In this document: positions 1 through 64,000 of the stretch, piece after piece
Numbering within the stretch: the stretch's first letter is position 1
Layout of the letters: every line of letters begins with the position of its first letter
Assembly (NCBI RefSeq): GCF_963678195.1
Contig: NZ_OY782759.1
Coordinates: forward strand, 3,224,001 to 3,288,000
Reading direction: 5' to 3'
Length of the DNA: 64,000 bases
DNA from: an uncultured Hyphomonas sp.
GTDB taxonomy: Bacteria; Pseudomonadota; Alphaproteobacteria; Caulobacterales; Hyphomonadaceae
Notes under the pieces: model-generated
Told to the model about the DNA's origin: nothing
Database searches by the model: none
The model's input: only the letters and a program-made list of their open reading frames with translations
Position numbers and translations under genes: made by a program

Positions 1-2
1 AC

Positions 3-302
3 CGGCTGATCGTCGGCATGGCGAAGAAATACCCCGATATCGCAGAGACCTTCATGAAGCTCGGGCCGAACAAGGTGCGCGCCGGACTCGCGGCCTATTT
101 GCAGGACCGGGCCGATGCTGGCGAGATCCCGCAATCCGACCAGTTTGAAACGCTTGGCTCGCTCTTCCTCGACATGGTCCGCTCCCCTCTGCAGAGCCGG
201 GCCCTGCTGAACTCGAATGTGCGCCCCTCTGACGCCGATGTCCGCACCAGCGTCGACCGGGCCGTCGACATGTTCCTCTACGGGCTTTCCGGTAAACGCT
301 GA
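3..302 (+). CDS. TetR/AcrR family regulator, C-terminal part
   Basis: The frame is open to the left edge, so this is the 3' part of a longer gene and the first in-frame ATG at 18 need not be the start. The visible 100 residues form the helical ligand-binding/dimerisation half typical of TetR proteins of the AefR type: a run beginning RLIVG, then a segment around 'GPNKVRAGLAAYL', then an acidic 'SDQFETLGSLFLDMV' helix. The DNA-binding helix-turn-helix lies outside the window. It sits 70 bp upstream of an esterase gene on the same strand, so it may control that gene. The family call rests only on the C-terminal pattern. Confidence 0.6.
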   Translation, partial: RLIVGMAKKYPDIAETFMKLGPNKVRAGLAAYLQDRADAGEIPQSDQFETLGSLFLDMVRSPLQSRALLNSNVRPSDADVRTSVDRAVDMFLYGLSGKR

Positions 303-372
303 CGCCGGCCGATCATTCGATTGCCGTCAGGCGCCCGCGCGGCTACCCTCCCGGGAAAACAGGGAGGAATGC

Positions 373-1506
373 ATGCCTGACGGGGAAGTGCACGGCGTGA
401 CGGATGACAAGTTCGCCGCCGTAAGAGAACAGTTTGAGAAAAACCTCAGCGACGGAACGGATATCGGGGCATCCTTCTGCGTCACAAAGGATGGCGAGAC
501 GGTCATCGATCTCTGGGGCGGCTGGGCCGATGAGGAACGCACCCGTCCGTGGGAAAAGGACACGATCGTCAACGTCTATTCGACGACGAAGACGATGACG
601 GCGCTGACCGCCCTCTGGCTGGCCGATCAGGGCAAGCTGGATTTCGATGCGCCTGTGGCGGAGTACTGGCAGGAATTTGCCGCGAACGGCAAGGACGCCG
701 TGAAAGTCAGCCATCTGATGAGCCACTCGGCCGGTCTCTCCGGCTGGACGGATCCGATGGAGAAGGAAGACCTGTACGACTGGGACAAGGCGACCCGCCT
801 GCTCGCCGCGCAGGCGCCGCTCTGGGACCCCGGCACGGCACCCGGCTATCACGCGGTCACGCAGGGCTATCTCGTCGGCGAAGTCATCCGCCGGATCGAC
901 GGGCGCAGCGTCGGCAATGTCTTCCGGGAAGAGTTCGCCGAACCGCTGGGCGCAGATTTCCATATCGGCCTTCCGGCCTCGGAGGATCACCGGGTCGCAA
1001 AGTTGAAGCCACCGGCGACCGGGCTGGCGGAGCGCTCGCAGACCGAGATCCAGAAAACAACCTTCAACAATCCGGTCGTCGATGTCACGGAAACCTATAC
1101 GCGTGCCTGGCGCGGGGCGGAGATTCCGGCCGCCGGCGGTACGGGCAATGCCCGTTCGGTCGCCCGGGTGCAGGCGATCCTCGCCAATGGCGGTGTGATA
1201 GACGGCAAACGCTTCCTGTCGGAAGCCGGCTGCCGCCGCGCGCTGGAGCTGCAGATTGAGGGCACGGACATGGTCCTCGACCTCCCCGTCCGCTTCGGAC
1301 TCGGCTATGGCCTCGCCGGTCAGTCCATGCCAATGCTGAACGAACATTCCTGCTTCTGGGGCGGCTATGGCGGCTCGCTTGTCCTGATCGACATGGCAAG
1401 CCGGACCACGATCTCCTATGTCATGAACCGGATGGAAAGCACCCTGACCGGCGACATGCGCGGCGGCATTCTGGCCGCGCTCGCCCTGCAGGGCCTGATG
1501 AGCTGA
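373..1506 (+). CDS. Class C beta-lactamase-like serine esterase
   Basis: A 377-residue serine hydrolase of the beta-lactamase/D-alanyl-D-alanine carboxypeptidase fold, closest in pattern to the EstB-type esterases. The nucleophile motif S-T-T-K lies at residues 70-73 (YSTTKTM). The second motif, around 'PGYHAVTQGYLVGEV', carries the conserved tyrosine, and a glycine-rich 'WGGYGGS' stands near the C-terminus in place of the KTG triad. No signal peptide is visible, so it probably acts in the cytoplasm on ester or amide substrates rather than as a resistance enzyme. The start at 373 is chosen because GGGAGGA lies about 6 bases upstream; an earlier in-frame ATG would overlap the TetR gene and lacks this site. 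Confidence 0.8.
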   Translation: MPDGEVHGVTDDKFAAVREQFEKNLSDGTDIGASFCVTKDGETVIDLWGGWADEERTRPWEKDTIVNVYSTTKTMTALTALWLADQGKLDFDAPVAEYWQEFAANGKDAVKVSHLMSHSAGLSGWTDPMEKEDLYDWDKATRLLAAQAPLWDPGTAPGYHAVTQGYLVGEVIRRIDGRSVGNVFREEFAEPLGADFHIGLPASEDHRVAKLKPPATGLAERSQTEIQKTTFNNPVVDVTETYTRAWRGAEIPAAGGTGNARSVARVQAILANGGVIDGKRFLSEAGCRRALELQIEGTDMVLDLPVRFGLGYGLAGQSMPMLNEHSCFWGGYGGSLVLIDMASRTTISYVMNRMESTLTGDMRGGILAALALQGLMS

Positions 1507-1509
1507 GCC

Positions 1510-2622
1510 CTACTCTCCTGCACCGTCGAGCATGGATTTGAATCCGCTCGGCGCGTGCGGGCCCATGAACAGCTGCTCAAACGCGCCGATGCCCTCGGAT
1601 GCCTGTCCACCGGGGCCGTTATGCGTCGCCCGCACAATCTCCTGGATGTGCAGGTTTTCCGGAATGTTCCACGGCGCGTTCGGGTCCATGTCCTCGCGTT
1701 CGACGACCAGCTGGTCGCCATGGCTCATGCCGTGCTTGAACTTCGCATGGCCATATCCGATGCCGCGCATCAGGAACGTGCCCAGGGGCTCAAAGTCCAC
1801 CGTGTGCGGATTGCCCTGCCCGTCTTTCATGCTGAGGCGCGCTTTTGCCATGCGGCGGGTGCCCGGCGCGTAGGTGACATCCATCTGCGCATCGTCCAGA
1901 TGCAGATGCTCGCCCTGCGCGGCGCCATCCATGGCCAGCACGGCCCGCTTGTTCCATGCCTCGCCCGCGCCATCATCATTGACGTGGAAATAAAGCGCCT
2001 GGTTCGCGAAATTCGTCGGCGTCCAGATCCAGTAGAATTGCGGTTCCAGCGGTGGGATCAGCGGCTGGGCGTCCTGCGCCCCGATCGGGCGCACGCCCCA
2101 GGACCGGTCGCGCGTACCGCTCCAGCTGTCGGGATTGACCTCGATCTCCTTGCCGTCGATGCGCAGCTTGCCGGCCCAGCGGCCATTCTGCGTCATGCGC
2201 GTCAGATCCATCAGCATGCGCGGGCCCTGACGGCGGGTGAAGCGCGGCTCCTCCACCGGGAAGGCCCGGCCGGTAAATTCGACATCCAGCGCGATGCCTT
2301 CGGTCTCTTCCAGCTTCAGGCGGATCCGCTTCAGAGGTTCCAGCACCGAGACGGAAAGACCGCCGATAAATGTGTCCATCCGCTCCATGTTCAGGGGGCG
2401 CGAAAAGAAGACCGAGCTTTGCTTGCCCTCGTGCAGGACCGACACGGACCCGTCGATCACGTTCAGGTGCGGATAGACGCCCATGGCTGCAGCGAAGAAG
2501 ACTGACCCGTCCGCCGAATAGCCATTGAAAAAGAACCGGTCATAGAAATTCCGGTCCGATCCGGAAAAGGCCACAGGCTCCGGCGTCTGGTGAATGGGAT
2601 ACTCGTCTCCGGCTGTCAGCAT
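1510..2622 (-). CDS. Conserved hypothetical protein (RSWGVR-type)
   Basis: A soluble protein of 370 residues without signal peptide or membrane segment. The sequence is rich in beta-strand pattern and has a central motif 'SGTRDRSWGVRPIG', seen in a group of uncharacterised proteins found beside steroid, terpenoid or fatty-acid catabolic genes; I recognise the pattern but know no proven function. The ATG at 2622 is preferred to the GTG at 2631 because AGGAAGGAAG stands 8 bases before it. It converges with the esterase at 373-1506 (only 3 bases between the stops) and is divergent from the thioesterase at 2727, so a promoter pair should lie in 2623-2726. Confidence 0.6.
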   Translation of the reverse strand: MLTAGDEYPIHQTPEPVAFSGSDRNFYDRFFFNGYSADGSVFFAAAMGVYPHLNVIDGSVSVLHEGKQSSVFFSRPLNMERMDTFIGGLSVSVLEPLKRIRLKLEETEGIALDVEFTGRAFPVEEPRFTRRQGPRMLMDLTRMTQNGRWAGKLRIDGKEIEVNPDSWSGTRDRSWGVRPIGAQDAQPLIPPLEPQFYWIWTPTNFANQALYFHVNDDGAGEAWNKRAVLAMDGAAQGEHLHLDDAQMDVTYAPGTRRMAKARLSMKDGQGNPHTVDFEPLGTFLMRGIGYGHAKFKHGMSHGDQLVVEREDMDPNAPWNIPENLHIQEIVRATHNGPGGQASEGIGAFEQLFMGPHAPSGFKSMLDGAGE

Positions 2623-2726
2623 TGTTCGCACTTCCTTCCTCTGGGTGACCTCTTGGCGGGCCTGTCATGCAAGCTAGGGTGTACGAGGCAAGCCCCGGCG
2701 ACAAGGGGTGACGCGAGGGAGGCAGT

Positions 2727-3155
2727 ATGACCTGTAAAATGAATCCGGAGGAAGCCAACACATTCCTGCGCCAGGCCTTTGAAGGCCAGTCGGTGCGCAC
2801 GGAAATCGTGGAAATGGTGGAAGGCCGCGCCGTGGTGCGGCTAAGAGCCGACAAGACAAATCTTCGCCCTGGCGGCTATATTTCGGGACCGACGCAGATG
2901 TCGCTGGTGGATACGGCCTCCTATTTCGCCGTGATGACCGTAACCGGACTGGAACCCATGGCCGTGACAAGCAGCCTGAACATGAGTTTCCTTCGCCCCT
3001 GTATCGGCGACGTCGTGCTGGCGGATGCCCGCATCATGAAGATCGGCCAGACCCTCGCCGTGATGGATGTCGATGTGCGCGTTGAAGGCGCGACCAAGCC
3101 GTCCAGCCACGCCGTGGTGACCTATGCCCTGCCCCGGAAGGATGCCGCCGCTTGA
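2727..3155 (+). CDS. Hotdog-fold thioesterase (PaaI family)
   Basis: The 142-residue length and pattern fit a PaaI/YdiI-type acyl-CoA thioesterase, which hydrolyses CoA thioesters in the cytoplasm. The signature is 'GGYISGPTQMSLVDTASYFAVM', in which the helix of the hotdog carries an aspartate as the likely catalytic acid, followed by beta strands containing 'TSSLNMSFLRP', a very characteristic hotdog segment. GAGGGAGG lies just upstream of the ATG. The next gene starts inside its stop codon, so the two are co-translated. The natural substrate cannot be told from sequence. Confidence 0.8.
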   Translation: MTCKMNPEEANTFLRQAFEGQSVRTEIVEMVEGRAVVRLRADKTNLRPGGYISGPTQMSLVDTASYFAVMTVTGLEPMAVTSSLNMSFLRPCIGDVVLADARIMKIGQTLAVMDVDVRVEGATKPSSHAVVTYALPRKDAAA

Positions 3156-3514
3156 ACCGGCTCGCTGCCGCTGCTGCCCTCATCGGCTTTCTCGGCGTCG
3201 CGCTCGGCGCCTTTGGCGCGCATGCGCTGGACGGCAGGCTTACGGCGGAAGGCACGGACTGGTGGCACACGGCGACGCTCTACATCCTGCCCCATGCGGG
3301 CGTAGCGCTGGCCATCGGCCTCTCCGTCCGGACGGGCCTCGTGCGCACCGGCGGCTGGCTGATGGTTCTGGGCGCGGTGATCTTTGCGGGCACGCTCTAC
3401 GCCATGGCGCTTGGCGCGCCCCGCTGGTTCGGCGCGATCACACCGATTGGCGGCGTGTCTCTGCTCGCAGGCTGGGCCCTGACCGCACTCGGCAGCTTCA
3501 GGCAATCAGACTGA
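3152..3514 (+). CDS. DUF423 family membrane protein
   Basis: A 120-residue integral inner-membrane protein with four hydrophobic segments, matching DUF423 (YgdD-like). The N-terminal 'GFLGVALGAFGAHAL' and the later 'GTLYAMALGAPRWFGAITPIGG' are family signatures. The start is a TTG that overlaps the TGA of the thioesterase gene (TTGA), with GGAAGGA 9 bases upstream, which suggests translational coupling. The function of the family is unknown. Confidence 0.85.
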   Translation: MNRLAAAAALIGFLGVALGAFGAHALDGRLTAEGTDWWHTATLYILPHAGVALAIGLSVRTGLVRTGGWLMVLGAVIFAGTLYAMALGAPRWFGAITPIGGVSLLAGWALTALGSFRQSD

Positions 3515-3525
3515 ATTCAGGAGAA

Positions 3526-4146
3526 TCAGGATTTCGCGGAATTGACCGACGCATACTTGTCGGCAAGTTCGTCCGCCGTTTCGCGGGCATTGTCGATCAC
3601 GTCTTCAAACGCGCCGAGTTCCTTGTCCACAGGGGCAGTATCCATGTCCATGTCGGACCGGGCGGACACTTCGCCAAGCGCACTCTGGAAGCTGCGATAA
3701 GCCATCTGTGCACGAACAAGTGCGCGCTCATAGCTCATCACGTCAGCGCGGCTTGCCGTGTGCGCGCCGGTGTCCTGCAGCAGGGAATGCGCTTCGCGGC
3801 TGACATCGCTGAGGCCTGCGCGGGCTGCCTGGCTGTCGGAGACGATGCGCGCCAGAACCAGCGCGGGCGCTTCGGTCCCGGCGCCGATACGCGCAGCATA
3901 TGTGTCGGCATGGGCCGGGTCGTTCGTGATGCCGTTGATCAGCGTATTGGCGAGCCCCGCCAGGCCGTTATTGGATTTGACCCAACCGGCATCGACGGCC
4001 TTGTCGCAATATTCACTGGACGCCGTTCGCAGGGATGATTGGTTTTGAGACAACCCGGCCTGGACCAGAGCTTCCCCCGGAACCATGGAAACGGTTGCGC
4101 ATCCTGCAAGAAGGCATAGGGATACACCCAGAATTACGCTACGCAT
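3526..4146 (-). CDS. Predicted lipoprotein, unknown function
   Basis: A 206-residue protein with a lipoprotein signal peptide: a short basic start, a hydrophobic stretch and the lipobox L-L-A-G-C at about residues 11-15. The mature part is helical with an acidic, alanine-rich C-terminus and should be anchored to a membrane facing the periplasm. I do not recognise a domain. The ATG at 4146 is chosen over an upstream TTG because it puts the signal peptide at the terminus and has an AGGTGG site. It converges on the DUF423 gene. Confidence 0.6.
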   Translation of the reverse strand: MRSVILGVSLCLLAGCATVSMVPGEALVQAGLSQNQSSLRTASSEYCDKAVDAGWVKSNNGLAGLANTLINGITNDPAHADTYAARIGAGTEAPALVLARIVSDSQAARAGLSDVSREAHSLLQDTGAHTASRADVMSYERALVRAQMAYRSFQSALGEVSARSDMDMDTAPVDKELGAFEDVIDNARETADELADKYASVNSAKS

Positions 4147-4257
4147 CAAACAGCCACCTGCATTCTGTTTGGGCCCCAATACGTAATATTCTGTACGTAA
4201 CCACGGGAACCATGTCCACCTCAGACGGCAGTTTGAACGAAATTAGGTGAAGAGTGA

Positions 4258-5247
4258 ATGAATAGACGCCCGCCCCGCCGCATTTTGTATCCCAGACACG
4301 AAGCCCGCCGCTCCGGAAGGTTGCGCGTCTCCGACATCCACGAAATTTACTGGGAAGAATCAGGCAACCCGAATGGCGTGCCTGTCATTGCCCTGCATGG
4401 CGGCCCCGGCGGCGGCTCAAGCCCCGAAATGCGGCGCTTTTTCGACCCTGAGCGCTACCGCGTCTTCCTGTTCGATCAGCGCGGTTGTGGACGGTCCACA
4501 CCACATTCCGAACTTCGCGAAAACACGACCTGGGACCTGGTGGACGATATTGAGGCACTGCGTGACCATGTTGGCGTCAATCAGTGGCTCGTGTTCGGAG
4601 GATCCTGGGGATCGACGCTGTCACTCGCCTATGGGGTGACTCATCCGGACCGGACTCTCGGCCTGGTGTTGCGCGGCATCTTTCTCGTCTCGAAACCGGA
4701 AGTGCAGTGGTTTTATCAAAGCGGTGCCAGCCGCCTCTTCCCGGATGCGTATGACCGATACATTGCGCCGATCCCTGAAGATGAACGCGACGATTTGCTG
4801 ATGGCGTTCCATCGGCGCCTGACGGGCGACGACCGCCAGTCCCGCATTGAAGCGGCCCGCGCCTGGTCGCGCTGGGAGGGCGAAACCCTGTCCATCAAGG
4901 GGCCGCTGACCACCCCGCCCCGCTTCAATGAAGATGACTTCGTCGACGCCTTCGCCCGGATCGAATGCCACTATTTCGTCAATCGCGGCTTCTTCGCCAC
5001 CGACAACTGGCTGCTGGAACAGTGCGCGGAAAAGCTGAAGAACATTCCGGGCGTGATCGTTCACGGCCGCTATGATGTCGTGACACCGCTGTCGACGGCC
5101 TGGGCCTTGTCGAAAGCCTGGCCGAAAGCCGAGCTTCACATCGTGCCGGATGCCGGCCACTCCTCGATGGAGCCCGGCATCGTCGACAAGCTGATTCAGG
5201 CGACGGATCATTTTGCCGGCGTTTACGGCTCAAAAGTCCGCGCCTGA
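4258..5247 (+). CDS. pip: Prolyl aminopeptidase
   Basis: A 329-residue alpha/beta hydrolase that removes N-terminal proline from peptides in the cytoplasm (peptidase family S33). Visible are the oxyanion-hole segment 'ALHGGPGGGSSPEM', 'FDQRGCGRSTPH', the nucleophile elbow G-G-S-W-G-S with Ser116, the aspartate in 'GRYDVVTP' and the histidine in 'PDAGHSS'. The length is that of the monomeric proline iminopeptidases. It stands alone, followed by a tandem 11-bp repeat over its stop codon (5242-5274) and then a hairpin terminator. Confidence 0.93.
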   Translation: MNRRPPRRILYPRHEARRSGRLRVSDIHEIYWEESGNPNGVPVIALHGGPGGGSSPEMRRFFDPERYRVFLFDQRGCGRSTPHSELRENTTWDLVDDIEALRDHVGVNQWLVFGGSWGSTLSLAYGVTHPDRTLGLVLRGIFLVSKPEVQWFYQSGASRLFPDAYDRYIAPIPEDERDDLLMAFHRRLTGDDRQSRIEAARAWSRWEGETLSIKGPLTTPPRFNEDDFVDAFARIECHYFVNRGFFATDNWLLEQCAEKLKNIPGVIVHGRYDVVTPLSTAWALSKAWPKAELHIVPDAGHSSMEPGIVDKLIQATDHFAGVYGSKVRA

Positions 5248-5302
5248 TCCCTGCCTGATCCCTGCCTGATCCTCCGATGGATCTGAAAGCCCGACATGAA
5301 AA

Positions 5303-5325
5303 CGCCCTCCACCACGTGGAGGGCG
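5303..5325. terminator. Bidirectional hairpin terminator
   Basis: A perfect 10-bp stem (CGCCCTCCAC with GTGGAGGGCG) and a 3-base loop lie between the convergent pip and NSS symporter genes. On the minus strand the stem is followed by TTTT, and on the plus strand by a shorter T-rich stretch, so it can serve both genes. Confidence 0.75.
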
Positions 5326-5347
5326 CTTCTATATAAGGTGTATTGAT

Positions 5348-5373
5348 GGTCTATAGACGGTGTTCGTGAGGGT
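5348..5373 (-). repeat. 26-bp dispersed repeat, copy A
   Basis: This 26-bp intergenic segment is identical, in the opposite orientation, to 41407-41432. It contains the 10-bp perfect palindrome GTCTATAGAC. Both copies lie just beyond the 3' end of a gene. The role is unknown; it may be a lineage-specific extragenic repeat. Confidence 0.75.
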
Positions 5374-5397
5374 GCGGACACGCCCGCCGAAGACCGT

Positions 5398-6822
5398 TCA
5401 CTCCACGGGCGGCAGCTCGTAATTCGGCCCCAGCAGGGTTTCCAGGAAGCCCGGCAGCTGAACGTGGTACTGGTCCTGGATCTTGTCGAAGAAGCCAAAG
5501 AACAGGACGAAGCCGACAAAGGCCGGCACGAACCAGCGCATCAGGAAGCGCCAGACATTCATGATGTTGCCCTCGCCCAGCTCCGACGTCAGCATGTCGC
5601 GTGACAGAACCCAGCCGGCAAAGATCGCGACCAGCAGGCCGCCCAGCGGCAAGAGGACGTTGCCTGTGATGAAGTCCATGAAGTCGAGATATTCGGTCGA
5701 GAAAATATAGGCCGCGCCGACCATCCAGAGCATGAAACCCACGCCCATTGCCGCGCCGAGCCGGGTCACGCCCTGGCGTTCTTCCAGCCAGGAAACCGAC
5801 ACTTCAAGCAGCGAGATCGACGAGGTGAAGGCGGCAAACAGCGCCAGCGCAAAGAACAGAACCGACATCAGGTAACCGATCGGTCCGAGATTGCCGAGCG
5901 CCACCGGCATCGACACGAAGAACAGGCTCGGGCCACCAGCCGGATCGAGCCCGGCGGCAAATACGATCGGGAAGATCGCAAAGCCGGCGATCAGTGCGAC
6001 GAATGTGTCCGATCCTGCAATGATGACGGAGGATCGCGATATGTTGGTGCCGCGGTCCAGATAGGCGCCATAGGTGATCATCAGGCCGACGCCAACACCG
6101 ATGGAGAAGAAGGCCTGGCCGACCGCTTCAAGGAAAGTCTTGAAGCCGACATCCTCCCATTTGGGCTGGAACAGGAAGGCAAACGTCTCCCCGGCATTGC
6201 CGCGCGACAGGGAGAAGCCGACGATGACCAGGAGAATCACGAAGAAGGCTGGCATCAGGATGCTGGCCGCCTTCTCGATGCCGCCTTTCACACCCCGGCC
6301 AACAATGGCGATATTGGCAATGATGAAGGCCGCCAGCAGCGCCAGCATGTACCATTTCGACGCCAGCGCATGCTCGCCCTGCCCGATGACATTGGCGAAA
6401 TTGCTGCCGGAGCTTGCGGCATCCATGCCGGCAAACCCGTTCTTCATGGCCTGGATCACAAAGGCCAGAAGCCAGGCTGAGATCACCATGTAGAAGGACA
6501 GGATAAAGGTCGCCGTGATCGTACCGATCCAGCCGACCATGCCCCATTTCTGGGATTTGCTTTCCGCCCGGGCGAGCGACTCCACGCCTTCCACGGCCGA
6601 CATGCCGGATTTGCGGCCCATGCCGTATTCCGCCATCAGCACAGGCAGGCCGATCAGAACCACACAGGCGATATAGATCAGGATAAAGGCGCCGCCGCCA
6701 TTCTCACCGGCGGTGTATGGAAACCGCCAGAAATTGCCGAGGCCGACCGAAGAACCAACGGCAGCCATGATGAACCCGAAGCGTGAGCCCCATGTGTCTG
6801 CCTTGCGGGCGATTGTTGCCAT
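5398..6822 (-). CDS. Sodium:neurotransmitter symporter family transporter
   Basis: A 474-residue inner-membrane protein with about eleven to twelve hydrophobic segments. The N-terminal 'GSSVGLGNFWRFPYTAGENGGGAF' region is the hallmark of NSS transporters of the LeuT/TnaT/MhsT kind: it forms the unwound TM1 that binds Na+ and the substrate. It should import an amino acid or related solute with sodium. The substrate cannot be told. The gene converges on pip, and a 14-bp perfect palindrome lies 25 bases before its start. Confidence 0.9.
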   Translation of the reverse strand: MATIARKADTWGSRFGFIMAAVGSSVGLGNFWRFPYTAGENGGGAFILIYIACVVLIGLPVLMAEYGMGRKSGMSAVEGVESLARAESKSQKWGMVGWIGTITATFILSFYMVISAWLLAFVIQAMKNGFAGMDAASSGSNFANVIGQGEHALASKWYMLALLAAFIIANIAIVGRGVKGGIEKAASILMPAFFVILLVIVGFSLSRGNAGETFAFLFQPKWEDVGFKTFLEAVGQAFFSIGVGVGLMITYGAYLDRGTNISRSSVIIAGSDTFVALIAGFAIFPIVFAAGLDPAGGPSLFFVSMPVALGNLGPIGYLMSVLFFALALFAAFTSSISLLEVSVSWLEERQGVTRLGAAMGVGFMLWMVGAAYIFSTEYLDFMDFITGNVLLPLGGLLVAIFAGWVLSRDMLTSELGEGNIMNVWRFLMRWFVPAFVGFVLFFGFFDKIQDQYHVQLPGFLETLLGPNYELPPVE

Positions 6823-6846
6823 ATTTCCCTCTCCCCAGGGTATAAT

Positions 6847-6860
6847 GTTTCGCGCGAAAC
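6847..6860. promoter_or_regulatory. Perfect palindrome, parS-like or operator
   Basis: GTTTCGCGCGAAAC is a perfect 14-bp palindrome in the leader of the NSS symporter gene, flanked by TATA-rich bases. The outer GTTTC/GAAAC arms match the parS consensus bound by ParB, but the central four bases (GCGC) differ from the usual ACGT. It could equally be a repressor site for the transporter. Confidence 0.45.
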
Positions 6861-6904
6861 TATAGGCGGTGAAACAAAAATCAACGCCATATGCTGCGTC
6901 AGGG

Positions 6905-8128
6905 TCAGAACAACCCCGTTGTATTGAGTTTGTCGTCGCGATGCAGATAGGCCGAAAGGATCAGGCCGAAACACGACATCGCTGTCAGCATGGCTGTGCC
7001 ACCGTATGAGATAAGAGGCAATGGCATGCCCACCACTGGCAGGAGTCCCAGCACCATCGCCACATTGAAGACGACATAGAACGCGACCGTCGCCGTCGCG
7101 CCTGCTGCCGCATAACGGCCGAAACTGCTGGCAGACTGGAAAGCCGTGTAGAGCGACCAGCCGAGCAGGATGGCAAAGCCGACCAGGATGGCCGTCGCGC
7201 CGAGGAAGCCGAATTCCTCGGCAATCACGGTCAGAATGAAATCGGTGTGTTGCTCCGGCACATAGTCCTGCTGGGACTGGATGCCCTGCAGCCAGCCCTT
7301 CCCGTTCAGCCCACCGGCGCCGATGGCAATCTTGGCCTGCTCGATCTGGTAGCTTTCACCCAGCGAGGTCGATGCGCCGCTGGATCCGAACAACTGGGCC
7401 AGGAACGTGTCCACGCGCCCGCGCTGATAGGGTTCCAGCACGAACTGGTAGACCGGCCACACTGCCGCCACGGCCGCACCGATCCCGGCCAGGATGACCC
7501 GTCCGGACAGGCCGGCCAGGAAAACGACCACACCGCCGGATGCGACAATCGCAAGCGCGGTGCCCAGGTCCGGCTGGAGGAAGACGAGCGCGGCCGGGAT
7601 GAGGATAATCACTGCCGCGCCGATATGAATGAAGAAACGGGACCCGTTCGCCCCCAGCATCCCGTGGTAATAACGGGCAAGCGCCAGCGTCACGGCAAGC
7701 TTGGCAAATTCCGAGGGCTGGACGGCAACCGGGCCAATCTTCAGCCAGCGCTGCGCCCCGCCGCCCATGACGCCGAAAAACTCCACCGCGAGCAACAGCA
7801 GGATCGTCCCGGCATAGGCCAGCCAGGACAAATTCATCCACCAGGACAGTGGCAACATAGCCAGTGCGATCATGATGCCGAAGCAGATGACGAAGCGGAT
7901 CAGCTGAAGCTTCCACAAATGCTGCTCGGCCGGATTGGTGAAAGTCGAGGAATAAAGCATCGCGATGCCGATCAGCGCCATGGCGACGATCAGCAGGATA
8001 AAGCCCCAGGGCAACCGCGCCATCTTGCCAAGCAGGCCGGACGAGGTCCCGTCAAAATTGAGCGACCGGGCAGTACGCGTGCGCGCTTCCCCGCGGCTGT
8101 AGCCGCTGAAGCTGCCGTCGCGGCTCAT
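6905..8128 (-). CDS. rodA: Rod-shape peptidoglycan polymerase RodA
   Basis: A 407-residue SEDS-family glycosyltransferase that polymerises lipid II during cell elongation together with PBP2. Ten or so hydrophobic segments are visible, along with the family signatures 'VQPSEFAKLAVTLALARYY', 'LGTALAIVASG', 'GAGGLNGKGWLQG' and the C-terminal 'GMPLPLISYGGTAMLT'. The first 25 residues are hydrophilic and cytoplasmic. The start overlaps the mrdA stop by 4 bases, as the last gene of the mreBCD-mrdA-rodA operon. Confidence 0.95.
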   Translation of the reverse strand: MSRDGSFSGYSRGEARTRTARSLNFDGTSSGLLGKMARLPWGFILLIVAMALIGIAMLYSSTFTNPAEQHLWKLQLIRFVICFGIMIALAMLPLSWWMNLSWLAYAGTILLLLAVEFFGVMGGGAQRWLKIGPVAVQPSEFAKLAVTLALARYYHGMLGANGSRFFIHIGAAVIILIPAALVFLQPDLGTALAIVASGGVVVFLAGLSGRVILAGIGAAVAAVWPVYQFVLEPYQRGRVDTFLAQLFGSSGASTSLGESYQIEQAKIAIGAGGLNGKGWLQGIQSQQDYVPEQHTDFILTVIAEEFGFLGATAILVGFAILLGWSLYTAFQSASSFGRYAAAGATATVAFYVVFNVAMVLGLLPVVGMPLPLISYGGTAMLTAMSCFGLILSAYLHRDDKLNTTGLF

Positions 8129-10059
8129 GTCGGCGTGCCTTCTTTATCGGACCGGTCAATGGACGCGCTCTTGGTCCATGCCGGCTTGCGGCCGCTATTG
8201 GTGCGGATGGCGTGTGCGAGAATATCGCGGGCGACCGGCGCAGCGGTGCGCGAGCCCCCTTCCCCGTGCTCAACGACGACAGAGATCGCATATTTCGGAT
8301 TGTCAGCCGGGGCATAGGCAACAAACAGGGCATGGTCGCGCAATTCACGCTCGATGCTCGCCCCCTTGCGGACGCCGGTGGCACGTTCAGCGGCCGTAAT
8401 GCGGCGAACCTGCGCCGTTCCAGTCTTGCCCGCAAGGCGTGGGCCGCCAAGCCCCAGATCGCCGGAGCTGCGTGCTGTTCCGCCCCATTCGGACGTCACG
8501 CCATACATGCCGGACTTCATCATTTTCATGATTTCCGGGTCGAGCGGCGCATCCAGCACATGATCGTCTGGGTCCTGCGGTCCGACACCGATCAGGTTAG
8601 GTTTCAGCGAGTGACCTTCGGTGGCGATCCGGGCGGTCATCAGTGCCAGTTGCAATGGCGTCACGCCAAGCTGGCCCTGCCCGATGCCGAAATTCAGCGT
8701 TTCGCCCTCATACCAGGGCTCCTTACGGACCCGCATTTTCCATTCCGGATCAGGCACCAGGCCGCCGCGCGCACCGGTCATGCCGAGGGACCAGGCCTGG
8801 CCGAAACCGAACTTGCGTGCCGTGTCCGCAATCGCCTGCGCACCGGCCCGGCGGGCGACTTCATAGAAGTAGACGTCGCACGAGCCCTTGATGCCGCCGT
8901 GCAGATCCACCGTTCCGTGGCCGCCTTTTTTCCAGCAATGCCACGTCCGGTTCCCGAAATGGTAGTAGCCGTTGCAATGCACCTTGTCGGTCGGCTTGAT
9001 GGCGCCGGTTTCCAGCGCCGCTGTCGCAACCACCATCTTGAAGGTCGACCCCGGTGGATAGACCCCGCCATGCGCACGCGGATAAAGCGGCGCGCGGGAA
9101 TTGTCCCTCAGCGCTGCATAGTCCGTGCCCGAGATCCCGTTGACGAAATCATTGGGATCGAAGGCCGGTGTCGAAACCATGGCCAGGACATCGCCGCTTT
9201 CAATCTCGACGACCACGGCTGCGCCGCTTTCGCCTTCAAACCGTTCAATCGCGACCCGCTGCAGGTCCATGTCGATCGTGACGAACAGGTCCTTGCCGGC
9301 TTCCGGCGCGAGGCGTTCATCCGGAATCTGATCGATGACCCGTCCGGCCGCGTTGGTGACCAGCTTCTTGAAGCCCGGCTTGCCGCGCAGCCATTCCTCG
9401 GCGAAGCGCTCCATCCCCTGCCGGCCGGTCCGCATGTCAGGATGCCGGAACATCCGCTCGATGGTCGTGGCTTCGTCGACTGTCTTGCCTTCCGTCAGGC
9501 GTTCCAGATCGTCCTGGCTGGCACGGGCGACATAACCCAGAACGTGCGCAAAATCCCGTCCGCGCGGATAGGACCGGGTCAGGGCCATCTCCACCTGGAC
9601 ACCCGGCAGTTCCACAGCGTGGACATTCATCCGGGCGAAGTCTTCATAGGAAAGCTCGTTCGCCACAATCACCGGCAGGAACGCCGCACGGCGCAGGCGG
9701 GCGCGCTCGATATCCCTCAGAACGCGCTCGACCTGCCCGTCGGACAGGTCGATCAGCCGGCCGATGCTGGCAATTGTTGCCGCAGGATCATCCAGCTGTT
9801 CCGGAATGACGGTGACCCGTCCGGCCCGGCGGTGCGATGCGAGCGGCTTGCCGAAACGGTCGAGAATCCGCCCCCGCTGCGGCGGGGCGAGTTCCAGCTT
9901 GATGTGGTTCTCGTTCGCCAGCTTGTCGTATTTCTTGCCTTCCAGGATCTGCAGCTGGAACAGGCGCGCGACGAGGCCAGCCCACACGACGCCTCCGCCG
10001 ACACCTGCCATCAGCATGCGCCGGGAGAATTCCTGGTCGGGGTTAAAGCTCTTGCTCAT
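8125..10059 (-). CDS. mrdA: Penicillin-binding protein 2, elongasome transpeptidase
   Basis: A 644-residue class B PBP that cross-links peptidoglycan in the lateral wall as partner of RodA. After a short cytoplasmic N-terminus there is one transmembrane helix near residues 12-30, then the non-catalytic pedestal ('PPQRGRILDRFGKPLA'), then the transpeptidase domain with S-T-F-K in 'YPPGSTFKM', S-C-D in 'IKGSCDVYFYE' and K-T-G in 'LAGKTGTAQ'. All three active-site motifs are intact. The C-terminal tail after about residue 615 is basic and likely disordered. It overlaps mreD and rodA by 4 bases each. Confidence 0.95.
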   Translation of the reverse strand: MSKSFNPDQEFSRRMLMAGVGGGVVWAGLVARLFQLQILEGKKYDKLANENHIKLELAPPQRGRILDRFGKPLASHRRAGRVTVIPEQLDDPAATIASIGRLIDLSDGQVERVLRDIERARLRRAAFLPVIVANELSYEDFARMNVHAVELPGVQVEMALTRSYPRGRDFAHVLGYVARASQDDLERLTEGKTVDEATTIERMFRHPDMRTGRQGMERFAEEWLRGKPGFKKLVTNAAGRVIDQIPDERLAPEAGKDLFVTIDMDLQRVAIERFEGESGAAVVVEIESGDVLAMVSTPAFDPNDFVNGISGTDYAALRDNSRAPLYPRAHGGVYPPGSTFKMVVATAALETGAIKPTDKVHCNGYYHFGNRTWHCWKKGGHGTVDLHGGIKGSCDVYFYEVARRAGAQAIADTARKFGFGQAWSLGMTGARGGLVPDPEWKMRVRKEPWYEGETLNFGIGQGQLGVTPLQLALMTARIATEGHSLKPNLIGVGPQDPDDHVLDAPLDPEIMKMMKSGMYGVTSEWGGTARSSGDLGLGGPRLAGKTGTAQVRRITAAERATGVRKGASIERELRDHALFVAYAPADNPKYAISVVVEHGEGGSRTAAPVARDILAHAIRTNSGRKPAWTKSASIDRSDKEGTPT

Positions 10060-10607
10060 GACGCCTGCCCCACCGACTCACCCGGCCTGCGGCCAAGATC
10101 GAACACTTTGTGGATCAGCGCATAAAGCAGGCCCGTCGTCAGCATGGCCGCGACCAGGGGCAGAAGGCGGACCGGATGATCTTCCAGCGTCGACGCCATC
10201 AGCCAGAGCAGCAGGAACGCCCCTGCAAACAGGATCGTTGTCGCGATAATGGCGATCAGCGGCTCATTGGTGACATCAAACTCTGATGAAATTGCCGTGC
10301 TGGCAGCATAGGTCATCAGATTGACGACCTCGAAGCTTCCCATCGGCGCGTGGAAGATGACGTCCTGAATGGCGCCGAACACAATCAGGATGATCATGGG
10401 GCGGATGGAAAGGCCGACCCGTCCCCAGCCGACCGCTCCCCAGAGGGCTGCGTGAGGCCAGGCAAAGGACAGGCCGAAAATATCGTTCCGGGTCAAGCCG
10501 AACAGGCCGACTGTTGCGATCAGGAAAGATCCGAACAGCAGGCGCGGTGTCGGGCCCGATTTTGCCCAGAGGCTCTGCCTGCGCCGGGTCAGGAAGGAAG
10601 CCGGCAT
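10056..10607 (-). CDS. mreD: Rod-shape determining protein MreD
   Basis: A 183-residue membrane protein with five to six hydrophobic segments, in the MreD position between mreC and mrdA. MreD links the MreB cytoskeleton to the PBP2/RodA complex in the inner membrane. Sequence conservation in the family is low, so the call rests on topology, size and gene order. Its start shares a base with the end of mreC, consistent with translational coupling. Confidence 0.88.
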   Translation of the reverse strand: MPASFLTRRRQSLWAKSGPTPRLLFGSFLIATVGLFGLTRNDIFGLSFAWPHAALWGAVGWGRVGLSIRPMIILIVFGAIQDVIFHAPMGSFEVVNLMTYAASTAISSEFDVTNEPLIAIIATTILFAGAFLLLWLMASTLEDHPVRLLPLVAAMLTTGLLYALIHKVFDLGRRPGESVGQAS

Positions 10608-11485
10608 CAGCGGCGCGCCCCCTGCGTCGGGCTGGCAGACGTGCCGTCTTCAAGCGCTGGCAGGTCTCCGGCGGATATCGGCCGTTCGACGGTGGGGGGC
10701 GGGATCAGCTGGACGTAGCCGGAGGAGCCATCGCTCATGGCATATTTGACGCGCCAGTCATTGCCGGACTTCTGAACGTCGCCCACCACCAGGCCACGCG
10801 GATAGGCCCCGCCTTCCGAGGAGGTCAGGATCCGCTCGCCTTCAATGAAGTCGCTGCGCTCCGGCAGGTCCGTCAGCGTTCCGGAACTGGTCGAGCCGCC
10901 CTGCATGATGGCGTGCACGCCGGAAACTTCCCCGATCACCGGTACACGGCTGTTGAAGTCGGTGACCAGAAGGATGCGCGAAGAGCGTTCGCCGAGCTGG
11001 ATCACCCGGCCGACAAGGCCGCCTTCATTCATTGCGACAGAGCCGGGCTCAACCCCCTGAGAGCGGCCGGCATTCGCCAGAAGCGTTTGCGCGAACGGCC
11101 CGTCGCTTTCCGAGGTCACACGTGCCGTCACGCCGCGCGCGGGCGGTTCGCCGAGCAGGTTGAGAATTTCCTCATAGGCTTCCAGACGGTCGGCCATGGA
11201 GATGGCTGCGGCCTTGTAGCGGGAAAGGTCGCGCACTTGTGCTTCTAGTTCGTGGATCCGCTGTTCCTGCGCCGCGCGGCCTGTCAGCCGGGCCCACAGG
11301 CCGATCTGTTCTCCGCCGCCGAGGCGGTCCCCTACGGACGCGCGGACGGGGTTGAAAAACTGGCTGATTTGCGGGGCGGATTGGGCAATGATGAGCGCCG
11401 CGAACCCGAAAATGAGCACACCAAGGACGAGGCGCTTGGGAGAGCGCCGGACGCCTTTCTGAGCTGACCGGCCCGAACGTGCCAT
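10607..11485 (-). CDS. mreC: Rod-shape determining protein MreC
   Basis: A 292-residue bitopic protein: a basic cytoplasmic N-terminus, one transmembrane helix near residues 18-38, a coiled-coil stretch ('EQRIHELEAQVRDLSRYK'), then the periplasmic beta-barrel domain with 'NEGGLVGRVIQLGERSSRILL' and 'GIMQGG'-like turns. MreC scaffolds PBP2 in the periplasm. It lies 38 bases after mreB. A proline/glycine-rich C-terminal tail follows the barrel domain. Confidence 0.93.
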   Translation of the reverse strand: MARSGRSAQKGVRRSPKRLVLGVLIFGFAALIIAQSAPQISQFFNPVRASVGDRLGGGEQIGLWARLTGRAAQEQRIHELEAQVRDLSRYKAAAISMADRLEAYEEILNLLGEPPARGVTARVTSESDGPFAQTLLANAGRSQGVEPGSVAMNEGGLVGRVIQLGERSSRILLVTDFNSRVPVIGEVSGVHAIMQGGSTSSGTLTDLPERSDFIEGERILTSSEGGAYPRGLVVGDVQKSGNDWRVKYAMSDGSSGYVQLIPPPTVERPISAGDLPALEDGTSASPTQGARR

Positions 11486-11523
11486 ATGGCGGGTCCTCTG
11501 GTGTTTCCCTGATTATACCGTCT

Positions 11524-12567
<1,044 letters not shown>

Positions 12568-12653
12568 TTACCGCGCTCTTTTCCTGAGCGGCCAGGCGAC
12601 AAATCCCGGCGCGCGTGTATAATTTTCTACACAGCCCCATACCCCCATTGCCG

Positions 12654-12668
12654 TTAACGCGGCTTTAA
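12654..12668. promoter_or_regulatory. CtrA-type site upstream of mreB
   Basis: TTAACGCGGCTTTAA is an exact match to the TTAA-N7-TTAA consensus of the cell-cycle regulator CtrA, 90 bases before the mreB start. A second site with one mismatch (TTAA-N7-TTAG) lies at 12798-12812. Binding is inferred from the motif only. Confidence 0.55.
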
Positions 12669-12692
12669 TGCAAGGGACGGCACGCAGATAAA

Positions 12693-12709
12693 CGGAACGA
12701 TCCGTTCCG
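12693..12709. promoter_or_regulatory. 17-bp palindrome upstream of mreB
   Basis: CGGAACG-ATC-CGTTCCG, seven paired bases around a 3-base centre, lies between the two CtrA-type sites in the mreB upstream region. It may be an operator or a small hairpin; no regulator is evident nearby. Confidence 0.35.
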
Positions 12710-12831
12710 GTCCATGATTCCCGTTGCTTTTATTGAAGATTCAAGACCGGGCCGGATATTGACATCGCGCGGAACAGAACGGCGCGTACACATATGCTTA
12801 ACACATCGTTAGCGCCGTTTAACATTCCACT

Positions 12832-14313
12832 CTATGCCGAGGGGATCACCTGCCAGCTGTCCGGATCGAATTTGCGCATGATGGCCGCATATTCAGTCGT
12901 CTTGCCTGACCAGTTGTTGGTCACCTTGCCGCTCTCCGTCTTGTACCAGCTGGCGCAATCTCCCGCCCAGACCGTCTTGCCGAGATCGGCCTGCAGCTTC
13001 TCATTATAGGCGCTCATCGCCTCGGGCTTCACATCCAGTGCGGCCACGTCTTTGGCCGCAATCTGCTCAATCGCCTGGAGGATGTAACCGATTTGCTGCT
13101 CCACCATCAGGATGATGGAATTGTGCCCAAGATTGGTGTTCGGCCCATAGAGCAGAAAGAAGTTCGGGAAACCGGGGACGGCGACCCCCTTGAAGGCTTC
13201 CGCGCCGTCTTTCCAGACTTCGTTCAGCGACACCCCTTCCCGGCCATGGACCTGCATCGGTGTCAGGAATTCGGTCGACTGGAAGCCGGTGGCATAGATG
13301 ATCACGTCACAGGGGTGCTCCACACCATCATCGCCAACAACGCCCCGGGGCGTGATTTCCTTCACTCCCTGACGGATCACTTCGACATTCGGCTGGATCA
13401 GCGCGGGGTAATAGTCGTCTGAAATCAGGATGCGCTTGCAGCCCGGCTCGAAGTCCGGCGTCAGCAGGGCACGCATCTCCGAATCCTTCACCTGGTCTTC
13501 CAGATGTTTGAGGCACATCTTCTTCATCGACTTGGCCATACCGTTCTCACCCTGGTGGAAGGCGGTGAAGCCAAAGTCTGCGAAAGCGCGGATGCGCCAG
13601 CGATACCAGTTGATCCGCCAGCGCTGGCGGTCGAATGCGCGCTTGTCGGCTTCGGTATATTTGCGCTGGCCGCGCGGACGGCACCAGGCCGGCGAGCGCT
13701 GGAAACTGATCAGCTTACCGACCTGTTTCTGGATCTCGGGCAGGAACTGGACAGCGCTCGGCCCGTTGCCGATGACACAGACCGTTTTGCCCTTGAAGTC
13801 GACAGAGTGATCCCAGCGCGCCGAGTGGAAGGCGGGGCCCTCGAAACTGTCCTTGCCTTCAAAGTCCGGAATCGCGGGAATGTTCAGCTGGCCGAGGCCC
13901 GAAATCAGCACATCCGCCGTGTGGGTGGTGCCATCTGCCTTCGTCAGCGTCCAGGTCCGGCTGGCGTCGTCATAGCGGCAGTCCGTTATTTCGGTCTTGA
14001 AGTGGCAATGCGGACGCACACCGAATTTGTCCGCGAAATCTTCGAAATACTGAAGGATCTGCGGCTGGAGAGACCATTTATAGTCCCAGTCCGGATTGAG
14101 ATCGAACGAATAGGAATAAAGATGGCTGGGCACATCGCAGCCACAGCCCGGATAGGTATTGTCCCGCCATGTGCCGCCAACACCATCTGATTTTTCGAAC
14201 AGGTCGATCTGCGTATAGCCGGCTTGCTTGAGTTTCGCGACCGCAGCCAGTCCGCTCATGCCCGCGCCAAGCACGGCAATCCGCAGCGACTGATCATCCT
14301 TCCCTGATGGCAT
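12832..14313 (-). CDS. Flavin-containing monooxygenase, Baeyer-Villiger type
   Basis: A 493-residue NADPH- and FAD-dependent monooxygenase. The N-terminal FAD fingerprint is 'VLGAGMSGLAAVAKLK', followed by 'GGTWRDNTYPGCGCDVPSHLYSYSF', which is typical of cyclohexanone/phenylacetone monooxygenase relatives, and a second Rossmann motif 'VCVIGNGPSAVQ' for NADPH. Such enzymes turn ketones into esters or lactones, often in hydrocarbon or steroid breakdown. The ATG at 14313 has a strong GGAGGAAAAGGG site, whereas an upstream TTG would add 28 unlikely residues. The substrate is unknown. Confidence 0.85.
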   Translation of the reverse strand: MPSGKDDQSLRIAVLGAGMSGLAAVAKLKQAGYTQIDLFEKSDGVGGTWRDNTYPGCGCDVPSHLYSYSFDLNPDWDYKWSLQPQILQYFEDFADKFGVRPHCHFKTEITDCRYDDASRTWTLTKADGTTHTADVLISGLGQLNIPAIPDFEGKDSFEGPAFHSARWDHSVDFKGKTVCVIGNGPSAVQFLPEIQKQVGKLISFQRSPAWCRPRGQRKYTEADKRAFDRQRWRINWYRWRIRAFADFGFTAFHQGENGMAKSMKKMCLKHLEDQVKDSEMRALLTPDFEPGCKRILISDDYYPALIQPNVEVIRQGVKEITPRGVVGDDGVEHPCDVIIYATGFQSTEFLTPMQVHGREGVSLNEVWKDGAEAFKGVAVPGFPNFFLLYGPNTNLGHNSIILMVEQQIGYILQAIEQIAAKDVAALDVKPEAMSAYNEKLQADLGKTVWAGDCASWYKTESGKVTNNWSGKTTEYAAIMRKFDPDSWQVIPSA

Positions 14314-14398
14314 TCCCTTTTCCTCCGCCTGATCGACTTTTTCTTCGATACTGGCACGCGGAAGAGGCCGGTCAACCTGTCTCGCAGGGGGAAGCAAA

Positions 14399-16171
14399 TC
14401 AGCCGGCGGGCATGACTTTATAGAGGCGTCCGGACGACTCGTCCTGTGGTATTGGCTCGACAGGTCTTAGCCAGCCCGGAACCTCCCCGGCCGCAAGACG
14501 GGCAAGAAAGCCGTCTGGCCGGAGCGCGGTAAACGTCTTGTTCTCAGGTGCCCCTGGACACAGGAGCACATAGTCGACCTGGTTCTCCGCCAGCAAGGCC
14601 GGAACCTCTGCGGGCGGCAGCCCAAAGGCTTCAAGGCTCGCGCCAATGCCCGCCGTATCGCGATGATAGTTGGCACTCATGACCGAGTGCGAGGTCTCGT
14701 TAAGGAGGTAGGAACCGATATTCGCATCCGACAGGATCATCCCCGGCGGCACCGAAGATAACGCTGTGAGAGCCGTGTCGGAGAGACAGGCCAGTTCCTC
14801 CGACGACGTGTCCTGCGGCAATGGTGCGATCAACGTCGGCGGCAACGCCCAGAGGGCGGGATTGGAAAGCACCAGCGGCGCAAGATACGCGATCCGGCTG
14901 CCCCCCTCCTCCCGGCCACGGGCATAGACATCCGACACCCAGAGCGCACAGGGAATAATCGCCAGAAGGCTGCCGAACGCATAGAACCGGACCTGATACA
15001 GCATCAGGACAAGCGCCAGCGCCAGTAGCAAGGCAAACAGGCCCCAGGTGCGAATATCCCGCCGACGGAGCACTCCATGGATGGAAACACCCAGCGCCAC
15101 CACGCTGGTTCCCATCGCATAGGCAACAAAGGGCCAGCGTCCGCCATCCTGCGCGAACATGGGCCGCGCTTCGGTGATCGAGTTGAACCAGATCTCGCGC
15201 ACATCCGGGGCCAGCACATCGATCGGGTTCGCAAGGCATTGCGGCCCCTGAAAGACAAATACCACACCGCAGGCGAGCCCCACGCCAGCGAGGCCCGCGA
15301 GCCGAACGCGCACGCTGCGTTCCGAGAGAAACGCCGCGGCGAGCGCCAGGCCACCGCCCCCGATCCCGAGGGCGAGGAAGCTGATAATGGAAAAGCTGTC
15401 GCAATAGACCCGCCCCCAGAGTGCCGGGGGCACCGTCGCAAAGAAACAAGCTGCGGCCGTGCCGGCCAGTGTCACGCCGAAAGCAATCGTTCCCCGGCGG
15501 ATCTCTGTCCCGCGCACGGCCCAATCGAGGGCATGGAACCCGCAGATGACCGCCACAAAGGGATAAAGCTCAATCCCGACTGCGACGGACAGCGCCAGCA
15601 TGATGGCACTCAGCACTATGCTCTTCGGCGCGACATTGCGGTCGAGCGACGCCCCGACAGCAATGGCGAGAAAGCCCAGTTGAAGATTGTGATGATCGAG
15701 AGAGCCGGACAGGAACCGGAAATGGGCGAACAGGACAGGCAGCGCGACGATGAAGGTAAAGACAAGCAGCCTGCTGCCATCGAGATTCCGCGCCGCCAGC
15801 CAGAGCCCGCCGAGAACGAACAGCATGCTGAGCGGCGGCCAGACCGATATGGCCCAGGCCAGCGCAGTGTCATGCGGCAGGAATAGGTCAAACAGGCCCG
15901 TAAGCAAAACAATCGGCATGTCCGGTATCCGGGACCAGTGCATCAGTGTACCCCCATCGGGCCCCAGGCGATATTGATGAAGGTCGAACCATCCCTGCCC
16001 CGCCAGCAAGTCACGGATCTGCACAAGCCGCATGACATCATCACCATCAGGGCCCGGCTGGCCAAGCCTGCCTTTAAGAAGGCTCACCGCGACAACACTG
16101 AGAAAGATGGATCCAGCCAGCAGCCACGCCCAGAGACGCGCCGCGCGGGAGATTGAGCTTGCTGATGTCAT
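14399..16171 (-). CDS. GT-C fold membrane protein, STT3/PglB-like
   Basis: A 590-residue polytopic protein with about eleven to thirteen hydrophobic segments and a C-terminal soluble part. The first loop after TM1 has an acidic 'PDGDDVMRLVQIRDLL' (residues 41-56), which resembles the catalytic D/E-x-D loop of STT3-type oligosaccharyltransferases, and 'SGSLDHHNLQLGF' resembles the later HH motif of the fold. It would transfer a lipid-linked sugar to an acceptor on the periplasmic side. There are no sugar-nucleotide or flippase genes nearby. ATG 16171 is chosen for the AGGA site; 16189 is possible. The family link is by pattern and uncertain. Confidence 0.55.
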   Translation of the reverse strand: MTSASSISRAARLWAWLLAGSIFLSVVAVSLLKGRLGQPGPDGDDVMRLVQIRDLLAGQGWFDLHQYRLGPDGGTLMHWSRIPDMPIVLLTGLFDLFLPHDTALAWAISVWPPLSMLFVLGGLWLAARNLDGSRLLVFTFIVALPVLFAHFRFLSGSLDHHNLQLGFLAIAVGASLDRNVAPKSIVLSAIMLALSVAVGIELYPFVAVICGFHALDWAVRGTEIRRGTIAFGVTLAGTAAACFFATVPPALWGRVYCDSFSIISFLALGIGGGGLALAAAFLSERSVRVRLAGLAGVGLACGVVFVFQGPQCLANPIDVLAPDVREIWFNSITEARPMFAQDGGRWPFVAYAMGTSVVALGVSIHGVLRRRDIRTWGLFALLLALALVLMLYQVRFYAFGSLLAIIPCALWVSDVYARGREEGGSRIAYLAPLVLSNPALWALPPTLIAPLPQDTSSEELACLSDTALTALSSVPPGMILSDANIGSYLLNETSHSVMSANYHRDTAGIGASLEAFGLPPAEVPALLAENQVDYVLLCPGAPENKTFTALRPDGFLARLAAGEVPGWLRPVEPIPQDESSGRLYKVMPAG

Positions 16172-16476
16172 ACCCGTCCTGACCCACATACCTCTTTGGC
16201 GGTAACCATAGCCATGGCAGGTATAGGAATAGCTAAAGCACCCGGCGCAGCGGCAGGCCGAGACTTTTCCGGGTGTTGCCCTGTGGAATATTGTGCAAAG
16301 CGAATGAACACTTTTCGGGATACGGACATGCCAGTCCTTAACGCCGCCGCGCGGCGCAAAACGCGTGACCTGAAGCAATTGCAACAGAACTGCGGGTGAA
16401 CGAGTGGTTAATCCGAAACCGCAAAACTCTTTCCGGCATGAACTATAACTTATCTGACTTGTGATTATGTGGCTGC
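16172..16476. other. Divergent intergenic region, no clear gene
   Basis: About 305 bases between the STT3-like gene (minus) and the degenerate kinase (plus). A short open frame at 16196-16399 has no ribosome site and a composition unlike its neighbours, so I do not call it. The region should hold two divergent promoters, but no operator stands out. Confidence 0.4.
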
Positions 16477-18204
16477 ATGACCAGTGCGGCGACCCGTTTC
16501 ACGTTCCTTGACCTGATCCTCTTCGGTTCCCCGAAGATCGACGAGAGCGTGCGCGGTCCGATGAACCTGCACATGCTTAGCCGGTTCCAGAAATACAAGA
16601 TCCCGATCAGTGTCGTGACGCTGATCAATGCGACGATCCTGCTGGCCATGTTCTCGGCAGACTCCGAGTCCGGTTTCTGCCCGATCGCCTTTGCGTGGTG
16701 GGTGCCGGTTGCCCTCTATTCCGGCTTCATGTTCTGGAGCGGCCTGCGCCCGCTCGACCTCAGCACGGGACGGGTGCCATCCGGCCGCTTCGTCAAGCGC
16801 GCCGAGATTGGATCGTTTATTCTTGGCCTCTGGTGGACGGGCCTGATGCTGACGCCGGTCGCCGAGACCGAAGCCCAACAGCTGACCATGATCGGCGTTG
16901 CAATGGGCATGTGCTGCGGCGTGGTTGGCTTCACCGCCCCGATGGTTGGCGTGGCCGCCCGATACATGACTGCCGCGACCATCGTTCAGCTCCTGGCCTT
17001 GCTGCAACACCACACAGCAACAGCCATGACGGCCACGCTGTTCGGTCTTGCCCTCTCTGTCGCCCTGCTTGTCAGCTCCCGGAACTTCTTCCAGTCCACC
17101 CTGGAACTGGTCGAGTCTCGCACGGAAACAGAGCGCGCGCACGACCTGCTGAAACAGTCCCTTGAAACCTCACGGCACGGCTTCGCCATCTTCACCGAAA
17201 CTGGCGAGCGGCTGGTGGCTAACACCTATCACCAGAACTATTTCCCCGACTTCGTTCCGACTACGGTGGATCTCGGCACCAAGGAGATTTCGGTGAAGGG
17301 CAGCGACTGGTTTATCCGATCTGTTACCCAGTCCGCGAATCGCAACTTCATTGTAACGCACACGAACATCAACCTGCAGAAAGAAACCCAGCGGTCGCTT
17401 CTCGCTGCGCAGGAAACCATCAATGACGCCCTGGCTGCCCGGTCGCGCTTCATTTCGCGTGCATCGACCGACCTTGCCGGCCCGCTGAAGTATATCATGA
17501 CGCTGGCGTCTGCGATGTCGTCGGGGTCGAAGATCGAGTTTTCCCGCGAAGAGATCAGCGGTCACTGCGACAGCATCGACAAGGTTGCTCGCGACCTGCT
17601 CGACCTGGTACGCGACATCGAGGAATATGCCGAGGGCGAATCCGGCGGCACGTTCTCGAACGAGGCACCGGAAGACCTGCGCGAACTTCTCTCGCCGGAG
17701 CAGCTCTGGGCCACCGCGACCTGGGAAACGGCGACCTTCGATCGCATCAAGGTCTCCATTCCGCAAGACCTCGATGTCGTGATGATCGATGGTCCGCGCT
17801 TTACGTCCACCGTGGTGAAACTGCTCAAGCGCGCCTCCATGGTTTCGATCGACCCGATCGTGCTGACCTGCACACCGGACGAGGAAGGTCGTATTCACGT
17901 CACCATCGTCGACCGCGGCCGTCCGCTCAGCCCGGCAGAAGTTGCAGACTTCTTCGAGCCCTATGGCGACGAGACACGCCCCGGCGCCGACCAGTATGTG
18001 ACGCGCGGCCTCGAACTCGCGCTGATCAAGAAATATCTCAACAGCCAGGGCGCTGAAATCACCGTGCGGCCGCTCAACAAGATCGGCAATGCGATCACGA
18101 TCACGCTCCCCTCTTCGGCAATTGTGGGCAAACGCTTCGGCCCCAAAACCGATACCGTGATTGGCAGCACGTCGCCCGCGCCCCGCCGAACGGCCAACGG
18201 CTGA
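16477..18204 (+). CDS. Membrane histidine-kinase-like protein lacking the catalytic His
   Basis: A 575-residue protein with about six hydrophobic segments in residues 35-205, a PAS-like part (about 225-300), a helical dimerisation region and a C-terminal HATPase-like domain. Where kinases have S-H-E-L-R-T-P-L, this has S-T-D-L-A-G-P-L (residues 330-337), so the phospho-acceptor histidine is replaced by Thr331. The N-box is also degraded ('PRFTSTVVKLLKRAS', no asparagine), while the G-box 'RGLELALIKKYL' remains. This recalls DivL, the tyrosine 'kinase' of Caulobacter that works as an allosteric sensor. It probably signals by protein contact rather than autophosphorylation. Confidence 0.7.
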   Translation: MTSAATRFTFLDLILFGSPKIDESVRGPMNLHMLSRFQKYKIPISVVTLINATILLAMFSADSESGFCPIAFAWWVPVALYSGFMFWSGLRPLDLSTGRVPSGRFVKRAEIGSFILGLWWTGLMLTPVAETEAQQLTMIGVAMGMCCGVVGFTAPMVGVAARYMTAATIVQLLALLQHHTATAMTATLFGLALSVALLVSSRNFFQSTLELVESRTETERAHDLLKQSLETSRHGFAIFTETGERLVANTYHQNYFPDFVPTTVDLGTKEISVKGSDWFIRSVTQSANRNFIVTHTNINLQKETQRSLLAAQETINDALAARSRFISRASTDLAGPLKYIMTLASAMSSGSKIEFSREEISGHCDSIDKVARDLLDLVRDIEEYAEGESGGTFSNEAPEDLRELLSPEQLWATATWETATFDRIKVSIPQDLDVVMIDGPRFTSTVVKLLKRASMVSIDPIVLTCTPDEEGRIHVTIVDRGRPLSPAEVADFFEPYGDETRPGADQYVTRGLELALIKKYLNSQGAEITVRPLNKIGNAITITLPSSAIVGKRFGPKTDTVIGSTSPAPRRTANG

Positions 18205-18312
18205 ACGCCTTCTGAAGTTTTCCGTCTGAAACGCCACAAGGGGCAGCATTCGCCTTGCATCGGCGGCGCAATAAGCTAGTCCTGTTGGCTGATGCTGTTG
18301 TGAGTAGTTCAG

Positions 18313-19575
18313 ATGAAGCCGGGCGGAAAGCGGATCGCCATTCTCGGCGCAGGTCCAGCTGGCCTGACGATCGCTCGACTCCTGATGGAGCAGAGCGATC
18401 ACTCCGTCACCCTATACGAGAAATCCCACCGCGTCGGCGGGAAATCCCTGAGCGTACGTCAGGGCGAGGATCTGATCGAATTCGGCACCTGCTACACAAT
18501 CATGTCCCACCGGCGCGTCATGAAGTGGATGCGCGAACAGGGCATCACCATCCAGCAGATCGTGCCGCACAAGATCGATGGCGTGCCGGCCCGGGATTTT
18601 TTCAATTCCGGGCCCGGTGCCCCGCTGGCTGTTCAGGGCATCTCCTATGTCCGGGCCCGCCGCAAACTGCTGAAGGCACTCGAGTCCGATACACCGCCGC
18701 AGAAAGCCCTTGAGGAAGCCGCGACCCCGACCGTCGACTGGCTGCGCGCCCGCAAGCTCGGCAAGATCGAGAAGATGATGATGCGCACGGTCACAGGCAT
18801 GGGCTATGGCGACCTCAAGACTGTACCGATCGTTCATGCCATGCGGTGGGTCGACATGGACCTCATTCTGTCCGGCACGCTGAACAAGATCTATATGCCG
18901 GTCGAAGGCTGGGGCGAGTTCTGGGAACGCCTGGCAAAGCCCATGGATGTCCGCCTTGAAACCCATGTCCGTCACATAGACCGGTCCGGAGACCAGCACC
19001 TGGTCGTGCTGGATGACGGAACCGAGGCAAAATTCGACGCCCTGATCTGCGCGATGCCGGTCGACAGGTTCTCTGCCCTGCTGGAACCCACCGAAGCAGA
19101 GCGCATTGTCGGCGATGCGATCCACTGGGGCGGCTATGCCACCACATTGATTTCATCCGAGGACTGGTTCCAGGAGCAAATCGAATACTATAGCGAAACC
19201 TGCCTGCCGGGTGTGGAGCCGGGCCTGATGATGTCGGCCCGGCGCGAAGGCTATGATGCGGGTCTCGGCGGCCACCTCTACATCGCCAACCAGCTGCCGG
19301 GCGAGTATACCGGGCCGGAACTGATCGAAATCCTGCGCGAGGAAGTGACCCGGCGCGGCGGCAGCATCAACGCCGTAATCCAGCAGGAAATCTGGGAATA
19401 TTTCCCCGAATACGATCCGGGCGCGATTCGGAAAGGGCTGATCGCGCGCATGCGCCAGATGCAGGGCGAACGGCAAACCTGGTATACAGGCGCAACTTTC
19501 TCTCATGAGTCAGTTGCCAATATTTGCATTCACAATGAAGCGCTCGTACCCGACATGCTGAAAGCACTCGGGTGA
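18313..19575 (+). CDS. FAD-dependent amine-oxidase-like oxidoreductase
   Basis: A 420-residue flavoprotein with the dinucleotide motif 'IAILGAGPAGLTIARLLME' at its start, followed by 'YEKSHRVGGKSLSV', the standard second half of the GxGxxG...E...GG fingerprint of amine oxidases and protoporphyrinogen-oxidase relatives. It lacks a signal peptide. The substrate is not evident. The next gene, an asparagine-synthase-type amidotransferase, begins 30 bases later on the same strand, so the two probably form an operon and may act on the same small molecule. Confidence 0.75.
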   Translation: MKPGGKRIAILGAGPAGLTIARLLMEQSDHSVTLYEKSHRVGGKSLSVRQGEDLIEFGTCYTIMSHRRVMKWMREQGITIQQIVPHKIDGVPARDFFNSGPGAPLAVQGISYVRARRKLLKALESDTPPQKALEEAATPTVDWLRARKLGKIEKMMMRTVTGMGYGDLKTVPIVHAMRWVDMDLILSGTLNKIYMPVEGWGEFWERLAKPMDVRLETHVRHIDRSGDQHLVVLDDGTEAKFDALICAMPVDRFSALLEPTEAERIVGDAIHWGGYATTLISSEDWFQEQIEYYSETCLPGVEPGLMMSARREGYDAGLGGHLYIANQLPGEYTGPELIEILREEVTRRGGSINAVIQQEIWEYFPEYDPGAIRKGLIARMRQMQGERQTWYTGATFSHESVANICIHNEALVPDMLKALG

Positions 19576-19605
19576 GACGCGCTCGGAAATCACGGAGATA
19601 ATGCC

Positions 19606-21528
19606 ATGTGTGGCCTGATCGCAGGAATCGGGAAGGTGTCGCTCAGGACACTGGACAAGGCTGTCGCCTCTCTCACCCATCGTGGACCGGAATCGTCTGA
19701 CACCTGGGTATCAGAAAACAAATCCATGTTTCTCGGCCATACGCGCCTGTCGATCATCGGCCTCGACAATGGCGCCCAGCCGATCAGCAATTCGGACGGC
19801 AATGTCCACATCGTCGTCAATGGCGAGTTCTATGGCTATCGCGAAATCCGGGACCGTCTACTTACTGAAGGGGCGGTCTTCAAGACCGACTCCGACAGCG
19901 AGATCGCGCTGCACCTTTACCTGCATTACGGATTGCAGGCGCTGAAAGAATTGCGCGGTGAGTTCTCGATCGTCATCGCAGACGAGCGCCAGAATTGCCT
20001 GATCGCGATCCGCGACCGGTTCGGCATCAAGCCCCTCTTCTACACAGTTCATCAGGGGGCTGTCTATTTTGCATCAGAGATCAAGGCCCTGCTGGCCCTC
20101 GGCGTGCCGGCCCGCTGGGACCTTGAAACCGCGTTCTATGACGGCTTCCTCTTCCGGGATCACGCCCGCACCCTGTTCAAGGACATCTGGTCCGTGCCGC
20201 AAGGCCAGTACGCCATCGCCACACCCGGCGACATCAAGCTCTACACCTATTGGGACTGGGACTTCCCGACCGAAGCGGCCCTTGCGAGCGATACACGCAG
20301 TGAGGCGGAATGCGTCGAGGAATTCCGCGCCATCCTGAAGGAGTCGATCCGGGACCGTCTCGTCGCAGACGTGCCGGTGGCCTGTTATCTGAGTGGCGGC
20401 ATCGACTCCTGCGCCGTGCTCGGCTTTGCCCAGCAGGGCCTGTCCCGGCCCATCGAATGCTACACGCTCGCCTTCGATGATGAACTCTATAATGAGGCAC
20501 CGATCGCGGAGAAACAGGCGGCGTTTTCCGGCGCGAACTACAATCCCATTGTCGTCGGACGGAAGGACCTCGCCGCCGCCTATTCCGATGCGGTGTGGCA
20601 TGCCGAAACACCATTCGTGAATGCCAATGGCGTCGCCAAGTTCCTGCTTAGCCGCGCGGTCAACCAGCGCGGCATCAAGGTCGTTCTTACCGGGGAAGGC
20701 GCCGACGAAATGCTGGGCGGCTACCTGCCCTTCAAGCGCGACGCGATCCTGCACCATGGCAATGGCCGCAGCGAAGCCGAAGCCCAGGCCATGATCGAGC
20801 AGATCTTCGAGTCGAACCCGGCAGCCCGCGCTATCTTCATGCGCGAAGGGGCAGACGACCCGGCGATCAAGGAAGTCGCCACCCGCCTCGGCTGGGTGCC
20901 CTCCTTCATGGAGACCTATGGCCAGCTTGGCCGTATCTCGTCCGGACTTTATCGCGATGAAATGATGGCCGGTATCCACCCATCTGCCAACCCGTTCACC
21001 TATGTGATGGACCGGTTGCCGGTCAGCCGCGCGCTTGATGGCCGTTCGCGCCTCAACCAAGCACTTTACCTGAATTCCAAAACGCATATGGCGAACTTCA
21101 TCCTCACCTTCCTGGGTGACCGGATGGAAATGGCCCACTCCGTCGAAGGACGGGTGCCCATGCTGGACCATCGCCTGGCGGAGTGCGCCGCGCGCCTTCC
21201 CATCGACATGAAAGTCCGGGGCATAACCGAGAAGCATGTGCTGCGCGAAGCCGCAAAGGATGTGCTCATCGACGAGGTCTACGCCCGCGAGAAACACCCC
21301 TTCCTCGCTCCGCCGGTCACCGATGCGGAAGATCCGATGATGCAGATGTATGAAGACGTCTTTGCCTCAAAGGCGCTGGAGGAACAGCCCGTGATCGATC
21401 CGGATCGGGCCCGCAATGCGCTCAACATGGTGAAGATGCTGCAGGGCGAGCAGAAAATCGCGTTCGAAGGCCTGATCCACAAAGTCGCCAGCATCACGCT
21501 GATGCACGAACGCTTTGGCATGACGTAA
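19606..21528 (+). CDS. asnB: Asparagine synthase, glutamine-hydrolysing type
   Basis: A 640-residue two-domain amidotransferase. Cys2 follows the initiator Met ('MCGLIAGIG') and is the glutaminase nucleophile of the N-terminal class II domain; 'HRGPESSDTW', 'HTRLSIIG' and 'VVNGEFYGYREIRD' are visible. The C-terminal synthetase domain has the P-loop 'CYLSGGIDSCAVLG' and 'VVLTGEGADEMLGGY'. It activates a carboxylate with ATP and transfers ammonia from glutamine. It may make asparagine, but its place between a flavin oxidoreductase and a serine hydrolase also fits an amide-forming step of a small biosynthetic cluster. Confidence 0.88.
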   Translation: MCGLIAGIGKVSLRTLDKAVASLTHRGPESSDTWVSENKSMFLGHTRLSIIGLDNGAQPISNSDGNVHIVVNGEFYGYREIRDRLLTEGAVFKTDSDSEIALHLYLHYGLQALKELRGEFSIVIADERQNCLIAIRDRFGIKPLFYTVHQGAVYFASEIKALLALGVPARWDLETAFYDGFLFRDHARTLFKDIWSVPQGQYAIATPGDIKLYTYWDWDFPTEAALASDTRSEAECVEEFRAILKESIRDRLVADVPVACYLSGGIDSCAVLGFAQQGLSRPIECYTLAFDDELYNEAPIAEKQAAFSGANYNPIVVGRKDLAAAYSDAVWHAETPFVNANGVAKFLLSRAVNQRGIKVVLTGEGADEMLGGYLPFKRDAILHHGNGRSEAEAQAMIEQIFESNPAARAIFMREGADDPAIKEVATRLGWVPSFMETYGQLGRISSGLYRDEMMAGIHPSANPFTYVMDRLPVSRALDGRSRLNQALYLNSKTHMANFILTFLGDRMEMAHSVEGRVPMLDHRLAECAARLPIDMKVRGITEKHVLREAAKDVLIDEVYAREKHPFLAPPVTDAEDPMMQMYEDVFASKALEEQPVIDPDRARNALNMVKMLQGEQKIAFEGLIHKVASITLMHERFGMT

Positions 21529-21650
21529 ACAAAGCCTTGCCGGCGGGGCGCAAGTTTCACTCCCCACCCAAGGCCGGCAGAAACCAAGATCGGTTACCCC
21601 TGAACCTGAAGTCCGGGAATGCCCCGGCAGGATTGAGTCTGGGGTCCACC

Positions 21651-22934
21651 GTGTCTATTGCCCACCTGCCGCTTTCGGCGATCATTTCTGTCACCGCCGC
21701 GCTGTTTGCGCTGGCCGCATGGCGCTATCGCAGCACGCTTCTGCGTATCCGGCTCGCCCCGACGCTCTTCTCCGGCGCGCGCCAGGACTGGACCTTCAGC
21801 CACATCGCCGAGATTTTCCCTACGGTCGAAATCCCGGCTGCGACGCGCCGCACCCCTTTCCCGGAAGCGGCCTTCCAGGACCTGCCGGAGACATTCGATT
21901 ACGAAGGCCAGAGCTGGAATACAGACACCTTCCTCGAAGACACAGACACCGCCGCCATGCTTGTCCTGAAGGACGGCGAAATCATCCACGAGACCTATGC
22001 CGGCGCCGGTGGACGAACACAGGACTGGCTGTCCTGGTCGGTTGCGAAGAGCTTCGTATCTGCCCTCGTCGGCATCGCCATCGAGGAAGGCCATATCCAC
22101 TCGATCTACGATCCGGTGACGGACCATGTGCCTGCGCTGAAAGGCTCGGCCTATGACGGCGTCACGATCAAACAGGTGCTGCAGATGTGCTCCGGCGCAT
22201 CCTGGAACGAGGATTACAGCGACTGGAAATCCGACATCAATCGCTTCGCCCGCACCTTTGCGCTCGGCGGCTCACTGACCGATTTTGCGCGCTCGCTGGC
22301 CCCGGCGCGCAAGCCCGGCATGTACCGGCTCTACAACTCCATCGACACTCAGGTGCTCGGCATGCTGGTGGCGGCGTCCACCGGAAAGTCGCTGGCGGCC
22401 TACATGCAGGAGAAGCTTTGGGAGCCACTCGGCGCCGAAAGCCCGGCGCGCTGGATTGTCGACAAGGATGGCGTTGAGATGGCCTTCGGTGGCCTGACGG
22501 CTACGGCGCGCGACTATGCCAAGCTGGGCGAGCTGTACCGCAATCGCGGCAACTGGCATGGGCGTCAGATCGTGCCGGAAGCCTGGGTCGACAAATCCCT
22601 GTCGCCCGACATGCCACACCTGATGCCCGGCGGCTTTGCCTTGCCGGATGCTCCGTCAGGCTACGGCCAGTCGCTCGGCTACGGGTTCCAGTGGTGGGTG
22701 CTCAGCACCGCGCCGCTCGAGTTCTGCGCCATGGGTGTCTACAACGAGTTTATCTATGTCGATCCCGGCCGGGGTGTCACCGTCGTGAAACTCTCCTCCA
22801 ACCGCGACTATGGCGTGAAGCCGGATGAAGCGCACGCCAAGGAACTGAAAACAATTGAGTTCCTGCGGGCAGTTGCGCGCGATGTGGCGGACGTTGTGCC
22901 GGAAGCTGAGAAGCGGACGGGAACTACGGGATAA
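21651..22934 (+). CDS. Membrane-anchored class C beta-lactamase-like hydrolase
   Basis: About 427 residues with a single hydrophobic segment at the N-terminus ('LPLSAIISVTAALFALAAW'), which anchors the enzyme with its catalytic part probably in the periplasm. The nucleophile motif is S-V-A-K at residues 130-133 in 'WLSWSVAKSFVSALVGIA', followed by 'YNSIDTQVLGMLVAA' (Y-N-S second motif). The family resembles 6-aminohexanoate-dimer hydrolase and related amidases/esterases. The start is uncertain: GTG 21651 gives a normal anchor, and a TTG at 21537 would add 38 unlikely residues. It follows asnB on the same strand. Confidence 0.75.
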   Translation: MSIAHLPLSAIISVTAALFALAAWRYRSTLLRIRLAPTLFSGARQDWTFSHIAEIFPTVEIPAATRRTPFPEAAFQDLPETFDYEGQSWNTDTFLEDTDTAAMLVLKDGEIIHETYAGAGGRTQDWLSWSVAKSFVSALVGIAIEEGHIHSIYDPVTDHVPALKGSAYDGVTIKQVLQMCSGASWNEDYSDWKSDINRFARTFALGGSLTDFARSLAPARKPGMYRLYNSIDTQVLGMLVAASTGKSLAAYMQEKLWEPLGAESPARWIVDKDGVEMAFGGLTATARDYAKLGELYRNRGNWHGRQIVPEAWVDKSLSPDMPHLMPGGFALPDAPSGYGQSLGYGFQWWVLSTAPLEFCAMGVYNEFIYVDPGRGVTVVKLSSNRDYGVKPDEAHAKELKTIEFLRAVARDVADVVPEAEKRTGTTG

Positions 22935-22960
22935 GCGCTTGCTTGCGCTGCGCGTATTCT

Positions 22961-22995
22961 CATCCTCAAATCGATCGAGGATCGATTTGAGGATG
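22961..22995. terminator. 16-bp perfect hairpin next to the tRNA fragment
   Basis: CATCCTCAAATCGATC and its exact complement flank a 3-base loop, giving a 16-bp stem. It lies 26 bases after the hydrolase stop and 5 bases from the end of the tRNA-Val fragment. It can terminate the hydrolase transcript; on the minus strand it sits exactly where a terminator of the ancestral tRNA-Val gene would be. Confidence 0.65.
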
Positions 22996-23000
22996 TTGAA

Positions 23001-23040
23001 TGGTGGGCGGTAACGGGCTCGAACCGCTGCCCCTCTCGGT
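23001..23040 (-). repeat. Partial tRNA-Val 3' end (attachment-site copy)
   Basis: Forty bases match the 3' end of the tRNA-Val gene (35196-35235), including the encoded CCA, T arm and variable loop, with one mismatch at 23030. Similarity stops abruptly in the anticodon stem. It is on the same strand as the tRNA, so the two form a direct repeat bounding a 12.2-kb segment, as left by site-specific integration into a tRNA gene. Confidence 0.85.
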
Positions 23041-23097
23041 ACAAGATTCCGAACACCAGGAGAAGCATTCGTAGACCGAGCTTAGCTGACAATTCCC

Positions 23098-23406
23098 TCA
23101 CTCGCTTTCCGGAACGTAGATCATGCGCCCGTCTGGAAGGCGATACGCGACACCGGCCTTGACCCCTTCGCCCTCTCCGATTTCGCCACTACTTTCGTAA
23201 CGGGTCAGCTCTTCGCCTTGTTTGATCGTCATGCGCATGTCGGCTTCGCCGGGGTTCTCGATGACGATGACGTTTTCATTCCGGAAGGGATTTAGCGGAT
23301 TCTGAACGAGCAGGATCATCAGAATTCCGATGATCACGACAAACAAATCGACAAGATTGACGACAGAGAGGATGGGGTCGTCTTCGTCCTCTTCCAGGAA
23401 CCTCAC
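23098..23406 (-). CDS. DUF2149 protein, TolR/ExbD-like partner
   Basis: A 102-residue protein with one N-terminal transmembrane helix ('LVDLFVVIIGILMILLV') and a small periplasmic domain. The pattern, an acidic start 'EEDEDDPILSVVNLVDLF' then the helix, fits DUF2149, which accompanies CobN-like and ExbB-like genes. It is analogous in layout to ExbD/TolR, whose helix carries an aspartate; here 'NLVDLF' places an aspartate at the start of the helix. The GTG start overlaps the stop of the ExbB-like gene (GTGA), so the two are translated together. It is the last gene of the operon and ends 58 bases from the tRNA fragment. Confidence 0.8.
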   Translation of the reverse strand: MRFLEEDEDDPILSVVNLVDLFVVIIGILMILLVQNPLNPFRNENVIVIENPGEADMRMTIKQGEELTRYESSGEIGEGEGVKAGVAYRLPDGRMIYVPESE

Positions 23407-23885
23407 GAAACCACCTCCGCGCCAGTCTCGATCACGCGCAACTCTTCAAGCAGCCAACGACGGCGAATATTGAGAACGAAAAAGGCCAGGCTTGCAGCGA
23501 TCAGCGCCAGCGTCACGCCGGAGAATGCGACGACCAGATTGCTCGCCATCTCAGCAGACTCTCCGGACGTAAGCGCCATCAATGCCGGTCCCATGGGGAT
23601 AAGCGTTGCAACGAGCCCCAGCAAAGGCGCCACGCGGGACACCAGGCGTAGCGGTTCCAGCCGCTTCATGATCCAGAGTTCCAGATCGTCGCTATCTGCG
23701 CCGGTCTTCCGGTAGTATTGCGTCAGCGCGCCCTGTTTACGACCGGAATAGCGTTGCACGAGTTCCATCAGGAAACGTCCCAAGGTCAGGAGCGAATACG
23801 CGAGAGACACAAGAATCGCCGTCAGTGCCGGCAGGAGGAAAACGGCTGAGACTTCATAAAGTATCGTCTCGAAATCGAAAATCAT
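23403..23885 (-). CDS. MotA/TolQ/ExbB-family proton channel
   Basis: A 160-residue inner-membrane protein with three hydrophobic segments (about residues 12-35, 85-108 and 115-137), the layout of ExbB/TolQ. The 'VSRVAPLLGLVATLIPMGPAL' segment is the diagnostic TolQ/ExbB signature at the start of TM2. It should form a proton-conducting stator with the DUF2149 protein. There is no tonB gene here, and it follows the CobN-like gene by 17 bases, so its likely client is the CobN-like protein rather than the TonB system of the cell. Confidence 0.82.
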   Translation of the reverse strand: MIFDFETILYEVSAVFLLPALTAILVSLAYSLLTLGRFLMELVQRYSGRKQGALTQYYRKTGADSDDLELWIMKRLEPLRLVSRVAPLLGLVATLIPMGPALMALTSGESAEMASNLVVAFSGVTLALIAASLAFFVLNIRRRWLLEELRVIETGAEVVS

Positions 23886-23902
23886 CAGTATTGCCCTTTA
23901 TT

Positions 23903-26900
23903 TCAGGTCCATTGACGCGACGTGCGGAGTTGGAGCAGCGCACCCGCAAGAATTATGAGCAGGAGCCCAGCGATCGAAGTCAGGCGCAGCCAGTCCGGCC
24001 GCACGTCGCCGGGGGACAGGACTTCATTCATGACCTGTCCCTGAATGGTCTGGGACGCTGCAGCTGCAGTATCGGCCGCAGGTGCCCCCTGCCCATTCCC
24101 AAGACCAAACCCGGCTGCCATATCCTCAATGTATTCGACGGTCGTCTGAGCGCCTGCATCCGCCCCGGCCTGTTCGGTCAGCTCCTGCCAGCGCTGAGCA
24201 AGCTCTTTACGCGTCTGCTCGCTTGCATCCCAGTATCCCTTACGGATGGCTTCCATCATACGCTCAATGATCTGAGCCTGCGCTGTTGGGTTCTGTTCTT
24301 CGAACCACTCATTGAGGCCAAGATCCCGGGCATCCATGACATAGGTATCATGCATCGCCTGCCACTGATCGGCACGCACCATTGACTCGTCAGTCACCTG
24401 CCAACCGAAAAGGTTATCTGTCACCCTCAGCATTTCGACGGTTCCGGCGTACCCCTCATCCATCATCGCCGAAATCCATTGCGGGTTCTGGTAACGCGCG
24501 CGCAGCTCATCCGAGAGGAACTTGCTAGCCTGAACCATTTTCGGCTTGGCGCGCCGCAAATCCGAAATATAAAGCGCCGGACTTTCTCCGTTGACGGATT
24601 TCACAGCCGCAGACAGTCCACCGAGGTATTCAAACGGGTGATCCGTCGACAAGACGCCGTGTACGTTGGAGGACCGTGCCAGGATCGCCGCATCGACACC
24701 CGTCAGCTGCTTCTCGAACAAGCCGAAGCTCGCAACAGACTGGCCCCAGTCAGACGTCCCGTAGGCAAAGGATTGGCTTGCCAGATATGTCTGCGCGATG
24801 ATGGCATCATCTTCCCAATTGGTGGAATCGAGCGCGGCATCCGGAACACCCGACCCATAATCACCGGGCGCATTCGAAAAGATTCTTATCGACGCCAGCC
24901 TGTCTGCGGTTCCGGCGTCCGTTCCTGCGGAGAGGAGCGCGTCTCTCACCCGGCGTGTACCGGCATAGACTGCATTCCCGGGCTCGTTCTGTTTGGACAA
25001 TTCATCGATCGCCTCTGAATAAAGTCGCATAAGCCCATCAAACTGGTCCCGGTAGACACTGGTCGCCTGAATGACGACATCAACGCGTGGCCGCCCCAGT
25101 TCGGCCGCCGGAATGATTTCGAGCTTTGTGACACGCCCGCCCCGGCCCCAGACCGGACGAACACCCAAAGCATGCATGATCTGCGCTTCGGTAATCCCCA
25201 GGGTCCGGATTGCATCGGACGAGAAAAGCGAGAAAGCCAGCTTGTCGGGCGCCTGGCCATCATGGTCTGATTTGTAGGCGTCTATCAGCCCCGTGAACGC
25301 CTCCTCACCCGCCTTGTAGGCCGAGGGCGTCGGGATCTTGTCCGGCTCAAATGCAAACAGGTTACAGCCGCTGGACGCTTGCGGATTGCGCACCGGATCC
25401 CCACCCGGGCCGGCTTTCGTGAAGCCGCCATCCAGAGCGTGCAACAGGGCTTCAAGCTCTTGCGGGTCAGCCAGGTGCTGGTCGTAAGCCCGGGCGCGTT
25501 CGATCTGCTCACGCATCGCTGCGTCGGCAATACCCGAAACGTCCTCCCCCCCGCGCAGAAAGCGTTCGAGAAACTGGTACGGTTTACTTTCCGGCAGCTT
25601 CTCCGTGTCGGTTGCGAACATCTCAGCCTGGTCGATCCCAAGCAACGCATAATATGGCTCGCCCAATTGCTGCATGACCGTCATCAGCCTGTGCTCCGGA
25701 GAGGCGGCGAGGCCGAACGTATGCAAGCCCAACGGCGTCGCTGTCTGAGCCAGTTCGTGGAGGTGATCGTGCAGGATCGGCAGGAAGGTCGAAAAGTCGC
25801 TTCTTACGTCTTCCTCTGTCCACAGCAGATCTTTTTGCAGGTTTGCCTCTATCACGGCGTCGGCAAGACGTGCATCTGTTTCATCGCGGACAGCGCCTTC
25901 ATCCAGCTGCTCGCGCTCATGAATCAGGGCGTGAATGTCCCGCAGCTCATCATAGAATCCGGACGGCGCGAAGGGCGGGGTCTGGTGACTGATTGTAACG
26001 GCCCGCCCCCGGCGAATTGCCTGAATCGCCTCCGCGACATTGTCCTGAATATAGGGATACACGACCGGAACATTTCCGAGCGTCAGCATCGGATAGTCAT
26101 AAGCCCACAAGCCCCGGTCCTTTCCGGGGGTCCACTCCTGTGTACCATGTGTTCCCAGATGGATGATCGCACTCGCGTCGAAGGCCTTCTGCACCATCAG
26201 GTAAGTTGCCAGAAACAAGTGTCCCGGCGGCACTTTGACATCATGATAGCTCTCGCCGACCTGATCGGCCCGTGGTGGCTGCGGCAGGAACAGCAGCTTC
26301 CCAAACGTCACTGACGGGATGACGAAAACCTTCTGCCCATTGATCGTTCGCACCGCCCAGTGGGATTCCGGCTCGCCCCACTTGTCAAAAACCGGCTGGG
26401 TCACTTCCTGTGGAAGCGTGTCGAGCCAGGCCTTGTAATCCGACACGGGGAATGCCTGCGCCAACCCGTTCGCCAGCAGGTCGTCCAGACGGTCATGATG
26501 ATAATACCCGCCCAGCATCGACTGGCCTGCCTGCAGGATGTCATCCTCAGTCAGTTCGGGAACATCATAGCCTGCCTGCCGCAACGCTGCGCCGATCTGC
26601 TCAACGCTTGCCGGAACATTCAGATTGGACGCCGACATGTTCCGCTCCCCCTGGGGCGTATTCCAGAAGAACAGGGCAAGCTTCCGGTCCGCCTGATCGG
26701 AATGGCGCAGCCGTGCAACACTTGTCGCCTTGCCAATGAGCAAATCGATCTGTTCGGGAATCGGGACCGGTTCTCCATTCTCAACCCCGGAGACTACGAT
26801 CGGGTCCCCCATCCCCCAGGATTCCGGCGTCGCCATCAGGACCGCCGTCATGGCAGGTTCCACGCCCTGCGCCGCCTTGCGCCATTCCGCCGGCGTCATG

Positions 26901-27763
26901 GAGCGATTGCCCAGCAGTAAGACGGCCGGCACGTCCAGCTCTGCGAGTTCGGCCTTGCGCTGCTCGCCATTCTGCATGTGCGTATAGCTTGCAAGCAGAT
27001 CGACATCAGCCGGGCCGAGCATTTCCGGGATACCCGTCTCCCCCATACTGTCGAACCAGAACAGGATTGGCATGACGCCAGCCGACTCTGCCTGATGGAC
27101 GATCTTGTCCAGTACAGCCGTCTGAACGCCGGAGATGTAGGTCGAGGAAATAATGACCGCCAGACGGGGCGCATCTGCTGGCCACCTGTCCCGCCCCCAC
27201 GCTTCATAAGAGCTGACATCCGTAAAAAAATCGGGGGCATCCGGATGATAGATGGCACTTTCAGGCATGGGGATGGGCGCCGGGATACGGCTCGTGTCAC
27301 GGCCCGAATTCCAGGCGGCGATATAGGTCAGGAAATTCCGGAAGTTCCGTTCACCACCCGCCTCATAATAGGCACTCAACGTCTCGAAGACGGCGGGGTC
27401 CAGATTACCCGAGCGCGCTGGCCGACCGCCTGATCCCACGGACATCCAGGGAACGCCAGCCGCGTTGAGCTGCCCCATAACACCTTCAATCAGCTGAGCG
27501 GCACGTCCACGCAGTGGCGCGTCTATGACGACCAGATCGTAGTCAGCCCAGTTCCCGGGTCCACCCTGCTCAAGATAATTGTGCGTGACCGTAACGTCAG
27601 CGTCTTTTCCCCATCCCGCAATCCTTACGAGCTTGGACGGAAGCACAAAATCGCTGGCAACAATATGAATGCGGGCATCCCGCTCTGGCTGTTCATCAGC
27701 TGCCGCGCTGCCAAGGGCACACGCGACGACAATGGTCACCACCGCCAGGATCGTTCGGAACAT
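23903..27763 (-). CDS. Secreted, membrane-anchored CobN-like chelatase
   Basis: A 1286-residue homologue of the large CobN/ChlH subunit of cobalt and magnesium chelatases. Family patterns visible include 'IHLGTHGTQEWTPGK', 'HGVLSTDHPFEYLGGL' and 'GVRPVWGRGGRV'. Unlike biosynthetic CobN it begins with a signal peptide ('ILAVVTIVVACALGSAAADE') and ends with one transmembrane helix ('IAGLLLIILAGALLQL') after an alanine/glutamine-rich linker, so the body should face the periplasm. HmuS of Bacteroidetes and the CobN homologue of the zinc-responsive PA1922-PA1925 locus of Pseudomonas are known relatives in similar operons. No CobS/CobT or ChlI/ChlD ATPase is encoded nearby. ATG 27763 has a GGAG site; it starts 14 bases after the receptor gene. 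Confidence 0.85.
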   Translation of the reverse strand: MFRTILAVVTIVVACALGSAAADEQPERDARIHIVASDFVLPSKLVRIAGWGKDADVTVTHNYLEQGGPGNWADYDLVVIDAPLRGRAAQLIEGVMGQLNAAGVPWMSVGSGGRPARSGNLDPAVFETLSAYYEAGGERNFRNFLTYIAAWNSGRDTSRIPAPIPMPESAIYHPDAPDFFTDVSSYEAWGRDRWPADAPRLAVIISSTYISGVQTAVLDKIVHQAESAGVMPILFWFDSMGETGIPEMLGPADVDLLASYTHMQNGEQRKAELAELDVPAVLLLGNRSMTPAEWRKAAQGVEPAMTAVLMATPESWGMGDPIVVSGVENGEPVPIPEQIDLLIGKATSVARLRHSDQADRKLALFFWNTPQGERNMSASNLNVPASVEQIGAALRQAGYDVPELTEDDILQAGQSMLGGYYHHDRLDDLLANGLAQAFPVSDYKAWLDTLPQEVTQPVFDKWGEPESHWAVRTINGQKVFVIPSVTFGKLLFLPQPPRADQVGESYHDVKVPPGHLFLATYLMVQKAFDASAIIHLGTHGTQEWTPGKDRGLWAYDYPMLTLGNVPVVYPYIQDNVAEAIQAIRRGRAVTISHQTPPFAPSGFYDELRDIHALIHEREQLDEGAVRDETDARLADAVIEANLQKDLLWTEEDVRSDFSTFLPILHDHLHELAQTATPLGLHTFGLAASPEHRLMTVMQQLGEPYYALLGIDQAEMFATDTEKLPESKPYQFLERFLRGGEDVSGIADAAMREQIERARAYDQHLADPQELEALLHALDGGFTKAGPGGDPVRNPQASSGCNLFAFEPDKIPTPSAYKAGEEAFTGLIDAYKSDHDGQAPDKLAFSLFSSDAIRTLGITEAQIMHALGVRPVWGRGGRVTKLEIIPAAELGRPRVDVVIQATSVYRDQFDGLMRLYSEAIDELSKQNEPGNAVYAGTRRVRDALLSAGTDAGTADRLASIRIFSNAPGDYGSGVPDAALDSTNWEDDAIIAQTYLASQSFAYGTSDWGQSVASFGLFEKQLTGVDAAILARSSNVHGVLSTDHPFEYLGGLSAAVKSVNGESPALYISDLRRAKPKMVQASKFLSDELRARYQNPQWISAMMDEGYAGTVEMLRVTDNLFGWQVTDESMVRADQWQAMHDTYVMDARDLGLNEWFEEQNPTAQAQIIERMMEAIRKGYWDASEQTRKELAQRWQELTEQAGADAGAQTTVEYIEDMAAGFGLGNGQGAPAADTAAAASQTIQGQVMNEVLSPGDVRPDWLRLTSIAGLLLIILAGALLQLRTSRQWT

Positions 27764-27777
27764 ATCCCGCTCCACCC

Positions 27778-29727
27778 TCAGAATGCGTAGGAAAGCGACA
27801 GGCGATAGACACGGCCTGGTTCGGCAAACGTGTAGAGGTCAGACCTGTCAGCCAGACGTTCGTCTGTCAGGTTGTCGATCCCGGCATTCAGGCGCACATG
27901 CGATGTCAGAGGCCACACCGCATCAAGATGCAGGAGCGTGTAGTCGGGGATGCTGACGCCCGGCGAATCCAGCTGATCACCGGTATACTCAACACGCAGG
28001 CGAACCTCCGCCCCTTCCCTCGGAGACCATGACACGGCGGCATTCGCCTGATGCTCAGGACGTTCCGCAATCTGATCCCCTGTCGCCTTATCTTCAGTAT
28101 CGAGATAGGTGTAGTTGGCATTCACCCCGAACCCGGCAGGCAGGTCCATCTGCCCGGACAATTCCAGCCCGTTGACCTCCGCCTCTTCCAGATTGGTATA
28201 GTAGCGGACCTCCGCCCCCCTGATGCCGCAGTCGGACACACACTGGGTCTGAATCAGATTCTCCAACTCGTTGTGGAACACACCGGCATGCACGGTCCAG
28301 GTATCGGCAATATAGTCTACGCTTGCCTCGAAGGTCTTCGTCGTTTCAGGTTTCAGATCCGGATTGCCATAGGCCCAGAAACGGCCGCCAGCTGCGAGCA
28401 CCTGGAAGTCCTCAGACAAGTTGGTCAGGCTGGGCGACTTGAAGCCTTCGCCGTAGCCTCCTTTTACAACGATCCGGTCCGTCGGCTGGAACACGCCGTA
28501 GAGGCGCGGGCTGGCTTCCCAGCCATATGCGTCATGGTGATCACCACGCAGTCCAGCGACCAGTTTGAACGTATCGGTGACTTCGATCTCGTCCTGGATG
28601 AAGATGGCGCCCTGTTCTGCTTCCGAAGTTCCATCCGGCGACGCGACATCATCCTCCAGCTCCTCGCGGCGAATTTCACCGCCAAATGTAACGGAGTGGG
28701 ACTCCGCCAGCTTGAAGGCGGTCAGTCCGCTGAGCACTGTGTCTTCCAACCCCTGGTCCCGGGTCGGGGTTTGACCATTCGTCCGGAAGTTCTCCCGACT
28801 CGCGGAACTCTGATACAGGTCCACCTGCGTACGTCCCCAGGACCAGTTGCCTTTGTGCCCCAGAACGAATTGCTCGCGCTCACCTTCATCGCGATACTCA
28901 TAATCCACCGGAGACCGACCGGACGTGCGCGTGTCGCGCCAGCGCTCGTCATCGCTTCGGGTGTAGATAAAATCGATGCGTTGCTGGTCATCCGGCGTCC
29001 AGACAAGGTTGAATCTTCCAGTGGATGTTTTCCGCCCTTCGATGTCTGAAATGGCCGGGTCATCCGGATTGGGCAGATCATTCCGCTCCAGCACATCACC
29101 AACGAAGGTCGCCCCAAGCTTGCCTTCGACAATCGGAACCGAAAGGAAGACGCTGCCATTTACGCTTTCACCGCCGTCCCCTGATTCCGGCGCCGTGCCG
29201 CCGAGGGACAGCTCGCCCATGAATTCTTCTGCCGGGGATTTGGAGATGATGTTGACGACACCGCCAAGCGCATCCGACCCATAAAGCGACGACATCGGAC
29301 CCCGAACAACTTCGACCTGTTCAATCGCCGCTGTAGGCAGCCAGCCGAGTTCCAGGTCGGAGTGCGAAATCACGCCATTGGTAGCGCTCACCCTGCGACC
29401 ATCGAGAAGGTAAAGTGTATACTCTTCCGGCATTCCGCGGAGACTGATCCCCCTTCTGGTCATGCCGATGCCGGTAACCTGCACACCGGGCTCACCGGCC
29501 AGGGCGTCAGTCAAATCGGTCGAGCCGCGCAATTCCAGCTCTGCATTATCTACCACCGATACGCTCGCCGGTGCGGTTAGAAGAGCCTGCTCGCTAGCTG
29601 TTGCGGTAACAACCACCGTGTCCAGTTCCCGCTCAAGGTCATCGGCAAATGCCGGCGCCGCTACGCTGAGCGCGCCAAGGACCACCGACCCCGACAACCG
29701 ACGGAACGAGAGAATTTGCTGAGTCAT
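27778..29727 (-). CDS. TonB-dependent outer-membrane receptor
   Basis: A 649-residue receptor: signal peptide ending at 'APAFADD', a TonB-box-like 'DTVVVTA', the plug domain ('LTDALAGEPGVQVTGIGMTRRGISLRG', 'VEVVRGPMSSLYGSDALGGVVNIIS') and a 22-strand-type barrel ending in the aromatic C-terminus 'YRLSLSYAF'. The plug is like BtuB and colicin-I receptor homologues. It imports a metal complex with energy from TonB. No cobalamin riboswitch precedes it on the coding strand; instead two Zur-like palindromes do. The ATG at 29727 is preferred because the signal peptide then starts at once; an upstream frame would add 36 residues. Confidence 0.92.
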   Translation of the reverse strand: MTQQILSFRRLSGSVVLGALSVAAPAFADDLERELDTVVVTATASEQALLTAPASVSVVDNAELELRGSTDLTDALAGEPGVQVTGIGMTRRGISLRGMPEEYTLYLLDGRRVSATNGVISHSDLELGWLPTAAIEQVEVVRGPMSSLYGSDALGGVVNIISKSPAEEFMGELSLGGTAPESGDGGESVNGSVFLSVPIVEGKLGATFVGDVLERNDLPNPDDPAISDIEGRKTSTGRFNLVWTPDDQQRIDFIYTRSDDERWRDTRTSGRSPVDYEYRDEGEREQFVLGHKGNWSWGRTQVDLYQSSASRENFRTNGQTPTRDQGLEDTVLSGLTAFKLAESHSVTFGGEIRREELEDDVASPDGTSEAEQGAIFIQDEIEVTDTFKLVAGLRGDHHDAYGWEASPRLYGVFQPTDRIVVKGGYGEGFKSPSLTNLSEDFQVLAAGGRFWAYGNPDLKPETTKTFEASVDYIADTWTVHAGVFHNELENLIQTQCVSDCGIRGAEVRYYTNLEEAEVNGLELSGQMDLPAGFGVNANYTYLDTEDKATGDQIAERPEHQANAAVSWSPREGAEVRLRVEYTGDQLDSPGVSIPDYTLLHLDAVWPLTSHVRLNAGIDNLTDERLADRSDLYTFAEPGRVYRLSLSYAF

Positions 29728-29744
29728 AGTTTTTCCGATTTGAT

Positions 29745-29761
29745 AGGTTATTTCATTACAT
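29745..29761. promoter_or_regulatory. Zur-like palindrome, receptor-proximal
   Basis: GTTAT-TTC-ATTAC (29747-29759) is an imperfect inverted repeat 20 bases before the receptor start. The same GTTAT-N3-ATTAC form recurs at 33192-33204 next to zur. Its place fits a repressor site over the receptor-cobN-exbB promoter. Confidence 0.5.
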
Positions 29762-29966
29762 TGTGAGGTCGTGCGAAACGGTTCTGCACCTGAATTCTTG
29801 TTCAATCCGTTTTCCATGGCCGTCTTGGACCGCACTGCCCCCCTGCCGACGGGTCACCGCTGACAAAGAGCTGCTGTTTCCAGCGAAATACGTACTTCAG
29901 CATCCCCCCTGCTCCTCCAGGCGACCAACACTCGTGGTGCCTCTTAGGGCGCTGAACGACCGAGTC

Positions 29967-29985
29967 AATGTTATATTATACCGTT
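29967..29985. promoter_or_regulatory. Zur-like palindrome, receptor-distal
   Basis: AATGTTATATTATACCGTT is a 19-bp imperfect palindrome, with 7 of 9 pairs matching around 29976, close to the TGTTATA-type boxes of alphaproteobacterial Zur proteins. It lies 240 bases upstream of the receptor start. The rest of 29762-30122 shows no gene; it would be a long leader if transcription starts here. Confidence 0.5.
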
Positions 29986-30122
29986 ACTGTTTCTGGTGAG
30001 ATTCTGCGCACTTTTTGTTCAACAAAGGGATACGCACTCAAACACTCGGTTGCGTTTTCAGCCCCGACCGCAGAGCTAGATTCAAGAACAATTGTTCGCA
30101 GGAAAGTTTATCATGGTACCGA

Positions 30123-30818
30123 CTATTCACTGGCAACCCAACCACACCAGGTGAACGCCCTGTAGAACTGCTCGACGTTCAAGAAACCCGCCGATTTGAG
30201 GATTTGTTCATCCTGTTCCGGGGTCAGGAGCTCGACACTCCGGGATACAGCATCGCGCGCCTGGCTTGCCATTTCAGGATCAACGCCAGACGCGACCGCG
30301 AACGCTTCATAACGGGAAAGCCATTTGTCGCGTACGTCAGGTGCCTGAGGAAAACTGGAATGGGCCACAACGAAAGGTGCGCCAGGCTTGAGGCGCTTGT
30401 GGATTTCCGTGACAGTTCTCAAACGCTCCTGCGGGTCAAGAAAATGCAAAGTGAGCAGACATACCGCCCCATCGAAGGCCTCCTCTGGCGCTGCATCTAT
30501 GTACCCTTCGATGAAGTCCACACGCTCAGCGGCGTCGCCTAACGTGCTGCTGGCGAGCTCGAGCATTGGACGTGCCGGGTCGACACCGACAAATGTCCAG
30601 TCAGGCTGGCTTTCCGCCATTGCACGAAGCTCCAGGCCTCCGCCCGCTCCAAGCACCAGAATTCGGCCATCAGCCGGGACCCGCTCGGCCAGAAGGATCG
30701 TCACCATCCTGTGCAGGTCAGCAAAACCAGGCGTGAAGCGCGGCGGACCGGATTGGTAGTTCGAAACCGCCGCGGGGTCCTTGAAAGATTTCAGGAAGGG
30801 GTTTTCATCGGCTTGCAT
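30123..30818 (-). CDS. Class I SAM-dependent methyltransferase
   Basis: A 231-residue cytoplasmic methyltransferase. Motif I is 'RILVLGAGGGLELRAMA', the acidic residue ending strand 2 is in 'FVGVDPARPML', and 'VDFIEGYIDAAPEEAFDGAVCLLTLHFL' covers the next strands. A good AAGGAG site precedes the ATG. It follows DUF1826 by 33 bases in the same transcript. The acceptor is unknown; small-molecule methylation is the usual role of this group. Its repeated presence within zinc-linked operons would need checking, but here it is clearly inside the metal island. Confidence 0.75.
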   Translation of the reverse strand: MQADENPFLKSFKDPAAVSNYQSGPPRFTPGFADLHRMVTILLAERVPADGRILVLGAGGGLELRAMAESQPDWTFVGVDPARPMLELASSTLGDAAERVDFIEGYIDAAPEEAFDGAVCLLTLHFLDPQERLRTVTEIHKRLKPGAPFVVAHSSFPQAPDVRDKWLSRYEAFAVASGVDPEMASQARDAVSRSVELLTPEQDEQILKSAGFLNVEQFYRAFTWCGWVASE

Positions 30819-30851
30819 GTGTTGTGTCTCCTTCCGGAACGACTTTTCCGG

Positions 30852-31463
30852 TCAACATATTCCTGGACGTTCAATATCGAACACCATCACGAAACGGGCG
30901 CTTCCGGTACCTTCGATTGGCGGCGAGCGGTGAATGATATGTCCCGCCTTCCCACAACGCTTCCCCAGAAACATACCCACTTCAAACGTGGACATTTCCT
31001 GGATCGCCGGCTCACCGCTCCCCTGATGCTCATCGAACCACTGGGTTCCGCGGCCGAAATAAGTCGTGATCAGACGAATATCCGTCTTGTCCTTGTGGAA
31101 CTTTCGACAGGCGTCATCGGTGACATATTCCAGACGTAAAGTGTACTCCGCCGCATGACCGGAACTGGCAGACAGAATGGCCTTTATGTCCGTCATGATG
31201 CGATCCACAACCAAGGGAGACCAATTCCGCCCCGCAAGGAACGCCTCAGCCGCTGATAAAATGGAGGCTTCGTCGCCATCGACCCGGAAATCGACAAATC
31301 CGGAATAATCCAGACCGCAAAACGCATCCCTTATCTCAGGATCCACTGTTCGCTCCCAAAGAGCCAGTTCCACCGCTTCACGAAAGCCCAATTCGATGAG
31401 CGAACCGAAACTATCGCAGGCGTCGACAGTCCGGGTCTGCAACATGACCGGCGACGCAGCCAT
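30852..31463 (-). CDS. DUF1826 family protein
   Basis: A 203-residue soluble protein matching DUF1826, with the family segment 'TLRLEYVTDDACRKFHKD' followed by 'RLITTYFGRGTQWF' and, near the end, 'HRSPPIEGTGSARFVMVFD'. Conserved Cys and His residues in 'DDACRKFHKD' and 'HIIHRSPP' make metal binding likely. The family is often encoded next to COG0523 GTPases of zinc homeostasis. The ATG at 31463 shares a base with the stop of the upstream GTPase gene (TAATG) and has GGAGAAGG upstream; the alternative at 31478 has a poorer site. Its molecular role is unknown. Confidence 0.8.
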   Translation of the reverse strand: MAASPVMLQTRTVDACDSFGSLIELGFREAVELALWERTVDPEIRDAFCGLDYSGFVDFRVDGDEASILSAAEAFLAGRNWSPLVVDRIMTDIKAILSASSGHAAEYTLRLEYVTDDACRKFHKDKTDIRLITTYFGRGTQWFDEHQGSGEPAIQEMSTFEVGMFLGKRCGKAGHIIHRSPPIEGTGSARFVMVFDIERPGIC

Positions 31464-32668
31464 TATTGCCTTCTCCATTTGGGAAACGGGTCGCTCAAAT
31501 CTTCACGCGCAGTGATTGCCCCTCTTTGGTCCATACAGGCGTCGGTCAGGCACGCATCCAACCGGGCGGTAATCGACACAGGATCCATGTCGATACCGAT
31601 GAACACAATTTCCTGCCGGCGGTCACCATAGACCGGGTCCCAGACGGAAGAGAGATAGTCCTCAAGGCCGGAACGATCCGGCCATTGCTCTTGTGGGACA
31701 GCCGACCACCAGGTCCCTACCCCGCTATGCCTGACCAAAGCGCCAGCCTGGCTGACTTCGCCAAGCCATTCCGGCCGGGTGGCCAGCCAGAAGAACCCCT
31801 TTGCCCGGACGACATTCGGCCAGGGCTCATTGAAGAACTCAAACAGTTTTGCCGGATCGAAAGGCTGGCGCCCACGATAGACGAAGCTTTCGATGCCATA
31901 CTCTTCCGTTTCGGGAACGTGGTCCTCAAAACCGTACAGTTCCTTCGCCCACAGCGGATGATCGTGCGCCTTTTCAAAATCAAATCGTCCGGTGCCCATA
32001 ACCTTGTCGAGTGGAACATTTCCAAATTCAGATTCCACGATATCGGCATCGGGATTGAGGGATCGTACCAGCTTCCGCACCGTTTCGAGGTCATCCAGCG
32101 AGATGATATCTGTCTTGTTCAGAATAATGACGTCAGCAAACTCGATCTGGTCAACCAGAAGCTGGACCAGCGGGCGGTCGTCGTCATCGCCGAGGCTCTC
32201 GCCACGATCCACAAGGAAGTCCGAACTGCTGTAGTCTTTCAAAAGATGCGCAGCGTCTACAACGGTCACCATTGTGTCGATCTTCGCAACGTCCCCGAGA
32301 GAAAAGCCTCGCTCATCCCGGAAATCGAAGGTCGCAGCCACCGGCAATGGTTCGGAAATCCCGGTGGACTCGATCAGCAGATAATCGAAACGCCCTTCCG
32401 CAGCGAGGCGCGTGACCTCCTGCAGAAGATCATCTCTCAAAGTGCAGCAGATACAACCATTGCTCATCTCAACGAGCGCTTCATCCGTACGGGAAAGGTT
32501 AGCTCCTCCATCGCGCACAAGCGCGGCGTCGATGTTTACCTCGCTCATATCGTTTACGATGACCGCGACCCGCCGCCCCTCGCGATTGGCAAGCACATGA
32601 TTTAAAAGTGTCGTCTTACCGGCGCCGAGAAAACCGGAAAGAACTGTTACCGGAAGTGTCTGGGACAC
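31463..32668 (-). CDS. COG0523 (CobW/ZigA-type) metallochaperone GTPase
   Basis: A 401-residue G3E GTPase. Walker A is G-F-L-G-A-G-K (residues 12-18), the metal-binding C-I-C-C motif is at residues 72-75, 'VVDAAHLL' and 'ILNKTDIIS' follow, and the C-terminal CobW domain is present. These proteins hand zinc or another metal to client enzymes under starvation. The GTG at 32668 has a perfect AGGAGG six bases upstream and sets the P-loop at the expected place. The start of the transcript is probably at the merC-like gene 57 bases upstream. The metal is inferred to be zinc from the neighbours; cobalt cannot be excluded from this gene alone. Confidence 0.88.
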
Positions 32669-32724
32669 TTGCACCCTCCTGCTTGAGATATCGTAGTAGA
32701 AAACGCTTCGCCCGCCTCTGGGGC

Positions 32725-33120
32725 TTAGAAGTCGCGGCCGGACCCGCCATGCCTGTGACGCATCCATCGCCATATGTGCGCCAGCGCAAGCATCAGGGCC
32801 CCGGTCACAGTGAGCGGTGTTTCCAGTTCGTGCAGCGGTTCAACGAACGCCGCGGCAATCAGCAAGCTCAAACCGGCAACAGCCAACCCGACAAAGACTT
32901 TCCAATCTGGTGCCGATAATCGCCTGACAATGGCGAACCCCGACAGGGGCAATGCCAAGGCGACAAATAGCTTGTGGACCCACTCAGCTTCAGACCACGC
33001 CCCGGCCAGGGGAAGAAAAGCTGCAAAGAGCGGCAAGGCAAGGCAGTGCACAACGCACAGCCCGGATAGCGTTACCGCAGAGAAATCTATGACCGCTGCC
33101 CCGGAAGAACGAGCCGCCAT
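32725..33120 (-). CDS. MerC-domain membrane protein
   Basis: A 131-residue protein with four hydrophobic segments and, in the first, '[17 protein letters not shown]', the paired cysteines of the MerC/DUF family that bind metal ions. It ends in a His/Arg-rich tail. In mercury resistance MerC imports Hg2+, but in this setting, divergent from zur and upstream of the GTPase, zinc transport or sensing is more likely. ATG 33120 has a GGGGGAG site; an upstream GTG has none. It is the first gene of the minus-strand operon. Confidence 0.75.
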
Positions 33121-33168
33121 CAGGCGCTCCCCCACTGCTCGACTGCGGGCGAAAATCGTTGCGGAGCA

Positions 33169-33204
33169 TTCATTACATTACCTCAACTTGCGTTATGTTA
33201 TTAC
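33169..33204. promoter_or_regulatory. Pair of Zur-like boxes between zur and merC-like
   Basis: Two related palindromes lie 23 bases apart in the divergent promoter region: TTCAT-TAC-ATTAC at 33169-33181 and GTTAT-GTT-ATTAC at 33192-33204. Both share the ATTAC half-site with the box before the receptor gene. The position fits autorepression of zur and repression of the divergent operon. Confidence 0.5.
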
Positions 33205-33251
33205 ATTCTGATATATGCCCCATAACCGCTTTACAAGAGGCTGTTTCAACC

Positions 33252-33728
33252 ATGATCGAAAATCGGCAGGACGCCCCTTCCCCTTCTTCGACGGAAGCCA
33301 CGATTCTTGCTGCGGAACGGCATGCGGAACAGGAAGGCGTGACCTTCACCTCCATTCGCCGATACGTGTATGCCATTCTGCTCGAAGCAGACGAACCGCT
33401 AGGCGCCTATGACATTGCCGGTCGTCTTGATGGGATCGGGTGCACGAAACCGACCACTGCTTATCGCGCCCTGGAATGGCTTGAGGGTCTGGGGCTGATC
33501 CGGAAGATCAGATCCGTCTCGAAATATATCGCGTTAAAATCCGGTCCTCAGGACGCACCTCTTGCATTTGTCATATGTCAGGAATGCGGAACGACGGAGC
33601 AGATTCCGCTCGGCCCGGAAAGCCATGAGCTGCTGTCTGTCTTCGAAGCAAACGGATTTCAGGCCGTCAATCCGACAATCGAAGTTTCCGGGCGCTGCAT
33701 GGCACATCATCGGCTTGCGGATGAATGA
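33252..33728 (+). CDS. zur: Fur-family regulator, probable Zur
   Basis: A 158-residue Fur-family protein with an N-terminal winged helix ('RRYVYAILLEADEPLGAYDIAGRL' and 'KPTTAYRALEWLEGLGLIRKI') and a C-terminal dimerisation domain with the structural zinc motif C-Q-E-C in 'FVICQECGTTE' and a later 'SGRCMAHH'. The second Cys pair of classical Zur is reduced to one cysteine plus histidines. The wing and 'KYIALKSGP' segment resemble Zur rather than Fur. It would repress the island when zinc is plentiful. The ATG at 33252 has GAGG 11 bases upstream. It is likely co-transcribed with the next two genes. Confidence 0.85.
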   Translation: MIENRQDAPSPSSTEATILAAERHAEQEGVTFTSIRRYVYAILLEADEPLGAYDIAGRLDGIGCTKPTTAYRALEWLEGLGLIRKIRSVSKYIALKSGPQDAPLAFVICQECGTTEQIPLGPESHELLSVFEANGFQAVNPTIEVSGRCMAHHRLADE

Positions 33729-33817
33729 TCAATTTACCGCCTCCGCCATAACCGGGCGAGCGCCCATCCCCTGAAACCTGCACCTGTTCCCTTCCCCCGA
33801 CATTCCAGGAGCCGTCA

Positions 33818-34390
33818 ATGAAGTCATTTAATCTTATCGGAGCGTGCATTCTGAGCACTGCGAGCATTCTCCTGCCAGCTTCAGCCAGCGCGCAGTCTCT
33901 CGATGCTCACGTCCATGGCGAAGCCAATATGGCAATTGTCATTGATGGACAGCACCTGTCCGCATCCCTGATGAGTGCGATGTACAATATCACAGGCTTC
34001 GAACATGCACCCGAAACAGAAGAACAGCGCGAAGTCCTGCAAACGGCTAAATCGCTTCTCGAAGATGGTACCCAGCTCTTCAGGTTTAATTCTGAAGCAG
34101 AATGCTTTCTGACCTCCTCCCACCATAACTTGTCATCAACAGAAGACCGTCATGATACGAACGAAGACAAGCCGGAAGCGGACGGCGAACATCATCACAA
34201 TCATCGGGATCTGGAAGCAGACTACGAATTCACCTGCAAAAAGCCTTCAAAACTCTCATCTGTCAGAGTGGGCCTCTTCGATCACTTCAAGAACCTTCAG
34301 AAAGTGAATGTCGTAACGCTTACGGGCGGCCAGCAATCGGCCGCCGAGCTGACGCCGAAGCGGGAGACGCTGTCGCTGTCCGGGTCATGA
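33818..34390 (+). CDS. ZrgA-like periplasmic zinc-binding protein (DUF2796)
   Basis: A 190-residue exported protein: the signal peptide ends around 'PASASAQ', followed by 'SLDAHVHGEANMAIVIDG', the DUF2796 signature. A flexible insert rich in His, Asp and Glu ('EADGEHHHNHRD') is typical of zinc carriers. In Vibrio (ZrgA) and Pseudomonas (PA4063) such proteins serve a zinc-repressed ABC importer. Here the expected ATPase and permease genes are missing and the DUF3299 gene follows directly, overlapping by 4 bases (ATGA). Confidence 0.85.
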   Translation: MKSFNLIGACILSTASILLPASASAQSLDAHVHGEANMAIVIDGQHLSASLMSAMYNITGFEHAPETEEQREVLQTAKSLLEDGTQLFRFNSEAECFLTSSHHNLSSTEDRHDTNEDKPEADGEHHHNHRDLEADYEFTCKKPSKLSSVRVGLFDHFKNLQKVNVVTLTGGQQSAAELTPKRETLSLSGS

Positions 34391-35139
34391 GGCACAAACT
34401 CAGGACAGCCGGGCCTCTGGCACTTCTCTTGATGGCCATGGCCGGCTGCAACCCGCCACAAAGCAGTCAGTCGGCTTCCGATACAACCATAGACCGGCAA
34501 CCGCCGCCAATGCCGGAAAACGCCGTGACAGTGGACTTTGACACTGCGGCCGACGAAGGAACGAACAGCGTCAGCACGGAACAAGACAAAACGGAACCTC
34601 AGCAATCTTCAGCCGCATGGGGCCTGGAGCCTGGCGAGGCAATCCCGCTCAAATGGGAAGACCTGATGCCAGAAGGCGCCGAGGAAGAACTGGCGCGTCA
34701 GGAAGCCGAATTTTTCAGGATGCTGGAGCAGCGTTACGCCGCGAGCGCAACCTCCCTCGCCGAGGCCCAGACTTTCGATGAAATCCAGGAAGGATCCACG
34801 CTCGACTACATGCCTCAACTCGGGACATTCGATGTTGTTGACGATCTTGACGGCCAGCTGATCCGTATCCCGGGCTATGTCGTACCGTTTGACTTCAATG
34901 AAAATCGGCGTCAGGGCGAATTCCTTTTCGTCCCCTATATGGGCGCCTGCATCCACACACCTCCGCCGCCACCAAACCAGATCATCTTCGTTCGTGCAGA
35001 TCCTGCGATCCCGCTCAGGGACATCTGGTCGCCCTATTGGCTTGAGGGCACACTCACGACCGAAGTGACCCATAGCGAACCCGGAGATGCCGCCTATGCG
35101 GTATCCCTGTCCAAACTCGAGGCTTATGAGTATCGCTGA
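34387..35139 (+). CDS. DUF3299 lipoprotein (ZrgE/PA4066-like)
   Basis: A 250-residue lipoprotein with the lipobox M-A-G-C near residue 20, a proline- and serine-rich linker, and the C-terminal DUF3299 domain recognised from 'IRIPGYVVPFDFNENRRQGEFLFVPYMGACIHTPPPPPNQII' (quoted as family landmarks PGYVVPFDF and GACIHTPPPPPNQ). The His and Cys of the latter may bind metal. The homologue sits at the end of the zinc-repressed ABC loci of Vibrio and Pseudomonas; its molecular job is not established. It ends 57 bases before the tRNA-Val 3' end, just inside the island border. Confidence 0.82.
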   Translation: MRHKLRTAGPLALLLMAMAGCNPPQSSQSASDTTIDRQPPPMPENAVTVDFDTAADEGTNSVSTEQDKTEPQQSSAAWGLEPGEAIPLKWEDLMPEGAEEELARQEAEFFRMLEQRYAASATSLAEAQTFDEIQEGSTLDYMPQLGTFDVVDDLDGQLIRIPGYVVPFDFNENRRQGEFLFVPYMGACIHTPPPPPNQIIFVRADPAIPLRDIWSPYWLEGTLTTEVTHSEPGDAAYAVSLSKLEAYEYR

Positions 35140-35195
35140 TCACCGGGAAGGCAGCTCGAAAGCACAGCGAAAAAGTCACAACCTGCCGAAAAGGA

Positions 35196-35271
35196 TGGTG
35201 GGCGGTAACGGGCTCGAACCGCTGACCCTCTCGGTGTAAACGAGATGCTCTACCAACTGAGCTAACCGCCC
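35196..35271 (-). tRNA. tRNA-Val(TAC)
   Basis: A full cloverleaf on the minus strand: acceptor GGGCGGT/ACCGCCC, D arm GCTC/GAGC, anticodon arm TCTCG-TTTACAC-CGAGA with anticodon TAC, T arm with TTCGAGC loop, discriminator A and encoded CCA (35196-35198). It reads valine GTA/GTG codons. Its 3' half is repeated at 23001-23040, marking it as the integration site of the metal island. Confidence 0.95.
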
Positions 35272-35313
35272 ATCCGGTGGCGTACATGCCGGGACCCGGG
35301 ACAAAAAGCAAGA

Positions 35314-35337
35314 CGGCCGCTCCAGAAGAAGCGGCCG
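35314..35337 (-). terminator. Terminator of lon
   Basis: An 8-bp stem (CGGCCGCT with AGCGGCCG) and 8-base loop followed, on the minus strand, by TCTTGCTTTTT, 23 bases after the lon stop codon. Confidence 0.75.
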
Positions 35338-35359
35338 CCGTTGTTTTCAGGTATCAGGT

Positions 35360-37777
35360 CTAGTGCGCGCGGGGCTGGTCGCCCTGTCCGCTGCCCTGCC
35401 CCGAGAGCGATGCATGCAGCGCCGCCTCGTCGGCTTCCGACCATTCGATCGGGGTCAGCGGGCGGGTCAGCGCGATCTCAAGCACCTCATTGATGTCGGA
35501 GACCGGCACGATCTTCAGGCCCGTTTTCACATTCTCCGGAATCTCGTCGAGATCCTTCTCGTTCTCCTCCGGAATGAGGACCGTCTTGATGCCGCCGCGG
35601 AGGGCTGCGAGCAGCTTCTCCTTGAGGCCGCCGATCGGCAACACCTTGCCGCGCAGCGAGATCTCACCCGTCATTGCCACTTCGCGGTCGACCGGGTTGC
35701 CGGTCAGCAGCGAGACGATGGCGGTGGTCATGGCGACACCGGCGGACGGGCCGTCTTTCGGTGTGGCACCATCGGGCACGTGCACGTGGATATCCGTGGT
35801 GTTGAAGACCGTCGGCTTGATGCCGAGCATCACCGACCGGGACCGCACGAGCGAGCTCGCCGCCTGGATCGATTCCTTCATCACGTCGCGCAGATTGCCG
35901 GTGACCTTCATGGCCCCGCGGCCGGGCATCTTGACCGCCTCGATGGTGAGGAGGTCGCCGCCCGTCTCGGTCCAGGCAAGGCCGGTGACGGCGCCCACCT
36001 GATCGGTCTCGTCGGCCAGGCCATAGCGGAACTTCCGCACGCCTGCGAAGTCGCCGAGGTTCTCCGGCGTCACGGTCAGCGTGGCGTCGTCGCCCTGCTC
36101 TGCCAGCTTGCGCACTGCCTTGCGGGCAAGGCGCGCAATCTCGCGCTTCAGGCTACGCACCCCGGCTTCGCGGGAATAGTAGCGGATGAGATCGCGGATA
36201 GCCTGGTCGGTAACGACAAACTCATCCTCGCCGAGGCCATGATCCTCACGGACCTGAGGGATCAGGTGGCGCTTGGTGATCTCCAGCTTCTCATCTTCCG
36301 TGTAGCCGGCGATCCGGATGATCTCCATACGGTCCAGCAAGGGCTGGGGCATGTTGAGCGAGTTCGCCGTCGTCACGAACATCACGTCCGAAAGGTCGTA
36401 ATCGACTTCCAGATAGTGGTCGTTGAACGTCGAGTTCTGCTCCGGATCGAGCACTTCCAGCAGCGCCGAGGCCGGATCGCCGCGATGGTCCATGCCCATC
36501 TTATCGATCTCGTCCAGAAGGAAGAGCGGATTGCCCGACTTCACCTTCTTCAGCGACTGGATGATGCGTCCCGGCATCGAGCCAATATAGGTCCGGCGGT
36601 GGCCGCGGATCTCGCTCTCGTCCCGCACGCCGCCCAGCGACACGCGCACGAAGTCGCGCCCCGTGGCTTCGGCGATGGACCGGCCAAGCGAGGTCTTACC
36701 CACACCCGGGGGCCCGACGAGGCAGAGGATCGGCCCCTTCATCTTGCCGGTGCGTTTCTGCACGGCGAGATATTCGAGGATCCGCTCTTTCACCTTTTCG
36801 AGACCATAATGATCGTCGTCGAGCTGATGCTCGGCTTTGACCAGATCGGTCTGGATGTCCTTGCGCGTACCCCATGGCAGGGCCAGCAGCCAGTCGAGAT
36901 AGTTGCGAACAACGGTGGATTCCGCCGACATCGGCGACATCTGCCGCAGCTTCTTCATTTCGGCGTCGGCCTTGGTACGGGCCTCTTCGGACAGCGGCGT
37001 TTCCTTGATGCGGGCTTCCAGTTCGGCCAGCTCGTCGCGCTCGCCGCCTTCACCGCCCTGCTCACCCAGCTCGCGCTGGATCGCCTTCATCTGCTCGTTG
37101 AGATAATACTCGCGCTGGGTCTTCTCCATCTGCCGCTTGACGCGGTTTTTGATTTTCCGCTCCATCTGCAGCATGCCCATCTCGCTCTCCATGAGCGCGA
37201 AGACCTTTTCGAGGCGTTCCTTCACGTCCGTGAGTTCGAGCAGTTCCTGCTTGTCGGAGAGTTTGACCGAGAGGTTCGATGCGACCGAGTCGGCCAGGCG
37301 GCCGGGATCGGTCATCGCAGAGATCGTGCCGACGGATTCTGGCGGGATCTTGCGGTTCAGCTTCACATAATTCTCGAACTGCTCCTGCACGGCGCGCATG
37401 AGGGCTTCGACGTCGGAAGTCTCCGTGTCGACCTCGTCCAGAACCTCGACTTCAGCTTCGAAATAGTCGCCGCGGTCGATCAGTTCGTTCACGCGCGCAC
37501 GCGTTTTGCCTTCGACCAGCACTTTGACCGTGCCATCGGGCAGCTTCAGAAGCTGGAGGATAGTGGCGATCGTGCCGGTTCCGTGCACGTCATCGGAGCC
37601 GGGATCGTCGATCGCGGCGTCGAGCTGGGCCACCAGCATGATTTCATTATCCGCTTCCTCGATCATTTCGAGGGCGCGCACCGACTTGTCGCGCCCCACG
37701 AAGAGCGGGGCGACCATGTCGGGGAACACAACGATGTCCCGAAGCGGCAACACCGGAAGGTTCTTGGTCTTTGGCAT
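35360..37777 (-). CDS. lon: ATP-dependent protease Lon
   Basis: An 805-residue LonA protease. The N-terminal substrate-binding domain ('[23 protein letters not shown]'), a coiled-coil middle part, the AAA+ module with Walker A '[16 protein letters not shown]' and Walker B '[10 protein letters not shown]', and the Ser-Lys peptidase domain with '[11 protein letters not shown]' are all present. It degrades misfolded and short-lived regulators such as cell-cycle factors in alphaproteobacteria. AAGGAGG precedes the ATG. It stands alone between the tRNA and an oxidoreductase gene. Confidence 0.97.
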
Positions 37778-37877
37778 GTAACTGCCTCCTTCGTATTATG
37801 GTCCCGCCTGGCGGCGACCATGTGACCCTACCTGCACATGATGGCGGGAGTCGGGCGATGTACCAGATGTGGAGAGT

Positions 37878-37901
37878 GGCCGGGCCTGCTTCAACCCGGC
37901 C
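37878..37901 (-). terminator. Hairpin downstream of the flavin oxidoreductase
   Basis: GGCCGGG and CCCGGCC form a 7-bp stem around a 10-base loop, 43 bases beyond the stop at 37944. No T-run follows, so it may be a weak or factor-dependent terminator. Confidence 0.4.
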
Positions 37902-37943
37902 CCTGCGCAACATAATTGTGATTTCCCCTGCGCCTGCCTGCAA

Positions 37944-39245
37944 TCAGGGCGCTGAGGACCGCCATGCCTTTGCGGCAGCCTTTTCCGACTTCTGATTGGC
38001 CAGAAAGGCCGACAGGACACCCAGTTTCTCATCAGGCTCCCCTCCCGCGCCAAGCCGTTTCAACTGCTCATAATACCAGCCCATAGCGCCGAAACCGTTA
38101 AGGGCCTTGATAAGCTTGATCGGCGAGTGCGGCCCCAGCAGGCCCGGCCCGATGCGCAGCTTCTGCTCCCACTGGTCGAGCGCGGCCTGCGTACCGTCCA
38201 GCAGCCTGGCCGGCGCGCCCGTATCCACGCAGAGCGGCCGGCCGAGCCCGATCAGGTCCGCCTCGCCCGCCGCCAAGGCGTCATTCATCGCGGCCACAGT
38301 GCGGAAACCGCCGGTGACCATCAGCGGCATTTTTGCCCGGTCCTGAACGGCGCGGGCGTATTTGAGGAAATAGGCCTCCCGCGCCCGGGTGGACCCGGCG
38401 ACCGGCTGATCGAAGGCTGGCTGCAGGCCTTCCTGGTCCATCATTTTGGGCTGTTCGTAATTGCCGCCGGAAATCTCCACGAAATCAACGTCCAGCGTGT
38501 CCAGAATGTCGATCACGCCGAGGCAGTCCTCGAAACTGAAGCCGCCTTTCTGGAAGTCCGCCGAGTTCAGCTTGACCGACACCGAGAAGCCCGGCCCGGC
38601 GGCGATTTTCGCTTCTTTCACGCAGGCGGTCAGCAATCTCGCCCGGTTTTCAAGCGGGCCGCCCCAATCATCCTCGCGCTGGTTGGCCAGCGGGGACAGG
38701 AAGGACGACAGAAGATAACCATGGGCGGCATGGACCTGAATGCCGTCAAACCCGGTCTGTTTCGCAACTTTCGCCGCCCGGCCGAAGCCTTCGATCACGG
38801 CCTGGATTTCCTCTGCCGTCATGGCGCGGGGCGATCCGAACTGGCCGCCCGGCAGGCCAAGCGCCACAGGGCTTGGCGCGGCGGGGCGCGGGTTTACCAG
38901 TTTCGGCGTCTGGCGCCCGGCATGGCTGACCTGCATGACCAGCGCCGCGCCATGGCTTTTCGCCGCCTCGGCCCAGCGGGCGAACCTGTCCAGTTCCTCA
39001 TTCGAGACCTTCGGCCCGATGACCACATTACCCACTTGTTCCAAGTGGTTGCGGTCGATCTGGACATTGCCGGTGATGATGCCGCCAAGCCCGCCTTCGG
39101 CCCAGCGCCGGTAGAGCGTGACATGCGCCTCAGTGACCCGGTTGCGCGAATCAGCCAATCCCTCTGTCATTGCCGCTTTCACAAGACGGTTGGGAAATGT
39201 CAGCCCGCTGGCCAGGGTTAATGCAGTGTTAATCGTGGCAGTCAT
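37944..39245 (-). CDS. NADH:flavin oxidoreductase, old yellow enzyme family
   Basis: A 433-residue FMN-dependent TIM-barrel enzyme. Landmarks are 'FPNRLVKAAMTEGLAD', 'VMQVSHAGRQTP', 'GFDGIQVHAAHGYLLSSFLSPLAN' with the active-site H-x-x-H-like pair, 'RREDDWGG'-type turn ('QREDDWGGPLENRARLL') and 'GEADLIGLGRPL'. It probably reduces an activated C=C bond or acts in fatty-acid dienoyl reduction; the exact substrate is open. The ATG at 39245 has GGGGGA upstream; a longer frame would read into the parE leader. It is divergent from parE, 53 bases away, and its codons 5-10 overlap a CtrA-type site. Confidence 0.85.
   Translation of the reverse strand: MTATINTALTLASGLTFPNRLVKAAMTEGLADSRNRVTEAHVTLYRRWAEGGLGGIITGNVQIDRNHLEQVGNVVIGPKVSNEELDRFARWAEAAKSHGAALVMQVSHAGRQTPKLVNPRPAAPSPVALGLPGGQFGSPRAMTAEEIQAVIEGFGRAAKVAKQTGFDGIQVHAAHGYLLSSFLSPLANQREDDWGGPLENRARLLTACVKEAKIAAGPGFSVSVKLNSADFQKGGFSFEDCLGVIDILDTLDVDFVEISGGNYEQPKMMDQEGLQPAFDQPVAGSTRAREAYFLKYARAVQDRAKMPLMVTGGFRTVAAMNDALAAGEADLIGLGRPLCVDTGAPARLLDGTQAALDQWEQKLRIGPGLLGPHSPIKLIKALNGFGAMGWYYEQLKRLGAGGEPDEKLGVLSAFLANQKSEKAAAKAWRSSAP
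39218..39232. promoter_or_regulatory. CtrA-type site upstream of parE
   Basis: TTAATGCAGTGTTAA is an exact TTAA-N7-TTAA match, 66 bases before the parE start and inside the first codons of the divergent oxidoreductase gene. The position is suitable for control of either promoter. Confidence 0.45.
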
Positions 39246-39298
39246 TGATGTTCCCCCATATCGACACGATCCTCCGCCGCCCCTAAGGGAGACCATAA

Positions 39299-41302
39299 AT
39301 GGCCGCCGCCAAGCAAGCAAAGCTGTTCGACCAAATGAGCTCCGATAATTCCGGCTACTCCGCCAAGGACATTGAAGTCCTCGAAGGCCTCGAGCCTGTC
39401 CGTAAACGCCCCGGCATGTATATCGGCGGCACGGACGAGCGCGCCTATCACCACCTCTTCGCCGAGGTGCTGGACAATGCGATGGACGAAGCTGTCGCAG
39501 GCCATGCCAACCGGATCGAGATCCATCTCGACGCCGAAGGCTATCTGAGCGTGTCCGACAATGGCCGCGGCATCCCGGTCGACCCGCACCCGAAATTCCC
39601 AAAGAAATCAGCGCTGGAAGTCATCATGACCACGCTGCACTCGGGCGGGAAGTTCTCCGACAAGGCCTATGCAACGGCGGGCGGCCTGCACGGCGTGGGC
39701 ATCTCGGTCGTCAACGCCCTGTCGGAGCGTGTGGAAGTCGAAGTCGCGCGCGACAAGCGGCTTTACCGGCAGTGCTTCTCCCGCGGCCTGGTGGAAGGCA
39801 AGCTGGAGAAAGTCGGCGCTGCCCCGAACCGCCGCGGCACGTCGGTGAAGTTCAAGCCGGACCATCAGATCTTCGGCGACAAGATGCGCTGGCGCCCGGC
39901 GCGCCTGTTCCAGATGGCGCGCTCGAAGGCCTATCTCTATCGCGGCGTCGAAGTGCGCTGGGCCTGCGACCCGTCCCTGCTGCCGGAAGACTCCAAGATC
40001 CCGGCTGAAGCCACCCTCTCCTATCCCAATGGCCTCGCTGACCAGCTGGCCGAAGTGTTCGGTGGCAAGGCGACGATCACCGAAGCGCCGTTTACCGGCC
40101 TTGTGGATCTCGGCGCGGAAGGCAAGGTCGAATGGGCCATCGCCTGGACGCAGGCCGGTTTCGGCGAGAGCGACGGCTTTGCCCGCTCCTACTGTAACAC
40201 CATCCCGACGCCCGAAGGCGGCACGCACGAGGCGGGCTTCCGCGCGGCGATCACCAAGGGCCTGCGCAATTTCGGCGAGCTGACCGGCAACAAGAAGGCC
40301 AGCGACATCACGGCAGACGACATCATGGGCCATTCGGGCCTCTTGCTGTCCGTCTTCATCCGCGGGCCGGAATTCGTCGGCCAGACGAAGGACAAGCTGT
40401 CCACCACCGCCGCCTTCCGCCTCGTCGAGAACGCCGTGCGCGACCGGTTCGACCACTGGCTGGCAGGCTCGCCCAAAGAAGCCGACAAGCTGCTGACCTG
40501 GGCGATCGACCGTGCCGATGAGCGCGCGCGCCGCAGAAAACAGAAAGAAATCAACCGCAAGTCCGCCACCAAGAAGCTGCGCCTGCCGGGCAAGCTGGCG
40601 GACTGTTCGGAAAAAGGCCCGGACGAGACCGAGCTGTTCCTCGTCGAGGGGGACTCCGCCGGCGGCAGCGCCAAACAGGCGCGCGACCGGAAAACGCAGG
40701 CCATCCTGCCCCTGCGCGGCAAGATCCTGAACGTCGAGAGCGCCTCGGCCGACAAGATGATGGCCAACCAGGAGATCAACGATCTCGCGCTCGCCCTCGG
40801 CACGCAGCTCGGCAAGAAATTCGCCATCGACGATCTGCGTTACGAGCGCATCATCATCATGACCGACGCTGACGTGGACGGCGCCCACATCGCGGCGCTG
40901 CTGATCACTTTCTTCTACCGGATGACGCCGGGACTCATTGAATCCGGACGGCTTTTCCTGGCCATGCCGCCGCTCTTCAAGCTCTCCAACAAGGGCACGA
41001 TCGTCTATGCGATGGACGAGGCGGACCGCGCGGAGAAGATGAAAGCGCACTTCAAGCCGAACCAGAAAGTCGACATGACGCGCTTCAAAGGCCTCGGCGA
41101 AATGAACCCGGCGCAGCTGAAAGAGACCACGATGAACCCGGCCAGCCGCGTCCTCGCCCGCGTGACGCTGCCGGATTCCATGGACGAGCTGACCGAGATG
41201 AAACCTGCCGAACTTATCAACACGCTGATGGGCAAAAAGGCAGAGCTGCGCTTCCGCTTCATCCAGGAAAACGCCGCCTTTGTGGAAGACCTGGACATTT
41301 AG
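39299..41302 (+). CDS. parE: DNA topoisomerase IV subunit B
   Basis: A 667-residue type IIA topoisomerase B subunit. The GHKL ATPase domain shows 'GLEPVRKRPGMYIGGTDERAYHH', 'EVLDNAMDEAVAGHA', 'DNGRGIPVDPH' and 'GGLHGVGISVVNAL'; the TOPRIM domain shows 'ELFLVEGDSAGGSAKQARDR' and 'IIMTDADVDGAHIAALL'. The 'GGTDERAYHHL' form and the length, shorter than GyrB by about 140 residues, favour ParE. With ParC it decatenates chromosomes. GGGAGA precedes the ATG. It ends near a small GGCGC-TTC-GCGCC hairpin (41318-41330). Confidence 0.92.
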   Translation: MAAAKQAKLFDQMSSDNSGYSAKDIEVLEGLEPVRKRPGMYIGGTDERAYHHLFAEVLDNAMDEAVAGHANRIEIHLDAEGYLSVSDNGRGIPVDPHPKFPKKSALEVIMTTLHSGGKFSDKAYATAGGLHGVGISVVNALSERVEVEVARDKRLYRQCFSRGLVEGKLEKVGAAPNRRGTSVKFKPDHQIFGDKMRWRPARLFQMARSKAYLYRGVEVRWACDPSLLPEDSKIPAEATLSYPNGLADQLAEVFGGKATITEAPFTGLVDLGAEGKVEWAIAWTQAGFGESDGFARSYCNTIPTPEGGTHEAGFRAAITKGLRNFGELTGNKKASDITADDIMGHSGLLLSVFIRGPEFVGQTKDKLSTTAAFRLVENAVRDRFDHWLAGSPKEADKLLTWAIDRADERARRRKQKEINRKSATKKLRLPGKLADCSEKGPDETELFLVEGDSAGGSAKQARDRKTQAILPLRGKILNVESASADKMMANQEINDLALALGTQLGKKFAIDDLRYERIIIMTDADVDGAHIAALLITFFYRMTPGLIESGRLFLAMPPLFKLSNKGTIVYAMDEADRAEKMKAHFKPNQKVDMTRFKGLGEMNPAQLKETTMNPASRVLARVTLPDSMDELTEMKPAELINTLMGKKAELRFRFIQENAAFVEDLDI

Positions 41303-41406
41303 GACGGGGTCCGTATCGGCGCTTCGCGCCTCACATGAACCAGGCTCAGGGCTGCTGGTGCTCAGGCGTCCGGCTTTGGCGACGTGTTGGATAAGTGCCC
41401 CGCCAG

Positions 41407-41452
41407 ACCCTCACGAACACCGTCTATAGACCGTCTATGGACCTTCTATAGC
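41407..41452. repeat. 26-bp dispersed repeat copy B with 11-bp tandem units
   Basis: 41407-41432 is identical to the reverse complement of 5348-5373. From 41420 an 11-bp unit is repeated three times with small changes: CCGTCTATAGA, CCGTCTATGGA, CCTTCTATAGC. The palindrome GTCTATAGAC is within the shared part. It lies in the 188-bp gap between parE and a small membrane protein gene. Confidence 0.75.
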
Positions 41453-41490
41453 CTGCCCGCGGCGACCCGGAGGGGGCGGCGGGCGCGCCC

Positions 41491-41736
41491 CTATTCCTTG
41501 GGCAGCCGTTTCATGTGCACGTCGCGCACGACATGCACGACCGGGCGGACCGCGAAAAAGACCGAGCCGATCAGGAACAGCCACGTCCCCGCCGTCACCG
41601 TCGACGTCTTGAAGAACAGGACCGAGCCGATAATGAACATGATCGCCGCCAGCGCATCGACACAGTCATAGACCGTCCCATAGGCCACATAGACTTGCCT
41701 GTGGCGCGGCGTGGTAAAACGCATTCCTTCGGTCAT
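41491..41736 (-). CDS. YrhK-like small membrane protein
   Basis: An 81-residue protein with two hydrophobic segments ('ALAAIMFIIGSVLFF' and 'TAGTWLFLIGSVFFAVRPVVHVV') in the arrangement of the YrhK-like family, whose function is unknown. A GGGAAAGGG site precedes the ATG. It is monocistronic and lies between parE and an AT-rich islet. Confidence 0.7.
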   Translation of the reverse strand: MTEGMRFTTPRHRQVYVAYGTVYDCVDALAAIMFIIGSVLFFKTSTVTAGTWLFLIGSVFFAVRPVVHVVRDVHMKRLPKE

Positions 41737-41979
41737 AGTCGCCCTTTCCCTGTGTCTGTGGTGAGGTCTCTGGGTGCCGTTTTTGGGTGGGGCTGTAAAC
41801 TAGGTGGCTGGTTCAGGGGCCAATTGCTTGCCACCCATTTGGATGGATAATTGCCAATAGCATTCATATACATCTAAAGTTGACCGGATTGGATGTTGAT
41901 AGAGTCACTTAGATACGATTTTTTCGAGAGCTAACGAGTTCGAAAGTAGCCCCTCATTCGAACACACTTGGAGATACTA

Positions 41980-43161
41980 TTGCCTCAGTACAATGACTTT
42001 GAAGAGATCGCGCATTGTGGGGGGCAAATCATCTTCACAATATCTTGCGGTCCTGAAGGACAAAAACAGTATCAAACAACGATCAAGATGACCCGCGGTG
42101 GTCCAGCAGCATGGATCGGCGTGTACGCCAGAATCTTTGATGGCGTTCCAATACTAAATTTCAATATGGGAGGCTTGGGACAACCTTGGGACCCGCAATG
42201 TCCTGAGGGATGTGCACCAGTTTTCCTTGGATCAGATTCCCGCGAGTGCTGGGGTTGCAAGTGTCCTGAGTGTGAAAAGTACTTTCGCCACAGCGAACAT
42301 CCATCCGTATACCCCTTAACATGCCCTTACTGTGGCGTGCTTGCTCCCGGCGTATATTTCTTATCGGATGCTCAACGCCTATATATTAGGCATTACATCG
42401 AACAACTGGTGACTGGTATCGAACAAGATATGGAGCCAAACACTACGAAAGAGATCACCATTGACATGGATGCTATTGTAGACATGGCAGATGGCGAAAG
42501 CAGACCCGCTTTTTATCAAGCAGAAGAATCCCAACAGACTCAATTCAAATGCCCAGAATGCGCTGCTTTCAATGATGTTCGAGGCCTATATGCGTACTGC
42601 GGATCATGTGGGAAGCGGAACAATGTAGCCCGTTTGGAGGCAACAACCGCATGTCTGAGGGCAGACCTAAATGAAGGCCGAATAACTCCTGAAGATGCTA
42701 TTAGAAAAGCCGCATCGGAATTTGATGCATGTTGCCGTGATTTCGTGGGGCAACTGTGTGATCGCATCCCATTGAAGCCAGCCAGACAAACGCAGTTCCG
42801 CAATGCCGCATTTCATGACCTAGATTCAGACGTAGTCCAACAGATTCAAGCGAAGTTCGACGTGGACCTGTTTCGAGGGATGAAGGATCAACGTCCATTT
42901 GTACGCAAGATGATGCATCGACGTCACGTATTTGAGCACAAGGGCGGTGTCATAGATCAGCGGTACGTAGATGAGAGCGGAGACGCTGAAGCGCAAATAG
43001 GGGACTTAATTCGCGAAAACCAAGGGAACGCAAACGACTTCATCAGCGCGATAAATCGAATGGTCAAAAATCTCGACTCCGATTTTCACCAGACTTTTCC
43101 ATTGACTGAATGGCCCGTGACCAATCATCAGGAATACCTCGCTAGGATTCAAAACAGGTAG
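41980..43161 (+). CDS. Zinc-ribbon protein with HEPN-like C-terminus
   Basis: A 393-residue protein in DNA clearly richer in A+T than its surroundings, with different codon use. Two zinc-ribbon-like Cys clusters are visible: 'CWGCKCPECEKYF...CPYCG' near residues 85-115 and 'KCPECAAF...CGSCGKRN' near 190-215. The helical C-terminal half contains 'MHRRHVFEHKGGVIDQRYV', an R-x4-H motif in the setting typical of HEPN ribonuclease domains. No neighbour gives a function. A TTG at 41980 with GGAG six bases upstream seems the best start; a TTG at 41968 is possible. It may be a stand-alone RNA-targeting defence protein. Confidence 0.6.
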   Translation: MPQYNDFEEIAHCGGQIIFTISCGPEGQKQYQTTIKMTRGGPAAWIGVYARIFDGVPILNFNMGGLGQPWDPQCPEGCAPVFLGSDSRECWGCKCPECEKYFRHSEHPSVYPLTCPYCGVLAPGVYFLSDAQRLYIRHYIEQLVTGIEQDMEPNTTKEITIDMDAIVDMADGESRPAFYQAEESQQTQFKCPECAAFNDVRGLYAYCGSCGKRNNVARLEATTACLRADLNEGRITPEDAIRKAASEFDACCRDFVGQLCDRIPLKPARQTQFRNAAFHDLDSDVVQQIQAKFDVDLFRGMKDQRPFVRKMMHRRHVFEHKGGVIDQRYVDESGDAEAQIGDLIRENQGNANDFISAINRMVKNLDSDFHQTFPLTEWPVTNHQEYLARIQNR

Positions 43162-43284
43162 AGCAAAAGCCAACAGGTCGGAATCATTTGAATCTAATCT
43201 CTTATGCCTAGAGTTCCCCACTTGGGCCTACAGCAATCCAATCAATCCACCACACCAATTGCTAATCCCCCCGCAGCGGCCTAA

Positions 43285-44943
43285 ATGCTCTCCATGAGCA
43301 AAAATCTGAAAATCCTGGTCGCGCAGCTCAATCCTGTGGTGGGGGACATCAAGGGGAACCTTGAGCTGGCGCGCGGGGCGTATGCCGAGGCCAAGGACAA
43401 GGGCGCTGACCTGCTTGTCCTTTCCGAACTCTTCATCCTTGGCTATCCGGCCGAGGATCTGGTGCTGAAACCGGCCGCGGTGGAAGACTCCATGAAGGCG
43501 GTGCAGGCCCTCGCCGCGGAGATAGCCGGCGGCCCGGCCGTGATCATCGGCAGCCCCTGGATGGACGGGAAGAAACGGCACAATTCCGCCGTGCTGCTTC
43601 AAGGTGGCGCCGTGGCCGGGCGCTATGACAAGCGCGAGCTGCCGAACTATGGCGTGTTCGACGAGAAGCGCATCTTCGATGCCGGCGAAGGGCCCCTGCC
43701 CGTGTTCGAGCTTGGCGGCATTCAGGTCGGCATCGCGATCTGTGAGGACATCTGGTATCCGCGCGTGCCCTCTGCGCTGGCCGAGGCGGGCGCCGAAATG
43801 CTGATCGTGCCGAATGGCAGCCCGTGGCGCCGCACCGTGCAGGTAGAGCGCCACACCAGCTTCTCCGCCTGGACCAAGACCGGCGTGCCCTACCTGTTCG
43901 TGAACCAGGTGGGCGGGCAGGACGAACTGGTCTTCGACGGGGCGAGCTATGCCGTCGATTTCGACGGGACGGAGCACCAGCTGCTGGGCGATTTCGTCAC
44001 CGGCACGGCGCTTGTCTCGTTCGACGGCGAGACGCATCAGTTTGCGAGCGAGGCGAAGGCGGAGCTGAGCAGCGGCTGGGAAGCCGAATACCGCGCGGCG
44101 GTGATGGCGCTCGGCGATTATGTCAACAAGAACCGCTTCCCCGGCGTCGTGCTGGGCATGTCGGGCGGCATCGACAGCGCGCTGACCGCCGCCATCGCCG
44201 TGGACGCCCTGGGCGCCGACCGCGTGTGGTGTGTGATGCTGCCGTCGAAATATACGTCCTCTGACAGTCTGGAAGACGCGAAGCTGTGTGCCGAGGCGCT
44301 CGGCGCGCGCTATGACACGATCAATATCCGCCCCGGCGTGGACGCGCTGGACGAGATGCTGGCCGAACAATTCGCCGATACGCAGCCGGACGTGACGGAA
44401 GAGAACATTCAGTCACGCCTGCGCGCAGTGACGCTGATGGCGCTGTCGAACAAGTTCGGGCACATGGTGGTGACGACCGGCAACAAGAGCGAGATGGCCG
44501 TCGGCTATGCGACGCTCTATGGTGACATGTGCGGCGGCTATAATGCGCTGAAGGATTTCTGGAAGACAGAAGTGTTTGAGCTCGCGCGCTGGCGCAACAC
44601 GGCCTTGCCGAAGGGCGCGCTGGGGCCAGGCGGCGAAGTGATCCCGATGCGGATCATCACCAAGCCGCCAAGCGCGGAGCTGCGCGAAGACCAGAAAGAC
44701 CAGGACTCCCTGCCCCCGTATGACGTGCTGGACGATATCCTCCGCGGCCTGGTGGAGGGCGAGGAAGACGTGGAAGACATCATCGCCCGCGGACATGACA
44801 CGGCCACGGTCAAACGGATCGAGCACCTGCTCTATATCGCCGAATACAAACGCCGTCAGGCCCCACCGGGCGTCAAGATCGGCGGCAAGAATTTCGGCCG
44901 CGACCGGCGCTATCCCATCACGAACCGGTTCCGGGACGACTGA
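43285..44943 (+). CDS. nadE: Glutamine-dependent NAD+ synthetase
   Basis: A 552-residue two-domain enzyme. The N-terminal nitrilase-type glutaminase has the Glu-Lys-Cys triad landmarks 'LLVLSELFILGYPAEDL', 'YDKRELPNYGVFDEKR' and 'VGIAICEDIWYP'; the C-terminal synthetase has the P-loop 'LGMSGGIDSALTAAIAVDALG' and 'MVVTTGNKSEMAVGYATLYGDMCGGY'. It makes NAD+ from deamido-NAD+, ATP and glutamine. The start is ATG 43285 or 43294; neither has a strong ribosome site. Although essential-type, it is bracketed by two AT-rich foreign islets. Confidence 0.95.
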   Translation: MLSMSKNLKILVAQLNPVVGDIKGNLELARGAYAEAKDKGADLLVLSELFILGYPAEDLVLKPAAVEDSMKAVQALAAEIAGGPAVIIGSPWMDGKKRHNSAVLLQGGAVAGRYDKRELPNYGVFDEKRIFDAGEGPLPVFELGGIQVGIAICEDIWYPRVPSALAEAGAEMLIVPNGSPWRRTVQVERHTSFSAWTKTGVPYLFVNQVGGQDELVFDGASYAVDFDGTEHQLLGDFVTGTALVSFDGETHQFASEAKAELSSGWEAEYRAAVMALGDYVNKNRFPGVVLGMSGGIDSALTAAIAVDALGADRVWCVMLPSKYTSSDSLEDAKLCAEALGARYDTINIRPGVDALDEMLAEQFADTQPDVTEENIQSRLRAVTLMALSNKFGHMVVTTGNKSEMAVGYATLYGDMCGGYNALKDFWKTEVFELARWRNTALPKGALGPGGEVIPMRIITKPPSAELREDQKDQDSLPPYDVLDDILRGLVEGEEDVEDIIARGHDTATVKRIEHLLYIAEYKRRQAPPGVKIGGKNFGRDRRYPITNRFRDD

Positions 44944-44944
44944 C

Positions 44945-45445
44945 CTACCACTTCTCTACTGGTCGGATAACAGACCCGCAAAAATGAGACCAAGACCACT
45001 CTTCAATGTCGGGTCCGATGAGTTCATCTATAGGAAGCCAAAGAACTTTTAAGCCAAATTTGGTCCGTTCAATTACTTTGAACCTTTGCGAACCAGTGAC
45101 GAATTCGTACTCTATTCCCGTCGTAAGACTGTCAGGTGAAGTAAGAATTGGAGTAACTTCATCTGTTTGTAGAGTATGAAGCAGACCTCGCATGCGCAAC
45201 CGCTCTTCACGGTCAGGTTTTTCAGGATCCAGATACTCTCCGCACACAAATTTTTCACCCAAAAATTCGTAAATGCTTTTGGCCCAGAATACATCAGGAA
45301 TATATTCGGATTCATCATCGTCATAGTCGATGAAAGTTCCCGGCAGATCCAGTAGGCACGGGAACGTCATGTAGCTCTCAGCAATCACTTTGATCTCACT
45401 ACGAATCAGCACACGAAAAACAAGTTCCTGATTTGTTCCTATCAC
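44945..45445 (-). CDS. Hypothetical protein in an AT-rich islet
   Basis: A 166-residue acidic soluble protein with no signal peptide, membrane segment or motif that I recognise. Its stop lies one base from the nadE stop, and its DNA is much richer in A+T than nadE, so it looks acquired. The 'DYDDDESEYIPDVFWAKSIYEFLGEKF' stretch (landmarks YDDDESEYIP and FWAKSIYEF) is helical-amphipathic. No partner gene is beside it. Confidence 0.5.
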   Translation of the reverse strand: MIGTNQELVFRVLIRSEIKVIAESYMTFPCLLDLPGTFIDYDDDESEYIPDVFWAKSIYEFLGEKFVCGEYLDPEKPDREERLRMRGLLHTLQTDEVTPILTSPDSLTTGIEYEFVTGSQRFKVIERTKFGLKVLWLPIDELIGPDIEEWSWSHFCGSVIRPVEKW

Positions 45446-45502
45446 TAGAGCAACTCTGCGCTACTTACAAAATTGTAATCTTAAAGAATTCAATTATTGG
45501 GA

Positions 45503-45686
45503 TCAGTCCTCGGACCCTTCATCCAGCGCCCCGTTTTGGAAGGCTTCCAGTTCAAGGTCTTTGGCGCGGATCCTGTCCGCTTCTTCGAGATAGATGTCAG
45601 ACGCCTCACCAAAACCGCCGATGGGCGACGACGCGATCTCGTCATGCGCGATCGCGTCGTCATTGAGCAGCCAGGCGCGTTTACCG
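45503..45686 (-). pseudogene. Decayed copy of the lipoprotein gene C-terminus
   Basis: Translated on the minus strand this gives about 60 codons ending in a stop at 45503, from 'GKRAWLLNDDAIAHDE' to 'LEAFQNGALDEGSED'. It matches the last 60 residues of the lipoprotein at 47632-48480 (for example 'GKRAWLLYDDAIAQDD' and 'LEAFQNGALDEGTDE'). Everything before 'GKRAW' is missing and it abuts the acuI stop. It is a truncated paralogue, left by a duplication or a deletion. Confidence 0.8.
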
Positions 45687-45703
45687 CGAGGGGGCCACTC
45701 TTC

Positions 45704-46699
45704 CTAGTTTTCAAGTTCCGGTTTGATCGGGACAATGATGCGTCCACGGACTTTACCCTCGAGGAAGAGAGGCGCCGTCGAGACAACATCTTCGAATGCC
45801 ACCTCCGTGGATATGGCTTCCAGCTTTGTTGGGTCCAGATCCGTTGCGAGGCGTTCCCATGCAGCCAGTCTTTTCTCTTTCGGGCACATGACACTGTCGA
45901 TGCCCTTCAAGGTGACGCCTCGAAGGATGAAGGGGGCCACACTTGTCGGCAGGTCCATGCTGCCAGCCAGGCCGCAAGCCGCGACGGTTCCGCTGTATTT
46001 GATCATCGACAGGAGATTGGCGAGGACAACGCCGCCAACAACATCGACTGCGCCCGCCCAACGCTCCTTGTTCAGGGCGCGCGGCGTCCCGGAAAGATCG
46101 GCCCGGTCAACAATTGAGGTCGCGCCCAGGCTTTTGAGATAGTCCGCCTCTTCGGGCCGGCCCGTGGCCGCCGCAACCGTGAAGCCTTTATTTGCAAGCA
46201 GACTGGTCGCGACGCTTCCGACACCTCCGGATGCGCCTGTGACAAGGATTTCACCGCTGGCGGGGGTGACGCCTTCGTCTTCCAAAGCGATGACACAGAG
46301 CATCGCGGTATAGCCGGCGGTGCCAATCGCCATGGCCTGCCGCATCGTCAGGCCATCAGGAAGGCGGACAAGCCAGTCCCCCTTCACTTTCGCGCGTTGC
46401 GCAAGCCCGCCCCAATGCTTTTCACCGACGCCCCAACCGTTCAGAACAACGCGGTCTCCGGGCGCAAAATCAGAATGGCGGCTTTCAGAGACGACGCCGG
46501 CAAAATCAATGCCCGGAATCATCGGGAAGCTTCGCACGACCGGGGAGCTGCCCGTGATCGCCAGTGCATCCTTGTAGTTCAGGGTCGACCAGGCAATGTC
46601 GACGACGACATCCCCCTCTTCCATTTCGGGAAGTGTCACCTGGCTCCGGGAAACGGTCTGCTCATCTGTATCTTTGTTGATTAGGATTGCATCGAACAT
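45704..46699 (-). CDS. acuI: Acrylyl-CoA reductase-type zinc-free alcohol dehydrogenase homologue
   Basis: A 331-residue medium-chain dehydrogenase/reductase of the YhdH/AcuI subfamily: '[13 protein letters not shown]', '[10 protein letters not shown]', '[22 protein letters not shown]' and the NADPH motif '[23 protein letters not shown]' are diagnostic. AcuI reduces acrylyl-CoA to propionyl-CoA, for instance in 3-hydroxypropionate or DMSP metabolism; YhdH-type members also detoxify acrylate-like electrophiles. It starts 13 bases after the tetR stop and so forms an operon with the regulator. Confidence 0.85.
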
Positions 46700-46712
46700 G
46701 TGTGTCGCCTTT

Positions 46713-47351
46713 TCAATTTGACGTGAGGGCAAAGAAGCCAGTTGCGAACTGGCGGAGGGGGTCCGGACTCTGTTCGAGCTTGGCGCGCAAAACCGCGCCT
46801 TCCCAACCAATCCAGAAAAAGGCGGCAAGCTCTTCCGGCTTATGGTGCCGGCCAATCTCGCCCTGGTTTTGTGCTTCAAGAAGGCAGGCCTCTGTCAGGC
46901 GTTGCCAGTCCGACAGGGCAGACGAGAGCAAGCTGCGGAATCCCGGCGGGAGGGCCGCCATCTCCTGTCCCAGGTTTCCAACAAGGCACCCGCGCCTGAA
47001 CGCGTGCTTTTCCATCCCCTTTTCGGCGTCGGAAATAAAGCCCCGCAGCCGATCCAGCGGCGAGAGGTCAGCGCGCTGGAACCAGGTACGAAGCCTGGAG
47101 GAGAAATACTCATTGTAAGCACCAATCAGTGCACGGCCGAAATCCTCTTTCGAGTCGAAGTGGTAGTAAAAACTGCCTTTAGGCACACCCGCCGCCCGCA
47201 GGATTTCATCGACCGCGACCGCGCAGTAGCCACGCTCGGTCAGATACTCCAGCCCGGTCCGGATCAGCTCCTGACGCGCCGTCTGATCGCCCGGCGGTTT
47301 GCGTGGGCGGCCTCTGCGGCGACCGGGTGTCGGGGCGTCTGTCGAGCTCAT
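46713..47351 (-). CDS. TetR-family repressor of the acuI operon
   Basis: A 212-residue TetR protein. The helix-turn-helix is '[25 protein letters not shown]' (landmarks [13 protein letters not shown]), after an Arg/Pro-rich N-terminal arm '[10 protein letters not shown]'. The C-terminal domain has '[14 protein letters not shown]', the conserved cysteine segment of the NemR/AcuR type of electrophile sensors. A 16-bp palindrome of the NemR kind lies 11 bases before its start, suggesting autoregulation and control of acuI. Confidence 0.88.
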
Positions 47352-47361
47352 TTTTTGTTTA

Positions 47362-47377
47362 TAGACTAAATGGTCTA
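47362..47377. promoter_or_regulatory. TetR-type operator of the tetR-acuI operon
   Basis: TAGACTAAATGGTCTA: the arms TAGAC/GTCTA are exact inverted repeats, matching the TAGACC-N4-GGTCTA pattern known for NemR-type repressors. It lies just upstream of the tetR start codon. The remaining region to 47631 shows no gene. Confidence 0.7.
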
Positions 47378-47631
47378 TTAAATGCAACATCTGACAAAGA
47401 GGAATTGCAGAATTGCCGGAGTCAGCCGGCTTGAGAGGGCTTGTTCTGGCGTCCGGCCTCTGGAAATGGCTTTGAGACGGCGTATTCAGGCGCACAGGAT
47501 CCGGGAATGAGCCGGAGCCCATTCGCGGCTTCAAAAACATCTCTCGAAATTATCCGGCACGCACGAAGGATGCACGTGCGGCCTTTCCCGTCACGGCACG
47601 AAGTCGAAGCATGCGTGCAGAGGGCGGAAGC

Positions 47632-48480
47632 CTACTCGTCCGTCCCTTCATCCAGTGCCCCGTTCTGGAAGGCTTCCAGTTCGAGGCCCTCGGCGCGGAC
47701 CTTGTCCACTTCATCGGGATAGACGTCAGACGCTTCGCCGAAGCCGACGATGGGCGACGGCACGATATCGTCCTGCGCGATGGCGTCGTCATAGAGCAGC
47801 CAGGCCCGCTTGCCGCCGAGACAGGCGACCTCGACCCACTGGTCTTCCTCAAGGCTGACCGCCGACATGCTGGAGATGTCGCGCAGCTCGGCCTCGTTGA
47901 TCGTGTATTCCTGCCCGTTCACGCGGAAGATCGCGAAGCCTTCGCCGAGATAGCGCAGATAGGACAGGACATCCCCCGCCTTCAGCTCCAGCACCTGCAT
48001 GCCCTCATCGCCCGGCGTTTCGATATTGGCGTCGACCTGCATCACGACCGGCTCGATCTTTGAGGCGACAATGAATTCGAGATGATCGCGCTCGACCCGG
48101 TCGCGGTTCCAGATCTGGTAATTGGCATATTGCGGCAGGGTGCAGGCGACATTGGCCGGCTCGTCCGGATTGGGCCGAGCGCGGCCGTTCACCGTCATGC
48201 CCTGTTCCAGCACGACGAACCCAGCCGGATACTCCCCCGGCCAGCCATAGGAGACGTACCAGGTATCCGGATAACCGGCGAGCGCGGAGAAATCCCGGTC
48301 GTCCGGCGCAGATTCTGTCACCTCGTAGGGTGACGCAATCGGTTCGTCCGCCGGCATGTCCGCCTCGAGCGCCTCGCTTTCAACAGGCGCAGGGGTGGCC
48401 CCGCCGTCAGCGGGCGTGTCAGCCGGCTGTCCGCAGGCCGCGAGGCTTCCTGCCAAAGCAAGAATCCAGGCTTTTTTCAT
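47632..48480 (-). CDS. Predicted lipoprotein, unknown function
   Basis: A 282-residue lipoprotein with signal peptide and lipobox L-A-A-C ('ILALAGSLAACGQ'), then a 35-residue linker rich in Pro, Ala, Asp and Glu. The mature domain is acidic and contains one conserved cysteine pair candidate ('ANVACTLPQ' and 'VEVACLGGKRAW'). I do not recognise a family. A strong GGAGGGGG site sets the ATG at 48480. A truncated paralogue of its last 60 residues lies at 45503-45686, so this protein family has duplicated locally. Confidence 0.65.
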   Translation of the reverse strand: MKKAWILALAGSLAACGQPADTPADGGATPAPVESEALEADMPADEPIASPYEVTESAPDDRDFSALAGYPDTWYVSYGWPGEYPAGFVVLEQGMTVNGRARPNPDEPANVACTLPQYANYQIWNRDRVERDHLEFIVASKIEPVVMQVDANIETPGDEGMQVLELKAGDVLSYLRYLGEGFAIFRVNGQEYTINEAELRDISSMSAVSLEEDQWVEVACLGGKRAWLLYDDAIAQDDIVPSPIVGFGEASDVYPDEVDKVRAEGLELEAFQNGALDEGTDE

Positions 48481-48625
48481 GACCCCCTCCTCGGGTTGCG
48501 ACTCACCTGCCGGTGCCACACTAGCATACAGATTAGCAAGAAACTGGCATGGGTCGCTTGGCTTTTTCTGCAATTTGGTGTCGAAAGCGGCACACATTCC
48601 CCAGATCCACGGCCATATAACGTCC

Positions 48626-49966
48626 ATGACCTCCCCCATCGTCCGCTTCGCCCCGTCTCCCACCGGCCGCCTGCATGTCGGCAATGTGCGCACTGCGCTC
48701 ATCAACTGGCTGTTCGCCAAGGGCCAGGGCGGCAAGTTCATCCTGCGCATCGACGATACCGACGTGGAACGCTCCACGAAGGAAAATGAAGACGCGCTGA
48801 AAGTGGACCTTGAATGGCTGGGTCTCGTCTGGGCCGACACGTTCAACCAATCCGATCGCTTCGCCCAGTATGACGCTGCCGCCGAAACGCTGCGCGGCAT
48901 GGGCCTGCTCTATCCCTGCTACGAGACGGCTGATGAGCTCGACCGCAAGCGCAAGATCGCCCTCTCCCGCGGCCGCCCGCCCGTCTATGACCGGGCGGCG
49001 CTGGAGCTGACGGATGAGGACAAGGCAAAACTGGAAGCCGAAGGCCGCCAGCCGCACTGGCGGTTCAAACTGTCGGGGGAGCGCGTCGAATGGGACGATC
49101 TGGTGCGCGGGCCGCAAAGCATCGACACATCCAGCCTGTCCGACCCGATCCTGATCCGCGAGGACGGTTCCTACCTCTACACTCTCCCCTCAGTCGTCGA
49201 CGACATCGAGGCCGGCATCACCCATGTCGTGCGCGGCGAAGACCATGTGACGAATTCCGGCGCGCAGATCGAGATCTTCAAGGCGCTCGGCGGCACCGCG
49301 CCGGACATGGCGCACACGCCGCTGCTGATCGGCGCCGACGGCCAGGGCCTGTCGAAACGCCTCGGCTCGCTCTCCATGGGCGAGCTCCGCGCGCAGGGCT
49401 ATGAGCCGATGTCGATCTGCTCATTGCTGGCGAAGATCGGCACATCCGACAATGTCGAGGCGCGGGGCAGCCTCGATGAGTTGGTCGCGGAGTTCGACTT
49501 CGGCAAGATCGGCCGGTCGCCGGCCCGGTTCGACGAGGCGGAGCTGAAAGGCCTCAACGCCGCCATCCTGCACGCCCTGCCCTTCGATACGGTGAAAGAC
49601 CGCCTCGCCGCAGTGGACCCGCGCGCCGCCGACGAGGCCTTCTGGACCGTGGTGCGGGCGAACTGCGCCCTGCTGCCGGATGTCGCCGGCTGGGTCGACA
49701 CGGTGTTCGGCGATATCACCCCGCTGGTGGATGACGAGGACAAGGAGTTCGTCGCCACGGCTGCCACGCTGCTGCCGGACGGCGAGCTGACGGGCGAGAC
49801 CTGGAGCCAGTGGACGAACGCCGTGAAGGCAGAGACCGGCCGCAAGGGCCGCGGCCTGTTCATGACGCTGCGCAAGGCCCTCACCGGCCAGGAACACGGC
49901 CCCGACATGGGTGCCATCCTGCCGCTGATCGGCCGCGAACGGGCGCTGAAGCGGCTGGGCGGCTGA
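48626..49966 (+). CDS. gltX: Glutamyl-tRNA synthetase
   Basis: A 446-residue class I synthetase. The HIGH-equivalent is 'PSPTGRLHVGNVRTAL', and the KMSKS-equivalent is 'LSKRLGSLSM'; 'FILRIDDTDVERS' is typical of GluRS. The 'RLGSLSMGELRAQG' form and the length fit the second GluRS group of alphaproteobacteria, which often carry two gltX genes, one charging tRNA-Gln for amidation. An upstream in-frame start at 48356 is rejected because it would overlap the lipoprotein gene on the other strand. A strong terminator follows. Confidence 0.93.
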   Translation: MTSPIVRFAPSPTGRLHVGNVRTALINWLFAKGQGGKFILRIDDTDVERSTKENEDALKVDLEWLGLVWADTFNQSDRFAQYDAAAETLRGMGLLYPCYETADELDRKRKIALSRGRPPVYDRAALELTDEDKAKLEAEGRQPHWRFKLSGERVEWDDLVRGPQSIDTSSLSDPILIREDGSYLYTLPSVVDDIEAGITHVVRGEDHVTNSGAQIEIFKALGGTAPDMAHTPLLIGADGQGLSKRLGSLSMGELRAQGYEPMSICSLLAKIGTSDNVEARGSLDELVAEFDFGKIGRSPARFDEAELKGLNAAILHALPFDTVKDRLAAVDPRAADEAFWTVVRANCALLPDVAGWVDTVFGDITPLVDDEDKEFVATAATLLPDGELTGETWSQWTNAVKAETGRKGRGLFMTLRKALTGQEHGPDMGAILPLIGRERALKRLGG

Positions 49967-49969
49967 TCC

Positions 49970-50004
49970 CGGAACAACCAAGTTACTGATTTTGTTCCGT
50001 TTTG
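49970..50004 (+). terminator. Terminator of gltX
   Basis: CGGAACAA pairs with TTGTTCCG around a 14-base loop, followed by TTTT, starting 4 bases after the gltX stop codon. Confidence 0.8.
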
Positions 50005-50133
50005 GTTCGACGTGAACAAAAATGGAACTTTTTCCTTTCCAAAACGTGAATATTCTGCTTATGTTCTCATATCGCGGGGCCGACGGAATGCCCCCGCAAA
50101 CTGGGTTCAAATGCATAGGCTGGGAGTTGCGTG

Positions 50134-50457
50134 ATGGTACGTCTGGTAATCAAGGGATGTGAGTTCGATCCGGCGCAGGTGAAGGATGTCGTGTTCGGCG
50201 ACAGCTTCCGCATGGAGCTCGACAAGGCGATGGAACTGGCAGATGCCGGCGTCGAATTCTGGGCCGCCGGACCTGACGGCGCCATGGCCCGCGTCATCCT
50301 CGGCGAGAACGAATATGGCGAGCGCATCCTGAAGACCGAAGCCATCGCCTTTGCTGCCAATCATCTGGGCGAAATCGTTGCCCCGCCTGTGGTGCGCCGC
50401 CCCTACCGCGCCGAGACACATATCCCTGCACGGATGGATTTCGCCGTCGCAGCTTAA
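50134..50457 (+). CDS. Small hypothetical protein
   Basis: A 107-residue soluble protein with an N-terminal 'VRLVIKGCEFDPAQVKDVVF' strand-helix pattern and a basic, proline-rich end. I do not recognise a family. ATG 50134 has GGGAG seven bases upstream; a GTG directly before it is less likely. It is monocistronic, with an AT-rich leader of about 110 bases after the gltX terminator that should hold its promoter. The following 216 bases to the mccA stop hold nothing I can identify. Confidence 0.6.
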   Translation: MVRLVIKGCEFDPAQVKDVVFGDSFRMELDKAMELADAGVEFWAAGPDGAMARVILGENEYGERILKTEAIAFAANHLGEIVAPPVVRRPYRAETHIPARMDFAVAA

Positions 50458-50673
50458 ACGCTGCCCCTGAAATTACGCAGCGGCTCTCGCCTCCCGCCCG
50501 CGCCAGAACGGTGCAGCCACCTCCCCCGGATGCGGGAGGTGAGGGCTTTGAGGGATCAGAAATCGCACTGCGATTTCCCCGAAAAGGCCCAAGCGCAAGC
50601 GCAGGGCACCGAAGAATGACTGGCGCGCACAGAGGTTTCCGTCGATGCCCGCGAAAGCATTGGCTCCTGCGCC

Positions 50674-52578
50674 CTACTCCGCCACCAGTTGAACGAGTAC
50701 GTCCCCTTCGGAGACTTGGTCGCCCACCTTGCCCGTCACGGCTTCCACCACACCGTCGCGCGGCGCCGTAAGGGCATGTTCCATCTTCATGGCTTCCATG
50801 ACCGCCACCGTATCGCCGCGCGTCACCTCCGCGCCGGCCTCCACCGAAATCGACAGGATCTTGCCCGGCATCGGCGCGCTGACACTGTCACCGCCGAGGA
50901 CGGCTTCGACATCGGCGTCGAATTCCGGCACTTCCACCAGAACCGTGTCACCGCCCGTCGTGACCGCATAGCGGCGGGGCGAAATGTCCGTCACCAGCGG
51001 CAAGGGTGTGTCGGGATCGACCGGATACTCTTCCGGATCCACCCAATCAGCATCGGCGCCAACGGCCACCATGGCCTTGTGCACCGGCGCCCTGTTCATG
51101 CGCCAGCCATCCTGAATGCCCCACGGCGTCGCCCCACCCGCCTCATTGAGGCACACATCGCACACCGCCATGACGGAGGCATGCTGGTGTTCCGCAGGCG
51201 GAAGGGTCAACGCGTCGCCCGCTTCTGCAATCCAGTTCACATGGTGGGAGTGGTTGAGGAAGGCGTCCGACGACGCGCAGCGGCTGAGGAAGCCGGCATT
51301 CGACGGCACGCCGGCCAGCTGCAGGTGCGACAGGGTCGTGATCAGCCGCTCGCAGGCCGCATGCCGGTTGCCGTCATGCACGATCAGCTTGGCAATCATG
51401 GAGTCATAGTTCGATGGCACGCGGTCGCCCGTTTCGAACCCCGCATCCCAGCGTACGGTCTCGCCGTCCACCGGCTCCATCAGGCCGAACTCCAGGATCA
51501 GGCCCGCGCCGGGGCGGAAGCCTTCGGCCGGGTCTTCGGCGCAGATCCGCGCCTCGATCGCATGGCCATGTAGCGGAATGTCCTGCTGGTGCAGCGGCAG
51601 CAAGTCGCCGGACGCGACGCGCAGCTGCCATTCGACAAGGTCCTGCCCGGTGATCATTTCCGTCACCGGATGCTCCACCTGCAGGCGGGTGTTCATCTCA
51701 AGGAACCAGAACGTGTCCAGCGCCAGCGGCTTTGATCCGTCCACGATGAATTCCACCGTCCCGGCGCCTTCATATTTCACGGCCTTGGCGAGGGCGACGG
51801 CGGCGTCCGTCATCGCCTTGCGCACGTCTTCCGGCATGCCGGGCGCGGGCGCTTCCTCGATCACTTTCTGTCGGCGGCGCTGCAGCGAGCAATCGCGCTC
51901 ATAGAGGTGAACGGCATTGCCATGGGCATCGCCGAAAACCTGCACTTCAATATGGCGCGGCTGTTCGACCAGCTTTTCCAGCATCACGCGGCCATCGCCG
52001 AAACTGCTTTCCGCTTCGCGTACGGCGCTTTCCAGTTCGGCGGCCAGTTCCGACGCCTTGGTAACGAGGCGGATGCCCCGCCCCCCGCCGCCTGCCACGG
52101 CCTTGATCAGCAGCGGGAAGCCGATCTCCTTGGCTGCCTCGGTCAACGTTTTCACGTCCTGCGCCTCGCCGCGATAGCCGGGCAGCACGGGCACGCCCGC
52201 CTCTTCCGCGATGCGCTTGGCTTCGTCCTTCGGCCCCATGGAGCGGATGGCAGAGGCCGGCGGGCCGACCCAGATCAGCCCCGCCTTCACGACAGCCTCG
52301 GCAAAATCGGCATTCTCTGACAGGAAGCCATAGCCCGGATGGATCGCGTCGGCGCCCGTCTCTTTGGCCGCCGCGAGGATCGCCTCAACCTTCAGATAGC
52401 TCTCGGGCGCAGGCGCCGGGCCGATATGCACGGCCTCATCGGCTTCGCGCACATGCTTGGCGCGCGCATCGGCGTCGGAATAGACGGCGACGGTGGCGAT
52501 GCCGAGGTCCCGGCAGGTGGCAAAGATGCGGCAGGCGATCTCGCCCCTATTCGCGACGAGAAGCTTCTCGATTTTCAT
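50674..52578 (-). CDS. mccA: Methylcrotonyl-CoA carboxylase, biotin-carrying subunit
   Basis: A 634-residue acyl-CoA carboxylase alpha subunit: biotin carboxylase domain ('KLLVANRGEIACRIFATCRDLG', 'GGGGRGIRLV', 'EMNTRLQVEHPVTEMI'), a linker, and a C-terminal biotinyl domain with 'VMEAMKMEHAL', whose lysine carries biotin. It carboxylates 3-methylcrotonyl-CoA in leucine breakdown with the beta subunit at 55391-56998. Propionyl- or geranyl-CoA is possible, but the isovaleryl-CoA dehydrogenase and methylglutaconyl-CoA hydratase genes nearby favour the leucine route. The ATG at 52578 lies inside the end of the DUF817 gene, so the two are coupled. Confidence 0.87.
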   Translation of the reverse strand: MKIEKLLVANRGEIACRIFATCRDLGIATVAVYSDADARAKHVREADEAVHIGPAPAPESYLKVEAILAAAKETGADAIHPGYGFLSENADFAEAVVKAGLIWVGPPASAIRSMGPKDEAKRIAEEAGVPVLPGYRGEAQDVKTLTEAAKEIGFPLLIKAVAGGGGRGIRLVTKASELAAELESAVREAESSFGDGRVMLEKLVEQPRHIEVQVFGDAHGNAVHLYERDCSLQRRRQKVIEEAPAPGMPEDVRKAMTDAAVALAKAVKYEGAGTVEFIVDGSKPLALDTFWFLEMNTRLQVEHPVTEMITGQDLVEWQLRVASGDLLPLHQQDIPLHGHAIEARICAEDPAEGFRPGAGLILEFGLMEPVDGETVRWDAGFETGDRVPSNYDSMIAKLIVHDGNRHAACERLITTLSHLQLAGVPSNAGFLSRCASSDAFLNHSHHVNWIAEAGDALTLPPAEHQHASVMAVCDVCLNEAGGATPWGIQDGWRMNRAPVHKAMVAVGADADWVDPEEYPVDPDTPLPLVTDISPRRYAVTTGGDTVLVEVPEFDADVEAVLGGDSVSAPMPGKILSISVEAGAEVTRGDTVAVMEAMKMEHALTAPRDGVVEAVTGKVGDQVSEGDVLVQLVAE

Positions 52579-53476
52579 GTCCGGGCCCTCCGGTGCCCCG
52601 ATGCCCGCCGCGATGCCCACCACGATGGACGGCGGCGACCAGGACGAAACTGATGATCATCAGCAGATACCACGATCCGAGTTTGGATAAAGAGACCGGG
52701 TGCCAGCCATCTTCCTGTCCCGGATAGGCCCAGGCGCGGGCGAAGGTGCCGATGTTTTCCGCAAACCAGATGAACAGGGCGACCAGAAGGAAGCCGATGA
52801 CCAGCGGCATCGGCCGGTGAAACCGGTCCGGCCGGAACCAGACGACACTTGGCCCGTAAACCAGCAACGTACCCGCAAACAGGGCGATCCGGACATCCGG
52901 CAGCCAGTGATGGGCGAAGAAATTCACATAGATTGACGCCGCCAGCAGGCCCTGAATCCAAAGCGGCGGGAAGCGGTCAAACCGGAAATCGAAGATCCGC
53001 CACACCCTGGCCAGATACGACCCGACCGAAGCATACATGAAGCCCGTGAACAGCGGCACGGCGCCGATGCGCAACACGCTTTCCTCCGGATATATCCAGC
53101 TGCCATGGGCGGTCTTGAACAATTCCATGATCGTGCCGGTGATATGGAAGACGAGGATCACCTTCGCCTCCTCCAGCGTCTCCAGCCCCGTCCACAGCAT
53201 CAGGACCTGGATCAGCACCGCCCCGATGACGAGGAAATCATAGCGCGAGACCGGCGCGTCGTCCGGATACCAGAGAAAGGTCGCCAGCAAGAGGCCCAGC
53301 ATGGCCCCGCCGAACAGGCAGGCCCAGCCTTGCTTTATGCCGAAACTGACGAATTCGAAGGCGGCAAGGCTCCACGGCCCTTTCACCCAGCGCGCCCTCA
53401 GGGCTTCGCGCCCGGCATGCAGGCGCCGCTGGACGGCATTGGGCGGCTTCGGGCCGAAGGCTGGGGGCGCGGTCAT
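52547..53476 (-). CDS. DUF817 membrane protein
   Basis: A 309-residue integral membrane protein with seven to eight hydrophobic segments matching DUF817: 'FEFVSFGIKQGWACLFGGAML', 'HITGTIMELFKTAHGSWIYPEES' and 'FTGFMYASVGSYLAR' are family landmarks. The function is unknown; related proteins resemble carotenoid- or heme-modifying membrane enzymes in topology. The C-terminus has a short GGHR repeat ('RGGHRGGHRG'). It overlaps the mccA start by 32 bases. ATG 53476 is taken in preference to a TTG 24 bases earlier. Confidence 0.8.
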   Translation of the reverse strand: MTAPPAFGPKPPNAVQRRLHAGREALRARWVKGPWSLAAFEFVSFGIKQGWACLFGGAMLGLLLATFLWYPDDAPVSRYDFLVIGAVLIQVLMLWTGLETLEEAKVILVFHITGTIMELFKTAHGSWIYPEESVLRIGAVPLFTGFMYASVGSYLARVWRIFDFRFDRFPPLWIQGLLAASIYVNFFAHHWLPDVRIALFAGTLLVYGPSVVWFRPDRFHRPMPLVIGFLLVALFIWFAENIGTFARAWAYPGQEDGWHPVSLSKLGSWYLLMIISFVLVAAVHRGGHRGGHRGTGGPGHENREASRRE

Positions 53477-53625
53477 TGTCTGGCTGTTACACGGATTCAA
53501 GGCGGGTTTCAGGCCGGTTCATGGCCCTTCGCGCGCCAGGCGCACCCGCTTCATGACCATATCGCGCCCTTGCGCGCCGCCGAACCCATTGTAAGGGTTA
53601 ACCGCCTGAATCGGAGGGAAGAGAC

Positions 53626-53970
53626 ATGGCCTATGCATCTGGTGCGAAGGTAAGCAGCCTCGCCGGGCTCGTGGGGGCCGCGGTCGGCGGCTATATCGGC
53701 TACACACAGGCCGGGCATGTCAGCGAGCTTGAGCCTGTGGCGGGTGCGCTGATCCTCGGCGCCATCGGCCTCGTGGTCGGCAGCGCGGGCGCCTATCTGC
53801 TGAAATCGCTGATGCAGTTCCTGATCTATCTGATCATGTTCGGCGTGCTGGCCTATGTGTTCCAGAACCAGATCGAGCAGTTAACCGGGATCAACCCGGT
53901 CAACGCGACGATCAGCCTGATGGAAGACATCGGCCTGCCCGTGAAGAGCATGCGCAAATCGCTGGAATAA
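53626..53970 (+). CDS. Small membrane protein, glycine-zipper type
   Basis: A 114-residue protein with an N-terminal glycine-rich hydrophobic stretch ('LAGLVGAAVGGYIGYTQAG') and two more hydrophobic segments ('AGALILGAIGLVVGSAGAYLL' landmarks GALILGAIGLVV; 'FLIYLIMFGVLAYVF'). The first resembles a glycine zipper. No known family is certain. GGAGGGAAGAG precedes the ATG. It is divergent from the DUF817 gene and converges on the hydratase gene, 4 bases away. Confidence 0.65.
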   Translation: MAYASGAKVSSLAGLVGAAVGGYIGYTQAGHVSELEPVAGALILGAIGLVVGSAGAYLLKSLMQFLIYLIMFGVLAYVFQNQIEQLTGINPVNATISLMEDIGLPVKSMRKSLE

Positions 53971-53974
53971 AGCC

Positions 53975-54775
53975 CTAGCGGACCCAGGTCGGGCGCCGTT
54001 TTTCGAGGAAGGCGGCGATGCCTTCCTTGCCCTCGTCGGAGACGCGCCGCGCCGCGATGCGCTTGGCCGTCTCGTGCCCGAGATCGCGGTCGATGATCTG
54101 GCCAGTGACGTCTGCCACCAGCTTCTTCGCGTCGGCCACAGCGCCCGGCGCCGCGGAAAAGACGAGATTGGCGAGGTGTTCTTCCATCTTCGTCATGTCT
54201 TCCAGCGTCTCCACGACATACTGGACGAGGCCGATCTTCTCAGCGAAGGCGGCATCGAAGCTCTCGGCGGTCGCGAACAGCGCCCGGGCCCAGCGCGGGC
54301 CGATCGCGTCGATCACATAAGGGCTGATCGTGGCCGGTGTCAGGCCGAGGCGGACCTCGGAGAAGCGGAACTTGGTGTTTGACATGGCCACTGCCATGTC
54401 ACAGGCCGCCACCAGCCCTGCCCCGCCGCCCATGGCCGCGCCCTGCACCATGGCGAGCGTCATCTGCGGCATCTCATAGAGCGACTGCAGCATCTCGGCG
54501 AGGTTCACCGCGTCGCGGACATTGTCTTCTTTCGTGTGCGTGGCGGCGCGCTTCATCCAGTTGAGGTCAGCCCCGGCGCTGAAAGTGTGGCCATTGCCGC
54601 GCAGGATCATCATGCGGATCGTGGGCTGGTCGGCGATCGTCTTGAACGCGTCAGTCAGCTCCGCAATCAGTTCCATGTTGAAGGCATTGTGCACGTCTGG
54701 CCGGTTGATGACGACGACGGCGAGGCCTTCCTCTGTGGCTTCGAGTTTGATGAGATCGTAATCGGAATCGCGCAT
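53975..54775 (-). CDS. liuC: Methylglutaconyl-CoA hydratase / enoyl-CoA hydratase
   Basis: A 266-residue crotonase. The oxyanion-hole segments are 'HTFSAGADLNWMKRAA' and 'QGAAMGGGAGLVAACDMAVA', and the C-terminal 'EGIAAFLEKRRPTW' is standard. The 'AGADLNWMK' form and the position between mccA and mccB fit methylglutaconyl-CoA hydratase of leucine breakdown (LiuC). ATG 54775 is chosen; a longer frame would add a low-complexity leader made partly of a 15-bp tandem repeat at about 54785-54815. Confidence 0.85.
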   Translation of the reverse strand: MRDSDYDLIKLEATEEGLAVVVINRPDVHNAFNMELIAELTDAFKTIADQPTIRMMILRGNGHTFSAGADLNWMKRAATHTKEDNVRDAVNLAEMLQSLYEMPQMTLAMVQGAAMGGGAGLVAACDMAVAMSNTKFRFSEVRLGLTPATISPYVIDAIGPRWARALFATAESFDAAFAEKIGLVQYVVETLEDMTKMEEHLANLVFSAAPGAVADAKKLVADVTGQIIDRDLGHETAKRIAARRVSDEGKEGIAAFLEKRRPTWVR

Positions 54776-54885
54776 GGGGCCCCCACGTTGAATTTCTGGG
54801 CGTTGAATTTCTGGAAGTCTTTTGGACCGCTCGCGCGCCGACGGCAACCGCCCTTCCGCTGAAGGTGGCTGCCCTTGAAATGCTG

Positions 54886-54914
54886 ACGGCCTCCCGCCGC
54901 GCGCAGGAGGCCGT
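54886..54914. terminator. Hairpin after the EF-hand gene
   Basis: ACGGCCTCC and GGAGGCCGT form a 9-bp stem around an 11-base loop, 20 bases beyond the stop at 54934. There is no T-run, so strength is uncertain. Confidence 0.5.
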
Positions 54915-54933
54915 CTTCGGACAGTGCTCAAGC

Positions 54934-55254
54934 TCAGCTCGTTTTACCGTCCGGTTCCTGTCCGGTCTCGTTTTCGGGGATCAGACGTTTGGGGCCGGCG
55001 CGCCAGGCGTCGATGGCCGCATTGTATTCGGCTTCCAGCACGTAGCCGTCCTGATCGGTGTCGAATTTCGTGAATTTGGCGACGGCCTCGGCTTCATCCG
55101 CCCGGTCGCCGGAAGTTTTCCAGGAGACGAATTCTGCTTCGCTGAGGCGCCCGTCGGAGTCTGTGTCGAGGCCGGAAAAGTCCGGCATTTCGCCGGCATG
55201 GCCCATCAGAGCGGTGGCAAAGGCAGCCACCACGAGGAATGGGGTGCGTTGCAT
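54934..55254 (-). CDS. Exported EF-hand calcium-binding protein
   Basis: A 106-residue protein with a signal peptide ending near 'LMGHAG' and two EF-hand loops: 'DTDSDGRLSEAEF' and 'DTDQDGYVLEAEY', each with the full set of Ca2+ ligands (D-x-D-x-D-G-x-x-x-x-x-E). It should be periplasmic and bind two calcium ions. The C-terminal tail is Glu/Pro-rich. It lies between the hydratase and mccB genes without obvious link to them. Confidence 0.82.
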   Translation of the reverse strand: MQRTPFLVVAAFATALMGHAGEMPDFSGLDTDSDGRLSEAEFVSWKTSGDRADEAEAVAKFTKFDTDQDGYVLEAEYNAAIDAWRAGPKRLIPENETGQEPDGKTS

Positions 55255-55390
55255 AACGTCTCTCCTTTGTGCTGTGCCGCCTTCAGCTGCGACAAGGAAG
55301 AGCCTACGCGAGAGACGCGTTCATGTTGCGTGAAAACGGGTTCACGACACGATTTTAATGATCGGCATTCATGACCCAGGGCCGCACCGC

Positions 55391-56998
<1,608 letters not shown>

Positions 56999-57114
56999 TC
57001 AGCCTCCCTTCAGAAGTTTTTGGCAGGCTTAGCTGCCTCTGGGTCAGGTGTCACGCGTGTGTCACCGGTTTTTACCAGACTGGGAAACACACCCTCTAGG
57101 AAAGGCCGCTGACC

Positions 57115-58908
57115 ATGCGCATGTTCAGGAACATGAAACTGGACATCACCCCCTCTCTGAAGGCGATTGCCTTCCTGAAGGATGTGCCGGCCAAGGTGAT
57201 GCGGGCGGCCGGACGGGAAGCGGCCTGGTATTGCGTGCCGGCCGGCGGGACGCTGTTCCTGCGCAATGAACCGGCCGACAAGATCTATTTCGTCCTGTCG
57301 GGCGCCCTCGGCGCCTTCCGGGTCAATCCCAACGGCCAGAGCGAATTCATCGGCCATATCCGCCCCGGTGAACCGGTGGGCGAGATGTCCATGTTCCTCG
57401 GCGGGATCGACCTCGACGGCGACGGCGCCCCGGAAGACGCGCCGCACACAAGCTCGGTCTATGCCCTGCGCGATTCCGAAGTCGTCGGCTTCTCGCGCGA
57501 AGGCTGGCGGCAAATGGTCAAGCATGAGCCGGAACTGCTGGAGCAGATGATCCGCATCATCCTGCGCCGTGTCGGCCGGGAGGGACAGCGCAATATCAGC
57601 TCGGCGCCGAAAGTCTTCACCCTGGTTGCCACCTCCCCCACCATCGACCTGGAACTGCGCGCCGAAGCCCTGAAGTCGAGCCTGGAAGCACTGGGCAAAT
57701 CTGCGGTGATCGTCGGCGAAGCGAAGGGCGCAGAGAAGCCGGCTGCCTTCTTCGACCAGCTCGACCAGAACCATGATGTGGTGATCCTCATCTCCACCAT
57801 CGGCGATACGCGCTGGTACCGCCTGTCCGTGCGCCAGGCTGACCGGATCTGGGTGTTCGGCCGCGCTGACGCCAAACCGTCCAATCCGCTGATGCCGGAA
57901 GACGACTCCCCGGCCCGCGAGCTGAAGCTGGTCGACGTCGTGCTGCTGCACCCCGGCGACAACCGGCGCGCCTGCCGGCCGGTCGAATGGCTGGAAGCGG
58001 CGGGCGCAAGCCGCCTGTTCCACTGGCAGGGCATGAGCGGGCCGAACTGTGACCGGCTGGCACGGGTGATGGCCGGCACCTCGGTCGGGCTGATCCTGTC
58101 CGGCGGCGGGGCGCGGGCCTATTCGCACATCGGTGTCGTGCGGGCGATGCGCGACCGGGGCGTGCCGATCGACTTTGTCGGCGGCGCCTCCATGGGGGCT
58201 GTCATTGCCGGCTGTGTCGCCATGGGCTGGGACGATGTCGAAATCGACCGGCGCATCCGCAAGGCCTTCGTGGAGACCAACCCCCTCGGCGATTACACCC
58301 TGCCCGTCGTGGGCATGGTCAAGGGATTGCGGGTGAATGCGCGTCTGAAAGAACATTTCGGGGACGCGGAAATCGGCGACCTCGCCCTGCCTTTCTTCGC
58401 CACATCGACCAATCTGATGACCGGGACGCAGAGAATCCACCGGACCGGCCTTCTGCGCGACGCGTTGCGGGCGACGATCTCCCTGCCCGGTATCCTGCCG
58501 CCGGTGGTGGATGGCAATGATCTTCTGGTCGATGGCGCCGTGCTGAACAATTTCCCGGTCGATGTGATGCGCGACATGCATCGCGGCTTTGTCATCGGAT
58601 CGGATGTCACGCGCCAGCCGGAAGGCCTGAAGATCGAAGAGTTCGAAAAGCCGGCTGGCTTCTTCCGCTGGGTCCTGCGGCATGGTTTCTCGAACCCGCC
58701 GCCGATTGCCGGCGTCCTGATGCGGGCGGCAACCATCCGGGCCGATACCCAGTTCGGCCGCGACATCACCGATGTGCTGATCCTGCCGGAACTGGCGGAA
58801 ACCGAGCTGCGCGACTGGGAGAATTACGAAGCAACCGTCGAGTCTGGTTATCAGGCGGCCCTTCTGGCCCTGGATGAAGCAGGAATGGGCGCATCCGCCC
58901 GTCCATAG
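57115..58908 (+). CDS. Patatin-like phospholipase with cyclic-nucleotide-binding domain
   Basis: A 597-residue protein of the neuropathy-target-esterase type. The N-terminal half has a CNB fold ('GTLFLRNEPADKIYFVLSGAL' then 'GEPVGEMSMFLGG', residues about 45-130), and the C-terminal patatin domain has the oxyanion 'LILSGGGARAYSHIGVVRAM', the nucleophile G-A-S-M-G in 'FVGGASMGAV' and the catalytic aspartate in 'LLVDGAVLNN'. It should hydrolyse phospholipid or lysophospholipid acyl chains under control of the CNB domain. It is divergent from mccB (116 bases) and has no visible membrane helix. Confidence 0.85.
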   Translation: MRMFRNMKLDITPSLKAIAFLKDVPAKVMRAAGREAAWYCVPAGGTLFLRNEPADKIYFVLSGALGAFRVNPNGQSEFIGHIRPGEPVGEMSMFLGGIDLDGDGAPEDAPHTSSVYALRDSEVVGFSREGWRQMVKHEPELLEQMIRIILRRVGREGQRNISSAPKVFTLVATSPTIDLELRAEALKSSLEALGKSAVIVGEAKGAEKPAAFFDQLDQNHDVVILISTIGDTRWYRLSVRQADRIWVFGRADAKPSNPLMPEDDSPARELKLVDVVLLHPGDNRRACRPVEWLEAAGASRLFHWQGMSGPNCDRLARVMAGTSVGLILSGGGARAYSHIGVVRAMRDRGVPIDFVGGASMGAVIAGCVAMGWDDVEIDRRIRKAFVETNPLGDYTLPVVGMVKGLRVNARLKEHFGDAEIGDLALPFFATSTNLMTGTQRIHRTGLLRDALRATISLPGILPPVVDGNDLLVDGAVLNNFPVDVMRDMHRGFVIGSDVTRQPEGLKIEEFEKPAGFFRWVLRHGFSNPPPIAGVLMRAATIRADTQFGRDITDVLILPELAETELRDWENYEATVESGYQAALLALDEAGMGASARP

Positions 58909-58994
58909 CCGGCTAAATGACGGACCTGTAATTTTCAATACAGTATTAAGCATATTCGTGCAGCTTCCCCGAGGCTGAAGGGGGAGGATGGGAG

Positions 58995-60971
58995 ATGTTG
59001 CGCATGGATATGACACTTTGGGATATGCTGCCGGTTGTCATCTGCGAGACAGCCGCTGTGCGGGACGCGTCCGGCAAGCTGATCGATCTGGAATGGACGG
59101 CATCCAACCGCCTCATGAACGAGTCGATCCGGCCCGACGGCAGCAGTATCGTCGGCATGCGTATCTTCGAATTCGATCCTGCCTACAAGAATTCCGAAAT
59201 GGTCCGTGCGGTCACCCATGTGATCGAAACCGGTGAGTCCCGTATGTTTCACACCTCTGCCGGCCGCGCAGCCCAGATGCTCGGCAAGGTGATGAAAACC
59301 ACGATCATCCCGGTTGAACGCGAAGGCGAGCGCCGCGCCCTGTCGGTGTCCCACGAAGTGACCGAACTCGCCCAGGAGCGCGACGAGGCGCTGCGGCTGT
59401 ACGAACTGGCGAAGGCCGCCTGCGACAATGCCCTGCACGGCATCATCCTGAACGATTCCGCCGGACGCATCATTTATGTGAACCGCGCCCTGTGCGAGAT
59501 GTCTGAATTCACCGAAGCAGAGCTCATTGGCAAGGATGTCGGCATCCTGACCGGCGATGAAACCTATGAGCCCAGCCCCGAACTGGCGATGAAGCTCGCC
59601 AGCGGTGAAATGCTGCGGCACGTCACGCAGGCGGAAACGCCAACCAAATCCGGCGGCACCAATCAGGTCGAGCTTTCCCTCACCAGCGCCCGTTGGGGGG
59701 AACGCGGCGACCGGCTGTTCATAACCTATGTCCGTGACATCAGAGAGGAACGCCGCAAGGCGCATGAACTGCGCGACGCGCTGAACCGGGCGGAACAGGC
59801 CACACGCCTGAAATCGGAATTCCTGGCGAACATGAGCCATGAGATCCGTACACCGCTGAATGGCGTGCTGGGCATGACGCAGGTCCTCGCCCATACGGAC
59901 CTGACGCCGGACCAGAAGGAACAGGTCGCCACGATCCTCGACTCTGGCAAAACGCTGATGTCGATCCTGAACGATATTCTGGACCTGTCGAAGATCGAGG
60001 CCGGCAAACTGGAAGTGACCCCGGTCACCGGGGATTTGCGCCACAAGCTGAGCCGCATGATCAAGCTACACGCGGCGACGGCAGAGGAGAAGGGCATCAA
60101 TCTCCAGCTTTTCATCGATCCGAGCGTCCCGTCCCGGATGAAATTCGATCCGGTGCGCGTGCGCCAATGCGTCGGCAATCTGGTTTCAAACGCCATCAAG
60201 TTCACCGAAAAAGGCGACGTGATGGTGGTCGTGACCTGCGAACCCACGCAGTCGGGCAGCATGCGCGTCATCGTTCATGTGACTGACTCCGGATGTGGTA
60301 TTCCGGCTGACAAGATCGACCGCGTGTTCGAGAGTTTCTCGCAGGCCGATGGCTCAACAACCCGCCGGTTCGGTGGCACGGGGCTCGGCCTGCCGATCAC
60401 CCGCAAGCTGGCCCAGATGATGGGCGGAGACGTCACCGTCGTGAGCGAACCCGGCCGCGGCTCTGTCTTTACACTGAAATTTAAAGCCGAATCCAGTGAC
60501 ATGATCAACATGCACGAAGACGTGCTGCCCAAGCCTGCCGCACCGAAAGCCACGCGCGATGGCCTCGGCGGCCGCCGCGCGCTTGTGGTCGACGATAATG
60601 GCATCAACCGCCGTGTTGCCCGCACTTTCCTGGAGCATTACGGCCTGGAAGTGTCCGAAGCCGGGGACGGTAATGAAGCACTCGAAGCGCTCGATCACGA
60701 GCCGTTCGATATCGTCCTGATGGACATCCACATGCCGGGACTCGATGGCGCCGAAGCGTTCAAACGCCTGCGCAATTCCGCGAGCCTCAACCGCGTCGTG
60801 CCCGTGATTGCCCTGACGGCTGATTCCATGCGCGGCGACCGGGAGAAATATCTCGCGAAGGGCTTCGACGGCTATGTCGCCAAGCCGATCGACGAACGGT
60901 CACTCGTCACCGTCATCGGACAAGTGCTCAGCCTCCCGACGGACTTCGGAGAACGCCGCGCCCGAGCCTGA
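58995..60971 (+). CDS. Hybrid sensor histidine kinase/response regulator
   Basis: A 658-residue cytoplasmic protein with no membrane segment. Domains in order: two PAS-like domains (about 10-120 and 135-255), a dimerisation domain with the H-box 'FLANMSHEIRTPLNGVLGM' near residue 280, an HATPase domain ('NLVSNAIKFTEKGDV' N-box, 'DSGCGIPADKIDRVFESF', 'GGTGLGLPITRKL'), and a receiver domain ('ALVVDDNGINRRVARTFLEHYG', 'DIVLMDIHMPGLDG', 'ALTADS', 'YVAKPI'). All phosphotransfer residues are intact. The first PAS ('VVICETAAVRDASGKLIDLEW') resembles light- or redox-sensing relatives. A GGGGAGGATGGGAG stretch precedes the ATG. Confidence 0.88.
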   Translation: MLRMDMTLWDMLPVVICETAAVRDASGKLIDLEWTASNRLMNESIRPDGSSIVGMRIFEFDPAYKNSEMVRAVTHVIETGESRMFHTSAGRAAQMLGKVMKTTIIPVEREGERRALSVSHEVTELAQERDEALRLYELAKAACDNALHGIILNDSAGRIIYVNRALCEMSEFTEAELIGKDVGILTGDETYEPSPELAMKLASGEMLRHVTQAETPTKSGGTNQVELSLTSARWGERGDRLFITYVRDIREERRKAHELRDALNRAEQATRLKSEFLANMSHEIRTPLNGVLGMTQVLAHTDLTPDQKEQVATILDSGKTLMSILNDILDLSKIEAGKLEVTPVTGDLRHKLSRMIKLHAATAEEKGINLQLFIDPSVPSRMKFDPVRVRQCVGNLVSNAIKFTEKGDVMVVVTCEPTQSGSMRVIVHVTDSGCGIPADKIDRVFESFSQADGSTTRRFGGTGLGLPITRKLAQMMGGDVTVVSEPGRGSVFTLKFKAESSDMINMHEDVLPKPAAPKATRDGLGGRRALVVDDNGINRRVARTFLEHYGLEVSEAGDGNEALEALDHEPFDIVLMDIHMPGLDGAEAFKRLRNSASLNRVVPVIALTADSMRGDREKYLAKGFDGYVAKPIDERSLVTVIGQVLSLPTDFGERRARA

Positions 60972-60977
60972 CAGGTA

Positions 60978-62150
60978 TTATCCCGTCTCGCCGAACAGTT
61001 CGCGGCCGATCAGCCAGCGGCGGATCTCGGACGTCCCCGCCCCGATCTCGTAGAGCTTGGCATCGCGCAGCAAGCGTCCGGTGGAATACTCGTTGATATA
61101 GCCGTTCCCGCCAAGGATCTGGATCGCATCGAGCGCAAGCTTCGTAGCCGTTTCAGCCGCGTAGAGGATCGCGCCCGCAGCATCCTTGCGGGTCGTCTCG
61201 CCCCGGTCGCAGGATTTGGCGACGGCATAGACATAAGCCTTGGCGGCGTTCATCTGGACGTACATGTCCGCAACCTTGCCCTGGATCAGCTGGAACTCAC
61301 CGATCGACTGGCCGAATTGTTTGCGGTCATGGATGTAAGGGATCACGACATCCATGCAGGCCTGCATGATGCCGGTCGGCCCGGCCGACAGGACGGCGCG
61401 CTCATAGTCGAGCCCGCTCATCAGCACACGGACACCGCCATTCAACGGCCCCATGATATTCTCTTCCGGCACTTCGCAGTCTTCGAAGACAAGTTCACCC
61501 GTCTCCGATCCACGCATGCCGAGCTTGTCGAGCTTTTGCGCGACGGAGAAGCCTTTCATGTCCCGCTCGATCAGGAAGGCGGTGATGCCTTTCGATCCGG
61601 CCTCAGGTTCAGTCTTGGCATAGACGACGAGGACATCTGCATCCGGGGCATTGGTGATCCACATCTTGGTGCCGTTCAGCACATAGCGGTCACCCTTCTT
61701 CTCCGCGCGCAGCTTCATTGAAACCACGTCAGAGCCTGCCCCGCTCTCGCTCATGGCAAGGGAGCCGAGATGTTCCCCGCTCATCAGTTTCGGCAGATAA
61801 CGCGCCTTCTGCGCATCAGACGCCCAGCGGCGGATCTGGTTCACACACAGGTTCGAATGGGCACCATAGGAGAGGCCGACCGAGGCAGACGCGCGGGAGA
61901 TTTCCTCCATCGCCACGACATGTTCGAGATAGCCGAGACCGGTGCCGCCCCATTCTTCTTCCACCGTGATGCCGAGCAGGCCGAGCTCGCCCATTTTCGG
62001 CAGCAGGTCTCGCGGGAAGGTGTCGGTCCGGTCGATCTCGGCGGCGCGCGGCGCGATTTCGTTCTGGGCAAAACTTGCCACAGTTTCGCGGATCATGTCG
62101 GCCGTTTCGCCGAGGTCGAAGTTCAGGGTGGGATATGTGTTCGCAATCAT
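60978..62150 (-). CDS. ivd: Isovaleryl-CoA dehydrogenase
   Basis: A 390-residue FAD-dependent acyl-CoA dehydrogenase. '[51 protein letters not shown]' contains the landmarks of the subgroup ([15 protein letters not shown] and [10 protein letters not shown]), and '[19 protein letters not shown]' and '[17 protein letters not shown]' end it; these forms fit isovaleryl-CoA dehydrogenase. It catalyses the first step of the isovalerate branch of leucine breakdown, feeding the mcc carboxylase. It converges on the hybrid kinase, with 6 bases between stops, and is separated from mccB by two unrelated genes. Confidence 0.9.
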
Positions 62151-62188
62151 TGCGGTTGATTAGCAGGCCGTTCCCGGCCTGTCAGCAG

Positions 62189-63346
62189 TCAATCCTGCCG
62201 CGTGATCGCCCGGTAGAGATAGTAGATCGCCAGCACGCTCAGCAGGACAGAACCGAACGCGAGCAAAGGGCCGACAAAGGCTTCCCCCTCTCCTGCCGGA
62301 AACCGCTGTGGTGCCGGTGCCGCCGTCCGGCGGACGCCTTCGAACACGCCCCAGAGGCCGAGACCGGACAGGAGCGCATAGGGCAGCCAGCGCAGCAGGC
62401 TGATGTCGCCGTTCAGTCCGTTGCCGCGGGCCGGCGGCACAGTGGGCGGCCGCAGGATCTCCCGGCGGCCGTCCGGAATCTCAGGGGCCGTCTGGCGCTG
62501 GACGGGCTCAGCTGCCGGCGGTGGCGCCATCCGGGGGTGGCGGGCCTCAATGACCGTGTCATCCGACCGGTCATCTTCATGGCCATCCGGCTCTGCCAGG
62601 GCTGATACCGCCCGGGTGATCTCGTCGGCCGTCGGGACACCGGTCTCGAACGAATCCGGCGGCGTGCTTGCAGCTTGCTGTTCGCCGAGCAGTTTCGTCA
62701 TCCGTTCGGCAACGGCCCGGGCTGCGGCCTGCGGGGCCGTGTCGGCGCCTGGCCGCGGCGGCGCAGCGGACGTCTGGCCATCCTCGGTCCGCGCCTCGAT
62801 CACGACGGCCCGCTCCCGCGACATGGCGAGCGCCGCGCCGGGATCGAATTGCGGACGCATCAGGGCGCCGGGCACAGGAATGCGGCCGGATGGGTGTTCC
62901 AGAAATAGGGCCTTCTCGGCCGCGCGCCGGCGGACCAGCGCATCGACCACGCGGACCTCGCCATCGACCCTGCCCTTCCGCCAGGCGGTCATGCCTTCGG
63001 CGGCCTGCAGCCGCTCGCCGCTGTTCAACAGCGCCAGCACGTTGGATTCCAGGAAGGCGTCCGTCCCGATGTTGAAAGCGAAGGACACCAGCGCGTCGAA
63101 TTCATTCTGGGTGAGCGGCGTCAGCACACGCTCGCGGATCATTTCCTCGATCGGCGCCAGGTCATGGTGGCGCAGCACGAGTTCGGCGTCGGCGCGGGTG
63201 ACACGCAAGCCTTCGCGGGCGCCAGCCGTATGGCCGAAACCGACGATCCAGTGACCGTCCGGCAGGCGGGTTGCGCGCGCACGAAAGCCTTCGAAGCTCT
63301 TGATAAGCTCGACCCCGGCTCCGGACGTGCGCATTGGCAGGGCCAT
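62189..63346 (-). CDS. Membrane-anchored GH24 lysozyme-like protein
   Basis: A 385-residue protein with an N-terminal phage-type lysozyme (GH24): 'VELIKSFEGFRARATRLPDG' has the catalytic Glu19, and 'WIVGFGHTAGAREG' plus 'LTQNEFDALVSFAFNIGTDAF' are the standard fold landmarks. A long Pro/Ala-rich, probably disordered middle part (about 180-300) leads to two hydrophobic segments near the C-terminus ('WLPYALLSGLGLWGVF' and 'LLAFGSVLLSVLAIYYLY'). There is no signal peptide. The anchor is at the wrong end for a holin-released endolysin; a cell-wall remodelling or gene-transfer-agent role is possible. ATG 63346 has a CGGGAG site. Confidence 0.72.
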   Translation of the reverse strand: MALPMRTSGAGVELIKSFEGFRARATRLPDGHWIVGFGHTAGAREGLRVTRADAELVLRHHDLAPIEEMIRERVLTPLTQNEFDALVSFAFNIGTDAFLESNVLALLNSGERLQAAEGMTAWRKGRVDGEVRVVDALVRRRAAEKALFLEHPSGRIPVPGALMRPQFDPGAALAMSRERAVVIEARTEDGQTSAAPPRPGADTAPQAAARAVAERMTKLLGEQQAASTPPDSFETGVPTADEITRAVSALAEPDGHEDDRSDDTVIEARHPRMAPPPAAEPVQRQTAPEIPDGRREILRPPTVPPARGNGLNGDISLLRWLPYALLSGLGLWGVFEGVRRTAAPAPQRFPAGEGEAFVGPLLAFGSVLLSVLAIYYLYRAITRQD

Positions 63347-63451
63347 GCAGAATGGCTCCCGTATTGAAACAGTTGGTGTTTTTCTATGCCGCACCCTTGC
63401 AAATGGCGCGCCTTTTCCCCTGAGAGGTGAGTCCGGCGGCGTTACCGGGCC

Positions 63452-64000
63452 TCAGAGCAGGACGAGCGTGGCCAGTCCCAGGAAGGAGAAAAATGCCATC
63501 ACATCGGTCAGCGTCAACACAAAGACCGACGAGGCCACCGCCGGGTCTGCCCCCAGCTTCTTGAGCCCCAGCGGCACGAGAATGCCGGAGAAGGCCGCCC
63601 ACAGGAATGTCGCCAGCATGGCAACGCCCAGGACAATCGACAATTCCACATCGTGGAACCAGACCAGCGACACCAGTCCGACGCCAACCGCAAACAGCAG
63701 CCCGTTCACGATGCCGCTCAGCGCTTCGCGCAGGATCGCCCGGCGCACGGCATCGCCTTCCAGCTGGCGTTCGGCAATGGCACGCACGGCCACAACCAGA
63801 CCCTGGCTACCGGCATTGCCGCCCAGGGCCGCAACGACCGGCATGAGGATCGCCAGCTGCACCACCTGATTCAGCGTGCCCTCGAAGAGAGAGATGATGC
63901 CGGACGCGATGAAGGCCGTCACGAGGTTCACGGCGAGCCAAGGCGCGCGCGCCCGCACCGTATCGACCACAGAGTCCGCCCCGTCGGCCGAGCTGACGTT
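63452..64000 (-). CDS. mgtE: MgtE-type magnesium channel, C-terminal part
   Basis: The frame is open to the right edge, so the 5' part is missing. The visible 182 residues are the membrane domain of MgtE: five hydrophobic segments with 'VVAALGGNAGSQGLVVAVRAIAER' (landmark GGNAGSQ), the selectivity-loop signature, and 'GVGLVSLVWFHDVELSIVLGVAML'. The CBS regulatory domains would lie upstream, outside the window. It imports Mg2+ across the inner membrane. Confidence 0.85.
   Translation of the reverse strand, partial: NVSSADGADSVVDTVRARAPWLAVNLVTAFIASGIISLFEGTLNQVVQLAILMPVVAALGGNAGSQGLVVAVRAIAERQLEGDAVRRAILREALSGIVNGLLFAVGVGLVSLVWFHDVELSIVLGVAMLATFLWAAFSGILVPLGLKKLGADPAVASSVFVLTLTDVMAFFSFLGLATLVLL

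What the first reader, a model, noticed from the sequence alone, without database searches (positions are those of the whole stretch)
23098..29727. Secreted CobN-like chelatase with a private proton channel: a putative metal-stripping uptake machine
Receptor, CobN-like protein, ExbB-like and DUF2149 genes form one tight operon (spacings 14 and 17 bases and a 4-base overlap). The CobN-like protein has a signal peptide and a C-terminal membrane anchor, so its active body is periplasmic, and no CobS/CobT-type ATPase is present to power it. The ExbB-like and DUF2149 pair has no tonB beside it. Known relatives are HmuS-type proteins of haem loci and the zinc-responsive PA1922-PA1925 genes of Pseudomonas. 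I infer that the channel drives the CobN-like protein directly by proton motive force, so that it pulls metal out of an imported complex in the periplasm. Such a pmf-driven dechelatase would be a new mechanism.
Basis: partly seen in the sequence, partly recalled or inferred. Interest (0 to 1): 0.85.

Follow-up and report, generated by a model that had tools for sequence, protein, structure and literature searches.

The report
Proton-motor-coupled periplasmic metal-stripping enzyme (putative)
A zinc-starvation gene set in an alphaproteobacterium encodes a secreted enzyme that probably strips metal from an imported metal complex; comparison across many genomes suggests that a small proton-driven membrane motor, present or lost together with the enzyme's membrane tail, helps it turn over, which would be a new way to power such an enzyme.

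Summary
In detail: TonB-dependent receptor, secreted tail-anchored CobN-like protein, ExbB-like protein and DUF2149 form one operon, beside zur-like, zigA-like cobW, DUF1826, merC and zrgA genes, with two Zur-box-like sites. The closest solved structure is the heme de-chelatase HmuS. That the channel serves the CobN-like protein gains real, though only comparative, support. Of 60 genomes found through the secreted CobN-like protein, 46 have the ExbB-like/DUF2149 pair and all 46 proteins carry a C-terminal linker plus membrane helix; 14 related genomes lack both, while the receptor stays (one loss event). The linker carries a short motif before the helix. Complete exbB-exbD-tonB sets share the locus with the trio in 6 of 154 loci, and Methanosarcina, which has no TonB or ExbD match, has CobN, ExbB-family and DUF2149 matches. 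Published work assigns the pair to the receptor or to heme transport. My refinement: metal removal itself probably needs no proton motive force (helix-less HmuS does 1-2 turnovers in vitro); the motor would reset the enzyme. No contact, energy coupling or substrate is shown. The same trio occurs in heme, nickel, cobalamin and zinc contexts.

The parts
27778..29727 (-). TonB-dependent outer-membrane receptor (plug + barrel), first gene of the operon
23903..27775 (-). secreted CobN-like (HmuS/BtuS-like) protein, 1290 aa from GTG 27775 (ATG at 27763); signal peptide, chelatase body, linker, C-terminal membrane helix
26147..26149 (-). His543, aligned with catalytic His-538 of HmuS (second His of IHxGTHG)
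   Evidence: role of His-538 from PMC12583661
24638..24640 (-). His1046 (with Asp1045 and Glu1049), aligned with the DH..E motif of HmuY-linked proteins, taken as His-1209/Asp-1208/Glu-1212 of HmuS
24029..24046 (-). linker motif IQGQVM, residues 1244-1249, of the conserved [VIA]xGxx[LM] type
23927..23983 (-). C-terminal membrane helix, residues 1265-1283
23403..23885 (-). ExbB-like protein, 160 aa (short MotA/TolQ/ExbB type with LGLxxTxIPxGP motif)
23098..23406 (-). DUF2149 protein, 102 aa: one membrane helix with NLxD acid, small part predicted all-beta
29970..29982 (.). Zur-box-like palindrome upstream of the receptor gene
33192..33204 (.). Zur-box-like palindrome between merC and the zur-like gene
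30123..30818 (-). class I methyltransferase of the zinc cluster (P. aeruginosa PA1921 is listed as a methyltransferase too)
30852..31478 (-). DUF1826 protein
31463..32773 (-). COG0523 GTPase, over the NCBIfam cut-off for ZigA zinc metallochaperone (609 bits, cut-off 600)
32725..33135 (-). MerC-family membrane protein
33252..33728 (+). Fur-family regulator: PF01475 22.4 bits (just under the gathering score 23.1); only NCBIfam match is Zur, far below its cut-off
33818..34390 (+). ZrgA-family zinc uptake protein
34387..35139 (+). DUF3299 protein, overlapping zrgA by 4 bases

Best explanation
The operon encodes a zinc-acquisition branch: the receptor imports a zinc complex (probably a tetrapyrrole-like chelate), the CobN-like protein held at the outer face of the inner membrane strips the metal, and the ExbB-like pentamer with a DUF2149 dimer is a proton-driven motor that acts on the CobN-like protein through its membrane helix and the linker motif next to it, much as ExbBD acts on TonB. 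The motor would take the place of the AAA+ ATP motor (ChlID, CobST) of cytosolic class I chelatases and would mainly drive turnover (opening, product release, reset) rather than the demetallation itself. Shown here: anatomy, zinc context, conservation, and that pair and tail are present or absent together. Inferred: physical contact, stoichiometry, energy coupling, which step is driven, and the substrate.
For: (1) CobN-first survey: 60 genomes with the secreted type; pair in 46, with a C-terminal extension of 88-150 residues beyond the body in all 46 fetched proteins (one genome gave two; the window's own makes 47); pair absent in 14, extension only 47-78 residues and no terminal helix in 14 of 14; cytosolic-type CobN 8-42 in 36 examined. 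(2) The 14 form one branch nested among pair-carrying relatives (SH-aLRT 97), so a joint loss; all 14 keep a receptor in the locus. (3) Motif [VIA]xGxx[LM] starting 13-28 residues before the helix in 67 of 76 tails with a clear helix, 4.3 expected from shuffled linkers (the motif was defined on these same sequences). TonB has an ExbD-binding motif in the same kind of place, the D-box (PMC10907165, passages). (4) Complete exbB-exbD-tonB sets share the locus with the trio in 6 of 154 loci examined (L019, L070, L078, L081, L084, L143); TonB confirmed by Pfam in all 6. In L081 and L084 the set directly precedes the cluster's receptor, in L143 it directly follows CobN. (5) Among 14 control genomes Methanosarcina acetivorans has DUF2149, CobN and MotA/ExbB matches but no ExbD or TonB_C match. 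(6) Membrane acid of DUF2149: D in 54 and E in 1 of 55 rows; a Thr of ExbB-like helix 2 kept in 14 of 14 and invariant in 38 rows; its match to the proton-path Thr of ExbB is recalled. (7) Helix-less HmuS stalls after 1-2 turnovers (PMC12583661). (8) Zinc: ZigA, Zur-like, ZrgA, two palindromes; PA1922-PA1925 rise 45-147-fold in a zinc-depleted znuA mutant (PMC4542158, table passage).
Against: No contact or pmf experiment exists, and no complex could be modelled with these tools. The joint loss is one event, not 14. The receptor is also nearly always in the locus (71 of 74 complete loci with CobN), so locus content alone does not choose between partners. Papers assign HmuU/HmuV (this pair) to HmuR import (PMC10100974; PMC12583661) or HmuTUV to heme transport across the inner membrane (PMC13227078); PMC10100974 reports operon patterns with R,T,U,V but no detected HmuS in 981 species and T,U,V alone in 337, at a 30% identity threshold. 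Three of 11 genomes whose pair had no CobN nearby have no CobN match at all (3 MAGs). DUF2149 has no significant fold match (modest model, pLDDT 75, pTM 0.31) and only a 21-column membrane-segment match to ExbD (probability 19%). HmuS chemistry proceeds in vitro without the pair. The 14 species show that the enzyme can be kept without a motor. One pair-carrying member (L026) has neither catalytic His.
Confidence: 0.58

Rival explanations
1. The ExbB-like/DUF2149 pair is an auxiliary ExbB/ExbD that, with a housekeeping TonB, powers the operon's own receptor; the CobN-like protein works alone. This is the published assignment for HmuU/HmuV and PA1924.
For: Stated in PMC10100974, PMC12583661 Figure 1 legend, PMC4542158 and PMC8456098; receptor present in 71 of 74 complete CobN-containing loci.
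Against: Pair lost in 14 species that keep the receptor; complete Ton sets in the same locus as the trio in 6 loci; Methanosarcina control without TonB or ExbD matches; DUF2149 shows no ExbD periplasmic fold match; the loss coincides with loss of the CobN tail, which this rival does not predict.
Confidence: 0.2
2. The pair is a passage across the inner membrane: the CobN-like protein hands the freed ion (or the stripped or whole complex) to the ExbB-like/DUF2149 complex.
For: Tail-mediated docking would look the same; Pro-containing helix 2 (IPMGP/IPLGP) conserved in this family; PMC13227078 supposes that HmuTUV moves heme across the inner membrane.
Against: Loci can carry another inner-membrane transporter: DUF2162 in L143, FecCD-type permeases in 26 of 139 loci; FeoAB imports the iron in Bacteroides (PMC6460266); the conserved acid is that of proton-driven motors.
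Confidence: 0.1
3. The pair only supplies protons locally to the acid-base residues of the CobN-like protein, or is a membrane dock, with no mechanical work.
For: Demetallation consumes protons; in vitro HmuS needs NADH, not ATP (PMC12583661).
Against: The periplasm already supplies protons; a motor-type complex and a long linker are not needed for a dock (inference).
Confidence: 0.08

Closest known systems
HmuS heme de-chelatase with HmuU/HmuV (hmuYRSTUV, Bacteroidota)
   Same: Best solved-structure match (9d26, 428 bits versus 357 for CobN); same trio in HmuY loci; His543/Glu582 and Asp1045/His1046 align with the two catalytic dyads.
   Different: HmuS residues 723-910, presumably holding the Met-rich insertion, face only 24 window residues, and Arg91 stands where HmuS has the heme ligand Met-79 (my reading); no HmuY among the window's neighbours scanned; zinc, not iron, context.
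PA1922-PA1925 of Pseudomonas aeruginosa (Zur-linked operon)
   Same: Receptor, CobN-like, small channel-type protein, unknown protein, a methyltransferase (PA1921) sharing the Zur site, and zinc response (PMC4542158, passages and table).
   Different: Sequence not fetched here; literature calls PA1924 an ExbD homologue and treats the system as free-zinc import.
[quoted passage not shown]
   Same: Exported, membrane-anchored CobN-like proteins proposed for metalloporphyrin salvage (PMC6460266, section 17).
   Different: That section names no channel partner.
TonB/ExbBD and TolA/TolQR force transducers
   Same: Single-helix client with a linker motif beside a proton-driven motor; ExbB-like model resembles ExbB/TolQ.
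   Different: The client here is an enzyme anchored by its C-terminus; motif letters do not fit the D-box pattern given in PMC10907165; DUF2149 does not match the ExbD family.
CobNST and ChlHID class I chelatases
   Same: Same large-subunit family (PF02514).
   Different: Those are cytosolic and ATP-driven (PMC12583661; PMC13227078); this one is secreted and its locus has no AAA+ partner.

Membership tests
HmuS heme de-chelatase | two His-carboxylate dyads in the body (His-538/Glu-577, His-1209/Asp-1208) | tested here: met
   His543, Glu582, His1046, Asp1045 by alignment
HmuS heme de-chelatase | Met-79/His-254 heme site and Met-rich insertion | tested here: not met
   His266 aligns with His-254, but Arg91 with Met-79, and the long HmuS stretch 723-910 has almost no counterpart (my reading; features from PMC12583661)
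HmuS heme de-chelatase | removes iron from heme | not testable with these tools
   no biochemistry
CobN of cobaltochelatase (CobNST) | cytosolic protein in a cobalamin gene set with CobS/CobT | tested here: not met
   signal peptide and tail; no cobalamin genes among the neighbours scanned; CobT homologue only far away. NCBIfam NF004644 nevertheless names it CobN, over its cut-off
MotA/TolQ/ExbB family | Pfam model over cut-off and ExbB/TolQ-like fold | tested here: met
   PF01618 26.1 bits, cut-off 22.9; model pLDDT 91; the ten best Foldseek hits are ExbB or TolQ chains, probability 0.93-1.00, but E 0.015 at best and TM 0.36-0.44
ExbD/TolR family | ExbD profile and periplasmic fold | tested here: not met
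   no PF02472 match at E 1e-3; no significant fold match, on a modest model; only the membrane segment aligns
ExbD/TolR family | membrane acid in a single N-terminal helix | tested here: met
   54 D and 1 E of 55 rows
Zur regulon | Zur operator at the promoter | tested here: inconclusive
   two palindromes with one mismatch, none in 100 shuffles, but the pattern was recalled and chosen after one region had been seen; no binding data
TonB-like client of an ExbB-type motor | direct binding to ExbB/ExbD-type subunits | not testable with these tools
   single-chain prediction only

The most novel reading that the evidence does not exclude
A proton-driven motor of the MotA/TolQ/ExbB superfamily works on an enzyme instead of TonB, TolA or a flagellum: a class I chelatase has exchanged its ATP motor for a pmf motor when it moved to the periplasm, and this one module has been fitted with different receptors and regulators to strip heme iron, zinc, nickel and corrinoid-linked cobalt, in bacteria and methanogens.
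Probability: 0.5. Interest if true: 0.9.

Novelty: new variant of a known kind. Interest (0 to 1): 0.72.

Why it matters
If true, it answers how an energy-demanding chelatase works where there is no ATP, may explain why published helix-less HmuS stalls after 1-2 turnovers, gives DUF2149 a function, adds an enzyme to the clients of proton-driven ExbB-type motors, and corrects a database name ('cobaltochelatase CobN') for a family that works in metal scavenging. It makes one clear experiment available: delete or uncouple the pair in a heme-using gut commensal and measure demetallation apart from import.

Tried and rejected
DUF2149 as an ExbD family member: rejected for the periplasmic part. A channel swap in an alphaproteobacterial MAG (L186): I first noted CobN followed by canonical ExbB/ExbD without TonB; searches show a TonB gene next, so this is a Ton set beside CobN and I withdrew the idea. 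A decayed tail behind the stop codon in L235/L236: the read-through is the next gene. Archaeal loci: no handle to an archaeal genome could be had, so the archaeal point rests on control tallies and on passages of PMC9425974 and PMC10100974; gene adjacency there was not seen by me. Viral contigs: nothing. Rfam was run on 17 sources in all: no riboswitch in the window or in 7 type-A loci. Coevolution analysis was not attempted: too few pairs.

Limits of the counts. Searches scored at most two candidates per genome and at most five, and the match list was cut, so some secreted proteins may be missing. Three doubtful matches (G095, G321, G345) were fetched: no hydrophobic tail is visible. G449 (partial match) was not fetched and is not among the 60. 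For the 14 pair-less genomes ExbB-like was searched genome-wide; DUF2149 only in G174 and otherwise in the locus. Of 99 CobN-like rows, 23 were left out of the motif count because their helix score was 1.6 or less: 15 of these have the motif and 8 do not (4 cytosolic CobN, L179, truncated L056, L032, L114). The 9 of 76 without it are L030, five type-B proteins (L031, L033, L034, L035, L180) and three HmuY-linked ones (L145-L147). The helix score alone does not separate the groups: pair-carrying L036 reaches only 0.95 and pair-less L235/L236 reach 1.04; the length beyond the body does. A few loci are one genome reached twice (L021/L046, L054/L187, L071/L240, L096/L241, L186/L275, judged from equal contig lengths).
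Full report
What is there. The window lies in a 3.67 Mb single-contig genome. The CobN-like protein has a signal peptide and one membrane helix near its end, both read by eye. Its best solved relative is HmuS (9d26, 428 bits), ahead of CobN (357) and ChlH (353). NCBIfam nevertheless calls it cobaltochelatase CobN.

Context is zinc. Upstream are a methyltransferase, DUF1826, a GTPase over the ZigA cut-off, MerC, a Zur-like regulator, ZrgA and DUF3299. A palindrome GTTATRTTATAAC with at most one mismatch occurs twice in the window, before the receptor gene and between merC and the regulator; 100 shuffles gave none. The pattern is recalled and I had already seen one of the regions, so this is supportive, not proof. 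Two further alphaproteobacteria have receptor, CobN-like, ExbB-like and DUF2149 beside the same GTPase and DUF1826 types (L269, L270). In Pseudomonas aeruginosa PA1922-PA1925 rise 45- to 147-fold in a zinc-depleted znuA mutant (PMC4542158, passages and table).

Who belongs with whom. Searching by DUF2149: 17 of 398 genomes, 18 loci; the 17 besides the window all hold ExbB-like and CobN-like genes. Searching by ExbB-like: 80 loci, DUF2149 next to it in 80, a CobN-like frame or part of one in 68. Of the other 12, 11 genomes were checked: 8 have a CobN-family protein, 3 do not, all MAGs. A tail was confirmed for five of the eight (L182, L183, L184, L186, L188); in the other three (L185, L279, L127) the contig ends inside or before the linker. 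The receptor is nearly as faithful: of 125 loci with the pair, 78 are complete around it; 74 of these hold CobN and 71 of the 74 a receptor. So presence alone does not tell the partner.

The discriminating test is to start from the CobN-like protein. A profile of 19 secreted CobN-like proteins (A3) separates full-length matches from cytosolic-type CobN, which scores at most 845 bits and ends before the tail. In 398 genomes of the phylum 19 have the secreted type, 18 of them with the pair (17 by Pfam, G086 on inspection). New ones: 15 of 369 in the class of G255, all with pair and tail; 3 in the phylum of G410 (249 genomes, Campylobacterota by the title of L061) besides that starting genome, all with both; 4 among 385 genomes of the window's class, all with tail, three with the pair adjacent and one (G1238) with the pair on another contig, seen as L080. 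The exception, G174, lacks both. Its family (121 genomes) adds 6 genomes with both and 13 with neither. A genome-wide search with the ExbB-like profile found hits of 1e-45 to 1e-49 in the 6 and nothing better than 1.9e-7 in the 14. In total 46 with both, 14 with neither, none mixed, of 60. Measured without judgement, the stretch beyond the chelatase body is 88-150 residues in 46 pair-carrying proteins, 47-78 in the 14 pair-less ones and 8-42 in 36 cytosolic-type ones. On a tree of the bodies without tails the 14 are one branch (SH-aLRT 97) inside pair-carrying relatives: one joint loss. All 14 keep a receptor in the locus. A channel for the receptor should not vanish with the enzyme's tail and leave the receptor.

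The tail. Between body and helix lies a low-complexity linker with one conserved spot, [VIA]xGxx[LM], typically VxGQKLEK, starting 13 to 28 residues (median 19) before the helix; 67 of 76 clear tails have it, 4.3 expected in shuffles. The motif was defined on the same sequences, so the contrast is somewhat flattered. Type-B proteins and the three HmuY-linked ones do not fit it. Pair-less and cytosolic-type proteins have no helix and no motif there. TonB carries its ExbD-binding D-box next to its membrane helix (PMC10907165, passages); the letters differ, so I claim likeness of position only.

The motor. The ExbB-like model is confident (pLDDT 91, pTM 0.82); its ten best Foldseek hits are ExbB or TolQ chains with probability 0.93-1.00, though E-values do not go below 0.015. 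DUF2149 is predicted as one helix plus five strands with modest confidence, no significant fold match and an ExbD-like membrane segment, whose acid is D in 54 and E in 1 of 55 rows. The host genome has Ton components elsewhere. Complete exbB-exbD-tonB sets share the locus with the trio in 6 of 154 loci (L019, L070, L078, L081, L084, L143), found with two seeds per family, so a lower bound; L186 has such a set beside its CobN-like gene while the pair of that genome is at L080. In L143 the order is receptor, DUF2162, ExbB-like, DUF2149, CobN, exbB, exbD, tonB, second receptor. Among 14 control genomes Methanosarcina acetivorans matches DUF2149, CobN and MotA/ExbB, not ExbD or TonB_C; that archaea lack an outer membrane is general knowledge. 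PMC9425974 lists DUF2149 in methanogens as linked to TolQ (passage), and PMC10100974 lists HmuS and HmuV relatives in Methanomicrobia (table passage).

One module, several metals. Heme: HmuY loci and ChaN-type heme-binding proteins in 16 of 139 loci. Nickel: hyp genes around the Runella locus, with a membrane protein that matches NicO only weakly, below the cut-off, and NikR near the Azospirillum locus. Cobalamin: riboswitches in 6 of 7 type-B loci (one of these pair-less) and two in L143. Zinc: the window, L269, L270. At the second catalytic position His is found in 5 of 19 aligned proteins (window, Azospirillum, three HmuY-linked), Asp in 13, and L026 has neither catalytic His.

Mechanism. 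HmuS data (PMC12583661: passages, and the whole sections on mechanism and superfamily): NADH needed, ATP not, His-538 essential, membrane helices removed, 1-2 turnovers only; the authors name instability, missing cofactors and product inhibition as possible causes. I therefore place the energy input at turnover. A tetrapyrrole-like zinc complex is the natural guess from the family; Zn-coproporphyrin as a zincophore is recalled, not checked.

Novelty. The enzyme activity is known, and so are the neighbours. In the passages I read, the pair is assigned to the receptor (PMC10100974, PMC12583661, PMC4542158, PMC8456098) or HmuTUV to inner-membrane heme transport; the same paper (PMC13227078) says it cannot exclude that HmuT, HmuU and HmuV affect HmuS activity, which comes nearest to the present idea but names no mechanism. 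A study of periplasmic force transducers has no occurrence of CobN, chelatase or DUF2149 (PMC12204202). Searches for CobN-like/HmuS, DUF2149, CobN with ExbB, proton channel and periplasm, HmuU/HmuV/HmuS, BtuS and HmuS with proton motive force listed no paper that, from its listing or the passages read, proposes that the pair drives the CobN-like protein. Only open-licence PubMed Central papers are held, so this is no proof of absence. Of the other papers cited I saw passages, and of PMC6460266 also section 17.

Noticed in passing
L090, L097, L108, L092 (ExbB-like at about 10000): In these Cupriavidus/Ralstonia loci no CobN-like gene lies beside the pair; in L090 a ChaN-type heme-binding protein follows (Pfam), and ChaN-like genes occur in 16 of 139 loci, these four among them. 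In three of the genomes (L182-L184) the CobN-like gene sits next to cobW and a canonical cobN.
   Followed up: partly
L179, L180, L219, L222, L034, L035, L143: Cobalamin riboswitches lie near the receptor-CobN-like genes of the type-B group and of the Trichlorobacter locus, so these members are probably B12- or cobalt-regulated; none was found in L218.
   Followed up: partly
L026:10418-14368 (G193): CobN-like protein with pair and tail but without either catalytic His of the aligned positions; function unclear.
   Followed up: no
G000:C1:139587-140408 (outside the window): CobT-family gene in a genome whose only listed CobN-family match is the secreted one; its role there is unclear.
   Followed up: no
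window 23903-27775: NCBIfam NF004644 names this secreted type 'cobaltochelatase subunit CobN' (1690 bits, cut-off 1248), probably a misnomer.
   Followed up: no
L145:11030-11707 and L147:10949-11662: The protein in HmuT position between CobN-like and ExbB-like in Bacteroidota has no Pfam match at E 1e-3.
   Followed up: no
window 30001-34000: G+C is 0.555-0.561 across the zinc genes, below most of the window, though 42001-46000 is similarly low (0.542-0.567); may point to acquisition.
   Followed up: no
window 34387-35139: DUF3299 protein, lipoprotein-like by eye, overlaps zrgA by 4 bases; perhaps a further zinc-cluster member.
   Followed up: no
window 18313-22934: Amine-oxidase-like flavoprotein, asparagine synthase and beta-lactamase-family (PF00144) hydrolase genes in a row on the plus strand.
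   Followed up: no
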